Shown piece by piece: positions 1 to 64,000 of a stretch of DNA of 64,000 bases. How positions within the stretch are numbered: the first letter of the stretch is position 1; each line of letters starts with the position of its first letter. Position numbers and translations under genes: made by a program. The notes below the pieces were generated by a model, which was given only the letters and a program-made list of their open reading frames with translations, did no database searches and was not told the DNA's origin. Source of the DNA: Sulfurimonas hongkongensis (lineage in GTDB: Bacteria > Campylobacterota > Campylobacteria > Campylobacterales > Sulfurimonadaceae); contig NZ_AUPZ01000005.1 in the NCBI RefSeq assembly GCF_000445475.1, forward strand, positions 156,259-220,258. Direction: 5' to 3'.

Positions 1-2
1 CT

Positions 3-77
3 AAACTAGTTATAGAGTCTAGATTTGCTAAGGGCTCACTATTTAGTTTTTCTATAAAAGAGATGTTGAAAAAATAG
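3..77 (+). CDS. C-terminal end of a probable sensor histidine kinase (partial)
   Basis: An open frame enters from the left edge and stops with TAG at 75-77, giving the last 24 residues of a protein. The segment IESRFAKGSLFSFSI resembles the end of a GHKL ATPase domain, where histidine kinases have an 'xESxxGKGSxFSFxI' stretch just before the C-terminus. Only this tail is visible, so the family assignment rests on one motif and is tentative. It is followed by a short gap and then the CI-like gene on the same strand. Confidence 0.45.
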   Translation, partial: KLVIESRFAKGSLFSFSIKEMLKK

Positions 78-149
78 CAAATTGCCATATATTTATAGGT
101 TTGTTTTTTCTTTGGTTATATTTTTACTACTTATTTAGTAGGAGAAAAT

Positions 150-362
150 ATGCGAGACTTTCATGGAGTTATAGAAGCCCTAAAGTTCTACTTAGCAAAA
201 GATAAAAAAACAAAAATCTTAGATAAAGATGTGGCTACTGCACTAAAAATGACTCAAGCAAACTTTGCAACCACAAAACGAAGAAATTCAACCCCTTACA
301 AAAATGTATTGGAATTTTGCAAGGATAAAGATCTTTGTTGTGGAGAGGTTTTTTTTGATTAA
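150..362 (+). CDS. Small CI-repressor-like helix-turn-helix protein
   Basis: A 70-residue protein with a good ribosome site (AGGAG, 6 nt before ATG). Residues about 23-60 read like the phage CI repressor N-terminal HTH family: a 'DKDVATALKMTQANFATTKRRN' type helix pair followed by PYKNVLEFCKDKDL. There is no C-terminal peptidase or dimerisation domain, so it would be a stand-alone DNA-binding domain. No other phage genes lie nearby. It converges with dnaX, with a single base between the two stop codons. The target is unknown; the fold is inferred from sequence pattern only. Confidence 0.6.
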   Translation: MRDFHGVIEALKFYLAKDKKTKILDKDVATALKMTQANFATTKRRNSTPYKNVLEFCKDKDLCCGEVFFD

Positions 363-363
363 G

Positions 364-2007
364 CTATATTTTTGACTGTATGGTTATCTTTGTAGCTTCA
401 AAAAGTTCTATGGCTTTTTGTACCATCGGCTCATCTTGTATAGATGAGCTATCTATCTCTTTTGTATCTTGTCCAGATGATGAGCAGGAAGTTACACAGC
501 TAGCACTTCCTCCTATCTCAGCATCTTCTATCATAGAAGTGCTTTGCTCATACTCTTCTTTCTCTTCTAGGGTTTCATTTTTTTTTTGAGTTATCTCTTT
601 AGTGCAAGGTTCGTGCTTTATCTTTGTCTCAAAACCAAAGGTCTCACGCACAAGTTGTTTTATGACTGAAAAACCATGAGTCAAGACTTTTTTGCACTCT
701 GTATCTGCACAACTCTCCCATGTCAGAGTTTCATCAATATAAGAAACAAAGCTAATAGACTCTTCAAAGCAGGTTCCAAGATCTGCATTTCTATCTTTTA
801 TGCTCTGTTTTAATTCATCAAACATCTTAAGTGAAAGATTTGGGAGTTTTTCTTTAGTTTGAGTCTCTTGTTCTGGTTTGATGTCTTGTGATGGTGGCTC
901 ACTTATATCTTCTTTAACACTTGAGATTTGAGGTCTTTGTATCTCTTTTTGCAAAGACTCTATCATCTGGTCAACCTCTTTAATGCGGAGAGCTTCAACC
1001 ATCTTAAAAAAGATTAAAGAGAGAACAAAAGAGCCATCAGCGTTGATGCTAAAGAGATATTTTGAGTCGCTTAAAATCCTAAAAAATCTCTCTATTACTA
1101 GAGTAGAGAACAAAGCATCTTGGTTGTACATTCTCTCTTTTAAATAGGCTATTAGCTCATCTACAACCATCTCAGCTTCATAATCTTCTAGTATCTTAGT
1201 AAATTCAACAAGCCTTGCATAGTCTTTTGCAAAAACTGCACTAAATAAATCCATGATAAACTTAGGATCCACTAGTCCCAACATATCTGTAACAGTATTT
1301 ACATCAACATGGTTTTTAGAATAGATGATGGCTTGATCAAGCAGAGTTAAAGTGTCTCTTAGACTTCCATTTCCACTTCTTGCGAGTATTTCAAGAGCAT
1401 CATTTTCATACTCTATCTCTTCAAGATTTAAGATGTGTGCTATGTGGTCTACTATTTTTTTAGTGGCAATGGACTTAAATCTAAAATGTTGAGTACGGCT
1501 AAGTATGGTAGCTGGAAGTTTTAGTGGGTCTGTTGTTGCTAGGATGAACTTCACATAACTAGGAGGTTCTTCAAGAGTCTTCAAAAGGGCGTTAAAAGCC
1601 TCTTTTGTGAGCATATGAACTTCATCTATAATAAATATTTTAAACCTTGCAGATGCCGGTTTATACTTAGTTTGCTCTATGAGATCTCTTATGTCATCAA
1701 TCTTTCTAGAAGATGCAGCATCCATTTCAACTATATCCATATGGCGGTTTTCTAGAGCTAAAATGCAGTTTTGACAGACTCCACAAGGGTTGTGTGAGAT
1801 GCCATTTTCACAAATGAGCGCTTTTGCAAAGATGCGAGCTGTTGAAGTCTTTCCGCTTCCCCTTAGTCCTGAGAAAAGGTAAGCATGAGAGAGTCTTTTT
1901 GAATCAAGTGCTAAAGAGAGAGTTTGAGAAATAGTCTCTTGGCCTATAAGCTCATCAAAGTTTGATGGTCGATACTTTCTTGCTAATACTTCCAAAGACT
2001 CTTTCAC
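364..2007 (-). CDS. dnaX: DNA polymerase III subunit gamma/tau
   Basis: This is the clamp-loader ATPase of the replisome. Residues 1-220 form the AAA+ core: Walker A (GLRGSGKT) near residue 48, a zinc-binding Cys set (one Cys near 66, then CGVCQNC near 75-81), Walker B with IIDEVHML near 128, and the SRT sensor/arginine-finger region near 170. Residues past 360 are low-complexity and acidic, as in the tau tail. I prefer the GTG start at 2007 over the TTG at 2013, because GGAG lies 6 nt before the GTG but touches the TTG. Length is about 547 aa, close to other campylobacterotan DnaX proteins. There is no obvious internal frameshift signal. Confidence 0.95.
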   Translation of the reverse strand: MKESLEVLARKYRPSNFDELIGQETISQTLSLALDSKRLSHAYLFSGLRGSGKTSTARIFAKALICENGISHNPCGVCQNCILALENRHMDIVEMDAASSRKIDDIRDLIEQTKYKPASARFKIFIIDEVHMLTKEAFNALLKTLEEPPSYVKFILATTDPLKLPATILSRTQHFRFKSIATKKIVDHIAHILNLEEIEYENDALEILARSGNGSLRDTLTLLDQAIIYSKNHVDVNTVTDMLGLVDPKFIMDLFSAVFAKDYARLVEFTKILEDYEAEMVVDELIAYLKERMYNQDALFSTLVIERFFRILSDSKYLFSINADGSFVLSLIFFKMVEALRIKEVDQMIESLQKEIQRPQISSVKEDISEPPSQDIKPEQETQTKEKLPNLSLKMFDELKQSIKDRNADLGTCFEESISFVSYIDETLTWESCADTECKKVLTHGFSVIKQLVRETFGFETKIKHEPCTKEITQKKNETLEEKEEYEQSTSMIEDAEIGGSASCVTSCSSSGQDTKEIDSSSIQDEPMVQKAIELFEATKITIQSKI

Positions 2008-2137
2008 ATACAACTCCAGATTTGATTTAGGAAGAGTTTAACATCTAAAGGGTTAAATTATGATTTAAAAAGAATCTTTATAGGAGATTTTAAAGCAAGC
2101 GATGATAGAATTTCATTATCACAATTGAGAGTATGAG

Positions 2138-3181
2138 ATGAATGTAAAGAGTAGAAATATTGCAGTTGTAAACTTTATAGGTGTTATTGAAGAGCGTAAT
2201 GCTAGGCTGATACAAAGTTTGATAGTCTCTAAGTTAGAGATGTATAAAGAGCAGAAGATAAAAGCCATTTTAGTCTCTTTTAAGAGTGCTGTATATAAGG
2301 AAAACTCTAAAGGTTTAGCCTCCTTAATAAAAATCTTAGATGCACTAGCTAGAAGTACTGGACTTAGTATTGCCATTATTGACTATGATATTGAACTTTT
2401 TAAAATACTAAAAAGAGTAGCAAAAGGTACAAAAGTAAAACTCTTTAAAAATGAAAATGTTGCGACTCTTTTTTTAGATCCAAAAGTATATAAAAAAACT
2501 ATTTGTGTTTTAGTTTATGATGAAGATGAGCAAAACTCAAAAGACTTGGCATCTGAACTTTCAAAGTATGGTTACTCTGTTATTCGTGCAAAAGATTCAA
2601 AAGAGTTTCAAGAGAGGATGAATGAGAAAGCACACGATATTATTATCACTCAAAGTGCTTTAAATGAAAAAATCAACAAAGAGGTTGAGTCAAAAAACAA
2701 GCTACTTCTATCTAAGAAACTTATAGTTAATCTTCCTGTGTTTATGGACACTGCAGTTGAGACTCTTGTCTCTTTTACAGGACTTCAAGCACAAAAATCA
2801 GCTCACAGTATAAAAGGTTTTGATACAGGTATAGATGTAGATAATATCTGTGCAGTTATGCACTTTAAAGGTGATTTAGAGGGATTTTTCACACTTGTGT
2901 TTCCAAAAAGCTTAGCTATTATAGCATTAGAATCACTTTTAGGTGAGAAGATTAGCGATAATGATATGGATACGCTAAGAGATGGAGTAGGTGAGTTTTG
3001 TAACATCATAACAGGTTCTACAAAGACCGCTTTTGATAAAAAAGATATAAAAATCTTGTTTGATCTTCCAAAGACTTACAACTCTTTAAAAGCAACTCAA
3101 GGACATATTGGCGAAAATAATGGTGTTTGGATAGATATGCAACTAGCCGATAAGCCTTTTTATATGTTTATAACAAAATAA
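2138..3181 (+). CDS. STAS-like / degenerate receiver / CheX phosphatase fusion
   Basis: A 347-residue protein with three apparent parts. Residues 1-110 resemble a STAS domain. Residues 120-190 look like a receiver fold (VLVYDEDEQNSKDLASEL), but the usual phospho-acceptor Asp is not evident. Residues 200-347 match the CheX family of CheY-P phosphatases, including the catalytic ExxN motif in GEFCNIITG (E286, N289). It is expected to be cytoplasmic and to dephosphorylate a response regulator in chemotaxis or a related pathway. It stands alone between dnaX (divergent) and a repeat element. CheX is supported by the motif; the N-terminal domains are inference. Confidence 0.7.
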   Translation: MNVKSRNIAVVNFIGVIEERNARLIQSLIVSKLEMYKEQKIKAILVSFKSAVYKENSKGLASLIKILDALARSTGLSIAIIDYDIELFKILKRVAKGTKVKLFKNENVATLFLDPKVYKKTICVLVYDEDEQNSKDLASELSKYGYSVIRAKDSKEFQERMNEKAHDIIITQSALNEKINKEVESKNKLLLSKKLIVNLPVFMDTAVETLVSFTGLQAQKSAHSIKGFDTGIDVDNICAVMHFKGDLEGFFTLVFPKSLAIIALESLLGEKISDNDMDTLRDGVGEFCNIITGSTKTAFDKKDIKILFDLPKTYNSLKATQGHIGENNGVWIDMQLADKPFYMFITK

Positions 3182-3382
3182 TTGAATGTTCTGAAGAATT
3201 AGCGAACTAGATCCTGAATCAAGTTCAGGATGACGAGACAGGAATTCAGGATGACGAGACAGGAATTCAGGATGACGAGACAGGAGTTCAGGATGACGAG
3301 ACAGGAGTTCAGGATGACACCTCTTCACCGTCATTCCGTGCTTGACACGGAATCTAGTTTGTATATTAATCAGAGGGTTCAA
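3182..3382. repeat. MITE-like element, copy 1 (expanded)
   Basis: The ends are related inverted repeats: TTGAATGTTCTGAAGAATTA on the left, and ATTAATCAGAGGGTTCAA on the right, whose complement starts TTGAACCCTCTGATTAAT. Inside are the palindrome CCTGAATCAAGTTCAGG and the segment GTCATTCCGTGCTTGACACG, both shared with the copy at 43624-43748. The left end starts directly after the stop codon of the CheX-like gene. It carries no credible gene; the minus-strand frame with HPEL repeats is a by-product of the repeat. Confidence 0.8.
3224..3318. repeat. 21-bp tandem repeat inside the MITE-like element
   Basis: Four full 21-bp units (3224-3244, 3245-3265, 3266-3286, 3287-3307) and an 11-bp partial unit. 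Each full unit begins TTCAGGATGACGAGACAGGA and ends in A (units 1 and 2) or G (units 3 and 4). Copy 3 of the element has only one TTCAGGATGAC at the equivalent place, so this array looks like a local expansion. Confidence 0.9.
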
Positions 3383-3394
3383 TTTAACCTAAGA

Positions 3395-4138
3395 CTAAAG
3401 AGATAACCACTTAGTTGCGATAGCCCTTAGTGCATCTGGGTTTTCTGATGCAAAGAACTTTAAAGTAGGTTTTTTATACTTATAAGTAAACTCAAACTCC
3501 TCTTGTAAATACTCCACAATAGCATCCCCAGAGTGAATAATCGTACAATCATTTGAGAAGTAATTTTTTATAGACTCTGAGACAAGTGGAAAGTGAGTGC
3601 ATCCAAGAATGATGGCATGAGGTTCTTGCACATCTTTGAAGTAGTGTTTTAGCGTTGCATCTAGGATCTCACCGCTATATATCTCTTCTTCGACTATTGG
3701 CACAAAAAGGCCTGTAGCTTTTGCTTGAAGATTTTTATAACCTCTCTCATTTAATCCTAGTTCATAGGCTTTTGAGTTGATGGTAGCTTTTGTGGCGATG
3801 ATTAGGATGTTAGAGTCTTTTTCACTAAGTGAGTTTATAGTAGCTAAGATGCCAGCTTCAACAACGCCTATAACTGGGCAAGATGCACTCTCTCTCATCT
3901 CATCAAGTGCGTAAGCACTCACAGTATTACAAGCTACGATAATGAGGTCAAGTTCAAAGTTTTTAAAAAACTCAACTGCTTCTATAGCGTAGCGAATGAT
4001 GGTGTTTTTGTCCTTGATACCATAAGGCACGCGAGCGGTATCTCCAAAGTATATAATCTCTTCAAAAAGATTATGTTCTAGAAGTGATTTTACAACTGTT
4101 AAACCACCAATACCGCTATCAAATACACCTATTTTCAT
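3395..4138 (-). CDS. murI: Glutamate racemase
   Basis: Interconverts L- and D-glutamate to supply D-Glu for peptidoglycan. The N-terminus MKIGVFDSGIGGLTV carries the Asp7-Ser8 motif. The two catalytic cysteines are seen in VACNTVSA (C70) and LGCTHFPL (C180). At 247 residues it has the usual family length. It lies downstream of rho on the same strand, behind a 174-bp spacer that holds a duplicated hairpin element. AAGGAG sits about 12 nt before the ATG, rather far, directly after one of these hairpins. Confidence 0.96.
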   Translation of the reverse strand: MKIGVFDSGIGGLTVVKSLLEHNLFEEIIYFGDTARVPYGIKDKNTIIRYAIEAVEFFKNFELDLIIVACNTVSAYALDEMRESASCPVIGVVEAGILATINSLSEKDSNILIIATKATINSKAYELGLNERGYKNLQAKATGLFVPIVEEEIYSGEILDATLKHYFKDVQEPHAIILGCTHFPLVSESIKNYFSNDCTIIHSGDAIVEYLQEEFEFTYKYKKPTLKFFASENPDALRAIATKWLSL

Positions 4139-4140
4139 TA

Positions 4141-4311
4141 TTGTCTGTCTCCTTAAAGAGGAACAAGTCCCTCTTCAATTCCTCTCACTAAAGCTACGCC
4201 TATCGGCGAGAGAGTATGTTGTCTGTCTCCTTAAAGAGGAACAAGTCCCTCTTTAATTCCTCTCACTAAAGGCTTGCCTTTCTTTAAAAAAGCTACGCCT
4301 ATCGGCTAGAG
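4141..4311. repeat. Duplicated leader segment between rho and murI (78-bp period)
   Basis: The sequence beginning TTGTCTGTCTCCTTAAAGAG at 4141 recurs at 4219. The two copies match to about 4210 and 4311, except that the second carries an extra stretch of about 19 bp near 4270-4289. On the minus strand each copy contains AAGAGGGAC/GTTCCTCTT, a stem of about 8-9 bp with a tiny loop, followed by AAGGAG, and each also contains GCCGATAGGC. The copy nearer murI supplies its ribosome site. It could be a leader structure or a transcript-processing site; function unknown. Confidence 0.75.
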
Positions 4312-4312
4312 T

Positions 4313-5653
4313 CTATTTATCAGTATTCATGCTCTCTAAGAACTCGGCGTTAGTCTCTTTTTTGCCCATCGTTGTGTAGATAAACTTTAGAGCTTCAACC
4401 TCATTGTCCTGTTTGTGTAGCATTTGACGTAGGATAAATACTTTTTGAAGAGTATCAGGGCCGATAAGAAGTTCATCTTTTCTAGTCCCAGATTTTAGTA
4501 TATCAATAGCTGGGAAGATTCTTCTCTCAGCTATCTTTCTATCTAGGACTACCTCAGAGTTTCCAGTACCTTTGAACTCCTCAAAGATAACTTCATCCAT
4601 TCTACTTCCAGTATCTACAAGTGCAGTAGCGATGATAGTTAAGCTTCCACCATTTTCAATGTTTCTAGCAGCTCCAAAAAATCTCTTTGGTTTATGTAGA
4701 GCATTTGCATCAACACCACCAGAGAGAACTTTACCGCTTGAAGGTGTTACAGTGTTATAAGCACGAGCAAGACGGGTGATGGAGTCGAGTAAGATGACAA
4801 CATCTTTACCTAATTCAACTCTTCTTTTTGCTTTTTCTATAACCATCTCAGCAACTTTAACATGGTTTTTTGCCGGCATATCAAAAGTAGAGCTATAAAC
4901 ATCTCCCTTTACACTTCTCTCCATATCTGTAACCTCTTCAGGTCTCTCATCAACGAGTAAAACCATCAAGTCAATGTCTGGATGGTTTGCAGCTATACCG
5001 TGAGCTATCTCTTTTAAAAGCTCAGTTTTACCACTTCTTGGGGGTGCAACAATCAAGCCCCTTTGACCCTTGCCAATAGGAGCAAAAAGATCCATCATAC
5101 GACCTGTTAAGCCTTTTTCTCTGTATTCTAATTTGATTTGGTCTAGTGCATAAAGAGGAGTAAGGTTTTCAAAAAGAGGTCTTTTTTTGCTCTCTTCTGG
5201 AGGCAAGCCATTTACTGCTTCTATCTTTATAAGTGCATAGTAGCGTTCTTGGTCTTTTGGAGGTCTTACTTGACCAGTTACCACATCCCCATTTCTTAAG
5301 GCGAAACGGCGGATTTGAGTATTTGATACATAAGCATCATTTATACTCTCATTAAAACTTTTATCTATAGAGCGGATAAATCCGTATCCATCTTGCATAA
5401 TCTCTAAAATCCCACTAAATAGGATAAAACCACCCTGTGCAGTCTGAGCCTTTAAGATTTCAAATATAACATCTTGTCTTTTTAACTCATTTGGATGTTC
5501 TACGTTTAGTTCAGTGGCTATTGATACAAGCTCTTCTATGCTTTTTGTGCGTAACTCTTCTACGCTTGTACCTTTGACTGGTTTGTGAGTTCTTGATTTT
5601 GGGCTAGTTCTTGTGTTGTTCTTGCGGGGTGTTTGTGAATTGTTTTCACTCAT
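4313..5653 (-). CDS. rho: Transcription termination factor Rho
   Basis: A hexameric RNA-dependent ATPase that ends transcripts. The 446 residues contain a basic, low-complexity N-terminal extension (1-30), the Rho N-terminal helix domain, and the RNA-binding cold-shock-like domain with GYGFIRS near 89-95. The ATPase core follows, with Walker A APPRSGKT at 203-210 and Walker B VVILLDS near 285-291. The later [23 protein letters not shown] segment is the Q/R-loop region typical of Rho. An AAGGT ribosome site precedes the ATG. It is followed on the same strand by the duplicated spacer and murI. Confidence 0.97.
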
Positions 5654-5763
5654 AAAGTATTTACCTTAGTTTAGTTTTGGATATGTTTTGCAGGGGATTA
5701 TTTTAAGTTTAATGGCGAGATTTTACAATAATAAACCCTCTAAAGTCAAGTAAGCAGGCTATT

Positions 5764-6258
5764 TTACTCTTTAATACCATCAAAAGTTTTAAATAAAAGC
5801 CTAGAGAGCGACTCTCTATCTTTGGCATCTACATGCCCAAACATCTCTTCTTCAAGCTCTATAACATCGCTAAGAGACTTCTCAACTATCTCTTTTCCAC
5901 TCTTTGTTAGACGAACAAGTTTACTTCTCTTGTCTTCTTTGTTATCTAGTCTTTTTATAAAGCCTTTTGCCTCTAATTTTTTTAAAACTTTTGTCATCCC
6001 ACCAGAGGAGAAAAAAAGTCTCTCATAGAGCTTTGTAGGGCTTAGTGTGTGCTTCTCATCTACACATGAGTGAAGCGAGGAGAGGACATCAAGTTCACTA
6101 GTTGAGATGGAGTATTTTTTTTCTAAAAGGATAGTGATGCGAGCTAAAATCTTCTCCGATATAAGGATGAGAGGTAGTGTTACATAGCCTATGTCGCTAC
6201 CTTTAGAGATTTTTTTGTCTTTACTGCTTAAGTGTAAGATTAACTCATTTGAATTCAT
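5764..6258 (-). CDS. MarR-family transcription regulator
   Basis: A 164-residue winged-helix protein. The central part (about 55-120) has the MarR layout: LSPTKLYERLFFSSGGMTKVLKKLEAKG is the recognition helix region and the 'DNKEDKRSKLVRLTKSGKEIV' stretch is the wing. MarR proteins are dimers that usually repress their own gene and a neighbour and respond to small molecules. The promoter sits so close to the ATG that the mRNA may be leaderless (see 6259-6294). It follows the hydrogenase protease gene on the same strand; a role in hydrogenase control is possible but unproven. Confidence 0.85.
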   Translation of the reverse strand: MNSNELILHLSSKDKKISKGSDIGYVTLPLILISEKILARITILLEKKYSISTSELDVLSSLHSCVDEKHTLSPTKLYERLFFSSGGMTKVLKKLEAKGFIKRLDNKEDKRSKLVRLTKSGKEIVEKSLSDVIELEEEMFGHVDAKDRESLSRLLFKTFDGIKE

Positions 6259-6294
6259 AAGACGAATTATACTCTTATAATGCTTTTAAGTAAA
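6259..6294 (-). promoter_or_regulatory. marR promoter with overlapping palindrome
   Basis: On the minus strand a TATAAT -10 box (6266-6271) ends 7 nt before the marR ATG, and a TTTACT -35-like box (6289-6294) lies 17 bp upstream. The -10 box is one arm of a perfect inverted repeat, ATTATA/TATAAT with a 4-nt spacer (6266-6281), a plausible autorepression operator. The predicted transcript start falls at about the start codon. Confidence 0.55.
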
Positions 6295-6297
6295 TGT

Positions 6298-6735
6298 CTA
6301 TCCAAATATTGCTTTATCTACTTTTGGGGCTAGTTTCTCTGCAACCGAATCTACACACTCATTATATCTTTTTATATCTTCAATTTCATCAAAATTTTTA
6401 CTCATCATTGAGTATATAAAAAACTTTGGTTCATTTGCATATAAACTCTTTAACATGTGGATTATAGTTTTTGGCGAGATATGGTGGCTAAGATTGGAAG
6501 TGTTTTGCTCAGTCAAAGAGCAGGCTAGGGCGTAATGATTTTTTTCATTATAACAAGCATCTATAAAGATTATCTCATCAGCTTCTAAAAGCTCTAAAAC
6601 AATCTCTGGGGTGAGTTGATGCATGGAGATCAACTTTGTGTTTTTTAAACATAACTTTTGGAGTTTTTTTATAGTATCGACTCCAAAAGCATCTTCGCCT
6701 CTTAACTCATTTCCATAACCGATGATTACTCTCAT
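6298..6735 (-). CDS. hoxW: [NiFe]-hydrogenase maturation protease
   Basis: A 145-residue endopeptidase of the HyaD/HupD/HoxW family, which trims the C-terminus of the large subunit after nickel insertion. The N-terminus VIIGYGNELRGEDAFGV is the family signature and holds the Glu that binds nickel. The second metal-ligand region is seen as IIFIDACY near residue 60. It overlaps the hoxH stop by one base, so it is the last gene of the hox operon, and the HoxH tail it would cut is present. HoxW is the best name given the neighbours. Confidence 0.87.
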   Translation of the reverse strand: MRVIIGYGNELRGEDAFGVDTIKKLQKLCLKNTKLISMHQLTPEIVLELLEADEIIFIDACYNEKNHYALACSLTEQNTSNLSHHISPKTIIHMLKSLYANEPKFFIYSMMSKNFDEIEDIKRYNECVDSVAEKLAPKVDKAIFG

Positions 6736-8165
6736 CAGCTTCTCTCAATCACCCTGATTATTTTTTTGTTATGATCTCTTATTTCTATTTTTGAAGAGAC
6801 AATTCCTAAAGCATGAGTGGAGCAACTAAGACAAGGGTCAAAACATCTAATCACCGCCTCAACTCTGTTTAGTGCGCCATCAGTTATATTTTTTGTATCT
6901 ACAAATTTTTGAGCTACTTGTTTTACTCCTGCATTCATAGCTAAGTTGTTGTTCCCAGTGGCAATAATAAGATTTACTGCCGTGATAATGCCATCTTTTG
7001 TTACATGATACTCATGAAAAAGAGTTCCTCTTGGAGCTTCTGAGCACCCTACACCTTTGTCATAACTGACCGTTGAAGTTGATCTTACATTAGCACTCAT
7101 CGTCTCATCACTCTTTAAAAGCTCTTCTATCTTCTCAAGAGCATAAACCATCTCTATAAGTCTTGCATAGTGGTAGTAAAATGTGTTTAGTACAGGTTTA
7201 CCAGCACCTAGAGCTTTAAACTTTTTAAGCTCCTTATCAGCCAAAGGAGTTCCACATGTTTTTGCGATGTTTAGCCTTGCTAATGCTCCTACTCTATACA
7301 TTCCTTGCGGATATCCTAAAGGTTTGTAGTAGGGTGATTTTAGGTAGCTATCTTCTTCAACTGTTTCACCTATAAACTCTTTATAATCCCTTGGTTCAAT
7401 CCTATCTTTTAAGATATTTCCTTCGCTATCCATAAAGCATAGCTTTCCATCATAGTGTTCAAGTGTGCCCTCTTTGTTTGTTAGCGCCATAAAAAGTGAT
7501 GGAAATGCACCTAAGTAGTCTATCTCTTCTTGAAATTTATGCAGATTATCTCTAAAAAATTCTAAAGCACTCTGTGCTATTTTTAGCATTGCGGGAATCT
7601 GCTCTAAAATTGCCTCTTTTGTGGACTCATCTATCTTGTGTGCTGCGCCACCGGGGATTATTCCTGTAGGATGAATCCTTTTGCCTGCTAAATCTTCTAT
7701 GATTTTTTGTCCAAATGCTCTTAGGTTTATACCATCTCTTGCCATCTCGGGATGTGTCTGCATCATCTTAAAGATATTTCTATCCTCTTTTGGAGCATCA
7801 AAGCCGTAGATAAAATCAGGACTTGAGAGATGGTAAAAGTTTAGCGTGTGAGATTGAAGCAACTGTGCAAGGTTTACAATTTTTCTTATATTTGTGCCTG
7901 CTTTTGGAGGAGTGACACCTAGTATTTCATCTATGGCTTTTGTAGCTGAGATTACATGGCTTACTGGACAGATTCCGCATGTTCTTGCTGTTAGAGCTGG
8001 CATCTCTGTGTACATTCTGCCCTCGCAAAATTTCTCAAAACCACGATACTGCGTTACATGTATCTTTGCATCTTTAACTTTATCGCTCTTATCTATATCT
8101 ATAGTTATCTTTGCATGTCCCTCAATTCGTGTTACTGGGTCTATGACTATTGTTCTGTTTTGCAT
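6735..8165 (-). CDS. hoxH: NAD-linked [NiFe]-hydrogenase large subunit HoxH
   Basis: Carries the Ni-Fe active site. The two ligand motifs are visible: RTCGICPVSH (C63, C66) and DPCLSCSTH (C445, C448, H451). A 25-residue tail starting ALG follows His451 and would be removed by the protease encoded next. The 476-aa length and motif forms match the cytoplasmic HoxH group (group 3d) better than the membrane uptake enzymes; no signal peptide partner exists. It lies 2 bases after hoxY. It is expected to be cytoplasmic, in a HoxEFUYH complex linking H2 and NAD(H). Confidence 0.93.
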   Translation of the reverse strand: MQNRTIVIDPVTRIEGHAKITIDIDKSDKVKDAKIHVTQYRGFEKFCEGRMYTEMPALTARTCGICPVSHVISATKAIDEILGVTPPKAGTNIRKIVNLAQLLQSHTLNFYHLSSPDFIYGFDAPKEDRNIFKMMQTHPEMARDGINLRAFGQKIIEDLAGKRIHPTGIIPGGAAHKIDESTKEAILEQIPAMLKIAQSALEFFRDNLHKFQEEIDYLGAFPSLFMALTNKEGTLEHYDGKLCFMDSEGNILKDRIEPRDYKEFIGETVEEDSYLKSPYYKPLGYPQGMYRVGALARLNIAKTCGTPLADKELKKFKALGAGKPVLNTFYYHYARLIEMVYALEKIEELLKSDETMSANVRSTSTVSYDKGVGCSEAPRGTLFHEYHVTKDGIITAVNLIIATGNNNLAMNAGVKQVAQKFVDTKNITDGALNRVEAVIRCFDPCLSCSTHALGIVSSKIEIRDHNKKIIRVIERS

Positions 8166-8167
8166 AA

Positions 8168-8701
8168 TTATTTTCCAAATCTTGTTAGTTCATGTATTTT
8201 TATCTCTGTGCCCTCAATGAGTGATTTTAGCATCTCATAAATTGCATCTGCTGGAGTAGGGCAACCCGGCAAAAAGTAGTCCACTTTTACAGCCTCATGT
8301 AGAGGTATAACACTCTCAAGCAGTGTTGGCACTACTTTAGATGGATACTTTTGGTTCAAATCAGCAAGCTCAAAATAGCCTCTTTGCAAAACTGCCTCAC
8401 TACCGTAGAGATTTTTCATAGCAGATACATTTCCCGTAATCGCACAATCCCCCAGGGCTAATATCAGCTTAGAGTTTTCTCTTATTTTTTTTATAATCCT
8501 TAGGTCATGGTCGGTACTTAATGCTCCTTCGACTATAGTTAAGTCAACACTCTCTGGAAACTCTTTCATATCAACATAGGGGCTATAGACAACATCTACA
8601 TACTCGGCTATCTCAATGAGTCTCTCATCCATATCTAAAAATGACATATGACAGCCAGAACAGCCATCAAGCCAGATAGTTCCTAGGCGTATTTTTTTCA
8701 T
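8168..8701 (-). CDS. hoxY: NAD-linked hydrogenase small subunit HoxY
   Basis: A short (177 aa) small subunit that holds only the proximal [4Fe-4S] cluster. Its Cys ligands are in GCSGCHMSF (C14, C17), LALGDCAITG (C86) and PGCPTPAD (C147). There is no Tat signal and no second cluster domain, which separates it from membrane-bound uptake hydrogenases and fits the soluble Hox type. The gene overlaps hoxU by 4 bp, indicating translational coupling. Confidence 0.93.
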   Translation of the reverse strand: MKKIRLGTIWLDGCSGCHMSFLDMDERLIEIAEYVDVVYSPYVDMKEFPESVDLTIVEGALSTDHDLRIIKKIRENSKLILALGDCAITGNVSAMKNLYGSEAVLQRGYFELADLNQKYPSKVVPTLLESVIPLHEAVKVDYFLPGCPTPADAIYEMLKSLIEGTEIKIHELTRFGK

Positions 8702-9417
8702 CTTTGACCCCTGTTTTTAACAAGTTCTGTAATAATCTCTCGTTTTTTTACAACCTCTTCTTCGCTTATATCTTTTTCATAAAGTGCTCCCGTTGGGCAG
8801 ACATAGACACATTTTCCACAGCTTGTACAGCTTGTTGAATCTGCCCAAGGCTCATCCATATCGTGGATTATTCTTGTGTTTAGTCCTCTGCCAAAGAGAT
8901 CAAGTGCATGAGCTCCCTCTATCTCATCACAAACTCTTATACATCTCGTACATAAGATACATCTGTTTGGGTCATTTACAAAGTTTTTATGTGAAGCATC
9001 TACCTCAAATCTCTGATTTAGATAAGGGGTGAAACTGTGTCCAAGTTCAAGTTCTACGGATTTGCTTTGAAGCTGGCAATCTCCATTAACCACGCAAGTG
9101 CTGCATGTATGAGAACGCTCTGAGAACATCATAGAGAGTATCATCTCTCTTGCGGCTTTTATCCTAGGTGAAGAGGTAGTTACTTCCATCCCCTCTTTTA
9201 TCTTTGCAGTACATGAGGGTATGGGTTCATGTCTTCCTTCTATCTCAACTATGCACATTCTGCATGAGCCAACATTGCTAAGACCCCGTAGATGACACAT
9301 AGTTGGAATCTCAATATCGTTGTCATGAGCAACTTCAAGTATAGTTTGGTTTGATTGCCCCGTGACGCAGACACCATCTATCTTGAAATTTTTGACTCTT
9401 ACTTTTTCTTTAATCAT
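8698..9417 (-). CDS. hoxU: NAD-linked hydrogenase diaphorase subunit HoxU
   Basis: Electron-transfer subunit related to the N-terminal part of NuoG. In order it shows a [2Fe-2S] domain (C41, C52, C55, C69), a His-Cys3 cluster motif (H103, C105, C108, C114), and two [4Fe-4S] ferredoxin motifs (C153/156/159/163 and C197/200/203/207). The 239-aa length is that of HoxU, without the large NuoG C-terminal domain. It overlaps hoxF by 8 bp and hoxY by 4 bp. It links the flavin subunit to the hydrogenase dimer. Confidence 0.93.
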
Positions 9418-10768
9418 CTTTTATTCCTGCTAGATATTCATCTTCAAAGTATCTTATGGTACTTAAAACTGGATTTGGAGCAGTTTGTCCAAGTCCGCAA
9501 AGACTTGTACTCTTTACTACCAAACACATCTCTTTTAAAAGGACAAAATCATGCATTGTCGCCTCTTTTGCTATAAACTTGTCAAGTAGTTGTGTAAGCT
9601 GTGTTGTCCCTACACGACAAGGTGTGCACTTACCACATGATTCGCTTGCACAAAAGTCCATAAAAAATCGTGCAATTTCTACCATATTAGAGCTATCATC
9701 CATCACTATAAGTCCACCGCTTCCCATCATAGAGTCCACTTCTTTAAGTGACTCATAATCAACTCTTAAATCTAAGAGTTCTTCGGGGATACATCCTCCA
9801 CTAGGACCGCCTGATTGGATAGCTTTAAATTTTCTACCATTTTCAACTCCGCCACCAATATCATAAACAAGTTCTCTTAATGTCGTCCCCATAGGAACTT
9901 CAACAAGTCCAGTATTTTTTATAAGCCCAGAGAGTGCAAAGACCTTTGTTCCGCTTGAGTTTTTTGTGCCTATGGTCTTAAACCACGCGCCACCATTTTT
10001 AATGATAGGAGCTATATTTGCAAAGGTTTCAACATTGTTTAAAAGAGTAGGACTTCCCCACAAACCGTGATCACTTAGATGTGGTGGTTTTTGTCTAGGA
10101 TGTCCACGCCCACCCTCTATGGAGGCTATAAGAGCAGTTCCTTCTCCGCATACATAGGCACCTGCACCAAGTCTTATCTCTATGTTAAAACCAAATCCGC
10201 TTTGAGCGATATTTGCCCCTAAAATACCAAGTCTAGTAGCCTGTTTTATAGCCCTAGTTAATCTTTTTACAGCTATGGGATATTCTGCTCTAATATATAT
10301 ATAACCTTTGTTTGCACCACACGCAAAGCCAGCTATTGCCATTCCCTCTAAGACTTTGTGAGGGTCACTCTCCATAACAGCTCTATCCATAAAAGCACCC
10401 GGGTCTCCCTCATCGCCGTTGCAGATGATGTACTTTTGCTCGCTTTGAACTTTTGAGACGCTCTCCCATTTTAAACCAGTTGGATAACCTCCACCACCAC
10501 GACCGCGAAGTCCGCTTATCTTTATCTCCTCTATAACATCTTTTGGGCTCATCTCATCTAAGACTTTAAAGAGCGACATATAGCCACCATGTGTTATATA
10601 ATCTTCTATATCTTCAGGGTCTATTATCCCCTCGTTCTCAAGAACGATTCTTGTTTGTTTTGTGTAAAAATCACAACTCATATCGATAGTTGGCTCTTTT
10701 GGGTTGTTTTCATTATGACTCTTTTTCATTTGGGCTAATTCTTGAAGCTCTTCTATAGAGGTAATCAT
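9410..10768 (-). CDS. hoxF: NAD-linked hydrogenase flavin subunit HoxF (NuoF-like)
   Basis: Binds FMN and NAD(H) and carries one [4Fe-4S] cluster. The glycine-rich [14 protein letters not shown] (88-101) and [13 protein letters not shown] (201-213) stretches are the NADH/FMN site. [10 protein letters not shown] (C378, C381, C384) with SLCGLGQ (C424) is the cluster. At 452 aa it lacks the fused HoxE-like N-terminal domain found in Ralstonia HoxF; HoxE is a separate gene upstream. It overlaps hoxE by 4 bp. Confidence 0.93.
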
Positions 10769-11238
10769 TTTATACTCTCCTCAATATCGCAAAGAGGATT
10801 TTCAAGCGAAACATTTGCTTTTATCTGCTCATCAAAAACTATGACAGGGGCAACCGAACATGTGCCAACACATCTAGCTGTTAAAAGGGATAAAGCCTCA
10901 TCTGAAGTTGTACCTCCTGCCTTTATGCCGTATCTCTGCTCGATTTTTTGAAGGATTTTCTCAGAGCCTTTTATATGACATGCAGTTCCTGTGCAGACAA
11001 CAATGTTGTGTCTGCCTTTTGGTTTTAGCTTAAAGTTATTGTAAAATGTGGCGACTCCGTAAACTTTGGAGTAGGGCAGTTGTAGTCGTTTTGCAATGAA
11101 TTTAAGGGTATCAATTCCCAAGTAGCCAAAAATTCCCTGAGCACTATTGAGAACTTCTAAAAGAGAACTCTTCTCATATCCGAGTTTTTTTATAGCTTTT
11201 TCAAGCGCTTTGTATCTATCGTCAGTAGCTGTTGACAT
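10765..11238 (-). CDS. hoxE: NAD-linked hydrogenase subunit HoxE (NuoE-like)
   Basis: A thioredoxin-like [2Fe-2S] protein of 157 aa. Its ligands are C82 and C87 ([11 protein letters not shown]) and C123 and C127 ([11 protein letters not shown]). It is the first gene of the tightly overlapping hoxEFUYHW operon. The ATG has a GGAG box 7 nt upstream, and about 150 bp of AT-rich sequence before it probably holds the operon promoter. A NuoE of complex I is the alternative, but the adjoining HoxYH genes settle it. Confidence 0.92.
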
Positions 11239-11388
11239 TCTAGACTCCGATTTAAAAGAGATTTTCTATATTGTAAGTCATAATTGATTAAAATAGTATA
11301 ATCTTTTAAATAAAAGCAGAGATAATTTACCTTCTATCTCTAATAGGCAGATAATTAGTATAGTACTGAAAATGGTATAATTGTTGGA

Positions 11389-12399
11389 TTAGTTATGAAG
11401 CATCTTGATAAAAGTATTGACAATTTCCATATCTAAATGTTTATACATATGCGTCTTCATCAAGTAGATGGCATCATAAGAGTTTAGGGCACTCTTATAG
11501 GAACGTCGCGTTGTTAGTGCGTCAAATATATCGCATATTCCTATAATACGTGCAAAAAGTGTTATCTCTTTACCTTTGAGTCCATCAGGATAACCCATAC
11601 CGTTAAGTTTTTCATGATGGTGACGTATACCATCTAATATATTTTTATCTGTGATGCCTATCTTGAGTGCGGTTTCATAACCAAGAGTGGGATGCCTTTT
11701 CATTTTGTCAAACTCAAAATGACTAAGTAGACCTGTTTTGTTTACTATTTTGCGGTCTATACTACTTTTGCCAAGGTCATGAAGCAGTGCAGAGCATCCT
11801 AGTGCGTTAAGTGTTGTTTGGCTAAGTCCAAGTTCTGAACCAAGACACAGAGAATATATACTGACATTAAGTGAGTGTGTGTGAGTGTAGTAATCATACT
11901 CGATTATTTTCATAAATGATTTTATGGCCTTATCATCATAGATAATACTTTGTAAAATCGGCTTAACTATATTCTTTGAACGCTGTACATTCTCTAGGGC
12001 GTTTGGGTCTTCATAGAGTGAGTTTGTAAGTTCTGAGGTGGAGGTGTAGATTATATCTCTTTTGTCTTCTATGGAGAGCAGTTCACTCTCAATCGTATCT
12101 TGGAGCTTTTTTTCTATAAAATGTTCATACTCACCCTTTTGTTCTTTGTTAACATAGAGTCTCTCAACTTCCATCAGACTATTTTTATGTTTTTTATCAA
12201 TTACGGTATTGCTTTGCAAATATAGCGACATATGTGTTACATAGTCATTAATGTAGAGATGGAATTTTAGGCTGTCTCCGACATTAATAAGGCGTTTATC
12301 AAACATCATATAAGAGGAGAGTGTGTTGCTCTTAGCATTAGTATAGTTTGATTTTATATCAGTCTGGAGTATTTTTTTATATTTCATATATTTTGCCAA
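11389..12399 (-). CDS. HD-GYP domain protein (probable cyclic-di-GMP phosphodiesterase)
   Basis: Residues 1-150 form an N-terminal region of unknown type. Residues about 150-336 are an HD-GYP domain: [11 protein letters not shown] is the HD pair, [16 protein letters not shown] carries the GYP motif, and later [17 protein letters not shown] is the conserved downstream helix. Such enzymes hydrolyse cyclic-di-GMP. The frame opens with TTG at 12399, and an ATG lies at 12387; neither has a clear ribosome site, so the start is uncertain. A remnant of the MITE-like repeat ends about 10 bp upstream and may have replaced the native promoter region. Confidence 0.85.
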
Positions 12400-12409
12400 T
12401 TTATATTAA

Positions 12410-12463
12410 TTGAACTATCTGATTAATTTATAAACTAGATTCCGTATCAAGCATAAAATGACG
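12410..12463. repeat. MITE-like element, copy 2 (remnant, inverted)
   Basis: Reads TTGAACTATCTGATTAAT, then AAACTAGATTCCGT, CAAGCA and ATGACGGAA, matching the complement of the right-hand part of copies 1 and 3. The rest of the element, including the second terminal repeat, is not recognisable. It lies 10 bp upstream of the HD-GYP reading frame. Confidence 0.65.
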
Positions 12464-12518
12464 GAACACGCGTTACAACTACCTTTAAGTAAATTTCTCA
12501 AATAATGGTGTTTTTATG

Positions 12519-12571
12519 TAGCTTTTAAATTATATCGATTATGTTATGAAGATTATATTAAAAGCTATAAT
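12519..12571 (+). promoter_or_regulatory. RND operon promoter with inverted repeat
   Basis: A perfect 10-bp inverted repeat, TAGCTTTTAA (12519-12528) and TTAAAAGCTA (12558-12567), flanks a 29-bp spacer. Its right arm runs into a TATAAT -10 box (12566-12571). It lies about 80 bp before the first RND gene, a typical place for a repressor operator. No regulator gene is adjacent, so the binding protein is unknown. Confidence 0.45.
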
Positions 12572-12650
12572 GGTGAAACTATAAAACAAAGATAATTTAA
12601 GAGAGTATGTGATATCTTTCGAGCAAGATAAATATAAGGAAAAGTAACAT

Positions 12651-13688
12651 ATGAAATACTTACTATTATGCGTAGTTTTGTTTTTAAATATACAAGCAGC
12701 AGATGAGAAACCTCAAGCCTCTTTAGTTGTGACAAAGAGTGTAAAAGAGGGCTATGCATCAGCACTACAAAGCTATGTAGGCTCTCTATATTATGACATT
12801 AACTCAAACTTAGCATCACAAAGTGCAGGGGCTGTAAGTAGAGTTTTTGTAAAAGAGTCTCAAAAAGTAAGAAAGGGCGAAGTTTTAGTAAAACTTGATA
12901 GCTCAATCCTTGAAGCAAATATAAAAGCAAAAAGAGCGATGTTAGACTCTTTTTTGGCTGAATTTAAAAAACAGCAAAAAGATCTACAAAGAGCAGATGC
13001 ACTACTAGAGAAAAACTCTATAGCTCAAAGCTCACATGACAATACCTTTTATAAACTAGAATCTTTAAAAGCTGAGATAGAGGCGCAAAAAGCCGAGCTT
13101 TTGTCTATGAATATACAACTTGATAAGATGAGCATAAAAGCACCATTTGATGGTGTGGTTGTAAAGAGAAACGTAGATGTTGGCGAGTGGGTGACTGAGG
13201 GAAGTAGTGTTTTAAATATAGTAGATCCAAAGAGTATAGAGGCTGTGGTAAATGTCCCAAGCCAGTTTTTAAGTATCTTAAAAGAGGGGCAAAAGCTTCA
13301 AGCAAAGATAGATGCAAGAGATATAGAAGTTAGCATAAAAAGCATAGTCCCACTAGCAGATAAAGCGAGTCGAACCCTTCCACTAAAACTCTCTTTTGCA
13401 TCCCAAAATAGCCTAATAGAAGGTATGCGAATAGATGTAGAAGTTCCAACTCTAAAAAAACAAAAAGTCCTGTTAGTTCCTCGTGATGCAGTTATTAAAA
13501 GGTTTGGTAGTTATGTAGTCTTTAGTGTAGTAGATGCAAAAGCAATTATGATAAATGTAAAAGTAGTAAACTATAATGAAAATGAAGCTGCAATTCTTAG
13601 TGATAAACTCAGCGTCGGTCAGAGAGTTGTTACAAAAGGAAATGAGAGAATCTTCCCAAATATGAGCGTAGTTGAGAAAGGCAATTAA
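12651..13688 (+). CDS. RND efflux periplasmic adaptor (membrane fusion protein)
   Basis: Links the inner-membrane RND pump to the outer-membrane channel. A signal peptide of about 16 residues ends at IQAAD. Next come a biotinyl-lipoyl-like half (GAVSRVFVKESQKVRKGEVLVKLD), a coiled-coil hairpin (about 75-150), the second lipoyl half (IKAPFDGVVVKRNVDVGEWV) and beta-barrel and membrane-proximal domains. AAGGAAAAGTAACAT gives a good ribosome site. The stop overlaps the pump gene ATG by one base. Substrate cannot be told from the sequence. Confidence 0.92.
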   Translation: MKYLLLCVVLFLNIQAADEKPQASLVVTKSVKEGYASALQSYVGSLYYDINSNLASQSAGAVSRVFVKESQKVRKGEVLVKLDSSILEANIKAKRAMLDSFLAEFKKQQKDLQRADALLEKNSIAQSSHDNTFYKLESLKAEIEAQKAELLSMNIQLDKMSIKAPFDGVVVKRNVDVGEWVTEGSSVLNIVDPKSIEAVVNVPSQFLSILKEGQKLQAKIDARDIEVSIKSIVPLADKASRTLPLKLSFASQNSLIEGMRIDVEVPTLKKQKVLLVPRDAVIKRFGSYVVFSVVDAKAIMINVKVVNYNENEAAILSDKLSVGQRVVTKGNERIFPNMSVVEKGN

Positions 13689-16600
13689 TGAACTTTATTG
13701 ATATATCTATCAAAAAACCTGTAACCATTTTTGTTGGTGTTGTCTTAATCATCATGTTTGGTTTAGTAGCCCTCTCACAGCTTCCGTATAAACTTACGCC
13801 AAATGTTGTAGAGCCAGAAATTGGCGTTATTACAGTGTGGACAGGCGCTACTCCTAGTGAGATTGAACGAGATATTGTTCAAAAGCAAGAAGAGCAACTA
13901 AAATCAACTCCCGGTTTAGTTCACTATGAGGCTATGGCATCAGATAATATGTCTGAGATCACTCTAACTTTTGATGTTTCAACCGACATGAATAAGGCCC
14001 TGCTAGAAGTCTCAAACAAGTTAAATCAAGTTGAAAACTATCCTGAGAATGTAGAAAAACCAATCATTCAATCAGCAGGTTCAACTGCTTCTCCTACTAT
14101 CTGGATGGGATTTATCGCAGATGAAGATAATGATAGAGATATTGACACATACTTAACTTATTTAGATAACGAGATAAAAGAGCAATTTGAGCGTATAAAA
14201 GGAGTCGCTGGTATTTTTGTTCCTGGTGGAACACTAGATGAGCTTCACATAAGACTCTCGCCTGCAAAACTAGCAGCTCACGCTTTAACTATAGATGAAG
14301 TTGCAGATAGGATTGTAGATGAAAATATCGATACAGCAGCTGGAACGGTAGATATTGATAGACGAACTTATCGTGTTAGAACCTCTGCTAGATTTAAGAA
14401 TTTAGAAGAGTTAGAGCAGATGGTACTCTTTAATGATGGAGTAAAAAGTATTCGCTTAGGTGAGGTGGCTACAATCAAAAAAGGTTATGCAAAAGTAGTT
14501 GCAAATATCCTACAAGCAAGGGGAGATAAACTAAACAAAGCACTTATCTATGGTGTTAGAATGGAACCATCAGCTAATGTTGTAGAGACTACAAATAAAG
14601 TTGAAGAGGTCTTTAACCATCTAAACGCAAATGTCTTGCCAGAGCATAAGATTCATCTTGATTGGTTTTTTGACCAAAGAGGCTATATACAAGGGGCAAT
14701 TGAATTAGTTCAGCAAAATATTGCAGTTGGTGGAGTCTTAGCTATCATTATCTTGCTACTTTTCTTGCGTTCATTTTTGCCTACTGCGGTGGTCTCAGCC
14801 GCCATCCCTATCAGCGTAATTGCAACTTTTATAGTCCTAAATGCAATGGATAGAAGCTTAAACACAATCTCACTAGCAGGAATCTCGTTTGCTGTTGGGA
14901 TGCTCCTTGATAGTGCCATTGTAGTTTTAGAAAACATAGACAGACATTTAAAGATGGGTAAAAAACCTTTTGATGCTGCTCATGATGGGACTATAGAAGT
15001 ATGGGGAGCTTTAGTTGCATCTGCGCTTACTACTATTGCTGTTTTTCTGCCTGTTATATTTTTACAATCAGAAGCAGGGCAACTCTTCAAAGATATAGCC
15101 ATTGCGGTAACTGCTGCTATTTCATTTTCTCTTTTTGTTTCTATCTCTGTTATACCGATGTTATGGACACAGTTTTTAAAAATAAGTAAGATAGATCATG
15201 AAAAAGAGCATGAGCTAAGAACTAAACCAAGAGACTCTTTTTTAGTAGCTATGGCTAAAAAAATTGGTGCTTTTTTTATGCATGGAGTAAATTGGAGTTT
15301 AAAAAAAAGAGCAAATCAGTTTATAATTATCACAGCTTTGGCAGCTCTTTCAGGCTTTATGATTTATATTTTTTTTCCAAAGATGGAGTACTTGCCACAA
15401 GGTAACCAAAATCTGGTGATGAACATACTTATACCACCTCCAGGACTCTCAGAAGATGAGAAAAAAGATATAGGAAAAAAACTCCACGAACATATGAAAC
15501 CTCACTATCAAAAGGAAGTAGGAGGTATTCCGCCTATTAAGCATACGTTTTATGTCTCATATCAAGACCTCATTATCCAAGGAATGATATCCACCAAGGA
15601 GAGCAGAGCGGCAGAGTATGTTCCTTTTATGATGCCAGCGGTAAACAGCTTTCCCGGGATATTTGGTATCTCACTTCAAAGAGGTGTTTTTGAGCAAGGA
15701 ATAGGTGAGGGTAGAAATATCGACATCGATATAAGCGGTCAAGATATGCAAAAGTTAACTCAAATAGGAGGAATGCTCTTTGGTGCAATTACTAAAGAGA
15801 TGAAGGGTGCTCAAACTCGTCCAGTTCCCTCCATAGAGGTTCTTTTTCCAGAAGCACTTCTTATCCCAGATAGAAATGCACTAGCAAGTGTTGGGATGAG
15901 TAGTAGAAGTTTTGGTTTTGCAGCAGATGTCTTGCTTGATGGTAGAAAGATTAGTGAATATACAGCAGATGGAGAAAAATCAATAGATTTGATACTAAAG
16001 TCAGATGATACACTTATAAACTCTCCAGAAGCACTATACTTAACTCAAATAGCAACGCCAAATGCAGGACTAGTTCCTATCTCTGAACTCTCTCGTTTAA
16101 AACATACTACAAGTATCACTAAGATTCGGCATGTTGAGGGGAAAAGAACCATCACACTTCAAGTGACACCGCCAACGACCATGACACTAGAAGAGAGTAT
16201 AGAAATATTGGGTGCTATTATCGAAAAAACAGTACCAGTAACTATGTTAGAGGACTCAACTAAAGTAAGATTAGCAGGAAAAGCGGATAAACTAGCCCAG
16301 ACTATAGAGTCTATGAAGTACAATTTGCTTTTTGCTTTAGTTATTATATATCTTTTAATGAGTGCACTCTTTGCCAACTTCTTATACCCCTTGGTTATCA
16401 TGTTTACAGTTCCGATGGCTACAGCTGGAGGATTTATTGGACTCAAACTTACAAATATGTTTGTAGCCCCACAACCACTTGATGTTCTTACAATGCTTGG
16501 GTTTATTATCCTCATCGGCATCGTTGTAAACAACGCTATTTTGATAGTCCATCAGTCACTAAACAACATTCGAAATAGTGCTATGCCTTACAAAGAAGCT

Positions 16601-16840
16601 ATAGTAGAAGCGACTAACTCCAGACTTAGACCGATATTTATGAGTTCACTAACCTCTGTTTTTGGAATGCTGCCACTTGTGTTAGTTCCAGGACCTGGAA
16701 GTGAATTTTATAGAGGTTTAGGTTCAGTCATCACTGGTGGTTTGGCCTTTTCTATGGTTTTTACCATCTTTGTAACACCAGCACTTCTATATATGTTCTT
16801 AAGTTTTAAAAAAGATGATAACACAAAGGAGATTTCATGA
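13688..16840 (+). CDS. RND efflux pump, inner-membrane transporter
   Basis: A 1050-residue proton-driven exporter of the HAE1/AcrB-like branch, with the usual 12 membrane segments and two large periplasmic loops. TM4 shows GMLLDSAIVVLENIDRH: the first proton-relay Asp is present, but the second Asp of AcrB (VDDA) is replaced by Ser, as in several HAE1 relatives. The second half has IGIVVNNAILIVHQ, the matching repeat. The metal-specific signatures of CzcA are not evident. It overlaps the TolC-like gene by 4 bp. Confidence 0.92.
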   Translation: MNFIDISIKKPVTIFVGVVLIIMFGLVALSQLPYKLTPNVVEPEIGVITVWTGATPSEIERDIVQKQEEQLKSTPGLVHYEAMASDNMSEITLTFDVSTDMNKALLEVSNKLNQVENYPENVEKPIIQSAGSTASPTIWMGFIADEDNDRDIDTYLTYLDNEIKEQFERIKGVAGIFVPGGTLDELHIRLSPAKLAAHALTIDEVADRIVDENIDTAAGTVDIDRRTYRVRTSARFKNLEELEQMVLFNDGVKSIRLGEVATIKKGYAKVVANILQARGDKLNKALIYGVRMEPSANVVETTNKVEEVFNHLNANVLPEHKIHLDWFFDQRGYIQGAIELVQQNIAVGGVLAIIILLLFLRSFLPTAVVSAAIPISVIATFIVLNAMDRSLNTISLAGISFAVGMLLDSAIVVLENIDRHLKMGKKPFDAAHDGTIEVWGALVASALTTIAVFLPVIFLQSEAGQLFKDIAIAVTAAISFSLFVSISVIPMLWTQFLKISKIDHEKEHELRTKPRDSFLVAMAKKIGAFFMHGVNWSLKKRANQFIIITALAALSGFMIYIFFPKMEYLPQGNQNLVMNILIPPPGLSEDEKKDIGKKLHEHMKPHYQKEVGGIPPIKHTFYVSYQDLIIQGMISTKESRAAEYVPFMMPAVNSFPGIFGISLQRGVFEQGIGEGRNIDIDISGQDMQKLTQIGGMLFGAITKEMKGAQTRPVPSIEVLFPEALLIPDRNALASVGMSSRSFGFAADVLLDGRKISEYTADGEKSIDLILKSDDTLINSPEALYLTQIATPNAGLVPISELSRLKHTTSITKIRHVEGKRTITLQVTPPTTMTLEESIEILGAIIEKTVPVTMLEDSTKVRLAGKADKLAQTIESMKYNLLFALVIIYLLMSALFANFLYPLVIMFTVPMATAGGFIGLKLTNMFVAPQPLDVLTMLGFIILIGIVVNNAILIVHQSLNNIRNSAMPYKEAIVEATNSRLRPIFMSSLTSVFGMLPLVLVPGPGSEFYRGLGSVITGGLAFSMVFTIFVTPALLYMFLSFKKDDNTKEIS

Positions 16841-18078
16841 GATTAGCACTACTATTTGCACTTTTTTATAGTACGCTATCTGCCTTAACACTAGAGAGAT
16901 CTTTGGAATTAGCCCTACAAAACTCCCCAAAAGCTATGATATCTAAGAGCAATGTAAGATATAGTGAGCTCAAAAAAGACGAAGCAAGTTCAGCTTATCA
17001 CCCAACTCTAGATGCTGGTTTTGAGTACAAAGAACTAAAAAATACAACAGCCTTCTCTTTTAGCCCAACTCATAACTATAACCTAAGCTTAAAGTACAAT
17101 CTCTTTAGAGGTTTTAGTGACTATTCAACTATAGACTCAAAAGATGCAGAAATCATGTCCGCTAGACTTGAAAGAAAGGCAATAATCGCAGACTTGAAGC
17201 TAGATGTTATAGTAGCCTATACAAACTACTTAAAAGCACAAAAACTTATAGTTTCGCAAGAAGCAGAGTTTGCATCACTTACAAAGCAGTATGAAGATAC
17301 AAAAAACAGATATGAGCAGGGCATCATCGCAAAAAACGACTTGCTTATGATAGATGTTGAGAGGCTAAAGTCCAAACAAGCTCTTATAAAAGCAAAGAGT
17401 GACTTTGTAGTGGCTAAAAGTGCTTTAGAGAACATCATCGCTACAAAAATTCCAAAAGATGAGACTATTTCTGATTTTGATGCAAGTGTTGATGAGGTTG
17501 CTAGTTTACAAGAGCTAGAAGTTGAGATGATGAAGAGTCGTAGTGAATTAAAAGCTATGGTATTTAAAAGTAAATCTCTTGTTGCTCAAAGAGATGCTGT
17601 AGAGGGCAGATACTTACCAACTGTAGATCTGTTAGCGAGATATGACCTTAATGATAAAGAGAGAAAATCGGGAACTAATATTGTCCAATCAAAAGACCAA
17701 ACAACTTATATGGTAAATGTCTCATGGAATCTCTACTCTGGTGGAAAAGATTTTGCAGCACAAAAAGCTCTTTTAGAAAAGGACAATGAGCAAAATTATG
17801 AGTTAAATCAACTAAAGTTGGATTTATCAAGCCAGTTAACGAAGGCCTATCAAGATCTCATTGTAGCAAAGAGTGCAAAAGTTGTGGCAAAAAAAGCAAA
17901 AGAGAGTGCAGAAGAAAACTATCGTATCACCTCAGATAGATATAGTTATGGAGATGTAGACACACTTACACTTTTAGTCTCACAAACTAGTCTAACTCAA
18001 GCTACAAATGGACATAATAATGCCTACTATAATCTATATGTAGCTTATAAAACTCTTCTTAGAGTAGTAGGAGAGTAA
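16837..18078 (+). CDS. TolC-family outer-membrane efflux protein
   Basis: A 413-residue outer-membrane channel subunit, third gene of the tripartite pump. It has a signal peptide (MRLALLFALFYSTLSA), then two repeats rich in long helices with the family pattern, for example VVAYTNYLKAQKLI and LTKAYQDLIVAKSAKVV, each followed by the SxExxY-like and RYxxGxxD turns (NRYEQGIIAKNDLL, DRYSYGDVDTLTLL). It overlaps the pump gene by 4 bp and is followed 4 bp later by an SMR exporter, suggesting one operon. Confidence 0.92.
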   Translation: MRLALLFALFYSTLSALTLERSLELALQNSPKAMISKSNVRYSELKKDEASSAYHPTLDAGFEYKELKNTTAFSFSPTHNYNLSLKYNLFRGFSDYSTIDSKDAEIMSARLERKAIIADLKLDVIVAYTNYLKAQKLIVSQEAEFASLTKQYEDTKNRYEQGIIAKNDLLMIDVERLKSKQALIKAKSDFVVAKSALENIIATKIPKDETISDFDASVDEVASLQELEVEMMKSRSELKAMVFKSKSLVAQRDAVEGRYLPTVDLLARYDLNDKERKSGTNIVQSKDQTTYMVNVSWNLYSGGKDFAAQKALLEKDNEQNYELNQLKLDLSSQLTKAYQDLIVAKSAKVVAKKAKESAEENYRITSDRYSYGDVDTLTLLVSQTSLTQATNGHNNAYYNLYVAYKTLLRVVGE

Positions 18079-18082
18079 GTTT

Positions 18083-18400
18083 ATGGCATGGTTTTGGTTA
18101 GTCTTAGCGGGGCTCTTTGAGATACTTTTTGCAACATTTTTAAAGCTCTCTGATGGCTTTACAAAGTTTGGTTTTACACTAGCATTTATAGTTGCAGCTG
18201 CTTTTTCTTTTTACTTTTTGACAAAAGCTATGCAAGTTATTCCAGTTGGCACTGCTTATGCAGTTTGGACTGGCATCGGGGCTGCTGGAGTAGCAATCTT
18301 TGGCATTATATTTTTTGCAGAAACACTAAGTTTTGCAAGAGTCTTTTTTATCTCAACTCTCATACTCTCCATCATCGGACTAAAAGCAGTCTCAAGCTAA
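18083..18400 (+). CDS. Small multidrug resistance (SMR) transporter, SugE/Gdx-like
   Basis: A 105-residue protein with four membrane helices. The essential Glu13 lies in helix 1 (AGLFEILFATFLKLS), and GTAYAVWTGIGAAG in helix 3 matches the SugE/Gdx (guanidinium exporter) type more closely than EmrE. Helix 1 also has features of the Qac type (KLSDGFTK), so substrate range is open. The ribosome site is provided by the end of the TolC-like gene (GGAG). Likely co-transcribed with the RND genes. Confidence 0.85.
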   Translation: MAWFWLVLAGLFEILFATFLKLSDGFTKFGFTLAFIVAAAFSFYFLTKAMQVIPVGTAYAVWTGIGAAGVAIFGIIFFAETLSFARVFFISTLILSIIGLKAVSS

Positions 18401-18493
18401 GTCTTGTAAGCAAAAACCAAACGATTCGTATTAACGAACATTCTACTAAATCTTTGCTATAATCATCAAAATAATAATGAAAAAAGAGAAGTA

Positions 18494-18991
18494 ATGCAAA
18501 AAATTGAACCTATGACACTATTTGGATATGAAAAACTTCAAGCAGAGGTTAGAGACTTAAAAGAAGTAAAGCGTCCTGCTATTGTAAAGGCCATCGAAGA
18601 GGCATTAGAACATGGAGATCTAAGTGAAAATGCTGAATATCACGCTGCAAAAGAGGCTCAAAAAAATATAGATAACCGACTAGGGGAGCTCTCAAGTCTG
18701 CTAACAAACTCTCGCATTGTAGATCCTACCGAGCTTGATCATTCAAGAGTTAGTTTTGGCTCAACTGTGGTTATGACGGATATGGATAGCGATGAAGAGG
18801 TAACTTATACTATAGTTGGAGGTTGTGAGAGTAACCCTGACATGGGACTTATCTCTTTTGGCTCACCTCTTGCTAAACAACTCTTAGGAAAAAAAGAGGG
18901 CGATGAGGTAAAAGTAAGATTACCAAATGGTACAAAAGAGTATGAGCTTGAAGAGGTTAGATATCAGGAGATAGTCTTTGAATGTAACTAG
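18494..18991 (+). CDS. greA: Transcription elongation factor GreA
   Basis: Rescues backtracked RNA polymerase by stimulating transcript cleavage. Residues 1-80 form the coiled coil with the acidic tip (HGDLSENAEYHAAKEAQ), and 85-165 form the FKBP-like domain (ISFGSPLAKQLLGKKEGDEVKV). Length 165 aa is typical. The last 14 bp overlap the TTG start of argC, so the two are probably coupled. Confidence 0.96.
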   Translation: MQKIEPMTLFGYEKLQAEVRDLKEVKRPAIVKAIEEALEHGDLSENAEYHAAKEAQKNIDNRLGELSSLLTNSRIVDPTELDHSRVSFGSTVVMTDMDSDEEVTYTIVGGCESNPDMGLISFGSPLAKQLLGKKEGDEVKVRLPNGTKEYELEEVRYQEIVFECN

Positions 18992-20000
18992 AGTTGGAGT
19001 TATCGGTGCTAGTGGGTATACAGGGCTAGAGCTTATAAAAATTTTACTAAATCATCCATATTTTAAACTCTCATATCTTGCAAACTCTGAGGGAAATATC
19101 TCCCTTGATGAGTTGCATCCATCTCTTAAAAATGTTTGTGATATGCAAGTTCAAAAAGTTGATGTTGATGATGTTGCATCTTCGTGTGAACTTGTCTTTT
19201 TAGCACTTCCACACAAGACTGCTATGGAGTTTGTTAAGCCTCTTATAGCAAAAGGTTTAAAGGTAGTTGACCTCTCAGCTGACTATAGACTCTCTTTAGA
19301 AGCTTATGAGGAATTTTATACGACTCATACAGATAAAAAAAACCTAGAACATGTGGTTTATGGACTTCCTGAGATGTTTAGAGACAAAATTAAGAGTGCA
19401 TCATTAGTTGCAAATCCTGGATGTTTCCCTACTTGTGCACTTCTTGGACTTCTGCCTTTTATGTCAAAAAGAGTGCCAAATACGCCTATAATTATAGATG
19501 CAAAGACAGGAGTTAGTGGAGCTGGAAAAAAACTAAGTGATGTTACTCACTTTGTAAATGTAAATGATAACTTGTTTGCTTACAACCCTCTTACGCACAG
19601 ACACGCTCCAGAGATAGCTCAAAAACTAGGAGTTAGTTTTGATGAAGTGAACTTTGTTCCGCATCTCATTCCCTTAACTCGCGGTATGATATCTTCTATC
19701 TATATTCAGGTGCAAAAAGATATTGATGCCTTTAGTATCTTAAAAGAGTTTTACAAAGATGAGCCTTTTGTTCGTATTAGCAAAAATCCTGTTGATATGA
19801 AAAATGTTGCAGGAACTAACTTCTGTGATATTTATGTAAAACAAAATAGAACTTCTTTAGAAAAAGGCAACATTGTTTTTATATCTAGTGCGATTGATAA
19901 CCTCCTAAGAGGTGCTTCATCTCAAGCTGTTGTAAATGCAAACCTTATGATGGGACTTGATGAATCTTGTGGAATCCCAAATATTGCTTATGTGCCATAA
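18978..20000 (+). CDS. argC: N-acetyl-gamma-glutamyl-phosphate reductase
   Basis: Third step of arginine biosynthesis: NADPH-dependent reduction of N-acetylglutamyl phosphate to the semialdehyde. The Rossmann motif is GVIGASGYTGLELI (7-20) and the catalytic Cys is C149 in ANPGCFPTC. HRHAPEI and PHLIPLTRGM are also family hallmarks. The start is TTG, supported by AGGAG 7 nt upstream within greA. Length 340 aa is normal for the longer form. It overlaps the next gene. Confidence 0.95.
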   Translation: MNVTRVGVIGASGYTGLELIKILLNHPYFKLSYLANSEGNISLDELHPSLKNVCDMQVQKVDVDDVASSCELVFLALPHKTAMEFVKPLIAKGLKVVDLSADYRLSLEAYEEFYTTHTDKKNLEHVVYGLPEMFRDKIKSASLVANPGCFPTCALLGLLPFMSKRVPNTPIIIDAKTGVSGAGKKLSDVTHFVNVNDNLFAYNPLTHRHAPEIAQKLGVSFDEVNFVPHLIPLTRGMISSIYIQVQKDIDAFSILKEFYKDEPFVRISKNPVDMKNVAGTNFCDIYVKQNRTSLEKGNIVFISSAIDNLLRGASSQAVVNANLMMGLDESCGIPNIAYVP

Positions 20001-20739
20001 CTTAAAAGAGGGTGCTTTTGTTGTCTCAGATGCACACTATTCACATATACGAAAGGATTTTTTAGACTTTTTAAAAGCTATAAAAGAAAAGCAATTGCTT
20101 CCCACTCAGCTTATACTTTTAGGCGACATATTTGACACTCTTTTTGGACAAGTCTCTTTCACTTTAGAGATAAATAGAGAAGCTATAGATATCTTAAATG
20201 AGATCTCAAAAGAGATAGAAGTTATCTATCTTGAGGGAAATCATGACTTCAATCTTAAAAAAATATTTCCTTACATTAAAGTTTTTAACATCAAAAGCCA
20301 ACCTGTTGAGATGAGTTTTAATAAGCAAAAAATTCTACTTAGTCATGGAGATATAGAGAGCCCTCTTGGCTATAACATATATACAGCTATTATCAGAAAT
20401 CGTTTTGTTCTTAGCATTTTAAATCTGTTTAATAATCTATTTAATCACATCATAGTCAAAAAACTAGATGAGTATTTGAGTAAAAAAGATGACTGTATAG
20501 AGTTAGTAGGCTTTGAAGAATATATAAAGAGGAGACTTTTGGATAAGTATAGTTGCGATTTCTTTATTGAGGGACATTTTCATCAAAATAAAAGTTTTAA
20601 ATTAAAAGATTTTAGATATATAAACCTAGCAGCTTTTGCTTGCAATCAAAGATACTTTATAGTAAAATCTTCCAAAGATGTTGGACTTTTACTGCAAGAG
20701 GATACTTTTACAAAAGCCCAACAATATCAGGAGACATAA
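19990..20739 (+). CDS. LpxH-like metallophosphoesterase (UDP-2,3-diacylglucosamine hydrolase type)
   Basis: A calcineurin-like phosphoesterase of about 250 residues. The metal motifs occur in order: VSDAHYSH, LLGDIFDTL, YLEGNHDFN, LLSHGD and EGHFHQN. This set is like LpxH-type enzymes of lipid A synthesis, and the family assignment is by motif. A longer frame opens at 19957, but the ATG at 19990 gives a short overlap (11 bp) with argC and a normal N-terminus; no strong ribosome site marks either. cheV follows 3 bp later. Confidence 0.72.
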   Translation: MCHNLKEGAFVVSDAHYSHIRKDFLDFLKAIKEKQLLPTQLILLGDIFDTLFGQVSFTLEINREAIDILNEISKEIEVIYLEGNHDFNLKKIFPYIKVFNIKSQPVEMSFNKQKILLSHGDIESPLGYNIYTAIIRNRFVLSILNLFNNLFNHIIVKKLDEYLSKKDDCIELVGFEEYIKRRLLDKYSCDFFIEGHFHQNKSFKLKDFRYINLAAFACNQRYFIVKSSKDVGLLLQEDTFTKAQQYQET

Positions 20740-20742
20740 AAT

Positions 20743-21684
20743 ATGCATATGGATAATTCGCTAAAAGTCGGTTCCAATGAGATGGAACTTGTTGACTTTC
20801 GTATTCTAAAAGAAGAAGATGGCGAAGTATATGAGGGGATTTATGGCATCAATGTTTCAAAAGTTCGTGAAATAATTAAGATGCCAACATTAACAGAACT
20901 TCCAGGAACACCTAATTATATAGAGGGTATTTTTGATCTAAGAAGTATAGTTATTCCTGTTGTAAACTTGGCTAAATGGATGGGGATAACTGAGCCCGAA
21001 AGTGCTCATAAAAATTTAAGAGTCATTATAACAGAGTTTAACAATGTTCTCATTGGTTTTGTAGTTCATGAAGCAAAAAGAATCAGAAGAATAAACTGGG
21101 CAGACATAGAGCCAGCTTCATTTGCAAGTGGTGGAGGCTCACTAGATGGTAGTAAAATCACTGGTGTGACTAAGATAGAGGATGATAATGTGCTTCTTAT
21201 CTTGGACCTAGAGAGCGTAGTTCAAGACTTAGGACTCTATCAGCCAAATATCGAACATGTATCAGAAGAGATGGAAAACTTTAGTGGTTTAGCTCTTATA
21301 CTAGATGATAGTGCAACGGCTAGAAAAATAGTAAAAGAGGCACTTGTGAAAATGGGCTTTAGTGTTGTAGAAGCTGGCGATGGAGAAGAAGGGCTAGAGA
21401 AGTTAGATGATCTTTACAATATGTATGAAGAAGAGCTCTCAAAGAAACTAAAGATAATTATATCAGATGTTGAGATGCCAAAGATGGATGGATTTCACTT
21501 TGCAGCAAATGTTAAAGAAGATGGTAGGTTTGACAAAATTCCTATAGTTTTTAACTCTTCTATTAGTGATCACTTTAGTGAAGATAGAGGAAAAGAAGCT
21601 GGAGCTGAGGCTTATCTTGTTAAGTTTGAAGCGACAGCATTTTATGATGAAATAGCACGAATAGTTCGTGCTCATATGAAATAG
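20743..21684 (+). CDS. cheV: Chemotaxis coupling protein CheV
   Basis: A CheW-like scaffold fused to a receiver. Residues 1-170 are the CheW domain (INVSKVREIIKMP, LPGTPNYIEGIFDLRS). Residues 185-313 are a receiver with LILDDSATAR, the phospho-acceptor in ISDVEMPKMDG, and the Lys in YLVKFEA. It couples receptors to CheA and may adapt signalling by phosphorylation. AGGAG lies 9 nt before the ATG. It starts the cheV-cheA-cheW set; 10 bp separate it from cheA. Confidence 0.94.
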   Translation: MHMDNSLKVGSNEMELVDFRILKEEDGEVYEGIYGINVSKVREIIKMPTLTELPGTPNYIEGIFDLRSIVIPVVNLAKWMGITEPESAHKNLRVIITEFNNVLIGFVVHEAKRIRRINWADIEPASFASGGGSLDGSKITGVTKIEDDNVLLILDLESVVQDLGLYQPNIEHVSEEMENFSGLALILDDSATARKIVKEALVKMGFSVVEAGDGEEGLEKLDDLYNMYEEELSKKLKIIISDVEMPKMDGFHFAANVKEDGRFDKIPIVFNSSISDHFSEDRGKEAGAEAYLVKFEATAFYDEIARIVRAHMK

Positions 21685-21694
21685 GAGTGTAAAT

Positions 21695-24121
21695 ATGGAT
21701 GAATTTCAAGAAATATTGCAAGATTTTTTAGTTGAAGCTTTTGAGCTTGTTGAAAAGCTAGATGAGGATTTAGTTGAATTAGAATCGACACCAGAGGACT
21801 TAGAACTTCTAAATGGAATTTTTCGCGTAGCACATACTATTAAAGGTGCTTCATCATTTTTAAACTTTGATATTTTGACACATTTGACCCATCACATGGA
21901 AGATGTTTTAAACAAGGCTAGACATGGCGAGTTAACCATCACTCCGGAGGTAATGGATGTTGTTTTGGAGTCTATTGACCTTATGAAATCGCTCTTAAAT
22001 ACTATCCGCGATACAAGTTCTGATGGAGGCATCGATGTATCTGAGTGTGTCGCTAGGCTAGATAAGATCAGTGGTGGAGATGGAGATGTTCCTATGCCAG
22101 AAGTGTCAGAGCCAATTGAGGAAGTTGCGGTGGAAGAGCCACAAGAGAGTGAAGATGAGCTAGACTATGAAAATATGTCTGATGAAGATGTAGAAGCTGA
22201 GATACAAAGACTACTAGAACAAAGACAAGCAGAAGATAAGGCTAAAAGAGAAGCTAAAGTCGCAGCAGGTGAGGATGTCTTAGCACCTCCTCCAGATCCA
22301 GAAGATGAAGCCCCATCAGAGCCTGCAAAAGCATCAAAACCAGAGAAAAAATCTGAGCCAAAAGAAGAGCCTGCTAAAGCTCCCGTTCCAAGAGCTAAAA
22401 CAAATGCTAAATCGGTGAATGATAATGAAGACTTAGGTGCAAAAGCAGCAGCTCCAGCTAAAAGATCTAACACTACAGTAGATCAGACTATCCGTGTTGA
22501 TGTTAAGAGACTTGATCATCTTATGAACCTTATTGGAGAGTTAGTTCTTGCTAAAAACAGACTTATAAAGATAAATGATGATGTTGAAGAGAGATATGAG
22601 GGCGAAGAGTTCTTAGAAGAGCTAAATCAGGTTGTCTCAATAGTTTCACTTGTTACAACAGACTTACAAATCGCAGTCATGAAGACAAGAATGCTCCCAA
22701 TAGGAAAAGTTTTTAATAAGTTCCCTAGAATGATTCGAGATTTAAGTAGAGAGTTAAACAAAAAGATAGAACTAACAATAAAAGGTGAAGATACAGAACT
22801 TGACAAGTCTATAGTCGAAGAGATAGGTGATCCATTAGTTCATATCATTAGAAACTCTTGTGACCATGGTATAGAGACTCCAGAGGTAAGACTTGCAAAT
22901 GGTAAGAGTGAAACAGGTACTATATCTTTAAAAGCTTACAATGAAGGTAACCAAATCGTTATCCAAATAGATGATGATGGAAAAGGTCTTGATGCAGACT
23001 CACTAAAAAACAAAGCACTTGAAAAAGGACTTATCAGCGAAAAAGAGGCTGATAATATGGGCGAAAAAGAAGCTTTTATGCTCATCATGAAACCAGGTTT
23101 TTCTACTGCTGCTGCTGTAACAAATGTCTCTGGTCGTGGTGTTGGTATGGATGTTGTAAAAACAAACATAGAAAAAGTAAATGGTATCATTGATGTAGAT
23201 AGTGAAACTGGAGTTGGAAGTAGCGTTAAGCTAAAGATTCCTCTAACTCTAGCTATCATTCAAGCTCTTTTAGTCGGTGTTCAAGAAGAGGCTTATGCTA
23301 TTCCGCTCTCATCAGTTTTAGAGACAGTTAGAATCTCAAAAGATGAGATATATACAGTTGAGAGTCGCTCAGTTATGAGACTGCGTGATGATGTTTTATC
23401 TCTAGTTCATATTGGAGATATCTTTGAAGTTGAGAGAATTTTAGACTCAAGTGAACACGCTTATGTTGTTGTACTTGGTTTAGGCGCTCAAAAGCTTGGT
23501 CTCATAGTTGACTCACTAGTTGGTCAAGAAGAGATAGTTATCAAGTCTCTTGGTGAGTACCTAAAAGGAATAGAGGGAATTGCCGGTGCCACAATTAGAG
23601 GAGATGGGGGTGTGACACTTATTGTTGATGTTGTTGCACTCATGGATATAGCGAAAAATGTAAAAGCTACTTCTATGATATCTGATCAAAAGTCAGGAGC
23701 GGAACAGTCTCTTGAGAAAACTAAAGCAAGCGACTATACTATCATGATAGTAGATGATTCTAAAACCGATAGAATGATTATGAGAAAGTCACTTGAAGCA
23801 ACAGGAATGACTCTTGTTGAAGCGTCAGATGGACAAGAAGCGCTAAATATCTTAAAACAAGGTGATCATCACTTTGATGCAATGCTTATAGATATTGAGA
23901 TGCCAAGAATGGATGGTTATACACTAGCTACAGAGATTAAAAAATACAATAGATATAAGCAGATGCCTCTAATAGCAGTTACTTCAAGAACTGGTAAATC
24001 TGATAGGATGAGAGGTGTTGAGTCTGGAATGGTTGAGTATATCACTAAACCATACTCATCAGACTACCTATCTAGTGTAGTTCAAAGAAATGTTAACTTT
24101 AAATCGGAGTTCTTATCATGA
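21695..24121 (+). CDS. cheA: Chemotaxis histidine kinase CheA with C-terminal receiver
   Basis: An 808-residue kinase. HPt domain 1-105 has the phospho-His47 in AHTIKGASSFLNF. A Pro/Glu/Lys-rich linker (130-260) has no clear CheY-binding P2. Then come the dimerisation domain, the ATPase (NSCDHGIETPEVR, DDGKGLD, GRGVGMDVVK), the CheW-like domain and a receiver (IMIVDDSKTDR, LIDIEMPRMDG, YITKPYSSDY). The CheA-receiver fusion is usual in Campylobacter and Helicobacter relatives. It overlaps cheW by 4 bp. Confidence 0.95.
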   Translation: MDEFQEILQDFLVEAFELVEKLDEDLVELESTPEDLELLNGIFRVAHTIKGASSFLNFDILTHLTHHMEDVLNKARHGELTITPEVMDVVLESIDLMKSLLNTIRDTSSDGGIDVSECVARLDKISGGDGDVPMPEVSEPIEEVAVEEPQESEDELDYENMSDEDVEAEIQRLLEQRQAEDKAKREAKVAAGEDVLAPPPDPEDEAPSEPAKASKPEKKSEPKEEPAKAPVPRAKTNAKSVNDNEDLGAKAAAPAKRSNTTVDQTIRVDVKRLDHLMNLIGELVLAKNRLIKINDDVEERYEGEEFLEELNQVVSIVSLVTTDLQIAVMKTRMLPIGKVFNKFPRMIRDLSRELNKKIELTIKGEDTELDKSIVEEIGDPLVHIIRNSCDHGIETPEVRLANGKSETGTISLKAYNEGNQIVIQIDDDGKGLDADSLKNKALEKGLISEKEADNMGEKEAFMLIMKPGFSTAAAVTNVSGRGVGMDVVKTNIEKVNGIIDVDSETGVGSSVKLKIPLTLAIIQALLVGVQEEAYAIPLSSVLETVRISKDEIYTVESRSVMRLRDDVLSLVHIGDIFEVERILDSSEHAYVVVLGLGAQKLGLIVDSLVGQEEIVIKSLGEYLKGIEGIAGATIRGDGGVTLIVDVVALMDIAKNVKATSMISDQKSGAEQSLEKTKASDYTIMIVDDSKTDRMIMRKSLEATGMTLVEASDGQEALNILKQGDHHFDAMLIDIEMPRMDGYTLATEIKKYNRYKQMPLIAVTSRTGKSDRMRGVESGMVEYITKPYSSDYLSSVVQRNVNFKSEFLS

Positions 24122-24615
24122 GTGACAAACTAAAACAAGTACTAAGCAAACAAAGTAGACAACAAGAAAACGAATCTATTGACCAGTCAGATGATATAGT
24201 TCAACTAGTTGGCTTCATTATAGGTGAGGAAGAGTATGCCGTGCCTATTCTTTCTATTCAGGAGATTATAAAACCTTTTACTTGGACTAGAGTTCCTCAA
24301 GTACCTAAGTATGTTATGGGAGTGTTTAACTTGCGTGGCGCGGTCATTCCTCTTATAGATCTTCGTTTGAAATTTGGCTTAAGTGAAAAAAAACATAGTG
24401 ATGAGACTCGTTTTATTGTTATGAAAGATAGAGATGATGTAGCTGGGTTTGTAATAGACAGACTAACGATGGCTATTAGAATCAAAAAAGAAAATATTGG
24501 ACCTGCACCTGATACAATAAATGGAGATAACACTATGATAGATGGCGTTGGCAAGCAAGAAGACAGAATCATAACCATACTAAAAGTAAACAAACTACTA
24601 GAGAGAGATTTTTAA
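24118..24615 (+). CDS. cheW: Chemotaxis adaptor CheW
   Basis: A single CheW domain of 165 residues that joins chemoreceptors to CheA. Typical stretches are YAVPILSIQEIIKP, VPKYVMGVFNLRGAVIPLIDLRLKFG and RFIVMKDRDDVAGFVID. It overlaps cheA by 4 bp (ATGA). The first 30 residues are a charged, Gln-rich lead. Confidence 0.95.
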   Translation: MSDKLKQVLSKQSRQQENESIDQSDDIVQLVGFIIGEEEYAVPILSIQEIIKPFTWTRVPQVPKYVMGVFNLRGAVIPLIDLRLKFGLSEKKHSDETRFIVMKDRDDVAGFVIDRLTMAIRIKKENIGPAPDTINGDNTMIDGVGKQEDRIITILKVNKLLERDF

Positions 24616-24680
24616 TCAATTATGAACTCTTAGATGGTAAACTCTCTTTAATTTTTTTTGGAGAGTTTACGCATTACACT

Positions 24681-25721
24681 GTGACTACTTATCAAAAACA
24701 GATAGACAAAATTAGCCTCTTTGGAGTCAAAGAAGTTGATTTTAACTTTGAAGACGTCATCTACTTTGACACTGCAGCGTCTATCTTCATAAACTCCCTT
24801 AGGGAGGACTTTTTTCAAAAAAATATCAAAACCAATATCCTGACAAATAACAAAGATATCTTAGATACTTTAGAGTTAGTGAAACGTACAAAGCAAAAAT
24901 CTGAGCCCTTTGTTAAAGAGATAAACAAAACATATCTAGAGTATTTTGGCAAAGTTTTTTGTAGCTATTACAAGGGGTTTTTAGCTTTTATACTCTTTTT
25001 GGGTAAAGTTTTTGTATCAATCCTAAGTTACCTTAGATCCATAAAAAACATAAGATATAAAGAGATAATCTTTGAGATAAATGAAAATGCAATAAAGGCT
25101 CTTGGAATTATTGCTTTAACAAGTTTTCTTATAGGTCTAGTAACAGCCTATCAATCAGCCTATCAACTAAAGCTATATGGAGCAAATATATTTATAGTTG
25201 ATATACTTGGGATCTCTATATTTAGAGAGCTAGCACCTTTGATAACAGCCATCGTTATAGCTGGTAGAAGCGGCTCAGCATTTACCGCTCAAATAGGTGC
25301 TATGAAGATAACTGAGGAGCTAGATGCAATGAAGACTATGGGCTTTGACCCCTATCTCTTTTTAGTTTTACCACGAATCATAGCACTAATGATTACAATG
25401 CCCCTACTTATCTTTGCAGCCGATATTATGGGACTTCTTGGTGGAATGATTGTCTCATACATTGATCTTGGTATCTCTGTTTCATTTTTTATAGAGAGAC
25501 TAAATGAAGTAGTAGCTCCAAAGCACTTTTTTGTAGGCTTGATTAAGGGTCCTTTTTTTGCATTTTTGATTGCATCTATCGGAGTCTATAGAGGGCTGAT
25601 GGTTAAAAATGATACACAAAGTATAGGTTTTAACACAACAAAGAGCGTAGTTGAGTCCATCTTTGCAGTCATTATTTGTGATGCAGTTTTTTCTATCATA
25701 TTTACAAATCTGGGGATATGA
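24681..25721 (+). CDS. mlaE: Mla-type ABC transporter permease (MlaE) with N-terminal STAS-like domain
   Basis: The C-terminal 220 residues are an MlaE permease: helices plus IFRELAPLITAIVIAGRSGSAFTAQIGAMK and EELDAMKTMGFDP are family marks. It moves phospholipid between the membranes with MlaF and MlaD. The first 85 residues look like a STAS domain (VDFNFEDVIYFDTAASIF). The start given is GTG, but in-frame codons upstream still read like the first STAS strand with no ATG, GTG or TTG (see findings), so the true start is unsure. It overlaps mlaF by 4 bp. Confidence 0.88.
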   Translation: MTTYQKQIDKISLFGVKEVDFNFEDVIYFDTAASIFINSLREDFFQKNIKTNILTNNKDILDTLELVKRTKQKSEPFVKEINKTYLEYFGKVFCSYYKGFLAFILFLGKVFVSILSYLRSIKNIRYKEIIFEINENAIKALGIIALTSFLIGLVTAYQSAYQLKLYGANIFIVDILGISIFRELAPLITAIVIAGRSGSAFTAQIGAMKITEELDAMKTMGFDPYLFLVLPRIIALMITMPLLIFAADIMGLLGGMIVSYIDLGISVSFFIERLNEVVAPKHFFVGLIKGPFFAFLIASIGVYRGLMVKNDTQSIGFNTTKSVVESIFAVIICDAVFSIIFTNLGI

Positions 25722-26464
25722 TGCAAAGCCTTATAAAATTAAGAGATGTCAGAACTGTATTTGGTACAAAAGTAGTTCATGATGGCTTAAATATTACAGT
25801 AAATGAAGGCGAAATATATGGGCTTGTTGGACCATCTGGATGTGGAAAGACTACCGTTTTGCGAGAGATGGTGATGCTCCAAGAGATTAGTGGTGGCAAG
25901 ATAGAAGTTTTAGGCCATGATCTTAGCACAATTTCAAGCACAGATGCACAAAAACTAAGAAGTGAGTGGGGCGTTTTATTTCAAGCAGGGGCCCTATTTT
26001 CATCTCTAAATATCAAAGAAAATATCTCACTACCATTAAGAGAGTATACAGATCTTTCGCAAAAAATGATAGATGAAGTGGTTAAATTTAAGATAAATCT
26101 TGTTGGATTAAAATCAAGCGATGCACACCTGTATCCATCACAGATAAGTGGTGGTATGAAGAAAAAGTCAGCTCTTGCCCGTGCGCTGGCAATGGATCCA
26201 AAACTACTTTTTTTAGATGAGCCAACAAGTGGACTTGACCCAATCTCAGCTAGAGAATTTGACGCTTTGATACTTAAACTTAGAGACTTGCTTGACCTTA
26301 GTATCGTGATGGTTTCACACGATTTACAATCCGTTTATGCTACACTTGACAGAGTTGCTGTGATAGATGAAAAAAAAATAATCTATGAGGGTGATCTCAA
26401 AAATATTAAAAACTCTACAAATAAGTTTATGAAAACATTTTTTAGGAGCGATTTTGAACAATAA
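25718..26464 (+). CDS. mlaF: Mla-type ABC transporter ATPase (MlaF)
   Basis: A 248-residue ABC ATPase. Walker A is GPSGCGKTT, the Q-loop is in LFQAGALFSSL, the signature is SGGMKKKSALARAL (the GGM form common in MlaF), Walker B is LLFLDEPTSGLDP, and the switch His is in VSHDL. It powers the lipid transporter together with the permease upstream (4-bp overlap) and the MCE protein downstream (11-bp overlap). Confidence 0.93.
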   Translation: MMQSLIKLRDVRTVFGTKVVHDGLNITVNEGEIYGLVGPSGCGKTTVLREMVMLQEISGGKIEVLGHDLSTISSTDAQKLRSEWGVLFQAGALFSSLNIKENISLPLREYTDLSQKMIDEVVKFKINLVGLKSSDAHLYPSQISGGMKKKSALARALAMDPKLLFLDEPTSGLDPISAREFDALILKLRDLLDLSIVMVSHDLQSVYATLDRVAVIDEKKIIYEGDLKNIKNSTNKFMKTFFRSDFEQ

Positions 26465-27416
26465 AGTAAATTATACACTAGTTGGTTTTTTAGTCCTTTT
26501 TGGTGTTACTTTGATGAGTGCCTTTACTTACTGGTTGCTAAAGCCAACAATGGATGAAGATACACAAAAGTACAATATACTCTTTAATGAGTCTGTTTTG
26601 GGTCTAAATATAGATTCGGCTGTAAAATTTAGAGGCATAGATGTAGGTAAAGTTACAGGACTTAGGATAAATCCAAAAGATTCCGAGCAAGTTGAAGTGC
26701 AGGTAACCATCTTAAAGACTACTCCTATAAAAGAGACCACAGTGGCAAAACTTACATCTCAAGGAATTACAGGACTTAGCTATATAAATCTTAGTTTAGG
26801 CGATAAGGACTCTCCAAGGCTTGTTGCAAAAGAGGGTGAAGAGTATCCAGTTATAAAGGCTGAGTCATCATTCTTAGAGAAGCTTGAAGAGTCATTTGGA
26901 AGTGTCTCAACAAAACTATCTATAATTCTAAGCAGGGCAGAAAGATTGCTAGATGAGAAAAACCAAAAAGAGATAACATCTATACTAGAGTCAAGTGCAT
27001 CTTTTATGAAAAAGATGGACAGACTTATGAGTGAGGAGGCAATAGTCAACCTTCACTCATCACTTAAAAACCTAAATAGTGCATCTGAAAAACTAGACTT
27101 GATGATGCCAAAAGTTGATAAACTTATAGATAATAGCATAGAGTGGGAAGATAAAATCTCTAGCTCTTTAGAGTCTATTATGAACAGTTATCTTGGTATT
27201 GAAGAGGCTATGTATAAGTTTAAAAAAGCAATCGAAAATGGCGAGTTTAATCTAAAAGATATAACTAGTGATGTAGTTCCAACTGTAAACAACGCATTCC
27301 TTGAATTTGAGTATCTTATTATTAGGCTAAAAGAGACACTAAATCAATATGAGAGAAGTCCAAGCGATATACTCTTTATGAAAGAAGAGATTAAAAAAGG
27401 TCCAGGAGAAAAATGA
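26454..27416 (+). CDS. mlaD: MCE-domain lipid-binding protein (MlaD)
   Basis: One membrane anchor (about 6-28) is followed by an MCE domain (about 38-115: VLGLNIDSAVKFRGIDVGKVTGLRI, LTSQGITGLSYINLSLG). After that comes a long helical region with heptad-like Leu/Ile spacing up to 320. MCE proteins form periplasmic hexamers that carry phospholipid. The start is TTG with AGGAG 5 nt upstream. The C-terminal helices are longer than in E. coli MlaD (183 aa). It overlaps the lipoprotein gene by 4 bp. Confidence 0.9.
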   Translation: MNNKVNYTLVGFLVLFGVTLMSAFTYWLLKPTMDEDTQKYNILFNESVLGLNIDSAVKFRGIDVGKVTGLRINPKDSEQVEVQVTILKTTPIKETTVAKLTSQGITGLSYINLSLGDKDSPRLVAKEGEEYPVIKAESSFLEKLEESFGSVSTKLSIILSRAERLLDEKNQKEITSILESSASFMKKMDRLMSEEAIVNLHSSLKNLNSASEKLDLMMPKVDKLIDNSIEWEDKISSSLESIMNSYLGIEEAMYKFKKAIENGEFNLKDITSDVVPTVNNAFLEFEYLIIRLKETLNQYERSPSDILFMKEEIKKGPGEK

Positions 27417-28015
27417 TGAAAAAAATCTATCTTATAGCTATACTGATGTTTTTACTCTCAGGTTGTTCCATCACAAGGCCAGCTATTACTGAGTATAGAC
27501 TATCTTTAAAAGATTTCAGTTCAAAAAACTATCCCAACTCTTGCAAAGACAAGTCTTTAAAGGTATCCTCAGCTTTTAGCTCAAACTCGCTTATGACGTT
27601 AGAGATGAACTATATGCAAGACAGACATAAAATCTACTCATACTCTCAGTCACGATGGAACAACTCACCAAACCAAGAGATATCATCACAAATATTTTCA
27701 GCTCTAAGAGATGCAAAGATATTTGATAGTGTACATAATGCAAAATCAAGGAACAAGAGTGATTTGATATTAGAGATAAATATACAAGACTTTATGCAGT
27801 ATTACAGTGATGATTTGAGTGCATCTTATGTTAATATAGCTATTTGTTTTACCCTTATAGATGCAAAAACAAACAAAACCATGGCTACCAAAAGTTTTAG
27901 TGCAAAAAAAGATGTTAAAAGCCTAGATGCAGCTGGTGGAGTTGAAGCTCTAGATACTGCACTTGGAGAGATTATAGATGAAAGTTTAGATTTTCTTAGT
28001 GGAGTTTGTTTATGA
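27413..28015 (+). CDS. Lipoprotein, PqiC-like auxiliary component of the Mla-type transporter
   Basis: A 200-residue protein with a lipoprotein signal (lipobox LLSGC, Cys18). The rest fits the ABC-type transport auxiliary lipoprotein family (PqiC/DUF330-like), seen as IFSALRDAKIFDSV followed by a strand-rich half. It would sit in the outer membrane or the inner leaflet of the periplasm and receive lipid from the MCE protein. It is the last gene of the four-gene transporter operon and overlaps pepP by 4 bp (ATGA). Confidence 0.78.
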   Translation: MMKKIYLIAILMFLLSGCSITRPAITEYRLSLKDFSSKNYPNSCKDKSLKVSSAFSSNSLMTLEMNYMQDRHKIYSYSQSRWNNSPNQEISSQIFSALRDAKIFDSVHNAKSRNKSDLILEINIQDFMQYYSDDLSASYVNIAICFTLIDAKTNKTMATKSFSAKKDVKSLDAAGGVEALDTALGEIIDESLDFLSGVCL

Positions 28016-29298
28016 TAAAAGAGAGTGAGTATAAAAAAAGAAGAGAAAAATTAGCAAAAAAACTTTTAAATAATTCGGTTACACTTCTTGCAAGTTCAAA
28101 GCCAAAAGTTCGCTCAAACGATACTAACTATCCATATAGACAAGATAGTAACTTCTACTATCTTACAGGATTCAAAGAAGACAATGCTTGTTTGGTTTTT
28201 TTAAAGTCAAGCAAAAAAATAAAAACAATACTCTTTGTACAAAAAAAAGATACACAAGAAGAGCTTTGGAATGGCAAAAGACTCGGAGTTGTTGAAGCAA
28301 AAAAGAGATTTTTAGTTGATGAAGTAAGGGTTAGTTCTAACTTTAAAGAGAGCATCGAAGAGTTTTGTAAAGATAAGAAAAATCTCTATTATGATTTTTC
28401 TAAAAAAATTCCAAAGATAAAAAAGAGCCTTAAGAGCTCTTTTGATGCACACTATGATATCTCGCCTTTTATAAAAGAGATGAGACTTATAAAATCAAAA
28501 GCAGAGATAAAACTTATAAAAAAAGCTATTAAAATCACAAAAAAAGCTCATCATAATGCGATGAAATTTAACAAAGATAACAGAGGAGAAAGCGATCTTC
28601 TTGCAAAAATAGAGTACACATTTAAAAAAAATGGAGCCTATAGCGATGCTTACACTTCCGTAGTCGCCTGCGCAGATAATGCAAACACCCTTCATTACAT
28701 TTCAAATAATAAAGAGTTAAAAAATAGAGAGCTTATACTTATAGATGCTGGGTGTGAGTATGAGTACTATGCGAGTGATATCACAAGAACAATTCCCGTA
28801 GATGGTAAGTATACAAAGGCTCAAAAAGAGCTTTATGAGTTAGTTTTAGATACTCAAAAACAAGTTATAAAGATGATAAAACCTAAAGTTTTAAGAAGTG
28901 AATTGCAGAAAAAAGCAGAAATTTTACTTGTAGATGGAATGATAAAACTTGGCATCATTAGTGGTAAGAGAGACAAACTTATAAAAAGATTAAAACATAA
29001 AAAATACTATCCACATGGAATAGGTCACTGGATGGGACTAGATGTTCATGACGCGGCACCCTATTTTGATGAAAATAAAAAAGAGATACCTTTGAGAAAA
29101 AATATGGTTTTAACGATAGAGCCGGGAATCTATATAAGCAAGGATGATAAGAGTGTGCCAAAGAGGTTTCGTGGGATTGGAATCCGCATAGAAGATGATA
29201 TACAAGTCACTAAAAACTCTCATAAAAATCTATCAAAAAAAATAGTAAAGAGTGTAGAGGAGATAGAGACAATGAGTCGCAGAACTTGTAAGCTTTAA
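28012..29298 (+). CDS. pepP: Xaa-Pro aminopeptidase (aminopeptidase P)
   Basis: A creatinase-fold metallopeptidase of 428 residues. The N-terminal domain contains SNFYYLTGFKEDNACLVF, as in PepP. The dinuclear metal site is visible as LIDAGCEYEYYASDITRT (two Asp), PHGIGHWMGLDVHD (His), LTIEPGIYI (Glu) and GIRIEDDI (Glu). I prefer the ATG at 28012 (ATGA overlap with the lipoprotein stop) over the ATG at 28006. It ends a plus-strand run; the nap operon converges from the right. Confidence 0.93.
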   Translation: MIKESEYKKRREKLAKKLLNNSVTLLASSKPKVRSNDTNYPYRQDSNFYYLTGFKEDNACLVFLKSSKKIKTILFVQKKDTQEELWNGKRLGVVEAKKRFLVDEVRVSSNFKESIEEFCKDKKNLYYDFSKKIPKIKKSLKSSFDAHYDISPFIKEMRLIKSKAEIKLIKKAIKITKKAHHNAMKFNKDNRGESDLLAKIEYTFKKNGAYSDAYTSVVACADNANTLHYISNNKELKNRELILIDAGCEYEYYASDITRTIPVDGKYTKAQKELYELVLDTQKQVIKMIKPKVLRSELQKKAEILLVDGMIKLGIISGKRDKLIKRLKHKKYYPHGIGHWMGLDVHDAAPYFDENKKEIPLRKNMVLTIEPGIYISKDDKSVPKRFRGIGIRIEDDIQVTKNSHKNLSKKIVKSVEEIETMSRRTCKL

Positions 29299-29369
29299 AG
29301 CCCCACAGTGGAAAATGTGCCATTGATTAGCTCCTAAAAGCCTTTATCCCTGGTTTTAAGACTCTCTGG

Positions 29370-29801
29370 CTAAGAGTTATACTTGTAACTCCAACCTGTA
29401 AGTTTATGCTCTTTTGTCTCTATAAACCCATCACTATCAGCTAAAAAGTCCATTACATGCATAAGAGCATAAGGGATACTTCGCTGGTCTTCTGGTTTGA
29501 CTAAAAGTAGTGGCATGGCCGTATCTTGTTGACTCATAGAAAAACCTACTGACATAAGCTGACTCATAATCTCTTTAGGGTTTTTGATACTGTTTTCCTT
29601 TAAAAACTTCTCAAAAACTGCATCTTTTATATCTTTTGGTAACTCATCACTAGTGTTTAAAAAGATAGTAAAGTGAATGGGAGTATCAATAAAATGGCTA
29701 GGTGCAGGCGTTGCCATAATTATATACTCTACATTTTTAAGATGTGCTTCTATCTCTTGGTGTTCATAATATTTATCTGTGTTTATAGCCTTTGCAATCA
29801 A
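29370..29801 (-). CDS. Uncharacterised protein at the 3' end of the nap operon
   Basis: A 143-residue soluble protein that I do not recognise. It has no signal peptide, membrane segment or cysteine. It contains a central YIIMATPAPSHFIDTPIHFTIFLNTSDELP and a C-terminal LMHVMDFLADSDGFIE. It overlaps the preceding 91-aa gene by 4 bp, so it is coupled to the nap operon and may be an assembly or regulatory accessory. It converges with pepP. Confidence 0.7.
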   Translation of the reverse strand: MIAKAINTDKYYEHQEIEAHLKNVEYIIMATPAPSHFIDTPIHFTIFLNTSDELPKDIKDAVFEKFLKENSIKNPKEIMSQLMSVGFSMSQQDTAMPLLLVKPEDQRSIPYALMHVMDFLADSDGFIETKEHKLTGWSYKYNS

Positions 29802-30073
29802 CTTTTTTGTTCCTTTGCATCTTCTATCTCTTGTTGGTGCTTAGCCATAAGAAGTCTTATTTCATCCATAGCTTGTGGAGAGACGTTGTCATCTTTGCTC
29901 CATTTAACTTCATCAATATGACCACCATAATCAGCACCAAAATCTTCTATTTTTTGTAAAAACTCATCCATATCTAAGCAGTTGTGACTCCTCCCAACTA
30001 CAGTGTCTTTTAGCACAATATACCAGTCTAGCTTTTCATCAACTTTTATAACCGCCTCGAAGATTACGCTCAT
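29798..30073 (-). CDS. Uncharacterised small protein after napD
   Basis: A 91-residue acidic soluble protein whose ATG directly abuts the napD stop. It has one Cys (HNCLDMDEF) and a charged helical C-terminus rich in Glu, Lys and Gln. I do not recognise a family. Its place between napD and the 143-aa gene, with coupling on both sides, suggests a role with NapA maturation or cytoplasmic nap regulation; that is inference. Confidence 0.7.
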   Translation of the reverse strand: MSVIFEAVIKVDEKLDWYIVLKDTVVGRSHNCLDMDEFLQKIEDFGADYGGHIDEVKWSKDDNVSPQAMDEIRLLMAKHQQEIEDAKEQKS

Positions 30074-30469
30074 TTACTTTACTCCTCTTGAAGTATCAGT
30101 AAAACTCTTTGCAAAACTCTCCAAATCTTTTTTCTTTAAGTCGCCATTATAAACTATATTTCTTGGATCTATATTGTCATCATTTAGCATTTTTGGAACC
30201 ACGTCTGCATTGTTTATAACTTCCATATGAGCATCTAGTTCATCTTCACTATAAGCCATCTGCATATCAGCAGATATTACATGAGGAATAGCCTCTATGA
30301 CTGAGAGTTTTTTCAACTCCTCTTCAACGCCCGTGCCTTCTATAGTAATAATTATTCTTCCTATTTCATCATGCAGGTGATAATCACAAACCTCACAACT
30401 CTTTAGACTCTCTACAACTTCTTCTAGATATTTTGGTAGACACTTAACTACTATACTTGATATATTCAT
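30074..30469 (-). CDS. napD: NapD, chaperone of periplasmic nitrate reductase
   Basis: Binds the NapA Tat signal peptide and delays export until the molybdenum cofactor is in. The first 85 residues match NapD: MNISSIVVKCLPKYLEEV, then GRIIITIEGTG and SADMQMAYSEDE. The tail of about 45 residues is an extension beyond the E. coli protein. I prefer the ATG at 30469 (AAGGA 7 nt upstream) over the frame opening at 30490, which would overlap the PAS gene. Confidence 0.88.
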   Translation of the reverse strand: MNISSIVVKCLPKYLEEVVESLKSCEVCDYHLHDEIGRIIITIEGTGVEEELKKLSVIEAIPHVISADMQMAYSEDELDAHMEVINNADVVPKMLNDDNIDPRNIVYNGDLKKKDLESFAKSFTDTSRGVK

Positions 30470-30470
30470 A

Positions 30471-30932
30471 CTATTTTCCTTTTTTTTCATAAATGATTTT
30501 TCTTATGTTTTCGCCGTTTTCTTCGCGCATTTTATCATACAATCTTTGATATTTGAACTTTTCGTCTCGACTAATCGGGCTTCTAATAGATTTGTATTCA
30601 ACTAATTTACCATCTTTAAAAACTCCAGAGACAATAGCCTCAACCCAGTAGTAGCCTTTGTCCTTTCGCAAATTTTTGATAACACCTCTCCACTGCTCAC
30701 CGTTATGAAGAGCCTCCCACAACTCACTAAAAACAATGCTTGGCATATCTGGATGCCTTACAATACTGTGAGGTTTTCCTAGAAGCTCATCTTCTTCATA
30801 TCCACTTATCTCGCAAAATGTCTCATTTGCATATGTGATATTTCCATCTAAGTCAGTTCTTGAGATGATTATCTCTTCTAAGGGAACCTCAGTCTCAAAC
30901 AAAAACTCACTTTCGTTGTATTGCATGCTCAT
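30471..30932 (-). CDS. Stand-alone Aer-type PAS domain protein in the nap operon
   Basis: A 153-residue protein consisting of one PAS domain. The motif chain ITYANETFCEISGYEEDELLG, HSIVRHPDMP, WRGVIKNLRKDKGYYWV is that of the FAD-binding PAS of the Aer redox/energy receptor. There is no HAMP, receptor, kinase or DNA-binding output; residues 125-153 are a charged helix. It lies between napL and napD with short spacings, so it is probably expressed with nitrate reductase. A cytoplasmic redox sensor acting by protein contact is the likeliest role. Confidence 0.82.
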   Translation of the reverse strand: MSMQYNESEFLFETEVPLEEIIISRTDLDGNITYANETFCEISGYEEDELLGKPHSIVRHPDMPSIVFSELWEALHNGEQWRGVIKNLRKDKGYYWVEAIVSGVFKDGKLVEYKSIRSPISRDEKFKYQRLYDKMREENGENIRKIIYEKKGK

Positions 30933-30936
30933 CCTT

Positions 30937-31890
30937 TTAATTGATTTTATAGTAGTTTAGAGTTGTTGAATCACTACCTATAAAAAATTCTTTTTCATTT
31001 AAAAAAAGAATTTTTGAAATAGTTCCTTTGTTCCCTCCAAAATGACCAATACTACTATGTGTAGAGATTTTAAAGACTTCTACATTGTTTTGCTCATCAT
31101 TGGAATACGCAACTAATTGAGCATTAGGCGAGATAGCTACACTATAGATAAGAAATTCAGCCATTTTATAGAAATTTGAGCCATTGTTTAGGTTGTAAAC
31201 TACTGTTTTTCTATCTTGTCCAGCAGTAACTACGATACCCTTTTGGCTATCTACTTGAAAAACATTATCTAAGTTTTGACCACTTAGCATTTTGACAAAT
31301 GATCCATCTTTTGTCTTGTGTATTTTTAAGTTACCACTCTCATCTGCTATAACCACTCTAGTTTTATCATCTATAAGAACAAAATCAGAAAACTTTGATT
31401 GTGATATTTGGGTCTTATAATTTTGCTTTTTATTTTTTATATCATATGAGATGATTTCATTACTTAAGAGACCTAGTAGCAGAGTGTCTTTATCTAAAAA
31501 TTTTGCTTTTGCAATAAAAAGCCCATCAGTATAAGGAATGATAAGTTCGAGTTTTTTATCTCTGTATATATGAACTCTTCTAGCACCTTTTTTAGCTTGT
31601 GATAAAATCATAACCATGTCACCAATCACATCTACAGAGTAGATTTTAGAGTCTATGATATCTCCCATAAAGTCTGTTATTTGTGATACTTTTATCTTTT
31701 TGAGTAGCTCTTTAGTCTCAAGATCAAAAATATCAACACTGCTCGCATCAGTTGCACAATAGAGCTTGCCATCATGCTCTACTAAATCTACTACAAAACC
31801 ACTTGTTTGCATGCTCTGCGTCGGCTCATTTATCTTTACAGCATGGAGATTACCAATTAGTAACATAACTATTAGAAGTTTATAAAACAT
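30937..31890 (-). CDS. napL: NapL, periplasmic beta-propeller-like Nap accessory protein
   Basis: A 317-residue protein with an N-terminal signal peptide (FYKLLIVMLLIGNLHA) and a body of repeated four-strand segments, as in a WD40-like propeller (for example VVDLVEHDGKLYCATDAS, VYNLNNGSNFYKMAEFLIYSVAISP). This matches NapL found in campylobacterotan nap operons. Its exact role in nitrate reduction is not settled. It overlaps napF by 11 bp. Confidence 0.85.
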   Translation of the reverse strand: MFYKLLIVMLLIGNLHAVKINEPTQSMQTSGFVVDLVEHDGKLYCATDASSVDIFDLETKELLKKIKVSQITDFMGDIIDSKIYSVDVIGDMVMILSQAKKGARRVHIYRDKKLELIIPYTDGLFIAKAKFLDKDTLLLGLLSNEIISYDIKNKKQNYKTQISQSKFSDFVLIDDKTRVVIADESGNLKIHKTKDGSFVKMLSGQNLDNVFQVDSQKGIVVTAGQDRKTVVYNLNNGSNFYKMAEFLIYSVAISPNAQLVAYSNDEQNNVEVFKISTHSSIGHFGGNKGTISKILFLNEKEFFIGSDSTTLNYYKIN

Positions 31891-32389
31891 CTTTTTCCTT
31901 TTTTGACTCTATCTCTATGGCGTAAGTTGGGCATCTGCCTATACAAAATCCACAAGCTGTGCATTTGCTCATATCAATGCTTGGCATAAACATGGCTTTA
32001 AACTCTATAGCATCTTCTAAACAAGGGTCTTTACATGAAAAACACATGACCCCCTCCCAGCTAATACATTTAGTTTTGTTTATTATAACATCTGCATCTA
32101 TTATTTTTTTGAACTCTAGTTTTAAGACTTCATGCGGACAAGCTGTTGCACACTCATCGCAGTAAGTACAACCACTTTCTAAAAAGTCTAAATATGGAGT
32201 TTTATCACTTGCTATTTTTATAATGTCTTCTTCACAAACAGCCATGCAGGGCGCCTCGCACTCTATGCACTCTTTATGAAAAAGAGATAAATCCTCGTAG
32301 TATGGAGGTCTGAGTATGATTTCTTTTGTTTTTCTCTCTTGTCCTTTTATGGATGAAGAGAGAAAGCTAAAAAGCTCTCTCCTTTGCAT
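31880..32389 (-). CDS. napF: NapF, ferredoxin-type protein
   Basis: A 169-residue cytoplasmic iron-sulfur protein linked to NapA maturation or its electron supply. Four Cys groups are visible: CIECEAPCMAVC, CTYCDECATACP, CISWEGVMCFSCKDPC and CTACGFCIGRCP. The third group has unusual spacing, as is known for NapF. The N-terminus MQRRELFSFLSSS resembles a short Tat-like lead, but no cleavage is expected. It lies between napB and napL in the campylobacterotan order. Confidence 0.9.
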   Translation of the reverse strand: MQRRELFSFLSSSIKGQERKTKEIILRPPYYEDLSLFHKECIECEAPCMAVCEEDIIKIASDKTPYLDFLESGCTYCDECATACPHEVLKLEFKKIIDADVIINKTKCISWEGVMCFSCKDPCLEDAIEFKAMFMPSIDMSKCTACGFCIGRCPTYAIEIESKKEKDVL

Positions 32390-32396
32390 TTAAGAA

Positions 32397-33062
32397 TTAG
32401 ATACCATTAACAGTATCTAAGCCCTCCATTAATTTTGTTCCACTCCAACTAGATGCACTTGCACCATCTTGCTTTGTGTACTCAGGCTCAAAAGTATTTT
32501 TAACTGCTAAATCATCTCCTGATTGTGGAGCGTGACACTGTGAACAGTTAAATCTAGCACCTGCTAGGTGACCTCCAGTTGATTTTATAGAGATATCTTC
32601 TCTAGTCTCACTAGTAGTGTTTTTAAGAATTTTACCGTTTTTAGTCATAACGCCATCAGCAGTCATACCCGTATCTGGTCTAAAGTTCATAAAGTGTGAA
32701 CTCGGAAGTGGTGTAGCTCCCATAGATTCAGCAACTTCTGGCATATGACACCCTGTACATTGGTTATCATTTATAGTTATTGGTAACATTCCCTCAGTAT
32801 CATGTGGAATCATTGGTGGAGCATCTTGAAATGCTCTTTTGATTTTAGTACTAGTACTTGCTGGGGCTGTTGAGTAGTTAGCCTTATGGCCTTTCGTCTC
32901 AGCTCCCTCCGCATATAGATTGGTCTTTCTAAGACCTAAGGACTCCTCTGAAATAGTAGGTTTAACTGTTTCTTGAGCTGTCGGCTTAACATCATTGCCA
33001 CAGCCAACAAATAGAAGCGTTGCTGTAAATAAACCAACTGTTACTTTGCTTAATAATTTCAT
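32397..33062 (-). CDS. napB: NapB, dihaem cytochrome c subunit of periplasmic nitrate reductase
   Basis: Passes electrons to NapA. Two haem-binding motifs are seen: CTGCH and CSQCH, with candidate distal His residues in PHDTEG and SHFMNF. The N-terminus ends LLFVGCGNDV, which looks like a lipoprotein lipobox rather than a plain signal, so this NapB may be membrane-anchored. The 221-aa length exceeds typical NapB (150-175) through an N-terminal linker of about 50 residues. It starts 1 bp after the napH stop. Confidence 0.92.
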   Translation of the reverse strand: MKLLSKVTVGLFTATLLFVGCGNDVKPTAQETVKPTISEESLGLRKTNLYAEGAETKGHKANYSTAPASTSTKIKRAFQDAPPMIPHDTEGMLPITINDNQCTGCHMPEVAESMGATPLPSSHFMNFRPDTGMTADGVMTKNGKILKNTTSETREDISIKSTGGHLAGARFNCSQCHAPQSGDDLAVKNTFEPEYTKQDGASASSWSGTKLMEGLDTVNGI

Positions 33063-33063
33063 T

Positions 33064-33894
33064 TTACTCTCCCGTTTTTTTATTTTTTAATGTATTTCTT
33101 ATCGAAAATCCAAGAGCATCATCATCACACACTTCTATGCATCTAGCACAATTTGTGCATTCTCCCATAAGTACTGGCAAACTCTCTTTGCCTATCATAT
33201 GTAGTACTTGACGCTCAGGACAAACAACTTTACACTTCATACATAGAGTACAGTTTTCTTGTGTATGATGTACTCTAATAAGACTAAACTTTCCTAAGAT
33301 GGAGTAAAATCCACCTAGTGGGCAGATATGTCCGCACCAACCATTTTTTAGGACAAATAGATCAAAAAGAAAGATGATAAGCATTGCTGCCCAACCAAAA
33401 CCTAAACCAAAAACAATACCTCTATGAACCATAGATATGGGCGATAAAAACTCAAAGGCTGTTACACCCATAACCACTGAAATGATAAGGCTAAGAGCCA
33501 ATACCCAATATCGTATATTTCTAGAAGCTGGTTGTTTAATACCCTGAACACGATCAAAATCTAGTCTTCTTCTTAGAAAATTAGCACTATCAGTTATTAT
33601 ATTTACGGGGCAAACCCAGCTACAAAAAGCTCGACCGCCTATAAGAAAATAAAATAGTGTTAAAATTGCTACCCCTATAAGCAAATCCGCTGCTAGTACT
33701 GCTCCAGCTGCTAACATCTGAAGAGCCGCATATGGATCACTCAAAGGAATGACTCCTAAAACTTTAGATGAACTAAGGTTCCCCATAAGGATAGTCCACC
33801 CCCAAGCATTTGCACCAAAGTACAAAACTAATAAACCAACTTGCGTGGCTCTTCTTAAGATGAGGTATCTATAATTATTCCATAGCGTAGCCAT
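33064..33894 (-). CDS. napH: NapH, membrane quinol dehydrogenase subunit
   Basis: A 276-residue protein with four to five membrane helices, two Cys motifs near the membrane (CSWVCPVN and CGHICPLGG) and two [4Fe-4S] ferredoxin motifs at the C-terminus (CTLCMKCKVVCP, CTNCARCIEVCD). With NapG it oxidises menaquinol in organisms that lack NapC, as here. It overlaps napG by one base. Confidence 0.94.
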   Translation of the reverse strand: MATLWNNYRYLILRRATQVGLLVLYFGANAWGWTILMGNLSSSKVLGVIPLSDPYAALQMLAAGAVLAADLLIGVAILTLFYFLIGGRAFCSWVCPVNIITDSANFLRRRLDFDRVQGIKQPASRNIRYWVLALSLIISVVMGVTAFEFLSPISMVHRGIVFGLGFGWAAMLIIFLFDLFVLKNGWCGHICPLGGFYSILGKFSLIRVHHTQENCTLCMKCKVVCPERQVLHMIGKESLPVLMGECTNCARCIEVCDDDALGFSIRNTLKNKKTGE

Positions 33895-34709
33895 TAGTAT
33901 AAATCCCCCGCATCATTTAGAGAGTCCATTGCACTCTGATTACTAATCTCAGTTGTAGTTTTGATCTCTGAAGCATCTTCGAGCCGCTTCTCATCATCTT
34001 TATCCCAACCTTTGATATAGTAGTCTCCAGCTCTACCCATTGCGGTTTCGCGAGGCAACACAAAAATAGCTGGTTTTTCAGTTACACAAGCTCTCTCACA
34101 AAGACCACATCCAGTACAAGCCTCACTATGTACTACAGGTTTCATAAAAGCGTGTTTACCTGTTCTCTCATTTTTTTCATATTCAATAGTTATAGCTTCG
34201 CCTAAAATAGGGCAAGCTCTATAACAAGCATCACATTGTATTCCCCAAAAAGCTATACAACTATCGGCATCAACCACAGCTAATCCCATCTCTGCGATGT
34301 TTATATCTAGTACGCCATCAGTTGTAACACTAGCTTCATCCAATGCACCAGTAGGACATACTGGTACACAAGGAATATCTGGACACATATAACAGGGTAT
34401 ATCTCTAGGTATAAAATAAGGTGTTCCTAAAGGTTTGTTATCTCCTGGCTTAGCAAGCATTAGAGTATCATATGGACATGCAATAACGCAGAGCCCACAC
34501 TTGATACAAGTCTTCAAAAAGTCCTCTTCTTTTATGGCTCCAGGTGGACGAAGTAGTAGAGTTGAAGCCGTAACTTCATCAATATATGCACTCCATATAA
34601 ATCCACCCATGGCAGCAAGTCCTGCGCCACGAGCCATATTTAAGATAAATTTTCGTCTATCACTTACTGGTTGTCTCTTCTTCTTAATGTTAGGTCTGTT
34701 TTCGCTCAA
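33894..34709 (-). CDS. napG: NapG, periplasmic ferredoxin-type quinol dehydrogenase subunit
   Basis: A 271-residue protein with a Tat signal (SDRRKFILNMARGAGLAAMGG) and four [4Fe-4S] groups: CIKCGLCVIACP, CYMCPDIPCVPVCP, CIAFWGIQCDACYRACP and CTGCGLCERACV. It pairs with NapH to carry electrons from menaquinol to NapB and NapA. It follows napA by 27 bp. Confidence 0.94.
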   Translation of the reverse strand: MSENRPNIKKKRQPVSDRRKFILNMARGAGLAAMGGFIWSAYIDEVTASTLLLRPPGAIKEEDFLKTCIKCGLCVIACPYDTLMLAKPGDNKPLGTPYFIPRDIPCYMCPDIPCVPVCPTGALDEASVTTDGVLDINIAEMGLAVVDADSCIAFWGIQCDACYRACPILGEAITIEYEKNERTGKHAFMKPVVHSEACTGCGLCERACVTEKPAIFVLPRETAMGRAGDYYIKGWDKDDEKRLEDASEIKTTTEISNQSAMDSLNDAGDLY

Positions 34710-34736
34710 AACGATACTTCCCTCTCTCTATTTTTG

Positions 34737-37550
34737 TTATGCTTGGTAAATCTTTACCGCACATTTTTTAAAGTCTGTCTGTTTAGATTGTGGACAAGTA
34801 GCATCAAGACAAACTTTATTGATAAATACTTTTTCGTCAAACCATGGAACAAACACAAGTCCGCGAGATGGTCTATTTCTACCACGAGTCTCAACTCTAG
34901 CTTTTACTCTACCACGACGAGATTCAACCCATGCAAGAGAACCTTGTTTTAAGCCTTTGTCTTTCGCATCTTGTGGGTGCATATAACATAGTGCTTCTGG
35001 AACAGCACGGAAAAGCTCAGGTACACGCATAGTCATAGTTCCTGAATGCCAGTGCTCTAAAACGCGACCCGTACATAACCAAGTGTCGTAGTTTGCATCT
35101 GGAACTTCTGGAGGATCCATATATGGGCGAGCAAAAATCTTAGCTTTGTTTTTAAGACCTTGTTTTGTCTTATCTTTAATACCTAGTAGATCACCTTGTG
35201 CAAGACTCTTAGCTAGTGGGCCATAGAATGCATGAGAGTTATTAGTTCCCGCTTCTTTATTGGCTTTTGCTGCATATGGATCGTACTGAGTGTTAAATCT
35301 CCACTGAGTCTCTTTACCATCAACCACAGGCCACTTAAGTCCACGAACTTTATGGTAAGTTGTAAAGTCTGCAAGGTCATGTGCGTGTCCGCGACCAAAT
35401 GAAGCATACTCTTCAAAAAGATACTCATGAATCATAAAGCCGTAACCTTTAAAGACTTTACCATCAGAGCCAACAACGTTTCTATGATCGCCATTACACT
35501 CAGAGTTATCATATCCAGCTTGTGGGAATGAGTTTAGGTCGATTTTATAAGACTTAGCCTCTTTGTTTGCAAAAAGAATCTCATACATAGTTGTGTTATC
35601 TGTATAACCCATAGCATAAGCTGCTTGTCTTACATCTGGAAGTGATTTGCCACCACGAAGTGGTTGCGCACCCCAAACATCACCAACTGTAAATCTTTTT
35701 GATAACTCAACCCATTGCCAAGTATCACTCATAGCATCTCCAACTGGGATAACTTGTTGTCTCCAGTGTTGAGTACGACGCTCTGCATTACCATAAGCTC
35801 CCCATTTCTCATAAATCATAGCAGAAGGCAGGATAAGGTCTGAAACTTTTGCACTAATACCAGGGTATCCATCAGAAGTAACTATAAAGTTATCCATTTC
35901 ACGAGCCGCTTTAATCCAGTGAGATGCTGATGCAGAATCTTGGTAAGGGTTACAAACATTTACCCATGCAAATTTAATAACACCATCTTCTATATCACGA
36001 TGGATTTTCATGATGTGTTGGTTACCTACAGGGTTTAATGTTCCATTTGGAATTTTCCATCTGTTTTCAGTGATTTCTCTATGTTTTGGATTTGCTACCA
36101 TCATATCTGCTGGTAGTCTGTGACAGAAAGTTCCAACCTCACGAGCAGTACCACAAGCTGATGGTTGTCCAGTTAAACTAAATGCACCAGAACCTGGCTT
36201 AGCCTGCTTGTTTAACAAAAAGTGAACATTGTAAGAAAGTGTATTTACCCATGTTCCACGAGTATGTTGGTTCATTCCCATTGTCCAAAAAGATACAACT
36301 TTTCTATCTTTTTCAATATATAGGTCAGCTAATAATTGTAATTTTCTTTTAAACTCATTTATATCTTCATCAGGGTTACCTTTTGAGATTTTTGCTACAT
36401 AATCAAGTGTATATGGTTCTAAGAATTTTTTATACTCTTCAAAACTGATGTGCCAGTGTTTTAGCCCAGCAGGCTCATTTTTCATAACATCACCCTCTTT
36501 ATAACCGTATGGTTTAAGTGCAGGTGCTTCAGCTGCAGAGACAGTCTTTTTCATCTCTTTATCAATAGTCTCCATCTCAAGAGCTGTATATTTACCCTCT
36601 TTAAGTGCTTTTTCACCCTCTCTTCTCATACCATAACCCATATTTACAGGCGATGCACAAAAGACTATATGTTTTTTAACAAAATCCCAATCAATAGCTT
36701 CAGGATTGTTATATACAATCTCTCTAGCTATGTAGTTCCAAAGAGCGAGATCTGTATTTGGAGTAAAGATTATCTCTTCATCTGCTAGATCCGAAGTTCT
36801 GTGTCTATAAGTAGAGATATTTATAACTTTTACTCTCTCAGGGTCTGATAGTTTTCTATCAGTTACACGAGACCATAGGATCGGATGCATCTCTGCCATA
36901 TTTGAACCCCAAGATACAACTGTATCTGTTAGCTCAATATCATCATAACAACCAGATGGTTCATCAATACCAAAAGTTTGGTAAAAACCAACAACTGCTG
37001 ATGCCATACAGTGACGAGCATTAGGGTCAATTGCATTTGAGCGGAATCCACCCTTCATCATCTTTTGAGCAGCATAACCTTCCATAACAGTGTATTGTCC
37101 AGATGCAAATACACCAACACCCTCAGGACCACTTGCTTTTAGTGCTTTTTTGATGTGAACTTCCATCTCATCAAATGCTCTCTTCCAACTAACAGGGGCA
37201 AATTTACCTTGTTTATCAAACTTACCATTTGCATCTACACGAAGTAGAGGCTGAGTAAGTCTATCTGCACCATACATAATCTTAGCATTAAAGTAACCTT
37301 TAATACAGTTAAGACCACGGTTAACCGGCGCTGCTGGGTCCCCTTTGACCGCAACGACTTTACCGCCTTTTGTAGCCATCATAATACCACAGCCGGTACC
37401 ACAAAAACGACAAGCTGCCTTATCCCATCTCCAGTCGTCCTCAGCTTTAGTAGCTGCTGCTTGTAGTTCTGCTGGTATACTCATACCAATAGCTGCTGCT
37501 GCAGATGCGGCCGCTGAACTTTTAAGAAATTTTCTTCTAGAAAGTGACAT
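34737..37550 (-). CDS. napA: Periplasmic nitrate reductase catalytic subunit NapA
   Basis: Reduces nitrate to nitrite in the periplasm with a Mo-bis-MGD cofactor. The start at 37550 (AGGAGAAA just upstream) gives the Tat signal [20 protein letters not shown]; the longer frame to 37586 would bury it. The [4Fe-4S] ligands are [12 protein letters not shown] and LNCIKGYF, and the molybdenum-binding Cys is in ARHCMAS. About 937 residues, typical for campylobacterotan NapA. First gene of a ten-gene run napA-G-H-B-F-L-PAS-D-orf-orf. A TTGAC-N4-GTCAA box lies about 120 bp upstream. Confidence 0.97.
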
Positions 37551-37668
37551 ATTTTCTCCTATTTTATAATCTTCAAGACTAAGCATTTAAAAATTGCTGT
37601 ATCTCAACTTTTTTTGTTAAGGTGTCCATTAACGATTTAATACTAGCAGTTTGGAGACTAAAAAATCT

Positions 37669-37682
37669 TTGACTTATGTCAA
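37669..37682. promoter_or_regulatory. Crp/Fnr-type operator upstream of napA
   Basis: TTGAC-TTAT-GTCAA, a perfect inverted repeat (extending one more T/A pair on each side). It fits the Fnr-family half-site TTGAY. It lies in the 204-bp gap between napA and the nitrate-sensor-like gene. The nearby Crp/Fnr protein has the matching E-x2-S-R recognition helix, so it is the natural candidate to bind here. Confidence 0.65.
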
Positions 37683-37754
37683 ATGGTTAGAAAAAAGTCT
37701 TAAGTTTGGTTTTATATAAGAAAATGTGAATATAAGTAGCACTTAAAATAAACA

Positions 37755-38765
37755 TTATGTTTGAGTATCTTGACAACTCTTTGTAAGTTTTTCAAGTTCT
37801 AATTTTAAGTTAGATAGTTTTCTAGTAGAGTTTATAAGCTCCTCTGTTGACTCTATAACTATATCTTCACTATTGTTAAGATGTTTATTTGTCAAAGATT
37901 TATCTTTTAGTTCATCTATGATGGAGTCAAACTCATCAGTTAGTTCTTCAAGTTTCGAAGATGCTCTCTCAGATTGTAAAAGGGCTTCATTTGAGTAGTC
38001 CATGGCGGAGTTTATCTTTTGAATAAAACAGTTTATAGTATCACTGGCTTCTAGTATTTCAGTTTCACTTTCAGCCGTTATCTCTATGGGTTCGAGCTTT
38101 GTTATATCTTTGCTGCTTATAAGTTTTTTGGAGTACTGCATAATGGCTTCCACATGAGATTCGATGGAGCGAAGTTGCAACAAAGAGTATATAAAAAGTA
38201 AGAGAAGTGTAGCCCCTGCCGCATATTGAAATGTTTTTATAAAGTTTGTTTTATTTTCACTATAGTCTGTGTACATTGTGACTAGTTTGTCAACATTATC
38301 AAGTAGTTTTGTGTTGTCTCTATATATTGTAGTGACAATCTCTTCGAGTTCTGCACTTCTATCTACATTTGAGTTTGTAAAAAGCTTAAAGTTTTGTATA
38401 TTTTTGTAAAAGTCATCCCAGAGCGCATTTACCTCTGTATGTTGTAGTGAGATTTGATATGTTGGAACTGGATAGATTTTCTTAACTGAATCTCCATTTC
38501 TTAAAATATTTAAACCCTCGATAAATTCATCAATTGCGGAGTTTAACTCATAAAAGTCTTTGTTAGAACTGTAATGAATGTAAAAAACATTTTTTGCCAT
38601 TTTTTGTGTAAGCATTCTTTGTTTACCAGCAATATTTATAATGAGTGCATCTTTTTGATTTTGTTGATTTAAATATATAGTGATAGCGATAACACTAAGC
38701 ATTAAAGCAATAAGCAGCGCCCCTAGTACTTTTATCTTTGTGCTTATACTTGTAACTTTTTTCAT
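37755..38765 (-). CDS. Membrane sensor with PilJ/NarX-type P-box domain, no output domain
   Basis: A 336-residue protein. TM1 is at about 13-31, a periplasmic helical domain at 32-178, and TM2 at about 180-198. The P-box-like AGKQRMLTQKMAK (46-58) lies right after TM1, as in the nitrate sensors NarX/NarQ and the PilJ N-terminal family. The cytoplasmic part (200-336) is a HAMP-like/coiled-coil stretch without kinase, receptor or cyclase domain. Its ATG overlaps the Crp/Fnr stop by 4 bp, so it is made with that regulator. It lies just upstream of napA. Nitrate sensing is inferred from P-box and location. Confidence 0.78.
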   Translation of the reverse strand: MKKVTSISTKIKVLGALLIALMLSVIAITIYLNQQNQKDALIINIAGKQRMLTQKMAKNVFYIHYSSNKDFYELNSAIDEFIEGLNILRNGDSVKKIYPVPTYQISLQHTEVNALWDDFYKNIQNFKLFTNSNVDRSAELEEIVTTIYRDNTKLLDNVDKLVTMYTDYSENKTNFIKTFQYAAGATLLLLFIYSLLQLRSIESHVEAIMQYSKKLISSKDITKLEPIEITAESETEILEASDTINCFIQKINSAMDYSNEALLQSERASSKLEELTDEFDSIIDELKDKSLTNKHLNNSEDIVIESTEELINSTRKLSNLKLELEKLTKSCQDTQT

Positions 38766-39436
38766 AACATATCTCCCCTATAGATATTATTTAATTTTTC
38801 TTGATTTATAATAGATACCACCGCATTTTCTACTTCTATGATGTGGCTTCTTTTTAGTTTATTTAATACTCTTGAGAGAGTTTCAGGCTGAATATGCAAC
38901 ATAAAAGAGACATCTTGGCGCTTTAGAGAGTTAAACATCTCTAAATCATCACTAAGCATATAAGCAACTTTAGCAGTTGCATCAAAGACAAGCTCTCTAT
39001 TTACGACGCAGTGAAGCTGATGAGTCTTAAGCAGGATCTCATTTATAAACTCATCATTAAGAATGTTTTTAGATAAAAATCTCTTTTTAAACTCCGCAAA
39101 ATCAACTTCTAAAACAACACTATCTTCCATAAATTCAGAGTTAGAGTAGCAATAGATGGAGTTGTCCTCTAGACTAGTAAGTTCAGAGATTAAAGAGCTT
39201 TTATGTATATGATATAAAAATATCTCATTTTCAAATTTATCTATTTTGTAGACTTTTAAAACACCTGAGATTAAGAAGAAAATCTTGTTATACGAATCGT
39301 TTTCATAGTAAAGAATTGAGCCCTTTGGATACTCTATGATAGATGAAATCTCTCTTATATCTTCAACCTGCTCAATGCTTAAAGATTTAAAGAGACTTAG
39401 CTTTTTGATAAGTTCGAGTTTTTCTTGTGCAATCAT
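38762..39436 (-). CDS. Crp/Fnr-family transcription regulator
   Basis: A 224-residue protein with a cyclic-nucleotide-binding-like N-terminal beta roll (about 10-125), a dimer helix and a C-terminal winged helix. The recognition helix QPETLSRVLNKLK has E-x2-S-R, which in Fnr reads TTGAT/C half-sites. It has only two cysteines (SIYCYSN, LHCVV), so an Fnr-type iron-sulfur cluster is unlikely. It is coupled to the P-box sensor downstream and to a 31-codon frame upstream. It probably controls nap, like the nitrosative or nitrate regulators of relatives; this is inference. Confidence 0.86.
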   Translation of the reverse strand: MIAQEKLELIKKLSLFKSLSIEQVEDIREISSIIEYPKGSILYYENDSYNKIFFLISGVLKVYKIDKFENEIFLYHIHKSSLISELTSLEDNSIYCYSNSEFMEDSVVLEVDFAEFKKRFLSKNILNDEFINEILLKTHQLHCVVNRELVFDATAKVAYMLSDDLEMFNSLKRQDVSFMLHIQPETLSRVLNKLKRSHIIEVENAVVSIINQEKLNNIYRGDML

Positions 39437-39528
39437 TTCTTCAAAAGCTCTTTAGATATAAAATTCTCTTCTTCTATGCTTGTTACTATCTCTTTGATTC
39501 GTCTGTTTTTAAATTTTCTTTTTGTCAC
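39433..39528 (-). CDS. Possible 31-residue basic peptide coupled to the Crp/Fnr gene
   Basis: A short frame from GTG (39526-39528) to TGA, which overlaps the Crp/Fnr ATG as ATGA. GAGG lies 8 nt before the GTG, a good ribosome site. The peptide starts MTKRKFKNRRIKEIV and is very basic at first, then acidic. It could be a real small protein, a leader that couples translation, or an N-terminal leftover. No family is recognised. Confidence 0.4.
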   Translation of the reverse strand: MTKRKFKNRRIKEIVTSIEEENFISKELLKK

Positions 39529-39575
39529 GGAATCTACCTCGCATGATATATTGCAGGTATTTTAGCATAAAATTA

Positions 39576-39599
39576 ATGGTATAAAAATTGCTATACCAT
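39576..39599. promoter_or_regulatory. Palindrome between divergent regulator and GGDEF genes
   Basis: Perfect 8-bp arms ATGGTATA and TATACCAT separated by 8 nt, in the 105-bp gap between the 31-codon frame (minus) and the GGDEF gene (plus). The geometry suits a dimeric repressor or activator site able to serve both directions. No T-run follows on either strand, so a terminator is unlikely. Confidence 0.4.
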
Positions 39600-39633
39600 C
39601 TATAAACAATAAATAATATAGTATGGGATTTTA

Positions 39634-40851
39634 ATGGAGTTTATTGAGGCACTAAAGTTAAGAAGTAAGCTTTTGTTTCTTTTTATATTTATCACATTGG
39701 GGTTAATTATAATCGGTATTATGGGGTATTTTAACACTGCTTCAGTGAAAAAAAATCTTGATACTATATACTTCGGCTCTTTCGTCCCAGTCATTGAGCT
39801 AAACAACATACTTCAAGTCTATCATGGAAAAGTCTCAAATACCATCTATAAAGTAAAAAACTCTCAAATGAGTCAAGAACTAGCAGGCATACAGATAAAA
39901 GAAGCCATCTCAAATATAGAGTCAGAGTGGAAGCGATACGAGTCTCATTTTAAGAGAGATTATGAGTTGCAATATGTAGAGTATGCAGCTATTGAGATAG
40001 CAGCTACAAATGATTTTTTTAAGAAAATGACTTTTAATATATCGCTAGATAGCCTTGTGATGGAGAACTTTGAAGCTAGAGTAGAACATATTCACAACAT
40101 TATAAAAAAACTTATAAACTATGAGATTGAGCTTGCAAAGTATGAAAGAAAAAGATTTTTATCAGTATATGATAAGCTAATTTTAAATGTAGGAATCATT
40201 TTAAGTCTTACAATTGTTGGAGTTCTAATCATCTCTTATTATGTTTTTAAAAGTATCCAAAAAGACCATACGAGGCTAGAGATTGCTACTAAAAATCTAC
40301 AAAAGGCAAACAAAAAACTTGAAAATGTCTCCTATACAGATGTACTAACAACTCTTCACAACCGAAGGTATTTCAACTTTGTTTATGATAGAGAGTTAAA
40401 AAGAGCAAAAAGGACAAAATCCTACATAACTTTTATGATGATGGACATAGACTACTTTAAGCAGTATAATGATACTTATGGACATGTAAAAGGCGATTTT
40501 GCACTAAAGAGTGTGGCTAAAGTTTTAAAAGATACCTTGAAACGGCCAAGTGATTTTGTCTTTAGGCTAGGAGGAGAAGAGTTCGGTGCCATACTTACAG
40601 ACATAGATGAGTCAAACAGTGCTTCTCTTGCAAAAGAGATTTGTCAAAGCGTAAAGAAAAGAGGAATAAAACATGAAACCAGTAAAGCAGGTGAGTTTCT
40701 GACCATCTCCATAGGCGTAGTGTGCTCTCAAGCTGATGAAAACCTAGATGTTGATATCCTCATGATGAGAGCCGATGAAATGCTATATAAAGCAAAAGAA
40801 AATGGAAGAGACAGTTATGTTATTACTACAAATGTGGCTAAGATTGAATAG
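39634..40851 (+). CDS. Membrane-bound GGDEF protein (diguanylate cyclase)
   Basis: A 405-residue protein. TM1 (about 12-32) and TM2 (about 185-208) flank a periplasmic four-helix-bundle-like sensor domain. A short coiled coil leads to a GGDEF domain (about 235-400): DVLTTLHNRRYFN, MDIDYFKQYNDTYGH, and the active-site form GGEEF, which is usually active. No RxxD inhibitory site is evident before GGEEF. It makes cyclic-di-GMP. It is divergent from the Crp/Fnr regulator, sharing a palindromic intergenic site. Confidence 0.9.
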   Translation: MEFIEALKLRSKLLFLFIFITLGLIIIGIMGYFNTASVKKNLDTIYFGSFVPVIELNNILQVYHGKVSNTIYKVKNSQMSQELAGIQIKEAISNIESEWKRYESHFKRDYELQYVEYAAIEIAATNDFFKKMTFNISLDSLVMENFEARVEHIHNIIKKLINYEIELAKYERKRFLSVYDKLILNVGIILSLTIVGVLIISYYVFKSIQKDHTRLEIATKNLQKANKKLENVSYTDVLTTLHNRRYFNFVYDRELKRAKRTKSYITFMMMDIDYFKQYNDTYGHVKGDFALKSVAKVLKDTLKRPSDFVFRLGGEEFGAILTDIDESNSASLAKEICQSVKKRGIKHETSKAGEFLTISIGVVCSQADENLDVDILMMRADEMLYKAKENGRDSYVITTNVAKIE

Positions 40852-40952
40852 GTTATAAGTTAAAGTTATTTGTTAATATGGCATTATTATCAATAAATTA
40901 TATTTTTTAAGATATGGTCATATAAGAATTTACTGAGTTAAAGGATATTGAG

Positions 40953-42716
40953 ATGACAATAGACGAACTTAAGAAGTACAATGGTCAAAATGGTGCAAAG
41001 GACTCTGTGCCTAAACATGCAAAATCAGGATTTGATAACAAAGATGCTTCTAAAAGCATCTCTATCTTAATAGGTGGTGCGGCAGGAATGGGTATTGCCA
41101 CGCTTGAGAGTATCCTCAATAGTGCATTTAAAAAGAGCGGCTTTTATGTCTACTCAACAAAGGAGTTTATGTCTAGGGTGCGAGGTGGGAGTAATACTAC
41201 ACTAATTAGAATCTCAGATGCTCTAGTTGAAGCGCCATGTTGGGAAGTTGATATATCCATAGCTTTAGATGCACTCGCTTTAGAGCATATGCAGGGTAGA
41301 TGCCATAAAGATACTATGATTTTTGCAGATGAGGCATTTGGTACAGATGACACTATCTTAGTTGCCATGAAAGAGAGTGCAAAAAAGTTTGGTAGTGCAA
41401 AGTATGCAAATACCTATATAGCAGGTATGCTCTTTGGAGCACTTAGTATTGATAGAGACTTTTTGTTAGAGAGTATTGCAGAACATTTTAAAGATGATGA
41501 AGTAAACAAAGAGGTTGCACAGCTTGGTTATAAAGAGGGCGCTAAACTAGAAGATAAAGTCAATTTTGAGTTGCCAGAAGTTGATACAGAGAGTGTGAAA
41601 AAAATCCACCAGATGGATGGAACTACGGCATGTGGATTTGGCTTTTTAGCAGGCGGATGCAATATGCTAACTGCCTATCCGATGTCTCCATCAACTGGAG
41701 TGCTAAACTTTATGGCTTCTATGACAAAGCATCTTGATATAGCTGTGGAGCAGACTGAAGATGAGATAGCATCTCTGCATATGGTGCTTGGCGGTTGGTA
41801 CGCAGGTGCTAGAGCAATGACCACAACATCTGGTGGTGGTTTTGCTCTGATGGGCGAGGCCTTGAGTCTATCTGGCATGACAGAGACTCCTGCTGTGATA
41901 TATCTAGCTCAAAGACCAGGGCCTGCAACGGGACTTCCTACAAGGAGTGAGCAGGGCGATTTAAATATGGCTATTTATTCGGGGCATGGACCATTTCCTC
42001 GCGTGGTTTTAGCACCAGGATGTTTAAGAGAGTGTATAGACTATGGTTATCTTGCATTTGAGTTAGCAGATCGCTATCAGACTCCTGTTATTTTTCTAAG
42101 TGACCAATACTTAGCAGATACTATCTCCATGATAGAAGATGTAGATTTTGCATCTTACGAAGAGCGCAGATATATCGTAAAGACAGATGAAAATTATGAA
42201 CGATATAGAGATACAGATGATGGCATAAGCCCAAGAGGAATCCCAGGGTTTGGAGATGGACTGATATGCTCTGTAGGTGATGAGCATGATGAGAGAGGCC
42301 AGATTACAGAAGACTACAAGATGCGAGAGCAGATGGTTGCAAAAAGAGCTAGAAAAAATGAAGAGCTACTAAAAGAGATAGTTGCACCTGAGGTTCTAGG
42401 AGATGGAGATATCGCAATTCTTGGTTGGGGTTCAACCAAAGGTGCTATCTTTGAAGTCTTACAAAACCTAGGCAATCCTCATCTAGCACAAGTGCATTTT
42501 GCGTGGGTTTATCCGCTCTCAAAGGAGCAGTTGAGCGTTCTTGAAAAATTCTCTCACATCATTGTAGTAGAGAACAATGCTGATGGTGCCTTTGCAAATC
42601 AGTTAAAGCTTCATGATGTGAAAATTTACAAGCAAATCTTACAATCTAACGGTTTTAATTTCTTTACAGATCAACTAAGCGTAATGATTGAAGAGTCAAT
42701 TAAGGAGATATTATGA
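40953..42716 (+). CDS. korA: 2-oxoacid:acceptor oxidoreductase, fused gamma-alpha subunit
   Basis: A 587-residue subunit of a thiamine-dependent 2-oxoacid:ferredoxin oxidoreductase, probably acting on 2-oxoglutarate. Residues 30-190 are the gamma domain (IGGAAGMGIATLE, SRVRGGSNTTLIRISD). From about 210 the alpha part follows (GFLAGGCNMLTAYPMSPSTGVLNFM, TTTSGGGFALMGEALSL, PGPATGLPTRSEQGDL). In reductive-TCA bacteria these enzymes fix CO2 or run in reverse. An AAAGGA site precedes the ATG. It overlaps korB by 4 bp. Substrate choice is inferred. Confidence 0.9.
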   Translation: MTIDELKKYNGQNGAKDSVPKHAKSGFDNKDASKSISILIGGAAGMGIATLESILNSAFKKSGFYVYSTKEFMSRVRGGSNTTLIRISDALVEAPCWEVDISIALDALALEHMQGRCHKDTMIFADEAFGTDDTILVAMKESAKKFGSAKYANTYIAGMLFGALSIDRDFLLESIAEHFKDDEVNKEVAQLGYKEGAKLEDKVNFELPEVDTESVKKIHQMDGTTACGFGFLAGGCNMLTAYPMSPSTGVLNFMASMTKHLDIAVEQTEDEIASLHMVLGGWYAGARAMTTTSGGGFALMGEALSLSGMTETPAVIYLAQRPGPATGLPTRSEQGDLNMAIYSGHGPFPRVVLAPGCLRECIDYGYLAFELADRYQTPVIFLSDQYLADTISMIEDVDFASYEERRYIVKTDENYERYRDTDDGISPRGIPGFGDGLICSVGDEHDERGQITEDYKMREQMVAKRARKNEELLKEIVAPEVLGDGDIAILGWGSTKGAIFEVLQNLGNPHLAQVHFAWVYPLSKEQLSVLEKFSHIIVVENNADGAFANQLKLHDVKIYKQILQSNGFNFFTDQLSVMIEESIKEIL

Positions 42717-43564
42717 GCCATCTATTTGATAGAAAAGATGTGGATGTTGCGTGGTGTCCGGGTTGTGGTAACTTTGGTATTTTAAAGCTTGTAAAAGAGG
42801 TTTTAGAAGAATTAAAAGTGCAGAAGAAGGACTGTGTAATAGTATCTGGAATAGGGCAGGCGGCAAAGACTCCTTACTATGTCGATACAAATATGTTTGG
42901 GGTTCTCCACGGTAGAGCACTCCCTGTTGCAACTGGCATAAAACTAAGTAATGAAAACCTCCATGTAATCGCCCAGGGCGGAGATGGCGACATGTACGGA
43001 GAGGGTGGCAATCACTTTATCCATACCATAAGAAGAGATGTAAATATAGTAAATATCGTTCACAATAACATGGTCTATGGCCTAACAAAAGGCCAAGCTT
43101 CACCTACGAGCCAAAAGGGCTTTGTAACTGGCGTGCAAGTTGGGGGAGTTATAAATGAGCCATTTAATCCTTTAGCAGTCGCCTTGTCTTTAAAAGCAGG
43201 ATTTGTAGCACGCGTAAATATTGGCAATATAAAACATGCAAAAGAGGTTTTAAAAGAGGCATTTTTACATAGGGGTTACGCACTTGTTGATATTTTGCAG
43301 CCTTGTGTCACATTTAATAAGATAAACACCTATGATTGGTTTAGCGAAAATAGTTATATCTTAGATGACTCTTATGATGCGAGTGATTTTGAGCAAGCTG
43401 TAAAAAAGTCTTATGAGACTATTCCTATGCCCATAGGTATACTTTACAAAAATAAAAATAGCAGAATTCCATTTGAAGATGCTATAAGAGGCAAAGATGC
43501 TAAGCCGCTTCACACTTTAACTCACGATGTTAGTAAGATTCAAAGCTTGTTTGAGAGTTACTAG
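42713..43564 (+). CDS. korB: 2-oxoacid:acceptor oxidoreductase, beta subunit
   Basis: Binds thiamine diphosphate and a [4Fe-4S] cluster. WCPGCGNFGI holds the first Cys pair. GGDGDMYGEGGNHFIHTIRRDVNI is the ThDP site (GDG...N), followed by NNMVYGLTKGQASPTS and a later Cys in ILQPCVTFN. The 283-aa length matches beta subunits of the two-subunit type. No delta ferredoxin subunit is adjacent, so the electron carrier must be encoded elsewhere. Confidence 0.91.
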   Translation: MSHLFDRKDVDVAWCPGCGNFGILKLVKEVLEELKVQKKDCVIVSGIGQAAKTPYYVDTNMFGVLHGRALPVATGIKLSNENLHVIAQGGDGDMYGEGGNHFIHTIRRDVNIVNIVHNNMVYGLTKGQASPTSQKGFVTGVQVGGVINEPFNPLAVALSLKAGFVARVNIGNIKHAKEVLKEAFLHRGYALVDILQPCVTFNKINTYDWFSENSYILDDSYDASDFEQAVKKSYETIPMPIGILYKNKNSRIPFEDAIRGKDAKPLHTLTHDVSKIQSLFESY

Positions 43565-43623
43565 AAAACAAAGTCTTAGAGGCATCATTTACAAAGAAAT
43601 TAAGCCCTTTATTAAACTAGGTT

Positions 43624-43748
43624 TTGAATTAAATGCTCTGAACAATTATTAAGTTGGATCCTGAATCAAGTTCAGGATGACAGACACGCCGTCATTCCGT
43701 GCTTGACACGGAATCTAGTTTATAGATTAATCAGAACACTTAATTCAA
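43624..43748. repeat. MITE-like element, copy 3 (reference length 125 bp)
   Basis: Left end TTGAATTAAATGCTCTGAAC and right end TCAGAACACTTAATTCAA are inverted repeats (complement of the right end: TTGAATTAAGTGTTCTGA, two mismatches over 18 bases). Inside lie the palindrome CCTGAATCAAGTTCAGG and the inverted pair CCGTGCTTGACACGG. No gene inside. It fills most of the 305-bp gap between korB and the DsrE-like gene; the rest of that gap holds the promoter of the latter. Confidence 0.8.
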
Positions 43749-43834
43749 TTTTAACTCTTTAAAAGATTCAATTAGAGTTAGTATTATAATATGAAGTGAT
43801 TTATTTATTAAGTAAATACAATGTTATTCTTCTG

Positions 43835-43840
43835 TATAAT
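43835..43840 (+). promoter_or_regulatory. -10 box of the DsrE-like gene
   Basis: TATAAT preceded by TG-like context (TTCTGTATAATC) and T-rich sequence upstream, 30 bp before the ATG at 43870. An AAGGAA ribosome site lies between. No clear -35 box, as is usual for sigma-70 promoters of this phylum. Confidence 0.5.
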
Positions 43841-43869
43841 CTCTGTAAATTTAAACTTTAAGGAAAAAA

Positions 43870-44310
43870 ATGAAAAAATTAATTACAAAAGTAGCTTTGA
43901 GTGCTATCTTAGTTTTACCAAGTGTGTTGAGCGCAGAGCAAGCAAAAGGTCTAAATGTTTTGATAAACTCAGCAGATACACAAACTCAAGCTATGGCTAT
44001 GGTTTTATCTATGATGAGCATCAAACAGCATAACAAAGAAGTTAGCATAGTTTTATGTGGAGCAGCTGGAGACTTAGCAGATAAAAATGTAAAAAGCACG
44101 CCTGTAAAGAGACCAGATGGCACAGAATCTTCTCCACAACAAAACCTACAGATGCTAATAAAGCTTGGTGCTAAAGTTGAAGTATGTCCACTATATCTGC
44201 CAAATGCTTCAAAAGATGCTTCGGTTTTACTAGAAGGTGTAACAGTAGCTAAGCCTCCGAAGGTAGCAGGAAGACTGCTTGACAAAGATTATCAAAATCT
44301 AAGTTTTTAA
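43870..44310 (+). CDS. Periplasmic DsrE/DsrF-like protein
   Basis: A 146-residue protein with a clear signal peptide ([21 protein letters not shown], cut before EQ). The mature part has the DsrE-like Rossmann layout: [55 protein letters not shown]. Two cysteines (in VLCGA and VEVCP) could handle sulfur or a disulfide. Family members take part in sulfur transfer or are uncharacterised. It has its own promoter and overlaps the convergent chemoreceptor gene by 12 bp. Confidence 0.8.
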
Positions 44311-45414
44311 ACTAGAGAGAGCATCAACAACACTGGAGATATTTACTCTTGCTTCTTGGAGTGTTTTTTGAGTTCTCTCAGAGAGTTTTCTAACTTCATC
44401 GGCAACTACTGCAAAACCTCGCCCGTGTTCTCCTGCTCTTGCTGCTTCGATGGCAGCGTTTAGAGCTAAAAGATTTGTTTGCTCAGCAATATCTGAGATA
44501 GTGTTTAAGATGCTAAAGATATCTTTTGACTGCTCTTGAAGAGCTTCTACTTTGTTGTCAAATTCTGCTGAGACGATCTCTTTTTCATCTTGAGATTTTT
44601 GTAGTTCAAGTGACTCTTTTATGAGACTCTCTTTTTGCTCATTAAGCTTTTGTATCTTTTTGTTTAACTCACTCTCTAAAAGCTTTTGAGACTCTTGCAT
44701 CTGCTCTTGCTCTTTTTGGAGGGTAGAGTTTTTATTCTCAAGCTCTGAAATTTTTGGTGCGGTTGCACTCAAAGAATTTACTTCTTTGTTTAGCATCTCA
44801 TTTAACTCTTTTAACTTTTGTATCTCAGCATGACTCTCACTTAGTTTTTCATCAGATATATCATCTCGCTCTTTAGCCAGAAGAGTCTCTTTTTTTCTTT
44901 CTGCTTTAAAGATAAGAAAGCCTATAGCTAGACCTAAAAGCAGCCCAAGAAGTCCAAAGATGCCACTAAAAAGCATAGAAGTTTTTTCTATAACTTTGTC
45001 TTTATAGATAATTTTATCTTCATAAACAACTCTATCTTTATAAACAATGTTTTCTTTTGTTTCTCTGTTTTTTATAAGCTCTTTAGCATCTCGCACCATC
45101 TCAACATAGAGTTCTCTCATCTCTCTTATCTGAGATGCATCTATGTTTTGGTTCTCTTCGTGGAGCTCTGAGAGTGTTTTTAGTGTGCGACTCTCAAGAC
45201 CATCAAGCAGAGAACTTCTTGTCTCATCTAGTGATAGTGAGGTTGTTATATTTTCATGGGTTGAGAGTAAAAGAAAGTATAAGGAGACCTTTTGCTCAGC
45301 TGAGAGATTTGGCGAAATCCTATCTACATGTCTGTTTAACTCTTGATAGTTTAACTCTATAGCAGACGCAAATATATTTAAAGATAAAAAAAAGATTAGA
45401 AGTAGTGTTTTCAT
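44299..45414 (-). CDS. Short methyl-accepting chemotaxis protein
   Basis: A 371-residue receptor. It has a signal/TM1 segment (3-18), a periplasmic helical domain of about 120 residues ending in the repeat-like [18 protein letters not shown] (125-141), TM2 (about 147-169), then a coiled coil (180-305). The signalling hairpin [20 protein letters not shown] follows at 309-328. Only about 40 residues follow the hairpin, so the second arm is much shorter than in standard receptors and methylation sites and the CheR pentapeptide are absent or unclear. Confidence 0.85.
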
Positions 45415-45462
45415 ATAAAAAGATAAGCAATTTTTATACCAAAAATCACCTATCCTTAAAGT

Positions 45463-46023
45463 TTATGCGTATATGTTTTTGTTAAACTGATCAAACTCTT
45501 GAAGTGTTTTTTCTAGTAGTTTTTGAGTCTGCTCAAAAATATTTTCCATAAATTCAGTCGCATCTGATTGCTTTGACTTTTCTGGAATTTTTAACTCTCT
45601 CATAGATTTGTCAAACATCTCTACAATATTTGTCTTAATATGATTTTTACTATTTTCATCTCTCTCAAGACTAGGTTCAAATATACTAGCTATCTTGTTA
45701 GCTAATTGAGAGACAGGAGACTTAGGAGCCGCATCTTCAAGCTCTTTTAAAAATGAGTCAATATAAGGTTGTGCTACTTTCATAAAAGCGTCTATCTCTT
45801 TTTGATCTTGTGCATCTATGCCATTGCTCTCTACTGAAAACTTAAATGACTGCATCGATGAAAAACTCATAGATGTTTGTGAGCCGTTTTGATTTTGCTT
45901 ATGACTCATAGATGCTGACTGATGGTTTGCAAAGTCCATCTTTATGACGTCTCCACTAGAAGTTCTCATTGCGATATTGAGGTCATGTGCTCTATAAGCA
46001 TCCATCCCATAAGAAGTGTTCAT
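45463..46023 (-). CDS. Uncharacterised conserved-type protein
   Basis: A 186-residue soluble protein I do not recognise. The N-terminal half is polar and strand-like (HDLNIAMRTSSGDVIKMDF); the C-terminal half is helical (VAQPYIDSFLKELEDA, ATEFMENIFEQTQKLLEKTLQEFDQF). There is no signal peptide, TM or Cys. The frame opens at 46035, but GGAGG lies 5 nt before the ATG at 46023, so that start is chosen. It stands alone between the chemoreceptor and the molybdenum locus. Confidence 0.72.
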   Translation of the reverse strand: MNTSYGMDAYRAHDLNIAMRTSSGDVIKMDFANHQSASMSHKQNQNGSQTSMSFSSMQSFKFSVESNGIDAQDQKEIDAFMKVAQPYIDSFLKELEDAAPKSPVSQLANKIASIFEPSLERDENSKNHIKTNIVEMFDKSMRELKIPEKSKQSDATEFMENIFEQTQKLLEKTLQEFDQFNKNIYA

Positions 46024-46110
46024 AATATCCTCCATGATTTTATAGACTATAAATCGACCAAAGGGAGCAAAGTTTTAGGTCTATTTGCAGGGCTTTTTGG
46101 AAGTGAGGCT

Positions 46111-46914
46111 TTAGCCTCGCTTAATGTCACAGTTCCATGACACAAACGCCCAAACGCTATCCTTTGGTGCCCCAGGGGCATCTTTTATGTATAGCTCATA
46201 ATACTCTCTTGCTTTTTGTTGTTGTACTTCATTTAAAGAGCCTAAGCTCCAAATGAGAGACTTTACAAACTCATCCTCGTCTGTATATCTAACACTTCCA
46301 CTGCTTGTTGGGATATAGTCCACTTTTGGCAGATATCCCTCTTTGTAGAGTATGATGGGCAAGTACCAAAAGTCAGGCTTTGTAACTATTGTTTTGTCAA
46401 TGTAGTCTAAGATTTTCATATCTACAAAGCTCCCACCTGCCATATAGCTGACATAACAAGCCTTTCTAGCAAGATTAGAGATTTTTAAAAGTGCCGCCTC
46501 TATATCTAAGACTTCAATGCTTCTAGATGCTACGACAATATCTACGGCTTCTATCTCACTCCAGTCATCATCCCAACCCATATGATAAGTTGTGATGTTT
46601 GTAATACCTTCAGCCTCTGCAAATGATTCTAACTCATCAAGCATCTTGCGAGAAAAATCTATAGCTATAACTCGTTTTACTTTTTTAGCAAGCGGAATAG
46701 CAAGTGTTCCTGGTCCACAGCCCACATCAAGCACCACATCATCTTTGTCAATCTCCATCTTAGAGATAAAATCCTCAACATAGTGAGATTTTTGCATCCG
46801 TGGAGCCATCTCTTTTGACTTTTTGTCCCACTCATCACTACTTTTACGCTTAAAAACACTCTTTTGTTTATGCTCTTTGTACATCTTTGCAAAGTCAATT
46901 GGTTCTAAAAACAT
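46111..46914 (-). CDS. Class I SAM-dependent methyltransferase (molybdenum locus)
   Basis: A 267-residue enzyme with the SAM-binding motif VVLDVGCGPGTLAIPLAKKVKRVIAIDFSRKML (about 65-97) and later VDIVVASRSIEVL. The substrate is unknown. It follows the TonB-dependent receptor gene by 8 bp at the end of the operon. A second methyltransferase starts the same operon, so methylation is likely part of the locus function, possibly of a chelator or of a regulatory target. Confidence 0.82.
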   Translation of the reverse strand: MFLEPIDFAKMYKEHKQKSVFKRKSSDEWDKKSKEMAPRMQKSHYVEDFISKMEIDKDDVVLDVGCGPGTLAIPLAKKVKRVIAIDFSRKMLDELESFAEAEGITNITTYHMGWDDDWSEIEAVDIVVASRSIEVLDIEAALLKISNLARKACYVSYMAGGSFVDMKILDYIDKTIVTKPDFWYLPIILYKEGYLPKVDYIPTSSGSVRYTDEDEFVKSLIWSLGSLNEVQQQKAREYYELYIKDAPGAPKDSVWAFVSWNCDIKRG

Positions 46915-46922
46915 CTTATTCC

Positions 46923-48902
46923 TTAAAATTTATAATTTAGTGCTGCAAAATATTCACGACCAGCTTCTACAAAACCAGGATCGTACTCTATAAGTTCATC
47001 TGTAAGGTTTTTTATACCTATCTCAGCTTGAATAGTTTTAGCGTAGTTGTATATTACTTTGGCGTCAAAAGTTGTTATGCTAGACATTTTTACATAGTCT
47101 CTATTTGCGATTTGTTGATACTCGTCATCTCTAAATTTCATATTTGCATATATAGAGAATCCTGCTCCTATTTTTTGCTCTACATAAGCAAAAAATTGAT
47201 TTTCAGGGACACCTGTTCTTTTTACATCGCTATCGTTTTTGTTCTTAACATCTACAAAAGCATAATTTGCACCAACTTTTGTAGAGTCGTTCATGTAAGT
47301 TGCTTCTAGCTCAAGCCCTTTATGCTCAAAATCTCCAACATTTTGATTTTGCTCTTTTGTTGGGTCTGGAGCATATATTACACTCTGCACCGCGTCATTA
47401 ATTTTAGAGTAGTAAAGATTTGCTCCAGCAGTGATATTTTTAGTAGTGTAATTATAACTAAGCTCAAAGTGATTTGCTATCTCTTTGTCTAAGTCAACAT
47501 TTGGAACCGAGGTTCCCATGCGTCTTGAATATCTATCTTTCATACTCGGCAAATATGTTTTTTGTGCAGCACTAGCTCTTAGTTTTGAGCTCACATCTAG
47601 CGCGTAAACTAAAGCCACTTGAGGAGTAAAAGCATCTTGAGTTGTTAGTTTCATCATGTTTGTATAGGCACTGTTTGTATCATAAAGTTTGTCGCTCTCT
47701 CGCCTATCATAACTTAGTCCTGCTAATATTTTAAAAGACTCTGTGATGCTATACTCATCTTCTACACCAAGTGAGATGGTGTTGTCTTCATAGTCTTCAT
47801 CTAGTGTTTCACTTCCTGTAACCTTGTCTATATCATAAGCACGATGCACATCTTTTTTGTAGTTTAGAGCTAGTTTTAAGAAGTTGCTATCGGTTTGCAG
47901 CCCATACTCAAGCCTTTCTCCATAACTATAATCATCATAACGACTCTTCCATGACTTACCAAAGTTCATAGATGAGTGCTCTATATTGTCATAAGAGTGG
48001 ATTGAGTTTTTTATAGTGTCATAGTAAGCTAGGGCTTTTATATAACTGTTGCCAAAGTTTTTTTGTCCTGAAATAGAGAAAGTCTCTTTATCCCAATATG
48101 GCCAATCCCAATAACGAACACTCGACCGTGTGCTATCTACACTAGTTGGTTGCTCTTTTACGCCCTGCTGATTTGCGTAAGTGATGGCTATCTCACTCGC
48201 ATCATCTGCGATGAAACCCGCTTTTAGGCTTATCTTTTTATCGGTTGACTCAGATCTAAGTCTATCGCCTTTTGGTTGGACTGAGCCTAAGGTTGGTCTG
48301 TAATCATCACTCATTCTAAAGTGGTCTCTCTTGTTGTAAGAACCACTAAGTTGAGCGTAAAAACTACCCACTCTTGAACCTACATTTATACTCTCAACAT
48401 GCCTTGACATCTGCGCATCGCTATCTAAGATAATCTCGCCCTTTATGTTTCCCTCTAGTTCTTTTGTAGGTTTTTTAGAGATGATATTTATCACACCACC
48501 CATAGTATTTGCACCATAAGCTACAGATGAGTAACCTTTAGAGATATCTATCTGTGCAATGTCATTTGTGAGAAATCTATCATAATCAAAGTTTCCATCA
48601 TAAGGCACATAGACAGGGATACCATCTATAAAAACACCGATTCTCTTCGCATCAAAACCACGGATGCTTAGTGTCGTCTCTCCTCTTGCACCCATCTTAC
48701 TCATGCTAATCCCACTCACATTATCAAGTGACTCGGACACAGTTTGCTCATTGTTTTGCTCTATAGTTTGTGAAGTTATAGTTTGCTCTATAACATTTAC
48801 ATCCTCTATAGAGCTTGCAACACTTACTTTACCCAAAGTGTAACTACCATCAGCAAGTGCTAAAGATGCAACCACTGAGAGGGCTATAAAACTTTTTTTC
48901 AT
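46923..48902 (-). CDS. TonB-dependent outer-membrane receptor 1 (molybdenum locus)
   Basis: A 659-residue receptor with a signal peptide (about 1-17), a TonB-box-like TLGKVSVAS just after it, a plug domain (about 40-150: GISMSKMGARGETTLSIRGFDAKRIGVFIDGIPV, GGVINIISKKP) and a 22-strand-type barrel that ends YKF. It imports a substrate too large or too scarce for porins, using TonB energy. It sits between receptor 2 and a methyltransferase, downstream of a ModE-like operator. Substrate inferred as a molybdate or tungstate species. Confidence 0.9.
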   Translation of the reverse strand: MKKSFIALSVVASLALADGSYTLGKVSVASSIEDVNVIEQTITSQTIEQNNEQTVSESLDNVSGISMSKMGARGETTLSIRGFDAKRIGVFIDGIPVYVPYDGNFDYDRFLTNDIAQIDISKGYSSVAYGANTMGGVINIISKKPTKELEGNIKGEIILDSDAQMSRHVESINVGSRVGSFYAQLSGSYNKRDHFRMSDDYRPTLGSVQPKGDRLRSESTDKKISLKAGFIADDASEIAITYANQQGVKEQPTSVDSTRSSVRYWDWPYWDKETFSISGQKNFGNSYIKALAYYDTIKNSIHSYDNIEHSSMNFGKSWKSRYDDYSYGERLEYGLQTDSNFLKLALNYKKDVHRAYDIDKVTGSETLDEDYEDNTISLGVEDEYSITESFKILAGLSYDRRESDKLYDTNSAYTNMMKLTTQDAFTPQVALVYALDVSSKLRASAAQKTYLPSMKDRYSRRMGTSVPNVDLDKEIANHFELSYNYTTKNITAGANLYYSKINDAVQSVIYAPDPTKEQNQNVGDFEHKGLELEATYMNDSTKVGANYAFVDVKNKNDSDVKRTGVPENQFFAYVEQKIGAGFSIYANMKFRDDEYQQIANRDYVKMSSITTFDAKVIYNYAKTIQAEIGIKNLTDELIEYDPGFVEAGREYFAALNYKF

Positions 48903-48950
48903 CTTTTTTTTTTCCTTATATTTTTAGTTTTATATCTTTACTAAAAATCT

Positions 48951-50951
48951 TTAAAACTTAAACTCATAAGATGTGCCTATTACTCTTCCTTGATCTTCAA
49001 ATCCGAAGATGGTCATGTAGTTTTCATCAAGAAGGTTTCTGCTGTAGAGTGATAATTTGGCATCGTTTTGAAATAGTTTGTGGTTGTAGTCCAAAGAGAT
49101 ATTTATAGAGATAAAATCCCCTACATCATGATACTTTTTGTCAATCGTAAAAAAGTTAGACTCATAAGTGCTTAGATATTTACCAGAAAAATTTAGAGCA
49201 TAGTTCCCGATTTTTTTCTGCATAAGCGCAGAGATATTGTGTTTTGGTATCTCGTTTTTCTTTGCATCAGCCGTTGCATGAGCGTAGCTAAATGAGTAGT
49301 AAAAGGAGTCTACTTTACCATCAAAACCAAATTCCCCACCATATCTTTTTTGATCTATCTGATTAAATACTATATATGGATCATTGTTTGTTCCAAAATA
49401 AAGAGGCGATTTTATGTTTTTATTGTCATATAAGAAGAGATTTAGCGTAGGATTAAAGTATTGATTTACTACTTTTTTTACTCCTAGCTCATATCTATAA
49501 TTTTTTTCATCTTTCATAGCAGACCCATCTGCGCTCATGGCATCATCAGTAGTTCCTGATGTTAGATATGCAAATCTTGCACTAGCTTCTAAAGAGTTGC
49601 TAAATTTATAAAGAGCTCCAAATGAAAAAGCTATAGAAGCTTTCGCCCACTTATCTTCTATAATAGAGAGTTTTTGATTGTTGAGTTTTGTAACATTATC
49701 TGCCAAGACAGAGTTTGGATCATATCTCTCAACAGATGAATCAGTGTGTTTTTTATCAACTCTTAGTGACTCATCAACTATTAGTTTATTATCCATAAAG
49801 GCGTGAGAAGCATGTAAAAAAGCACCGTAAATCTGCTCTTTTCTTTGATATCCTTCATAAAACAGTTCTCCGTTTGGCGCATCATAATACATCGCTTGAG
49901 TACCAACTTTTACTATTGTATTGTCTAGTTTTATTGCATGTCTTAAGTCGATTGAGTCTGTGCTTTGTGTTCCTTTGAAATATAAACCTGGCGCTTGGGA
50001 TGGATTTGTTCTATCATAATCTTGGCTCCAAAGAGTTTTGGAGTGAGAGAGTTGCAGGGTTGTTCTGTTGTTGGCACCGAAATCTTTTTCAAAGATAGCT
50101 GAGACAAATTCATTCTCTATAGGTTCATATCTCCAACGAGAAGCACCAACCATGCTCATATCATTTGTTGCTCTTTGTGTCTCTTTTTCTGAATTAGAAT
50201 AGTATGTACTGATAGTAGCCGTAAACTCATCACCGACATAACCACTTTTTAAAAATATAGAGCCTCTATCTTCAGCGGTGTTGTAGTCTTTTTTCCCATT
50301 GGTAGATAATCCGTTGACACTTGCTAAATAAAAGATCTTATCATGAATGCCCCCATAGCTTAAATCTACTTTCTTTGTATCAAAACTCTCGTATGAAAAT
50401 TTTGCAACTCCACCGTTGTCTTGTGGGAGTTTTGTTTTTATCACGATAAAACCTAAAGTAGGAGCACCGTTTGGAGTTCCAAAACCGGCAATAGGTCCGA
50501 GTGTTAATGCACTAGCATCTCTTATAACCTCGATAGACTCTACAACATCAACGCTTAGAGATTCAAGGATTCTCAAAGAGGACATCGGCGAGAGTAGGGC
50601 ACCATCTAAAATCACTCCAAATGCCGCTGCGCTATAGATATTTGAGCTTCCACGAAATGTTATGATTGCAGAGTTTTTTCGCCCTTGGAATTGAACATTT
50701 GCCCCTGCTGTTTGGTTGATAGCTTCAAATATATTTTTAGGATTGGCTATCTTTATCTCCTCTTCACTTAGCTTGTCAATGGCAAGTTTTGAAGTCTCAG
50801 GTGCACTAAAAGCCTCATTTTGGGAGAGTGTTCTAGGGTTTTCATTTTCGCTTACACTAACTTTTTCTAGCTTATAATTGCTTTGTGCAAAGGAACTGCT
50901 TGCAGCTAAAATTGCAACAAGGCAAAGACTTAGTTTTATTTTAAATTTCAT
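48951..50951 (-). CDS. TonB-dependent outer-membrane receptor 2 (molybdenum locus)
   Basis: A 666-residue receptor with a signal peptide ending SSSFAQ, then KLEKVSVSE, much like the TonB-box stretch of receptor 1. The plug has NIFEAINQTAGANVQFQGRKNSAIITFRG and VVESIEVIRDASALTLGPIAGFGTPNG; the barrel ends YEFKF. The plug differs from receptor 1, so the two probably take different substrates or forms. It follows a methyltransferase gene by 15 bp. Confidence 0.9.
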   Translation of the reverse strand: MKFKIKLSLCLVAILAASSSFAQSNYKLEKVSVSENENPRTLSQNEAFSAPETSKLAIDKLSEEEIKIANPKNIFEAINQTAGANVQFQGRKNSAIITFRGSSNIYSAAAFGVILDGALLSPMSSLRILESLSVDVVESIEVIRDASALTLGPIAGFGTPNGAPTLGFIVIKTKLPQDNGGVAKFSYESFDTKKVDLSYGGIHDKIFYLASVNGLSTNGKKDYNTAEDRGSIFLKSGYVGDEFTATISTYYSNSEKETQRATNDMSMVGASRWRYEPIENEFVSAIFEKDFGANNRTTLQLSHSKTLWSQDYDRTNPSQAPGLYFKGTQSTDSIDLRHAIKLDNTIVKVGTQAMYYDAPNGELFYEGYQRKEQIYGAFLHASHAFMDNKLIVDESLRVDKKHTDSSVERYDPNSVLADNVTKLNNQKLSIIEDKWAKASIAFSFGALYKFSNSLEASARFAYLTSGTTDDAMSADGSAMKDEKNYRYELGVKKVVNQYFNPTLNLFLYDNKNIKSPLYFGTNNDPYIVFNQIDQKRYGGEFGFDGKVDSFYYSFSYAHATADAKKNEIPKHNISALMQKKIGNYALNFSGKYLSTYESNFFTIDKKYHDVGDFISINISLDYNHKLFQNDAKLSLYSRNLLDENYMTIFGFEDQGRVIGTSYEFKF

Positions 50952-50966
50952 TTTTCATCTTCTTAT

Positions 50967-51617
50967 TTACTTCGTTATAAAAACCCACCAACCACTCTCA
51001 TCATCTATGATGGTGTGTTGTGATGGGTTTAGTGAGTTTAGTATTTGTGGCAAAGCTTCTCGCTCTGTCTTTACTCGCTCTTTAAAGGAGTCTCTCCAGT
51101 CTGGTTTCTCTTTGCTCATGTGAGCGGTTATTTGATCTCTTAGCTCTTTTGTGCCAAATCCTCCGCCTATGTAAGCGTGTCCGCCGACTTTTAAGATTCT
51201 TAGTATTTCACTATAAGCCTTCTTCCAATCATCCCAGAACGGCGAAGAGCCGCGGCTTATGACTATGTCCATGCTCTCATTTTTTATATCTATGTTATGG
51301 ATATCGCCGTTTAAAAAATCACTTTTATCTAAAATATTTTCACCCTTTGCATAGTCTCTAGCGAGCAAGAGCATCTCAGGCGATTGGTCGAAAAAAGTGA
51401 TATGTAAGTCGGTAATACTAGCCATTGCTCGTCCAAGAGCTCCAGTACCGCATCCAGCATCAAAGCATCTACCAGATGTAACTCCAGTTTTTTCTTTTAT
51501 CTGCTGTGCAATTACAGGATAGATGGGTGCAAACACTTCACGCACGATGCGGTCAAAACTTTGAGGGTTTGATCCGCCTTTGTGCTCTTTATTTTCCATA
51601 CTTTTAACTTTAACCAT
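50967..51617 (-). CDS. Class I SAM-dependent methyltransferase, first gene of the receptor operon
   Basis: A 216-residue enzyme with SAM-binding motif CFDAGCGTGALGRAMA (about 52-67), MDIVISRGSSPFWDDW as motif IV and KVGGHAYIGGGFG as a later motif. The substrate is unknown. GGGGG 7 nt upstream of the ATG is the ribosome site, and a ModE-like palindrome sits 19 bp before the start codon. It leads the transcript with both receptors and the second methyltransferase. Confidence 0.82.
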   Translation of the reverse strand: MVKVKSMENKEHKGGSNPQSFDRIVREVFAPIYPVIAQQIKEKTGVTSGRCFDAGCGTGALGRAMASITDLHITFFDQSPEMLLLARDYAKGENILDKSDFLNGDIHNIDIKNESMDIVISRGSSPFWDDWKKAYSEILRILKVGGHAYIGGGFGTKELRDQITAHMSKEKPDWRDSFKERVKTEREALPQILNSLNPSQHTIIDDESGWWVFITK

Positions 51618-51635
51618 TCTTTTACCCCCTTTTAG

Positions 51636-51659
51636 TGTTATGTCTTCTTATACATAACG
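51636..51659. promoter_or_regulatory. ModE-like operator before the receptor operon
   Basis: Arms TGTTATGT (51636-51643) and ACATAACG (51652-51659) around an 8-bp centre: 24 bp in all, seven of eight arm positions symmetric. This is the spacing and sequence of the E. coli ModE site (CGTTAT... ...ATAACG). It overlaps the expected promoter of the methyltransferase-receptor operon. The binding protein would be the ModE encoded at 59274-60053. Confidence 0.7.
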
Positions 51660-51676
51660 ATATATAAATAAATATA

Positions 51677-52858
51677 TTATGCCCAATCTAAAAGGCGTCT
51701 CTCGCCCTCTATCTTTTGTATATCTGTAATATCTTGCGTAAGTTCGATTACACCTTTGTAGTTTTTATCTTCATCTCTAAGAGCAAAGTATCTGATATGA
51801 ATCAATTTACCGCCAAAATTTATCCAAAACTCAGCACTATCTTTACTTCCATTTTTAAAAGCTTCTAAGATAACTAAAACTGTATCAACGCTCTTTGGAG
51901 GGTGACAAAACTTTACTTCTCTTCCAATTATCCCTGGACTTCTTAAAAAAGTCCTCTCGCTGCCTTGGTTGAAAAATGCCACTCTATCATTCTCATCTAC
52001 AAAAGTTACATCAAAAGGCAGGTGGCTAAAAAAGAGGTTTAGTTGCTCTTGTGAGAGATAACCTTCTTTGAGAAATATTGAACTAAGTGATGATGCCATA
52101 TCTGGTTTTTTACTCTCATTTGTTGGCCATAGTGGAGGGTTTTGTATGAAGACATAACCTATCTCTTTCTCTTCAAGGCTCATTTTTTTCCACTCATCAT
52201 GAGAGAGCAGTTTTACAGATGTAGGAAGTAGCATCTTCTCTTCTCTAGTTGTCATATCATAGATATCTTTTACAACATCGCCTAGAAGTGCTGATATCTC
52301 TTCGTTTACTCTTTTCTCTTCAACAGCTTTTATAACTATTTTTAGGTTATCTCTTATCTCATCATGAAACTTCCACATGCCAGTACTCGGGTAAGTAAAG
52401 TCATGTTTTTCTAAGTATGGAAAGAGTTGATCCTCTTTTCTTAGATAGTGTGTGTGAATCTTAGAAAGTTCATGCAAAAGTCTTAAACTCTCATCGTAGC
52501 TTTTAAGATTTTGCGCATCAAACGCAGCTTTTACTTTGTCGCACAACTCTCTAATGACTACATTTTCTTTTAAGTAGTTTGTGACTGGATGGCCTTCTGG
52601 CTGGCTAAGTGGATCTGACTTTACTCTGTTTTTTATAACATCCAAAAAGAAATCTCTTCTAGGGATGCTTCTCTCTCTTGGACCATCTTCATCAAAAACT
52701 CTCTGATTTGCTTTGAAGAAATGCTCTATCTTTATCTCTTTCATCTCGACTAGCCACTCATCTTTTTGAGTATCATTCATCTCATCAAATGACCTATGAA
52801 AGTTCACTATCTTTTCTATAATTTGGCTCTCATCTTGCTTGTTTAAAAACTCACTCAT
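51677..52858 (-). CDS. DUF438 / hemerythrin / PAS protein in the molybdenum locus
   Basis: A 393-residue soluble protein. Residues 1-90 match DUF438-like helices. Residues about 95-245 form a hemerythrin-like bundle (LLHELSKIHTHYLRKEDQLFPYLEKH, KFHDEIRD, TREEKMLLP supply His/Glu ligands). Residues about 275-385 are a PAS domain (LPFDVTFVDENDRVAFFNQGSERTF, GVIELTQDITDIQ). It has no output domain. It could sense oxygen, NO or redox state by a di-iron centre. It follows tonB by 11 bp, so it belongs to the first molybdenum operon. Confidence 0.82.
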   Translation of the reverse strand: MSEFLNKQDESQIIEKIVNFHRSFDEMNDTQKDEWLVEMKEIKIEHFFKANQRVFDEDGPRERSIPRRDFFLDVIKNRVKSDPLSQPEGHPVTNYLKENVVIRELCDKVKAAFDAQNLKSYDESLRLLHELSKIHTHYLRKEDQLFPYLEKHDFTYPSTGMWKFHDEIRDNLKIVIKAVEEKRVNEEISALLGDVVKDIYDMTTREEKMLLPTSVKLLSHDEWKKMSLEEKEIGYVFIQNPPLWPTNESKKPDMASSLSSIFLKEGYLSQEQLNLFFSHLPFDVTFVDENDRVAFFNQGSERTFLRSPGIIGREVKFCHPPKSVDTVLVILEAFKNGSKDSAEFWINFGGKLIHIRYFALRDEDKNYKGVIELTQDITDIQKIEGERRLLDWA

Positions 52859-52869
52859 CTTTTTTTCCT

Positions 52870-53631
52870 TTATTTTAGATTAAATGCCACTGGCACTATT
52901 ATTGATATCTTCCCTTTTGGCGGAGCAAGAAAGGGAGATACTTGGACTATGGTGTTTATCGCCTGTCTGTCAAGTGAGCTGTTGCCACTCGATGTGTGTG
53001 TGGATATAGTTGAGCCCTCAACACTTCCATCTTCTAAAATATTAAATTTTACTACGCTCTCTCCTTGTATTTTTAATCTTCTTGCTAGTGGTGGATATCT
53101 TAGGTTTTGCTCTATTTTGACTCTTACTTTATAGAGATATATCTCTAGCTCATCAGCACTCATAGTTGAGTCCTCGGCATCCTCACTTAGTGTAGCCTCT
53201 TGCGAGGGTTTAGTGGGCTCTGTTATCTCTTTTGGTTCTTCTTTTTGTGTTACTTCTTCTACTATCTCTTCTTTTTTTTCTATAGGTTTTGGTTGGGTTT
53301 TAGCAATTGGTTTGGGTTTTGGTTCTGATTTGATGATTGGCTTAGGCTTCACAGTTGGTTTAGGCTTTGGTTTAATGACTGGTTTTGGCTTTATAACTGG
53401 TTTTGGCTTTATAACTGGTTTAGGTTTTACAATAGGTTTAGGCTTTTCTACCTTTTTCTCTTTTACAATCTCTTTTTTTTCTTCTTTTACTTCTTGCATA
53501 AGTTCAATCTCTATAGTTTTGTTTTTTATAACTTTAGGTTGCTTTACTTCATTTAGAGTGTAAAAGATAGATGCGTGCAGAAGTGTTGTAGAGAGCACAG
53601 CTGCGATAACTCTTTTATATGGCGCTATCAT
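52870..53631 (-). CDS. tonB: TonB protein
   Basis: A 253-residue energy transducer. An N-terminal membrane anchor (about 8-25) is followed by a long periplasmic spacer of Lys-Pro repeats (KPKPVIKPKP units, about 60-125), then the C-terminal TonB fold (about 165-253: VRVKIEQNLRYPPLARRLKIQGESVVKFNILEDGSV). It overlaps exbD by 4 bp. With ExbB and ExbD it probably serves the two receptors of this locus. Confidence 0.94.
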   Translation of the reverse strand: MIAPYKRVIAAVLSTTLLHASIFYTLNEVKQPKVIKNKTIEIELMQEVKEEKKEIVKEKKVEKPKPIVKPKPVIKPKPVIKPKPVIKPKPKPTVKPKPIIKSEPKPKPIAKTQPKPIEKKEEIVEEVTQKEEPKEITEPTKPSQEATLSEDAEDSTMSADELEIYLYKVRVKIEQNLRYPPLARRLKIQGESVVKFNILEDGSVEGSTISTHTSSGNSSLDRQAINTIVQVSPFLAPPKGKISIIVPVAFNLK

Positions 53632-54029
53632 CTGCTCTTTACCTCTGTTTGAATTGAAAACTTGTTAATATCATTTGCTTTACAGATATCTATAATATCG
53701 ACAACATGCTCAAATGAGACCTTTGCATCACTTCTTAAAATCACTCCATTTTTTGAAGCCTCTTTGACATCTTTTAAAAGAGTTTTGCCTAAATCTTCTT
53801 TTGTTGTGAGTATGTCATTTAGGTAAATGTTAGCATCTTTATCTATAGTGATTGTGATTGGTTTTTGCTTATCTTTTTGGGTCTCTGTGCTAGAAGTTGG
53901 AAGTGTGATATTTATCTTTCCTTGTGCCACAAAAGTAGCAGTAGCCATAAAAATAACGAGTATAACAAGAACAATGTCCACAAATGGAGTCATATTTATC
54001 TCTGATATTTCGTTATGCTCACAACTCAT
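53628..54029 (-). CDS. exbD: ExbD, TonB-system proton channel subunit
   Basis: A 133-residue protein with one membrane helix carrying the essential Asp: INMTPFVDIVLVILVIFMATATF (Asp about residue 18). The periplasmic domain follows (INITLPTSSTETQKDKQKPITITIDKDANIYLND). It overlaps exbB by 4 bp and tonB by 4 bp, the standard exbB-exbD-tonB order. Confidence 0.94.
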   Translation of the reverse strand: MSCEHNEISEINMTPFVDIVLVILVIFMATATFVAQGKINITLPTSSTETQKDKQKPITITIDKDANIYLNDILTTKEDLGKTLLKDVKEASKNGVILRSDAKVSFEHVVDIIDICKANDINKFSIQTEVKSR

Positions 54030-54466
54030 GACGCTTCAGCCTCTCTCTTTAGTAGTGTCATTCTTATCTTTCTTACAAAGTAGTTATAAGCGATAACACT
54101 AGGAATCGCCACAAAAAGTCCAGCAGCAGTTGCAACGAGGGCTTCAGAGATGCCTCCCATTACTGCATTTACTCCAAATTCGCTCCCCTTTGAGAGCGTT
54201 GCAAAAGCGTTTATAACACCTAAAACTGTTCCAAATAGCCCTATAAAAGGAGCATTGTTTCCGAAAGTTGCTAAGATGCCAAGTCGTTTTTCTAGGATAA
54301 GTTTTATATCTGGCACACTTAGCTCATTTAGGCTTTTTTTGATGGAACCAAAGACTAAGAGTCTCTCAACTATCACTCCAAAAGAGACAAGGCTCATAGC
54401 TATTAGTATCCATAAAACGGGATCAACTCCTATAAAAACAATGGAGAGCAGTTTTTCAGTTAGCAT
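54026..54466 (-). CDS. exbB: ExbB, TonB-system proton channel subunit
   Basis: An approximately 146-residue MotA/TolQ/ExbB-family protein with three membrane helices and the motif LGILATFGNNAPFIGLFGTVLGVINAF. I start it at the ATG at 54466 (MLTEKLL, with AAAGAG upstream). The longer frame opening at 54517 would overlap the binding-protein gene by 62 bp. Short for ExbB, as is common in this phylum. Confidence 0.92.
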   Translation of the reverse strand: MLTEKLLSIVFIGVDPVLWILIAMSLVSFGVIVERLLVFGSIKKSLNELSVPDIKLILEKRLGILATFGNNAPFIGLFGTVLGVINAFATLSKGSEFGVNAVMGGISEALVATAAGLFVAIPSVIAYNYFVRKIRMTLLKREAEAS

Positions 54467-55439
54467 CTCTTTTCCTTTGTACAAAAAATAGTTTAAAAAA
54501 CTCCTCTTTTTCATCAAGAAATGAGCTAGCTCTTAGAGTTGGATAGAAAGAGTCGATGAGCCATCTAATGCCAAGGAGCCTCATAAACGATGGAGGTCTT
54601 GAGATGTAGTTAAAAGGAGATGATGGAACTAAAAAGACTTTTTTCTCTTTTACTGCCCTTAGTGTTGAGAATTGGGGATTGTCATATATAGACTCTACAA
54701 AACTCTTCTCCATCGCCACAATGACATCAGGATCGCTAAGGAGTATAGTCTCTAAGCTAATTTTCTCCATCCCATAGTTAGAGCTCATTTTACAATCAAG
54801 CGCATTTTTTGCCCCTGCGTACTTAAATGGCTCTAAGTGAAAAGAGCCTTCGCATTCGCTATATTGCCCATCAATACCTTGTGCAAAGTAGTAGCTAATA
54901 GGTTTTTGTTTTGCCAATGTACCTTGCATATGCTCGACCAAGTTTAGGCTCTCTTTTGTGTAGGCTATAAGTTCATTTGCTCTTGCCTCATCGCCCGTTA
55001 GTTTTGCATAGAGTTCAAACTGTGTTATTAGGTCATAGATGGATTCGTTGTTTACAAGCAAAACAGGGATACTTAGTTTTTCAAGTTTTGCCAATATCTT
55101 CTCGTGCCCACTCATCCTAGACCACATGATTACAACATCGGGTTTCACGCTAGCTAAAATCTCAAAATTTGGAATATTCCCTTGTCCCATAAAACCGCCT
55201 ACAACAGGTTTGTCATAAGCACTTCCCACGAACTTTTTTTGAATCTCGTTAAATGGAGAGTTAAGCCCTGCAACTAAATCAGGGTTAAATGCTAAAAGAG
55301 ACATACTAAGAGGTGGTGATGCTGCATAGATTTTAGTGATGTGTTCTGGCACTTTTACAACCCTGCCGTGGTCATCTATGATAGTTCTAGCATAAGCGGT
55401 TGTAAAAATAAGCACAAAAATCGATAGAATTATTTTCAT
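54456..55439 (-). CDS. ABC transporter periplasmic binding protein, FecB/BtuF/MolA-like
   Basis: A 327-residue binding protein with a signal peptide (MKIILSIFVLIFTTAYA) and the two-lobe layout of helical-backbone binding proteins: IIDDHGRVVKVPEHITKIYA, EILASVKPDVVIMW, ISLETILLSDPDVIVAME. The family binds chelated iron, cobalamin or, in MolA, molybdate/tungstate. The ModE context and modD favour molybdate or tungstate. It overlaps the TSUP gene by 4 bp. Confidence 0.86.
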   Translation of the reverse strand: MKIILSIFVLIFTTAYARTIIDDHGRVVKVPEHITKIYAASPPLSMSLLAFNPDLVAGLNSPFNEIQKKFVGSAYDKPVVGGFMGQGNIPNFEILASVKPDVVIMWSRMSGHEKILAKLEKLSIPVLLVNNESIYDLITQFELYAKLTGDEARANELIAYTKESLNLVEHMQGTLAKQKPISYYFAQGIDGQYSECEGSFHLEPFKYAGAKNALDCKMSSNYGMEKISLETILLSDPDVIVAMEKSFVESIYDNPQFSTLRAVKEKKVFLVPSSPFNYISRPPSFMRLLGIRWLIDSFYPTLRASSFLDEKEEFFKLFFVQRKRDAN

Positions 55440-56224
55440 TTTTTCTCCTTTTTAAACAGTTTATATGCAGAGAGTAAAAGTATAATTGCTAAGAAAAACT
55501 CTATGAACTTGGCATCCATTATTCCAAAAAGTATTGCACCAATAAAAGCACCAATAATCGAACCAATGGACATCCATATTAAAATATCTCTAAAGCTTAA
55601 AACTTCTAAAAGCCTGCCGTTTTTGTGGTACCTATAAAGACCCACTAATAGTGTAGGAAGTGAGATGGCTAGACTTAGTGTTCCTGCTGTTTTAATGTCT
55701 GTAGCATACAAAAGTACGATAGTAGGGATAAGTAATTCTCCTCCTGCGACGCCTAAGAGTGAACTAACCATACCGATGCCAATACCGAGAATAAAACCTA
55801 ATACAATTTGAAATATTAACGGGAGTATGAGGGCACTCTTTACCTCTATAAAAATATGGCTAAAAAGAACTAAACTTAAAAAAATTAAAAGATAAAAAAT
55901 AAGTGTGTGAAGTGTTCTTTTATCTATTTTTGTTGCATAGGAAACCCCAATATAAGCACCGATAAGTGTTCCAGAGAGAAGATTAAGTACTATGTAGCCG
56001 TGTGATAAGATATTTGCATCAACTCCTCTAAAAACAAGTGCAAAGAAAACTGTTACAAGAGAGATAGAGAGATTTAGGATAATGGCATGGAGCGTATCAA
56101 TTTTGAGAATACCTACTAAAAAAGGTAATCTAAATTCTGCTCCACCAAGTCCTATAAGTCCGCCAAGTGTTCCAATAATGCTAGAGCCAAAAAAACTTTT
56201 GAGTTTTATAAATCTTGTGCTCAT
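55436..56224 (-). CDS. TSUP-family (TauE/SafE) membrane permease
   Basis: A 262-residue membrane protein with about seven to eight helices and the duplicated TSUP motif: IIGTLGGLIGLGGAEFRLPFLV near the N-terminus and GMVSSLLGVAGGELLIPTIVLL in the middle. The family moves sulfite, sulfonates, thiosulfate or other oxyanions. It overlaps modD and the binding-protein gene by 4 bp each, so it is a true member of the molybdenum operon. A role in oxyanion movement is inferred. Confidence 0.85.
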   Translation of the reverse strand: MSTRFIKLKSFFGSSIIGTLGGLIGLGGAEFRLPFLVGILKIDTLHAIILNLSISLVTVFFALVFRGVDANILSHGYIVLNLLSGTLIGAYIGVSYATKIDKRTLHTLIFYLLIFLSLVLFSHIFIEVKSALILPLIFQIVLGFILGIGIGMVSSLLGVAGGELLIPTIVLLYATDIKTAGTLSLAISLPTLLVGLYRYHKNGRLLEVLSFRDILIWMSIGSIIGAFIGAILFGIMDAKFIEFFLAIILLLSAYKLFKKEKK

Positions 56225-57039
56225 AACGACTCTTTGATGGTAACTTTTATATCAAGTGGTTTTGCGTGATAGGGCGATGAAGTAACTATAAAATCAACTC
56301 CACACTTTGCAAATTCTTCTATGTTTGACTCATGTATTCCGCCAGTAGCAGAGAGTAGTAGATGCGGATAGTGCTCTTTTAGAGTTACGCACTTTTTAAG
56401 AGTCGCATACTCCATCTTTTCGCATTGAAGTATGTCAGCACCAAGAGATGCGAAGTAACACGCGTCTTTATAGTCTTCAACTTCTACAGCTATTTTTTTC
56501 TCTAAAAACTCATACTTTAGTTTAGTAAAAGCACTCTCAAGCTCCTCTTTTGTATTAAAAAAGTTAAGATGTTGCTCAAAGACTAAGATGCTGTCATAAA
56601 GTCCCATGCGATGAATAACTCCACCGCCCGCCATCACAGACTTTAGCATGAGCTCTTTAGATCCTGGGAAGTTTTTTCTAGTAGTTGCTACGCTTATTTT
56701 AGGGTTTATCTCTCTTGCTTTTACTACAAGTGAGTTGGTATATGTGGCAATCCCGCTCATATATTCAAAAATATTTTGAGAGATTTTCCACGCTTTATGC
56801 AGACTCGCGGCATCGCCCTTACACTCAAGTATAATCTCTTTACCCTCGACACAATCGCCATCTCTTTTATGAAATTTATGCTCTATATTTAACTCCCTCA
56901 TAACTTTTAAAACTTCATCAACCCCGCAAAGGATAACTTCGCCCTTTGGAGCAAAACTCATAGTAGCCTGTTTTTCGCCAATGCCAAGTCCGTGAGTTGT
57001 TAAATCAAAATAACCCAAATCTTCATATAGTAAGTTCAT
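56221..57039 (-). CDS. modD: ModD, NadC-like pyrophosphorylase of molybdenum operons
   Basis: A quinolinate phosphoribosyltransferase-like protein of about 272 residues. It has the family elements YEDLGYFDLTTHGLGIG, KISQNIFEYMSGIATYT, ATTRKNFPGSKELMLKSVMAGGG and LLLSATGGIHESNIEEFA. The form lacking the usual NadC start and linked to molybdate transporters is called ModD; its reaction is not well established. I choose the ATG at 57039 (AAAGGA upstream) over the frame opening at 57066. Confidence 0.86.
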   Translation of the reverse strand: MNLLYEDLGYFDLTTHGLGIGEKQATMSFAPKGEVILCGVDEVLKVMRELNIEHKFHKRDGDCVEGKEIILECKGDAASLHKAWKISQNIFEYMSGIATYTNSLVVKAREINPKISVATTRKNFPGSKELMLKSVMAGGGVIHRMGLYDSILVFEQHLNFFNTKEELESAFTKLKYEFLEKKIAVEVEDYKDACYFASLGADILQCEKMEYATLKKCVTLKEHYPHLLLSATGGIHESNIEEFAKCGVDFIVTSSPYHAKPLDIKVTIKESL

Positions 57040-57835
57040 GTAAATCCTTTTGTCTGCTTTTTTCAAAAATCGGTAAACATCTTTTATGCTCGCCGTGAGT
57101 TACGATATCCGCTTTTATGTCGTAAATCTTCTCTATCATTTCTTTAGTTATCACCGCTTCTGGTGCATCATCTGCCACAATAACGCCCTCATGCATAACT
57201 ACAACACGACTAGACATAAGAAGTGCGTGGTCTGGATAGTGAGTGGTTTTTAAGAAAGTATAACCCTCAGATGCAAGTGAATCTATAAGCTCTAAAAGTC
57301 TTATCTGATTACCATAGTCAAGCCCAGCAACTGGTTCATCCATGATGAAAGTATTTACCTCTTGAGCGATAGAGCGAGCTAAAAGTACCATCTGTTTTTG
57401 TCCGCCACTAAGTTGCCCAAATGCTCTGTTTTTTAGATGCTCCATACCGATTTTCTCTAATGCTGCCATAGCCACTTCATAATCTTTTTTTGAAGGTTGT
57501 GCAAAAAAACCGAGCTTTGTGACCCTAGCCATGAGCACCATATCAAGAACCTGATAATTAAATGGTGTGTTGTTATATTGCGGAATGTAAGCTATTTTAT
57601 GAGCTAAATCTTTGTGTGAGTAGCTTTTCAAATCCTCTGCATCTATCTTGATATCTGCATCTGTATGGATGAGTTTTAGGATGAGTTTTATAAGTGTGCT
57701 TTTGCCACAGCCGTTAATGCCAAGGAGTGAGACAACTTCACCTCTGTTTAACTCAAAATTTATGCCAGAGAGGACCTTGTGATTTTTATATGAGAAGTGC
57801 AGGTCATTTACCTCTATGATAGGTTTTAGTTCCAT
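57023..57835 (-). CDS. ABC transporter ATPase, FecE/BtuD/MolC-like
   Basis: A 270-residue ABC ATPase. Walker A is GINGCGKST, the signature LSGGQKQMVLLARSIAQ, Walker B TFIMDEPVAGLDYGNQ and the switch His in KTTHYPDHALL. It powers the permease gene it overlaps by 10 bp and overlaps modD by 17 bp. The subfamily is that of iron-chelate/B12/molybdate importers. Confidence 0.9.
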   Translation of the reverse strand: MELKPIIEVNDLHFSYKNHKVLSGINFELNRGEVVSLLGINGCGKSTLIKLILKLIHTDADIKIDAEDLKSYSHKDLAHKIAYIPQYNNTPFNYQVLDMVLMARVTKLGFFAQPSKKDYEVAMAALEKIGMEHLKNRAFGQLSGGQKQMVLLARSIAQEVNTFIMDEPVAGLDYGNQIRLLELIDSLASEGYTFLKTTHYPDHALLMSSRVVVMHEGVIVADDAPEAVITKEMIEKIYDIKADIVTHGEHKRCLPIFEKSRQKDLHELTI

Positions 57836-58836
57836 GCTGCCCTCGCATTTTTTAAAACGATAATAAAGATAGGAATCCCTATGAGTGAAGTAAGGATCCC
57901 AATAGGAATCTCAACACTTAAGGCTAGTCTTGAGATAGCATCTGCACTTAGCAAAAATATAGCACCAATAACTGCACTAAGAGGAATAAGCAAACGATGT
58001 GATGGACCAACAGCCATACGGATGATATGGGGAATGATAAGTCCAACCCAGCCAATAATCCCAGCCATCACAACGCTCAGTGAACTTGCAAGTGTAGCAA
58101 GGATGATAGCTACGATGCGGATGAGTTTTACATTTACACCAAGAGCCTTTGCTTCTTCATCTCCTAAGCTCATAAGATCAAAATATTTACTCATAAAAAC
58201 CATCCCTAAGATGCTAAGCGTGATGGGGATTGCGACAAGCAGAGTCTCATTTAGCTCTGCCATGGAGAGTGAACCCATTAGCCAGTAAACGATGGCTGGA
58301 AGTGTAGAGTATGGATCTGCAACATACTTTATGATGGAGAGAAGTGAAGTAAATAGTGAGGCGCTGATAACTCCGCCAAGAACTAGCATCACAGTTGAAC
58401 GAGAGTTTGTAACCATAGAACCAATAAAAACAGCAAAACCAACTGCTACAAAACCAAAAACAAAAGCTAAAATCTGTACGATAAACCAATGTTCAGAGAT
58501 TAACATTCCACATGCCGCACCAAAAGATGCACCTGCTAAAACGCCCAAAATCCCAGGAGAAACAAGAGGATTTACAAACATCGCTTGAAACACCGCTCCA
58601 CTCGTTGCAAGTGCCGCACCGATGAGAATAGCTAGCAACACACGAGGAAGGCGAATATCTAAGATGATGCTCTCTATAAGAGTGAAATCTTGCGTAGCAG
58701 GACTTGAGAATAGCTTGTGATTTAGGTAGTCAAAAAAAGTAGAGATGCTTATATCAAACTGCCCCCACAAGAGTGAGAGAGTTGAGAAGAGTACTAAGAT
58801 GATTGTTACGATGATTAGATATTTAGCATCATTCAT
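57826..58836 (-). CDS. ABC transporter permease, FecCD/BtuC/MolB-like
   Basis: A 336-residue permease with about 9-10 helices. Family marks are RLPRVLLAILIGAALATSGAVFQ, NPLVSPGILGVLAGASFGA and GIIGWVGLIIPHIIRM. It would import the periplasmic ligand delivered by the binding protein. Its ATG is overlapped (ATGA) by the stop of a 14-codon leader frame. It is the first large gene after the ModE-like operator at 59210-59233. Confidence 0.9.
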   Translation of the reverse strand: MNDAKYLIIVTIILVLFSTLSLLWGQFDISISTFFDYLNHKLFSSPATQDFTLIESIILDIRLPRVLLAILIGAALATSGAVFQAMFVNPLVSPGILGVLAGASFGAACGMLISEHWFIVQILAFVFGFVAVGFAVFIGSMVTNSRSTVMLVLGGVISASLFTSLLSIIKYVADPYSTLPAIVYWLMGSLSMAELNETLLVAIPITLSILGMVFMSKYFDLMSLGDEEAKALGVNVKLIRIVAIILATLASSLSVVMAGIIGWVGLIIPHIIRMAVGPSHRLLIPLSAVIGAIFLLSADAISRLALSVEIPIGILTSLIGIPIFIIVLKNARAAWN

Positions 58837-58877
58837 AAGAGTTTAAGTGTTAAAGAAGATTTTAATGTAGCTGGCAT
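58833..58877 (-). CDS. Possible 14-residue leader peptide of the permease operon
   Basis: A frame from ATG to TGA encoding MPATLKSSLTLKLL, with AAGGAC 9 nt upstream. Its stop codon overlaps the permease ATG as ATGA, and the permease has no ribosome site of its own that I can see, so translation may be coupled. Too short to judge by composition. Confidence 0.35.
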   Translation of the reverse strand: MPATLKSSLTLKLL

Positions 58878-58953
58878 ATTTGTTTTGTCCTTATTTATTA
58901 TGGTTTGTTTAGTCTATATATAAAATCTAGTGAGACGCTTTTTTGTGTAAGAA

Positions 58954-59166
58954 TCATCTTGCGTGGGGGGGGACACCTAACAAGAAAATCAAATGAGAAA
59001 AATGTATTTTTAACCAATAAGTAAAGAATAAAAAAGGCTCACTAGACATATGAAGCGCTAACGCCTCAAGCGAAGATACCAGTGTATGTAGTATCTTCTG
59101 TTGAAGTGTAGTTATAGTGTTACAAATGCCTTGCATCTTTTTTGACATAACGATAAATAAATTCAA
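58954..59166 (-). CDS. Possible 70-residue protein between the ModE site and the permease
   Basis: A TTG-started frame with a strong AAGGAG site 6-7 nt upstream. The peptide has a start like MNLFIVMSKKMQGICNTITT, a Leu-rich middle and a hydrophobic, aromatic C-terminal part that could be one membrane segment. I recognise no family, and codons at the end run through a poly-G/C tract. It fills most of the 437-bp gap 58837-59273 and starts 43 bp after the ModE-like palindrome. It could be a real small gene or a leader. Confidence 0.35.
   Translation of the reverse strand: MNLFIVMSKKMQGICNTITTLQQKILHTLVSSLEALALHMSSEPFLFFTYWLKIHFSHLIFLLGVPPHAR
59129..59152. promoter_or_regulatory. Weak second ModE-like site
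   Basis: The right arm ACATAACG (59145-59152) is identical to that of the site at 51652-51659. The left arm at the proper distance, CCTTGCAT, keeps only five of eight consensus bases. It lies 81 bp (centre to centre) from the strong palindrome, inside the possible 70-codon frame. Confidence 0.3.
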
Positions 59167-59209
59167 AATATTCTCCTTAGAAAATAAAAATAGTAAGTCT
59201 CTAATTAAA

Positions 59210-59233
59210 CGTTATATCTAAACAGATATAACG
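59210..59233. promoter_or_regulatory. ModE-like operator before the molybdenum transporter operon
   Basis: Perfect 10-bp arms CGTTATATCT and AGATATAACG with AAAC between, 24 bp in total. This equals the length and end sequence of the E. coli modA operator bound by ModE. It lies between modE and the transporter operon, all on the minus strand. Molybdate-bound ModE would repress the downstream genes. Confidence 0.75.
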
Positions 59234-59273
59234 AAGTTTAAACTAAAATGTCTTAAATTAAACTTTAAAGTCC

Positions 59274-60053
59274 TTATAAACCTATAATTATGTTTTTTGT
59301 GTTTATAATTGCGTAGGCACTCTCGCCAATTTCTAAGCTTAACTCTGAAGCATCTCTGCTTATGGCTGCGACTAAAGAGAGAGAGTCATTTACCTTGAAT
59401 ATAATCTCTTGTGAGTGTTCTGAAGTCTCCATAGAGTCTATAGTTCCTTCTATAATATTTAAGCTCTTGTGAGCTTTTGGCGCTATTTTTACTATCTCTA
59501 TATCGCTTGATTTTATGATGGCGTAAGTGTCGCTGCCAATGTGAAGTGCCATATCTTTAGCTGATTTTGCTGTGATGCTTGAGATTAAAGAGACACCACC
59601 TAAGAGTGCAAGTTCAAGATTTGTGCTTAGTTCATCTTGTGTAATGCTTTTTACTTTTGAGGGTAGCTGATTTCTAGCACTTGTGGTTAAAAAAGTTCTG
59701 TTTAAGATGCTCTCTAGTCTATCTGCATCGTCTCCAGCTTCTGCAAAACGGTCTATAAACTTAGCATGAACATCTTTAAGTCTCTCGAAAGTTTGGATGA
59801 GTTGATGGGCGTAAGGTGTAAGTGTGGTTCCACCTCCACCACGCCCCCCTGTAGTTCTTGTGATGAGTGGCTCATCGGCAAGAGCATTCATGCTATTTAC
59901 TCTCTCCCACGCTGCTTTATAGCTCATCTTCATCTCTTTTGCAGCTGCATTCATCGAGCCAGTTTTTTCTATGATTTTTAGGAGTTCTATCCTACCTGAG
60001 CCTAAAAAACTCTCTCCATCTTTACTAAGCCAAAAACGACCATCTATCTTCAT
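59274..60053 (-). CDS. modE: ModE-type molybdate-responsive regulator
   Basis: A 259-residue protein with the full ModE layout. Residues 1-115 are the winged helix (GRIELLKIIEKTGSMNAAAKEMKMSYKAAWERVNSMN, ITRTTGGRGGGGTTLTPYAHQLI). Two Mop/TOBE domains follow (about 130-192 and 197-259, each with SxxxxAI-type ends: SDTYAIIKSSDI and ESAYAIINTKNI). The Mop pair binds molybdate or tungstate. It lies just upstream of the molybdenum operons and divergent from surE. Confidence 0.92.
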   Translation of the reverse strand: MKIDGRFWLSKDGESFLGSGRIELLKIIEKTGSMNAAAKEMKMSYKAAWERVNSMNALADEPLITRTTGGRGGGGTTLTPYAHQLIQTFERLKDVHAKFIDRFAEAGDDADRLESILNRTFLTTSARNQLPSKVKSITQDELSTNLELALLGGVSLISSITAKSAKDMALHIGSDTYAIIKSSDIEIVKIAPKAHKSLNIIEGTIDSMETSEHSQEIIFKVNDSLSLVAAISRDASELSLEIGESAYAIINTKNIIIGL

Positions 60054-60143
60054 CTACATCTCCTAAAAAGTAAAAGTCTATTTAAAATCATATCCAAATC
60101 TATGTTTTGTAAAGATTTTGCTTTTAGATGATAAAATACGCTT

Positions 60144-60929
60144 ATGAAAAATAAATACAGAATTTTGGTAACAAATGATGATGGTTATGAGGCAAAGGGT
60201 TTGCTCTGTTTGATTAGAGCATTAAAAGAGATAGATGATGTAAGAGTAACAGTAGTAGCACCTGCAAATGAAAAATCAGCTTGTGGGCACTCACTAACAC
60301 TTGTGCGTCCTCTAAAATTTGTGAGCGTGGATGATGATTTTTACAAACTCGATGATGGAACTCCTAGTGACTGTGTCTATCTATCTTTGAGTACGATTTT
60401 TGTCGATAGAAAACCAGACTTACTCATAAGTGGGATAAATCGCGGCTCAAATATGGGTGAAGACATAACTTATAGTGGAACAGCAGCTGGGGCCATGGAG
60501 GGAGTTTTGCACGATATTCCTTCAATCGCCATCAGTCAAGTGATGGACTTTACAAACCCTGAGGGAGATTTTTCTTTGGCAAAAAAAACCATAAAAGAGC
60601 TAGTTTTAAAGATAAAGGATGGCTCCTTTCCACTTCCTCATAGAGAGTTTTTAAATGTAAATATACCACCAGATACAAGTGAAGCTAAGATGCAAGTAAC
60701 CTATGCTGGATACAGGTTTTACGCAAACGATTCACATGTTCATAGAAATCCTCGTGGAGAAGAGCACTATTGGCTGGGCTTGCATCCTCTTAGTTTTTCA
60801 CCAAGAGAGGGCTCAGATGGAGTGAGTGACCATGAGGCAATAAAAGCAGGAAACATATCTATAACTCCCATACATCTAGATTTGAGTGCATATAAAAGTA
60901 TGCAAAAACTCAAAGAGTGGATAGAGTAG
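60144..60929 (+). CDS. surE: 5'-nucleotidase SurE
   Basis: A survival-protein-E phosphatase of 261 residues acting on nucleoside monophosphates. Metal-binding and active-site parts are ILVTNDDGYEAKGL (Asp-Asp), APANEKSACGHSLTL (Ser), DGTPSDCV and ISGINRGSNMGEDITYSGTAAGAMEG (Asn). Normal length. It is followed 3 bp later by an E1-like gene. Confidence 0.96.
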   Translation: MKNKYRILVTNDDGYEAKGLLCLIRALKEIDDVRVTVVAPANEKSACGHSLTLVRPLKFVSVDDDFYKLDDGTPSDCVYLSLSTIFVDRKPDLLISGINRGSNMGEDITYSGTAAGAMEGVLHDIPSIAISQVMDFTNPEGDFSLAKKTIKELVLKIKDGSFPLPHREFLNVNIPPDTSEAKMQVTYAGYRFYANDSHVHRNPRGEEHYWLGLHPLSFSPREGSDGVSDHEAIKAGNISITPIHLDLSAYKSMQKLKEWIE

Positions 60930-60932
60930 AGT

Positions 60933-61571
60933 TTGAAATTTTCTCGTGTAAAGACCCTACTTGGGGATGATTTTTTTAAGCTTCAAGATGCAAAGATTAT
61001 ACTCTTAGGAGTTGGTGGGGTTGGTGGCTTTTGTCTTGATTGTCTCATAAGAAGTGGTGTAAGCGATATCACGATAGTTGACTTTGACACCTTTGATGAA
61101 TCCAATCAAAACAGACAACTACTCTCAGAACTACACTTAGGAGAGTCAAAAGTAGAGTCATTTAAAAAGCACTATCCAAGCATTAAAATCATAGATGCTA
61201 AGATAGATGAGAATTGGGTTAGTGAGTTTGATTTTGATGAATTTGATTTGGTTTTAGATGCTATCGATGATGTCAGAGCAAAACTAGCCCTTGCACAAAA
61301 GTGCTATAAAAAGCTTATCTCATCTTTCGGGGGAGCAAAAAGGCTCGATCCCACAAAGATAGAAGTGAGTGATATCTGGAAGACTTATGGAGATAAGTTT
61401 GGTTCTAAAATCCGTCATGAGTTAAGAAAAAGAGGCTTTAATAAAAAATATAGAGTTGTTTTTTCACCTGAGGAAGCAAAAGTAAAAGAAAAAGGTAGTT
61501 TTATGGGCGTTACTGCATCTTTTGGTTTAGCTATGTGTTTTGAAGCTGTTAAAATTCTCACAAAGAAGTAG
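60933..61571 (+). CDS. ThiF/MoeB/HesA (E1-like) family protein
   Basis: A 212-residue adenylating-type protein. The nucleotide-binding loop is ILLGVGGVGGFCLDCLIRSGVSDITIVDFD (about 24-53), followed by NQNRQLL and DLVLDAIDDVRAKLAL. It resembles TcdA/CsdL-type proteins (tRNA t6A dehydratase) more than MoeB, but is shorter, and the zinc Cys pairs of MoeB are missing. The start is TTG directly after surE. Possible role: tRNA modification; not certain. Confidence 0.8.
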   Translation: MKFSRVKTLLGDDFFKLQDAKIILLGVGGVGGFCLDCLIRSGVSDITIVDFDTFDESNQNRQLLSELHLGESKVESFKKHYPSIKIIDAKIDENWVSEFDFDEFDLVLDAIDDVRAKLALAQKCYKKLISSFGGAKRLDPTKIEVSDIWKTYGDKFGSKIRHELRKRGFNKKYRVVFSPEEAKVKEKGSFMGVTASFGLAMCFEAVKILTKK

Positions 61572-61572
61572 G

Positions 61573-62472
61573 GTGAAAGGTTTTTTAACTCTACTTTTTG
61601 TTGTTAATATCTGGAATAATCTTTTTGCCGAAGATTTAATAAGTTATGATTATGAAGTAGATGCTTACTACTCAAAAGCTTTAATGTTTATAAACTTAGA
61701 TGAAGATAATAACATCACAGATGCACTGAATTATGCTGAAGAAGATATATACAAAGATATGTTTTTAAACACTTTTAATCCAAATGTCCTCGTACTTGAA
61801 GTCTCACTTCACCCTATGAGTCTGTTTGGATTATATTTTAGGCAAAATCATGAAAGTACTTATGAAAGGTCAAAAACGAATAGTTTTAATCCTGTAAAAG
61901 TTATAACAGCGGGTTTTGAGGAACCGTACTCTTTCTCGTTTTTTGTGGGTAGGATGATGGTTTTTAAAAATAAAAAAGATAGTCATATAGGAAACAACAG
62001 AGCCTATATGGGATTTCTTTTACGCGTTGGAGATTATTCTATCAAAGATAATTTAGCTCATTATGATAAATGGTACAACATAGAGTATAAATTACAAGGA
62101 ACAAGAAAGACGGATGAGAGAGACTTAGACTGGAGTTTTCGAGTAGGTACGAAAATACATCAAAACTCAGATTTTGCAAATAGTATATTTATAGAAGCAA
62201 GAAGAAGTAGTATTGACTATAAAAAAAGCGAGTGGTCATTTATCTATAACAGTGCATTTTCATCTATGTTTGCAATAAGTTCAGACACCCTTAAACTCAC
62301 AGAAGCAGAACTTATGCTAGAGAAAAAATGGCCTCTTAGTTTGAGTCAAAAAATAAGTTTTGGCTTAAGCATAGGTTATCTCTACAATACTGGAGAGAAG
62401 TATAAAGGAGCGTTAAAAGAAGAGGGGATAGATAGACATCAACTCATCTTGCGTCCAAATTTTAAGTGGTAA
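61573..62472 (+). CDS. Predicted outer-membrane beta-barrel protein of unknown function
   Basis: A 299-residue protein starting at GTG 61573, which gives a signal peptide (KGFLTLLFVVNIWNNLFA) cut before ED. The frame opens at 61540 inside the E1-like gene, but that would precede the signal with 11 polar residues. The body alternates polar and aromatic residues in strands and ends with Trp (LRPNFKW), as many outer-membrane proteins end in an aromatic. It vaguely recalls phospholipase-A-like barrels, without a visible catalytic set. Confidence 0.65.
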   Translation: MKGFLTLLFVVNIWNNLFAEDLISYDYEVDAYYSKALMFINLDEDNNITDALNYAEEDIYKDMFLNTFNPNVLVLEVSLHPMSLFGLYFRQNHESTYERSKTNSFNPVKVITAGFEEPYSFSFFVGRMMVFKNKKDSHIGNNRAYMGFLLRVGDYSIKDNLAHYDKWYNIEYKLQGTRKTDERDLDWSFRVGTKIHQNSDFANSIFIEARRSSIDYKKSEWSFIYNSAFSSMFAISSDTLKLTEAELMLEKKWPLSLSQKISFGLSIGYLYNTGEKYKGALKEEGIDRHQLILRPNFKW

Positions 62473-62481
62473 AGGTTTTAA

Positions 62482-62862
62482 TTGTTTGATTTTTTAGATA
62501 GTGACTGGTTTAATATAGGTCTTGAAATACTCTTTTTGATACTTATATCTTATGATATAAAAAGATATGCTCAGACTAAAAAAAAAGAGTATATAGTGAA
62601 TATTGTACTAACTATTGGTTTTGCCATATGGGTTTTATATCCTTACTATAAGAGCTATTTTGGCTGGGATGAGGGACAAAAACAAGAGTTGATTTCAACC
62701 TGTGCAGATGAAAATGATACTAAACTTTGTAAATGCGTGGATGAAGCACTTTTTAAAGGCTTCACTTATGAAGAGTACAAAGCACAAGATAGAAACTCAA
62801 GCGAGTTCAAAGAGTTTATAGAAGATGCTAAAGAGGAGTGCTTAGATGAGTCATGGTTTTGA
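62482..62862 (+). CDS. Small membrane protein with C-terminal Cys-containing domain
   Basis: A 126-residue protein from TTG (AAAGG 6 nt upstream). Two membrane helices (about 11-27 and 40-56) are followed by a soluble part with four cysteines: STCADENDTKLCKCVDEALF and EECLDES. I do not recognise a family. It overlaps the next gene by 17 bp, so the two are linked. Confidence 0.65.
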   Translation: MFDFLDSDWFNIGLEILFLILISYDIKRYAQTKKKEYIVNIVLTIGFAIWVLYPYYKSYFGWDEGQKQELISTCADENDTKLCKCVDEALFKGFTYEEYKAQDRNSSEFKEFIEDAKEECLDESWF

Positions 62863-63097
62863 TCTAAACTCACCCTTGATTTGCGAAGGTATCATCGGTG
62901 ATGGCTGCGGTGGAGGGCGACTTTTTATGGTACAAGATGAAGTTTTAAAAGCTTACGACCCGCTCACAAAAGAGTATTTTGAACTTTTAAAGGGGATAAA
63001 TAATGCTCTTAGCATCTATAAGAGTGCCTGCATAGTAAGTGTGGTTTGTGAAAGTGAGACTATTGAGTTTGACCTATCTAAGATGAAAAGGGTTTAA
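62846..63097 (+). CDS. Uncharacterised 83-residue protein
   Basis: A short soluble protein with two clustered N-terminal cysteines and a Gly-rich loop (CEGIIGDGCGGGRLF), then YDPLTKEYFELLKGINNALSIYKSACIVSVV. GAGGAG lies 7-8 nt before the ATG, within the preceding gene. No family recognised. It is followed by a 109-bp gap with a 7-bp hairpin (63100-63120) but no T-run. Confidence 0.6.
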   Translation: MSHGFDLNSPLICEGIIGDGCGGGRLFMVQDEVLKAYDPLTKEYFELLKGINNALSIYKSACIVSVVCESETIEFDLSKMKRV

Positions 63098-63206
63098 TAA
63101 ACTCAAGATTTATTTGAGTTAGCAGTTCATATAAAGCGGAGATACAATTATATAGAGCAAAGTTTGATATAGTTATAGAAGTAAAAGATAAAGGATATAA
63201 GAGAAA

Positions 63207-63866
63207 ATGCTAAGAAAATTACCAAAAGAAAATATGGGTAGCTCAAACTTAGGTTGGCTTGAGAGTCGTTTTCACTTCTCTTTTGCTGAGTATAGAAATC
63301 ATGATAATGTCAACTTTGGAGTTTTAAGGGTTTTAAATGATGATATTATCCACCCAGAGAGTGGCTTTGAGATGCATCCACATCACGATATGGAGATCGT
63401 ATCTTATATCGTAGATGGAGAACTAACACACAAAGACTCTATGGGGAACTCTGAGATGCTAAAACGCGGTGAAGTTCAGTATATGAGTGCTGGAAGTGGA
63501 GTTATGCACTCAGAACACAACAGACATACAAGTGATGATCTGCGACTACTTCAAATCTGGATAGTACCACCAGAGAAAAATCTTCAAATACTCTATGGCT
63601 CTCACGCTTATAAAAAAAAACAAAGAGAGAACAAACTCTTAAACATTGTCTCTTCGCAAAATGGAGATGCAAAGATAAAGCTCTATCAAGATGTAGATAT
63701 TTTTGTAAGTGAGCTTGATGATGGTAAGGTTTTGGAATTTTCTATAAAAGAGAAGAGACAAATATATTTTGTTCAGATAGAGGGAAGCTCAGACATAAAT
63801 GGAGTTGTCCTAAATGATGGCGATGCGATGGAAGTAACAAAAGAGACAAACTTAAGGGAGTGTTAG
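63207..63866 (+). pseudogene. Pirin-family protein, 3' end lost to an IS insertion
   Basis: A 219-residue pirin/YhhW-like cupin. The metal site is in the N-terminal cupin (GFEMHPHHDMEIVSYIVDGELTHKDSMGN) and MSAGSGVMHSEHN. Compared with E. coli YhhW (231 aa, from memory) the last strand and the LLFDL end are missing; the frame stops at LREC, where the final codons appear to belong to the IS end. About 15-17 residues are lost. It may still fold, but the C-terminal cupin is incomplete. Confidence 0.7.
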
Positions 63867-64000
63867 AAATTTCGTGTCAGTTTGATAAAATACTATCAAG
63901 GACTGACAATGAATGAAGAAGTAGATTTTGATTTTGATGAAATCTTAGAAGAATTTAGAAGTGGAAAGAAACTTACAGGTAAAGGTGGACTTTTAGCTCC
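63856..64000 (+). mobile_element. IS256-family insertion sequence, left end (runs off the window)
   Basis: The element probably begins near GGGAGTGTTAGAAATTTCGT at 63856, which resembles IS256-family ends (GGGTGT.GAC.AAATTT). The transposase gene starts 53 bp further in. The right end and target duplication lie outside the window, so the boundary is approximate. Confidence 0.65.
63909..64000 (+). CDS. IS256-family transposase (N-terminal part)
   Basis: The first 30 residues are visible, starting MNEEVDFDFDEILEEFRSGK and running into LTGKGGLLAP. This matches the conserved N-terminus of IS256-family (Mutator-like) DDE transposases, where 'L.SGK.LTGKDGLL.PL.KQ' is typical. The frame is open at the window edge. 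No ribosome site of note. Confidence 0.75.
   Translation, partial: MNEEVDFDFDEILEEFRSGKKLTGKGGLLA

Follow-up and report, generated by a model that had tools for sequence, protein, structure and literature searches.

A locus of Sulfurimonas hongkongensis with two ModE-type operators and its own TonB genes as a probable molybdenum/tungsten uptake system

A locus of two units, each headed by a ModE-type palindrome, occupies positions 60053-46111, on the minus strand throughout, of a 64,000-nucleotide stretch of the Sulfurimonas hongkongensis genome (the window). It is proposed, with a probability of roughly 0.7, to serve the uptake of molybdenum or tungsten (Mo/W), repressed by ModE and energised by TonB. 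According to this proposal, plentiful cytoplasmic molybdate/tungstate would bring ModE onto the operators and switch both units off, and scarcity would switch both on. Two outer-membrane TonB-dependent receptors (TBDRs) would then import a Mo/W complex, powered by the co-encoded ExbB-ExbD-TonB, and a periplasmic binding protein would pass the complex, or the oxyanion released from it, to a FecBCD-type importer. More speculatively, the methyltransferases (in relatives also a flavin monooxygenase and a globin) might modify the organic ligand, freeing the metal for cofactor synthesis. Molybdate entry is taught as occurring through porins. Sulfidic redoxclines, the habitat of many Campylobacterota, are poor in dissolved molybdenum. 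If the proposal is true, Mo/W would be a further metal actively drawn across the outer membrane, the locus would name candidate molybdophore receptors, and the supply of Mo enzymes in nitrate reducers and nitrogen fixers at redoxclines would be explained.

Gene classes are backed by Pfam and NCBIfam profiles, and the ATPase was assigned by eye and by conservation. The order starts with modE (59274..60053), encoding an HTH domain and two molybdate-binding (Mop) domains (TIGR00637, TIGR00638). After a 373-bp gap between operator 1 and the permease, which holds a predicted structured leader and a degraded second ModE-like site, follow a FecCD/BtuC-type permease (57826..58836; NCBIfam BtuC/FecD families, every score under the equivalog cut-off), the ABC ATPase (57023..57835), an ORF kept beside the permease in relatives, modD (56221..57066; quinolinate phosphoribosyltransferase-like, TIGR01334 at 248 bits, cut-off 178.85), a TSUP (TauE/SafE) permease (55436..56224; PF01925, 95.8 bits), a binding protein of the FecB/BtuF fold class (54456..55439; PF01497), exbB (54026..54517; PF01618), exbD (53628..54029; PF02472) and tonB (52870..53631; PF03544). 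A 393-aa hemerythrin and PAS protein (51677..52858; PF01814, PF13596) closes unit 1. Unit 2 comprises methyltransferase MT1 (50967..51617; PF08241/PF13649), TBDR A (48951..50951; plug PF07715), TBDR B (46923..48902; PF07715 and PF00593) and methyltransferase MT2 (46111..46914; PF13649); among 120 listed of 430 MT2 relatives, those with a named source came from Campylobacterota or an unassigned bacterium. All genes named by the initial annotation were thus recovered on the minus strand at their coordinates, and the gene it had missed is the hemerythrin and PAS gene between tonB and operator 2. Its placement of the locus next to nap is loose: napA (an ORF read by eye) begins about 8.5 kb past the locus end, with other genes intervening. 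The gene order supports its idea of a TonB system dedicated to the outer-membrane step.

The regulator itself is well matched. The HTH domain of ModE scored 99.2 bits against a TIGR00637 cut-off of 98.5 (100.9 bits in the genome search), the C-terminal Mop domains scored 80.3 bits against a TIGR00638 cut-off of 55, in two stretches, and a profile search of the genome found no second ModE. An alignment with E. coli ModE (1o7l) covers residues 15-258, and both proteins contain TSARNQ, the ligand stretch of the E. coli protein. Operator 1 (59210..59233, no strand assigned) is a perfect palindrome, CGTTATAT-N8-ATATAACG, which is the operator consensus of E. coli ModE, and it is the only site with 0 mismatches in the 2.3-Mb genome. 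Operator 2 (51636..51659, likewise without strand), at the head of unit 2, has 1 mismatch to CGTTATRT-N8-AYATAACG, reads CGTTATGT-N8-ACATAACA on the minus strand, and lies 18 bp ahead of MT1, a position matched in four relatives' loci (L020, L040, L041 and L044). With up to 3 mismatches allowed, the window contains 3 palindrome matches against 0.25 expected, a number reached by none of 100 shuffles; the third match (51658-51681) adjoins operator 2. Genome-wide, 21 distinct sites were found at this threshold; only 3 of them deviate from CGTTATRT-N8-AYATAACG at no more than one position, where 0.29 would be expected from the base composition of the window. These three are operators 1 and 2 and a site that precedes modA on a different contig. 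The ModE-like operators reported earlier for both unit heads are therefore borne out, with 0 and 1 mismatch and few equals in the genome.

The Mo link is conserved across Campylobacterota. The survey covered 54 deduplicated loci with the binding protein, and genome counts were taken from 397 genomes, 78 with and 319 without it. The neighbourhood check found a TBDR in 52 of the 54 loci. Of these 52, 43 combine it with modE, modA or a near-perfect ModE site, and 42 do so when modA is left out of the count. A Mo mark is missing from the other 9, including L071, L073 and L074, members of family f3, in which most ModE matches are weaker. The 54 loci (994,565 b) contain 62 sites with no more than one mismatch, 60 of which either miss the called ORFs or fall no further than 30 bp from an ORF end; shuffled half-site controls on the same loci gave 0-1 sites for 11 of 12, and the 17 matches of the twelfth are one conserved coding motif of a second binding protein. 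Two loci, L066 and L067, read on one strand modE-modA-Mop position-modB-modC-TBDR-LLM-SBP-permease-ATPase-MT2 (the ORF at the Mop position of L067 was unmatched by the profiles used); L070 is built alike but begins with Mop2, and in L044 a gene of molbindin type lies between the pair of TBDRs. ModE control and a role in Mo/W acquisition, as initially annotated, are well supported by the operators and by these runs shared with modABC and molbindin genes. By raw counts that ignore kinship, genomes with the binding protein have ModE in 76 of 78 cases and nifH in 32 of 78; for those without it the figures are 230 of 319 and 43 of 319. That an ordinary TBDR locus came to lie beside modE by chance is highly improbable: TBDR genes are plentiful here (10 PF00593 matches in the genome), but the recurrence of gene order and operators over many loci and genera contradicts it. 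A counterpoint to the Mo/W reading is that the genome already carries a modA with an operator and has no nifH match. This separate modA, on contig C9, stands with a Mop-like ORF and a modB-like ORF behind its own ModE-type operator.

The importer's binding protein is of the PF01497 class (Pfam) and not ModA-type. Among PDB sequences, it matched 4PAG, a Sulfurospirillum deleyianum protein, at E 4.6e-60 and MolA (3PSA) at E 2e-12; its AF2 model (pLDDT 86) was closest to 4PAG (TM 0.83), followed by MolA 3PSA at 0.74. The expectation that it would be most similar to MolA thus failed, with 4PAG far closer, and by sequence it is related to MolA at a distance only. The initial annotation's importer, a plain MolABC for bare oxyanions, is not supported, as the binding protein is nearer 4PAG and the enzymes point to a metal complex. 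That molybdate/tungstate (or thiomolybdate) enters bare in a TonB-dependent way, with no organic carrier and with methyltransferases serving another purpose, is a doubtful reading: the protein shares the fold class of MolA, but the likeness is weak, the stretches that it keeps in common with 4PAG are missing from MolA, and methyltransferases, LLM monooxygenase and globin recur (36, 32 and 29 of the 54 loci). Since these enzymes recur, an organic ligand is suggested, and the TBDRs, the methyltransferases and the flavin monooxygenase of relatives point to a metal complex as cargo; Mo/W is thus probably imported bound to an organic carrier. In the S. hongkongensis genome no LLM monooxygenase was found, in a search run without a positive control.

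The receptors leave room for a different cargo, as iron-siderophore, haem or cobalamin uptake may have been placed under ModE, for instance if Mo enzymes and Fe-S/haem proteins are needed together. FecBCD/BtuCDF-type importers with receptors are the customary hardware for such uptake, a hemerythrin gene is present here and globin genes in relatives. Both receptors have the plug domain PF07715 (Pfam). The barrel of receptor B matches PF00593, and its NCBIfam likenesses to haem, B12 and siderophore receptors all lie under the cut-offs; the best, at 129 of 317 bits, is to a subfamily of haem receptors. The barrel of receptor A has no Pfam match; its AF2 model (pLDDT 73) resembles BtuB, PqqU and FecA, with TM 0.70-0.71 to BtuB/FecA by query length. 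Such a cargo is nevertheless unlikely, because modABC, molbindin and modE stand in the same gene runs of relatives, and no iron, haem or B12 equivalog cut-off was reached, those for B12 uptake being missed at 193.9/334 (BtuC), 33.6/234 (BtuF) and 64.2/836 bits (BtuB). TonB-dependent siderophore and B12 uptake is usually under Fur control or a B12 riboswitch. In a search of 45000-61000 with the Fur-box consensus, no site with 4 or fewer mismatches was found, the best (5 mismatches) lying inside receptor B, and Fur control was set aside because neither unit head has a convincing site. As an argument against iron control this is weak: among the genome's 7 other TBDR loci, a Fur-like match lies within about 20 bp of the TBDR start in just 2 (L001, L005) and is absent there in 5, and matches with 4 mismatches also occur inside genes.

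The Mo/W uptake system proposed here combines elements of several known ones. With ModE-ModABC of E. coli and others it shares the sensor family and operator form, but it has FecBCD-type parts in place of ModA/ModBC, plus an active outer-membrane step. With TonB-dependent siderophore and metallophore uptake (FecA-FecBCD, BtuB-BtuCDF) it has in common the receptor, ExbBD-TonB, the binding protein, the permease and the ATPase; its ModE-type operators, and the methyltransferases and modD within its units, set it apart. MolABC of Haemophilus influenzae (HI1470-1472), for molybdate/tungstate, has an importer of the same FecBCD/BtuCDF-type class, to which the locus adds TBDRs, ExbBD-TonB and enzymes. 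The MolABC analogy does not predict scavenging, because MolBC-A is described as having low affinity and serving when molybdate is high (PMC4031551). In Azotobacter vinelandii, three operons of TBDRs with ABC components are activated by VnfA1 and induced without Mo and V; according to the available excerpt, they resemble the locus in their parts and in the expression under Mo limitation that is proposed for it, but differ in VnfA1/VnfA3 activation, in the context of alternative nitrogenases and in being described as siderophore receptors, and the excerpt does not mention a ModE operator for them (PMC9542535). Among the matches listed from the open-access literature, in the portions available, neither a ModE-controlled TBDR system nor a ModE-linked small RNA is described.

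A wider picture can be put forward tentatively: a Campylobacterota molybdophore pathway, with ModE-controlled receptors for Mo/W chelates, and with the co-encoded methyltransferases and flavin monooxygenase destroying the chelating groups so that the metal comes free, together with a Mo-starvation RNA of Sulfurimonas transcribed from the same operator. The candidate RNA is the predicted structured leader (58912..59118, minus strand; 8-C tract at 58965-58972). Ahead of it lies the degenerate second ModE-like site (59129..59152, minus strand), with one half retained and 3 mismatches, which is best kept in L088 (1 mismatch). The leader gave no relevant Rfam match, and a Moco riboswitch in particular was not recognised: none appeared up to E 1 in 45000-61000, nor up to E 5 in L057 8900-9400. 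As a relic of a second binding protein or TBDR missing here, the leader gave nothing in blastx (best E 2). ORFs of about 100 aa exist at this place in L041 and L057, but RNA is preferred over a protein gene because the frame is broken in the window and in L020. Column covariation is weak, as 1 of 24 pairs changes both sides and shuffles match the score in 199 of 500. Over 355 nt the leader region shares 78% identity with L020, its fold has a z of -3.9, and RNA model R1 found 2 more copies among the 397 genomes, plus three weak further matches (E 0.002-0.009). When the 6 copies are folded one by one, hairpin 1 re-forms in every one of them from differing letters.

The stretch from 60053 to 46111, minus strand, is a real, conserved, molybdenum (Mo)-linked TonB uptake locus, with the uptake itself predicted from its genes. 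The gene order is modE, a FecCD/BtuC-type permease, an ABC ATPase (assigned by eye; the other classes via Pfam/NCBIfam), modD, a TSUP permease, a FecB/BtuF-class periplasmic binding protein, exbB, exbD, tonB and a hemerythrin-PAS gene, followed by methyltransferase MT1, the TonB-dependent receptors (TBDRs) A and B, and methyltransferase MT2. The initial annotation had listed modE to MT2 on one strand with overlaps or short gaps, which stands, and had missed the hemerythrin-PAS gene. By ORF coordinates, each gene from the permease through tonB overlaps its downstream neighbour, 11 bp separate tonB from the hemerythrin-PAS gene, and the gaps in the second unit (MT1 to MT2) are 15, 48, and 8 bp. 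As called from a TTG start, exbB shares 62 bp with the end of the binding-protein gene (54456-54517); a later start is possible.

The genome contains one ModE match. ModE-like operators had been proposed at the heads of both transcription units, and palindromes were found at each: operator 1 (59210-59233), between modE and the permease gene, is a perfect CGTTATAT-N8-ATATAACG, and operator 2 (51636-51659), 18 bp before MT1, reads CGTTATGT-N8-ACATAACA. Scoring used CGTTATRT-N8-AYATAACG, a form of the E. coli ModE sites. The genome search at ≤3 mismatches gave 21 distinct sites; scored against this consensus, picked after the first matches were known, 3 of them have at most one mismatch, where base composition predicts 0.29. 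The third of these (contig C9) heads modA, a Mop-like (molybdate-binding domain) ORF and a modB-like ORF truncated by the locus end. A degraded second ModE-like site is kept at 59129-59152, and paired ModE-like sites 44-77 bp apart occur at unit heads in the related loci L034 (502/578), L038 (931/1008), L067 (16655/16699), and, as two pairs, L059 (13748/13814 and 18874/18939).

A binding-protein profile search of named genomes gave 20 loci (e.g., Sulfurimonas, Sulfurovum, Sulfuricurvum, Helicobacteraceae, Campylobacterales), and 78 of 397 genomes of the phylum matched at E ≤1e-30 (16 at E <1e-140). One region each was compared from 40 of the 78, with 37 others and the window genome outside that sample; removal of 6 duplicate contigs reduced 60 loci to 54 (994,565 b), among them a few mutually close relatives. 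By profile score, these 54 hold a TBDR in 52, permease plus ATPase in 49, TBDR plus importer in 48, a ModE site at ≤1 mismatch in 40, MT1 or MT2 in 36, an LLM flavin monooxygenase in 32, tonB in 31, a globin in 29, modE in 22, any modA/B/C match in 20, modD in 16, exbB plus exbD in 13, and hemerythrin-PAS in 5. The proposed association is conserved across Campylobacterota: 43 of the 52 TBDR loci carry a Mo mark, a count that is the same under a loose and a stricter rule (modE or modA >100 bits, or a site). Among the nine others (L023, L026, L028, L029, L033, L065, L071, L073, L074), sites with 2 mismatches occur in L023, L026, L028, and L033, and the L023 and L028 contigs are <6 kb. L066 and L067 encode, on one strand, modE-modA-Mop position-modB-modC-TBDR-LLM-binding protein-permease-ATPase-MT2, and L044 keeps the window gene order minus TSUP and has its two receptor genes separated by a molbindin-type gene.

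Within the 54 loci, 62 sites have ≤1 mismatch, 2 of them inside called ORFs (30-bp margin). Eleven of 12 shuffled half-site controls gave 0 or 1 match and one gave 17, each of which lies within one conserved coding motif. The genes most often found ≤400 bp after a site encode the binding protein (14), globin (7), a TBDR of any profile (6), and modA (5), followed by MT1, Mop, tonB, and porin (4 each). At the genome level, ModE occurs in 76/78 genomes with the binding protein vs 230/319 without (Fisher 1e-7), and nifH in 32/78 vs 43/319 (2e-7), both tests ignoring phylogeny. Among 21 same-contig pairs, three genomes (G203 C18, G373 C1, G378 C10) carry nifH and the binding-protein gene <16 kb apart, the distances being, in ascending order, 7.8, 11.3, and 15.7 kb; in G373 and G378 modE is also ~4 kb from nifH. 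The window genome had no nifH match.

Between operator 1 and the permease gene lies a predicted structured leader RNA (~58912-59118, minus strand), 78% identical over 355 nt in L020. Its fold beats 200/200 shuffles (z -3.9; L057 copy, z -5.8), and a 4-copy model run against 397 genomes found 2 further copies (E 5e-15, 1e-12) and three weak matches (E 0.002-0.009). The copies besides that of the window are at L020 990-1153, L041 5102-5254, L057 9141-9300, L083 1501-1658, and L084 1501-1632, all in genomes of the window's genus. In five of the six, a ModE site lies on one side and the following Mo-locus gene on the other; the G200 copy is flanked by modE and a binding-protein gene. The G327 copy stands apart from the Mo locus, ~1.7 kb past MT2; a ModE-like site (1 mismatch) precedes it, and its neighbours are a 71-aa ORF and, as read by eye, a Rho-like ORF. 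Column covariation is weak, but hairpin 1 is re-formed from different letters in 6/6 copies, and an Rfam search gave no relevant match.

Regarding the substrate, the closest structure to the binding-protein model (pLDDT 86) is 4PAG of Sulfurospirillum deleyianum (TM 0.83; sequence E 5e-60), with others following, including MolA of Haemophilus (3PSA, TM 0.74; E 2e-12). The protein is closer to 4PAG than to the binding protein of Haemophilus MolBC-A, and since in the profile alignment E-C...S-F-H and R-P-P-S-F-M-R stretches are common to it and 4PAG and not kept in MolA, its ligand site need not match that of MolA. Receptor A matches the Pfam plug alone, its model (pLDDT 73) fitting BtuB, PqqU, and FecA; receptor B matches both plug and barrel. 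In NCBIfam, none of the locus proteins reached an equivalog cut-off for B12, haem, or siderophores. No Fur-like match at ≤4 mismatches occurs within 45000-61000; among 7 other TBDR loci of this genome, one lies within ~20 bp of the TBDR start in 2 (L001, L005) and not in 5, so that its absence here is weak support.

We infer that ModE would repress both units when Mo or tungsten (W) is sufficient. When these metals are scarce, the receptors would take up a Mo/W complex, with the co-encoded ExbBD-TonB supplying the energy, and the FecBCD-type importer would carry that complex, or the oxyanion freed from it, to the cytoplasm. The recurring methyltransferases, LLM monooxygenase (PF00296; no match in the window genome), and globin (PF01152) suggest a speculative step that alters or degrades an organic ligand; one guess is that the methyltransferases methylate catechol-type chelating groups. 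Reported metallophores include molybdophores, according to PMC11317620, and MolBC-A is described as low-affinity in PMC4031551. Among the matches listed from open-access literature, none was a ModE-controlled TBDR system; the nearest precedent is a group of TBDR operons in A. vinelandii that VnfA1 activates when Mo and V are lacking (PMC9542535).

Several further features were observed. An OprD-type porin gene lies within the Mo run, adjoining modA or near modBC, in L034, L047, L048, and L049, and is possibly a second outer-membrane route for oxyanions. L038 (17865-18605) and its relatives encode a protein adjoining a TBDR in several loci, with weak likeness to methanogenesis marker protein 11 / TiaS (39 / 25 bits, below cut-offs). 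The window at 6298-11238 holds a run read by eye as a bidirectional NAD-linked hydrogenase set plus maturation protease. Lastly, an 8-C tract (58965-58972; eight G on the plus strand) inside a small ORF of the leader RNA, the only G/C run of at least 7 in the window, is possibly phase-variable, or drift.
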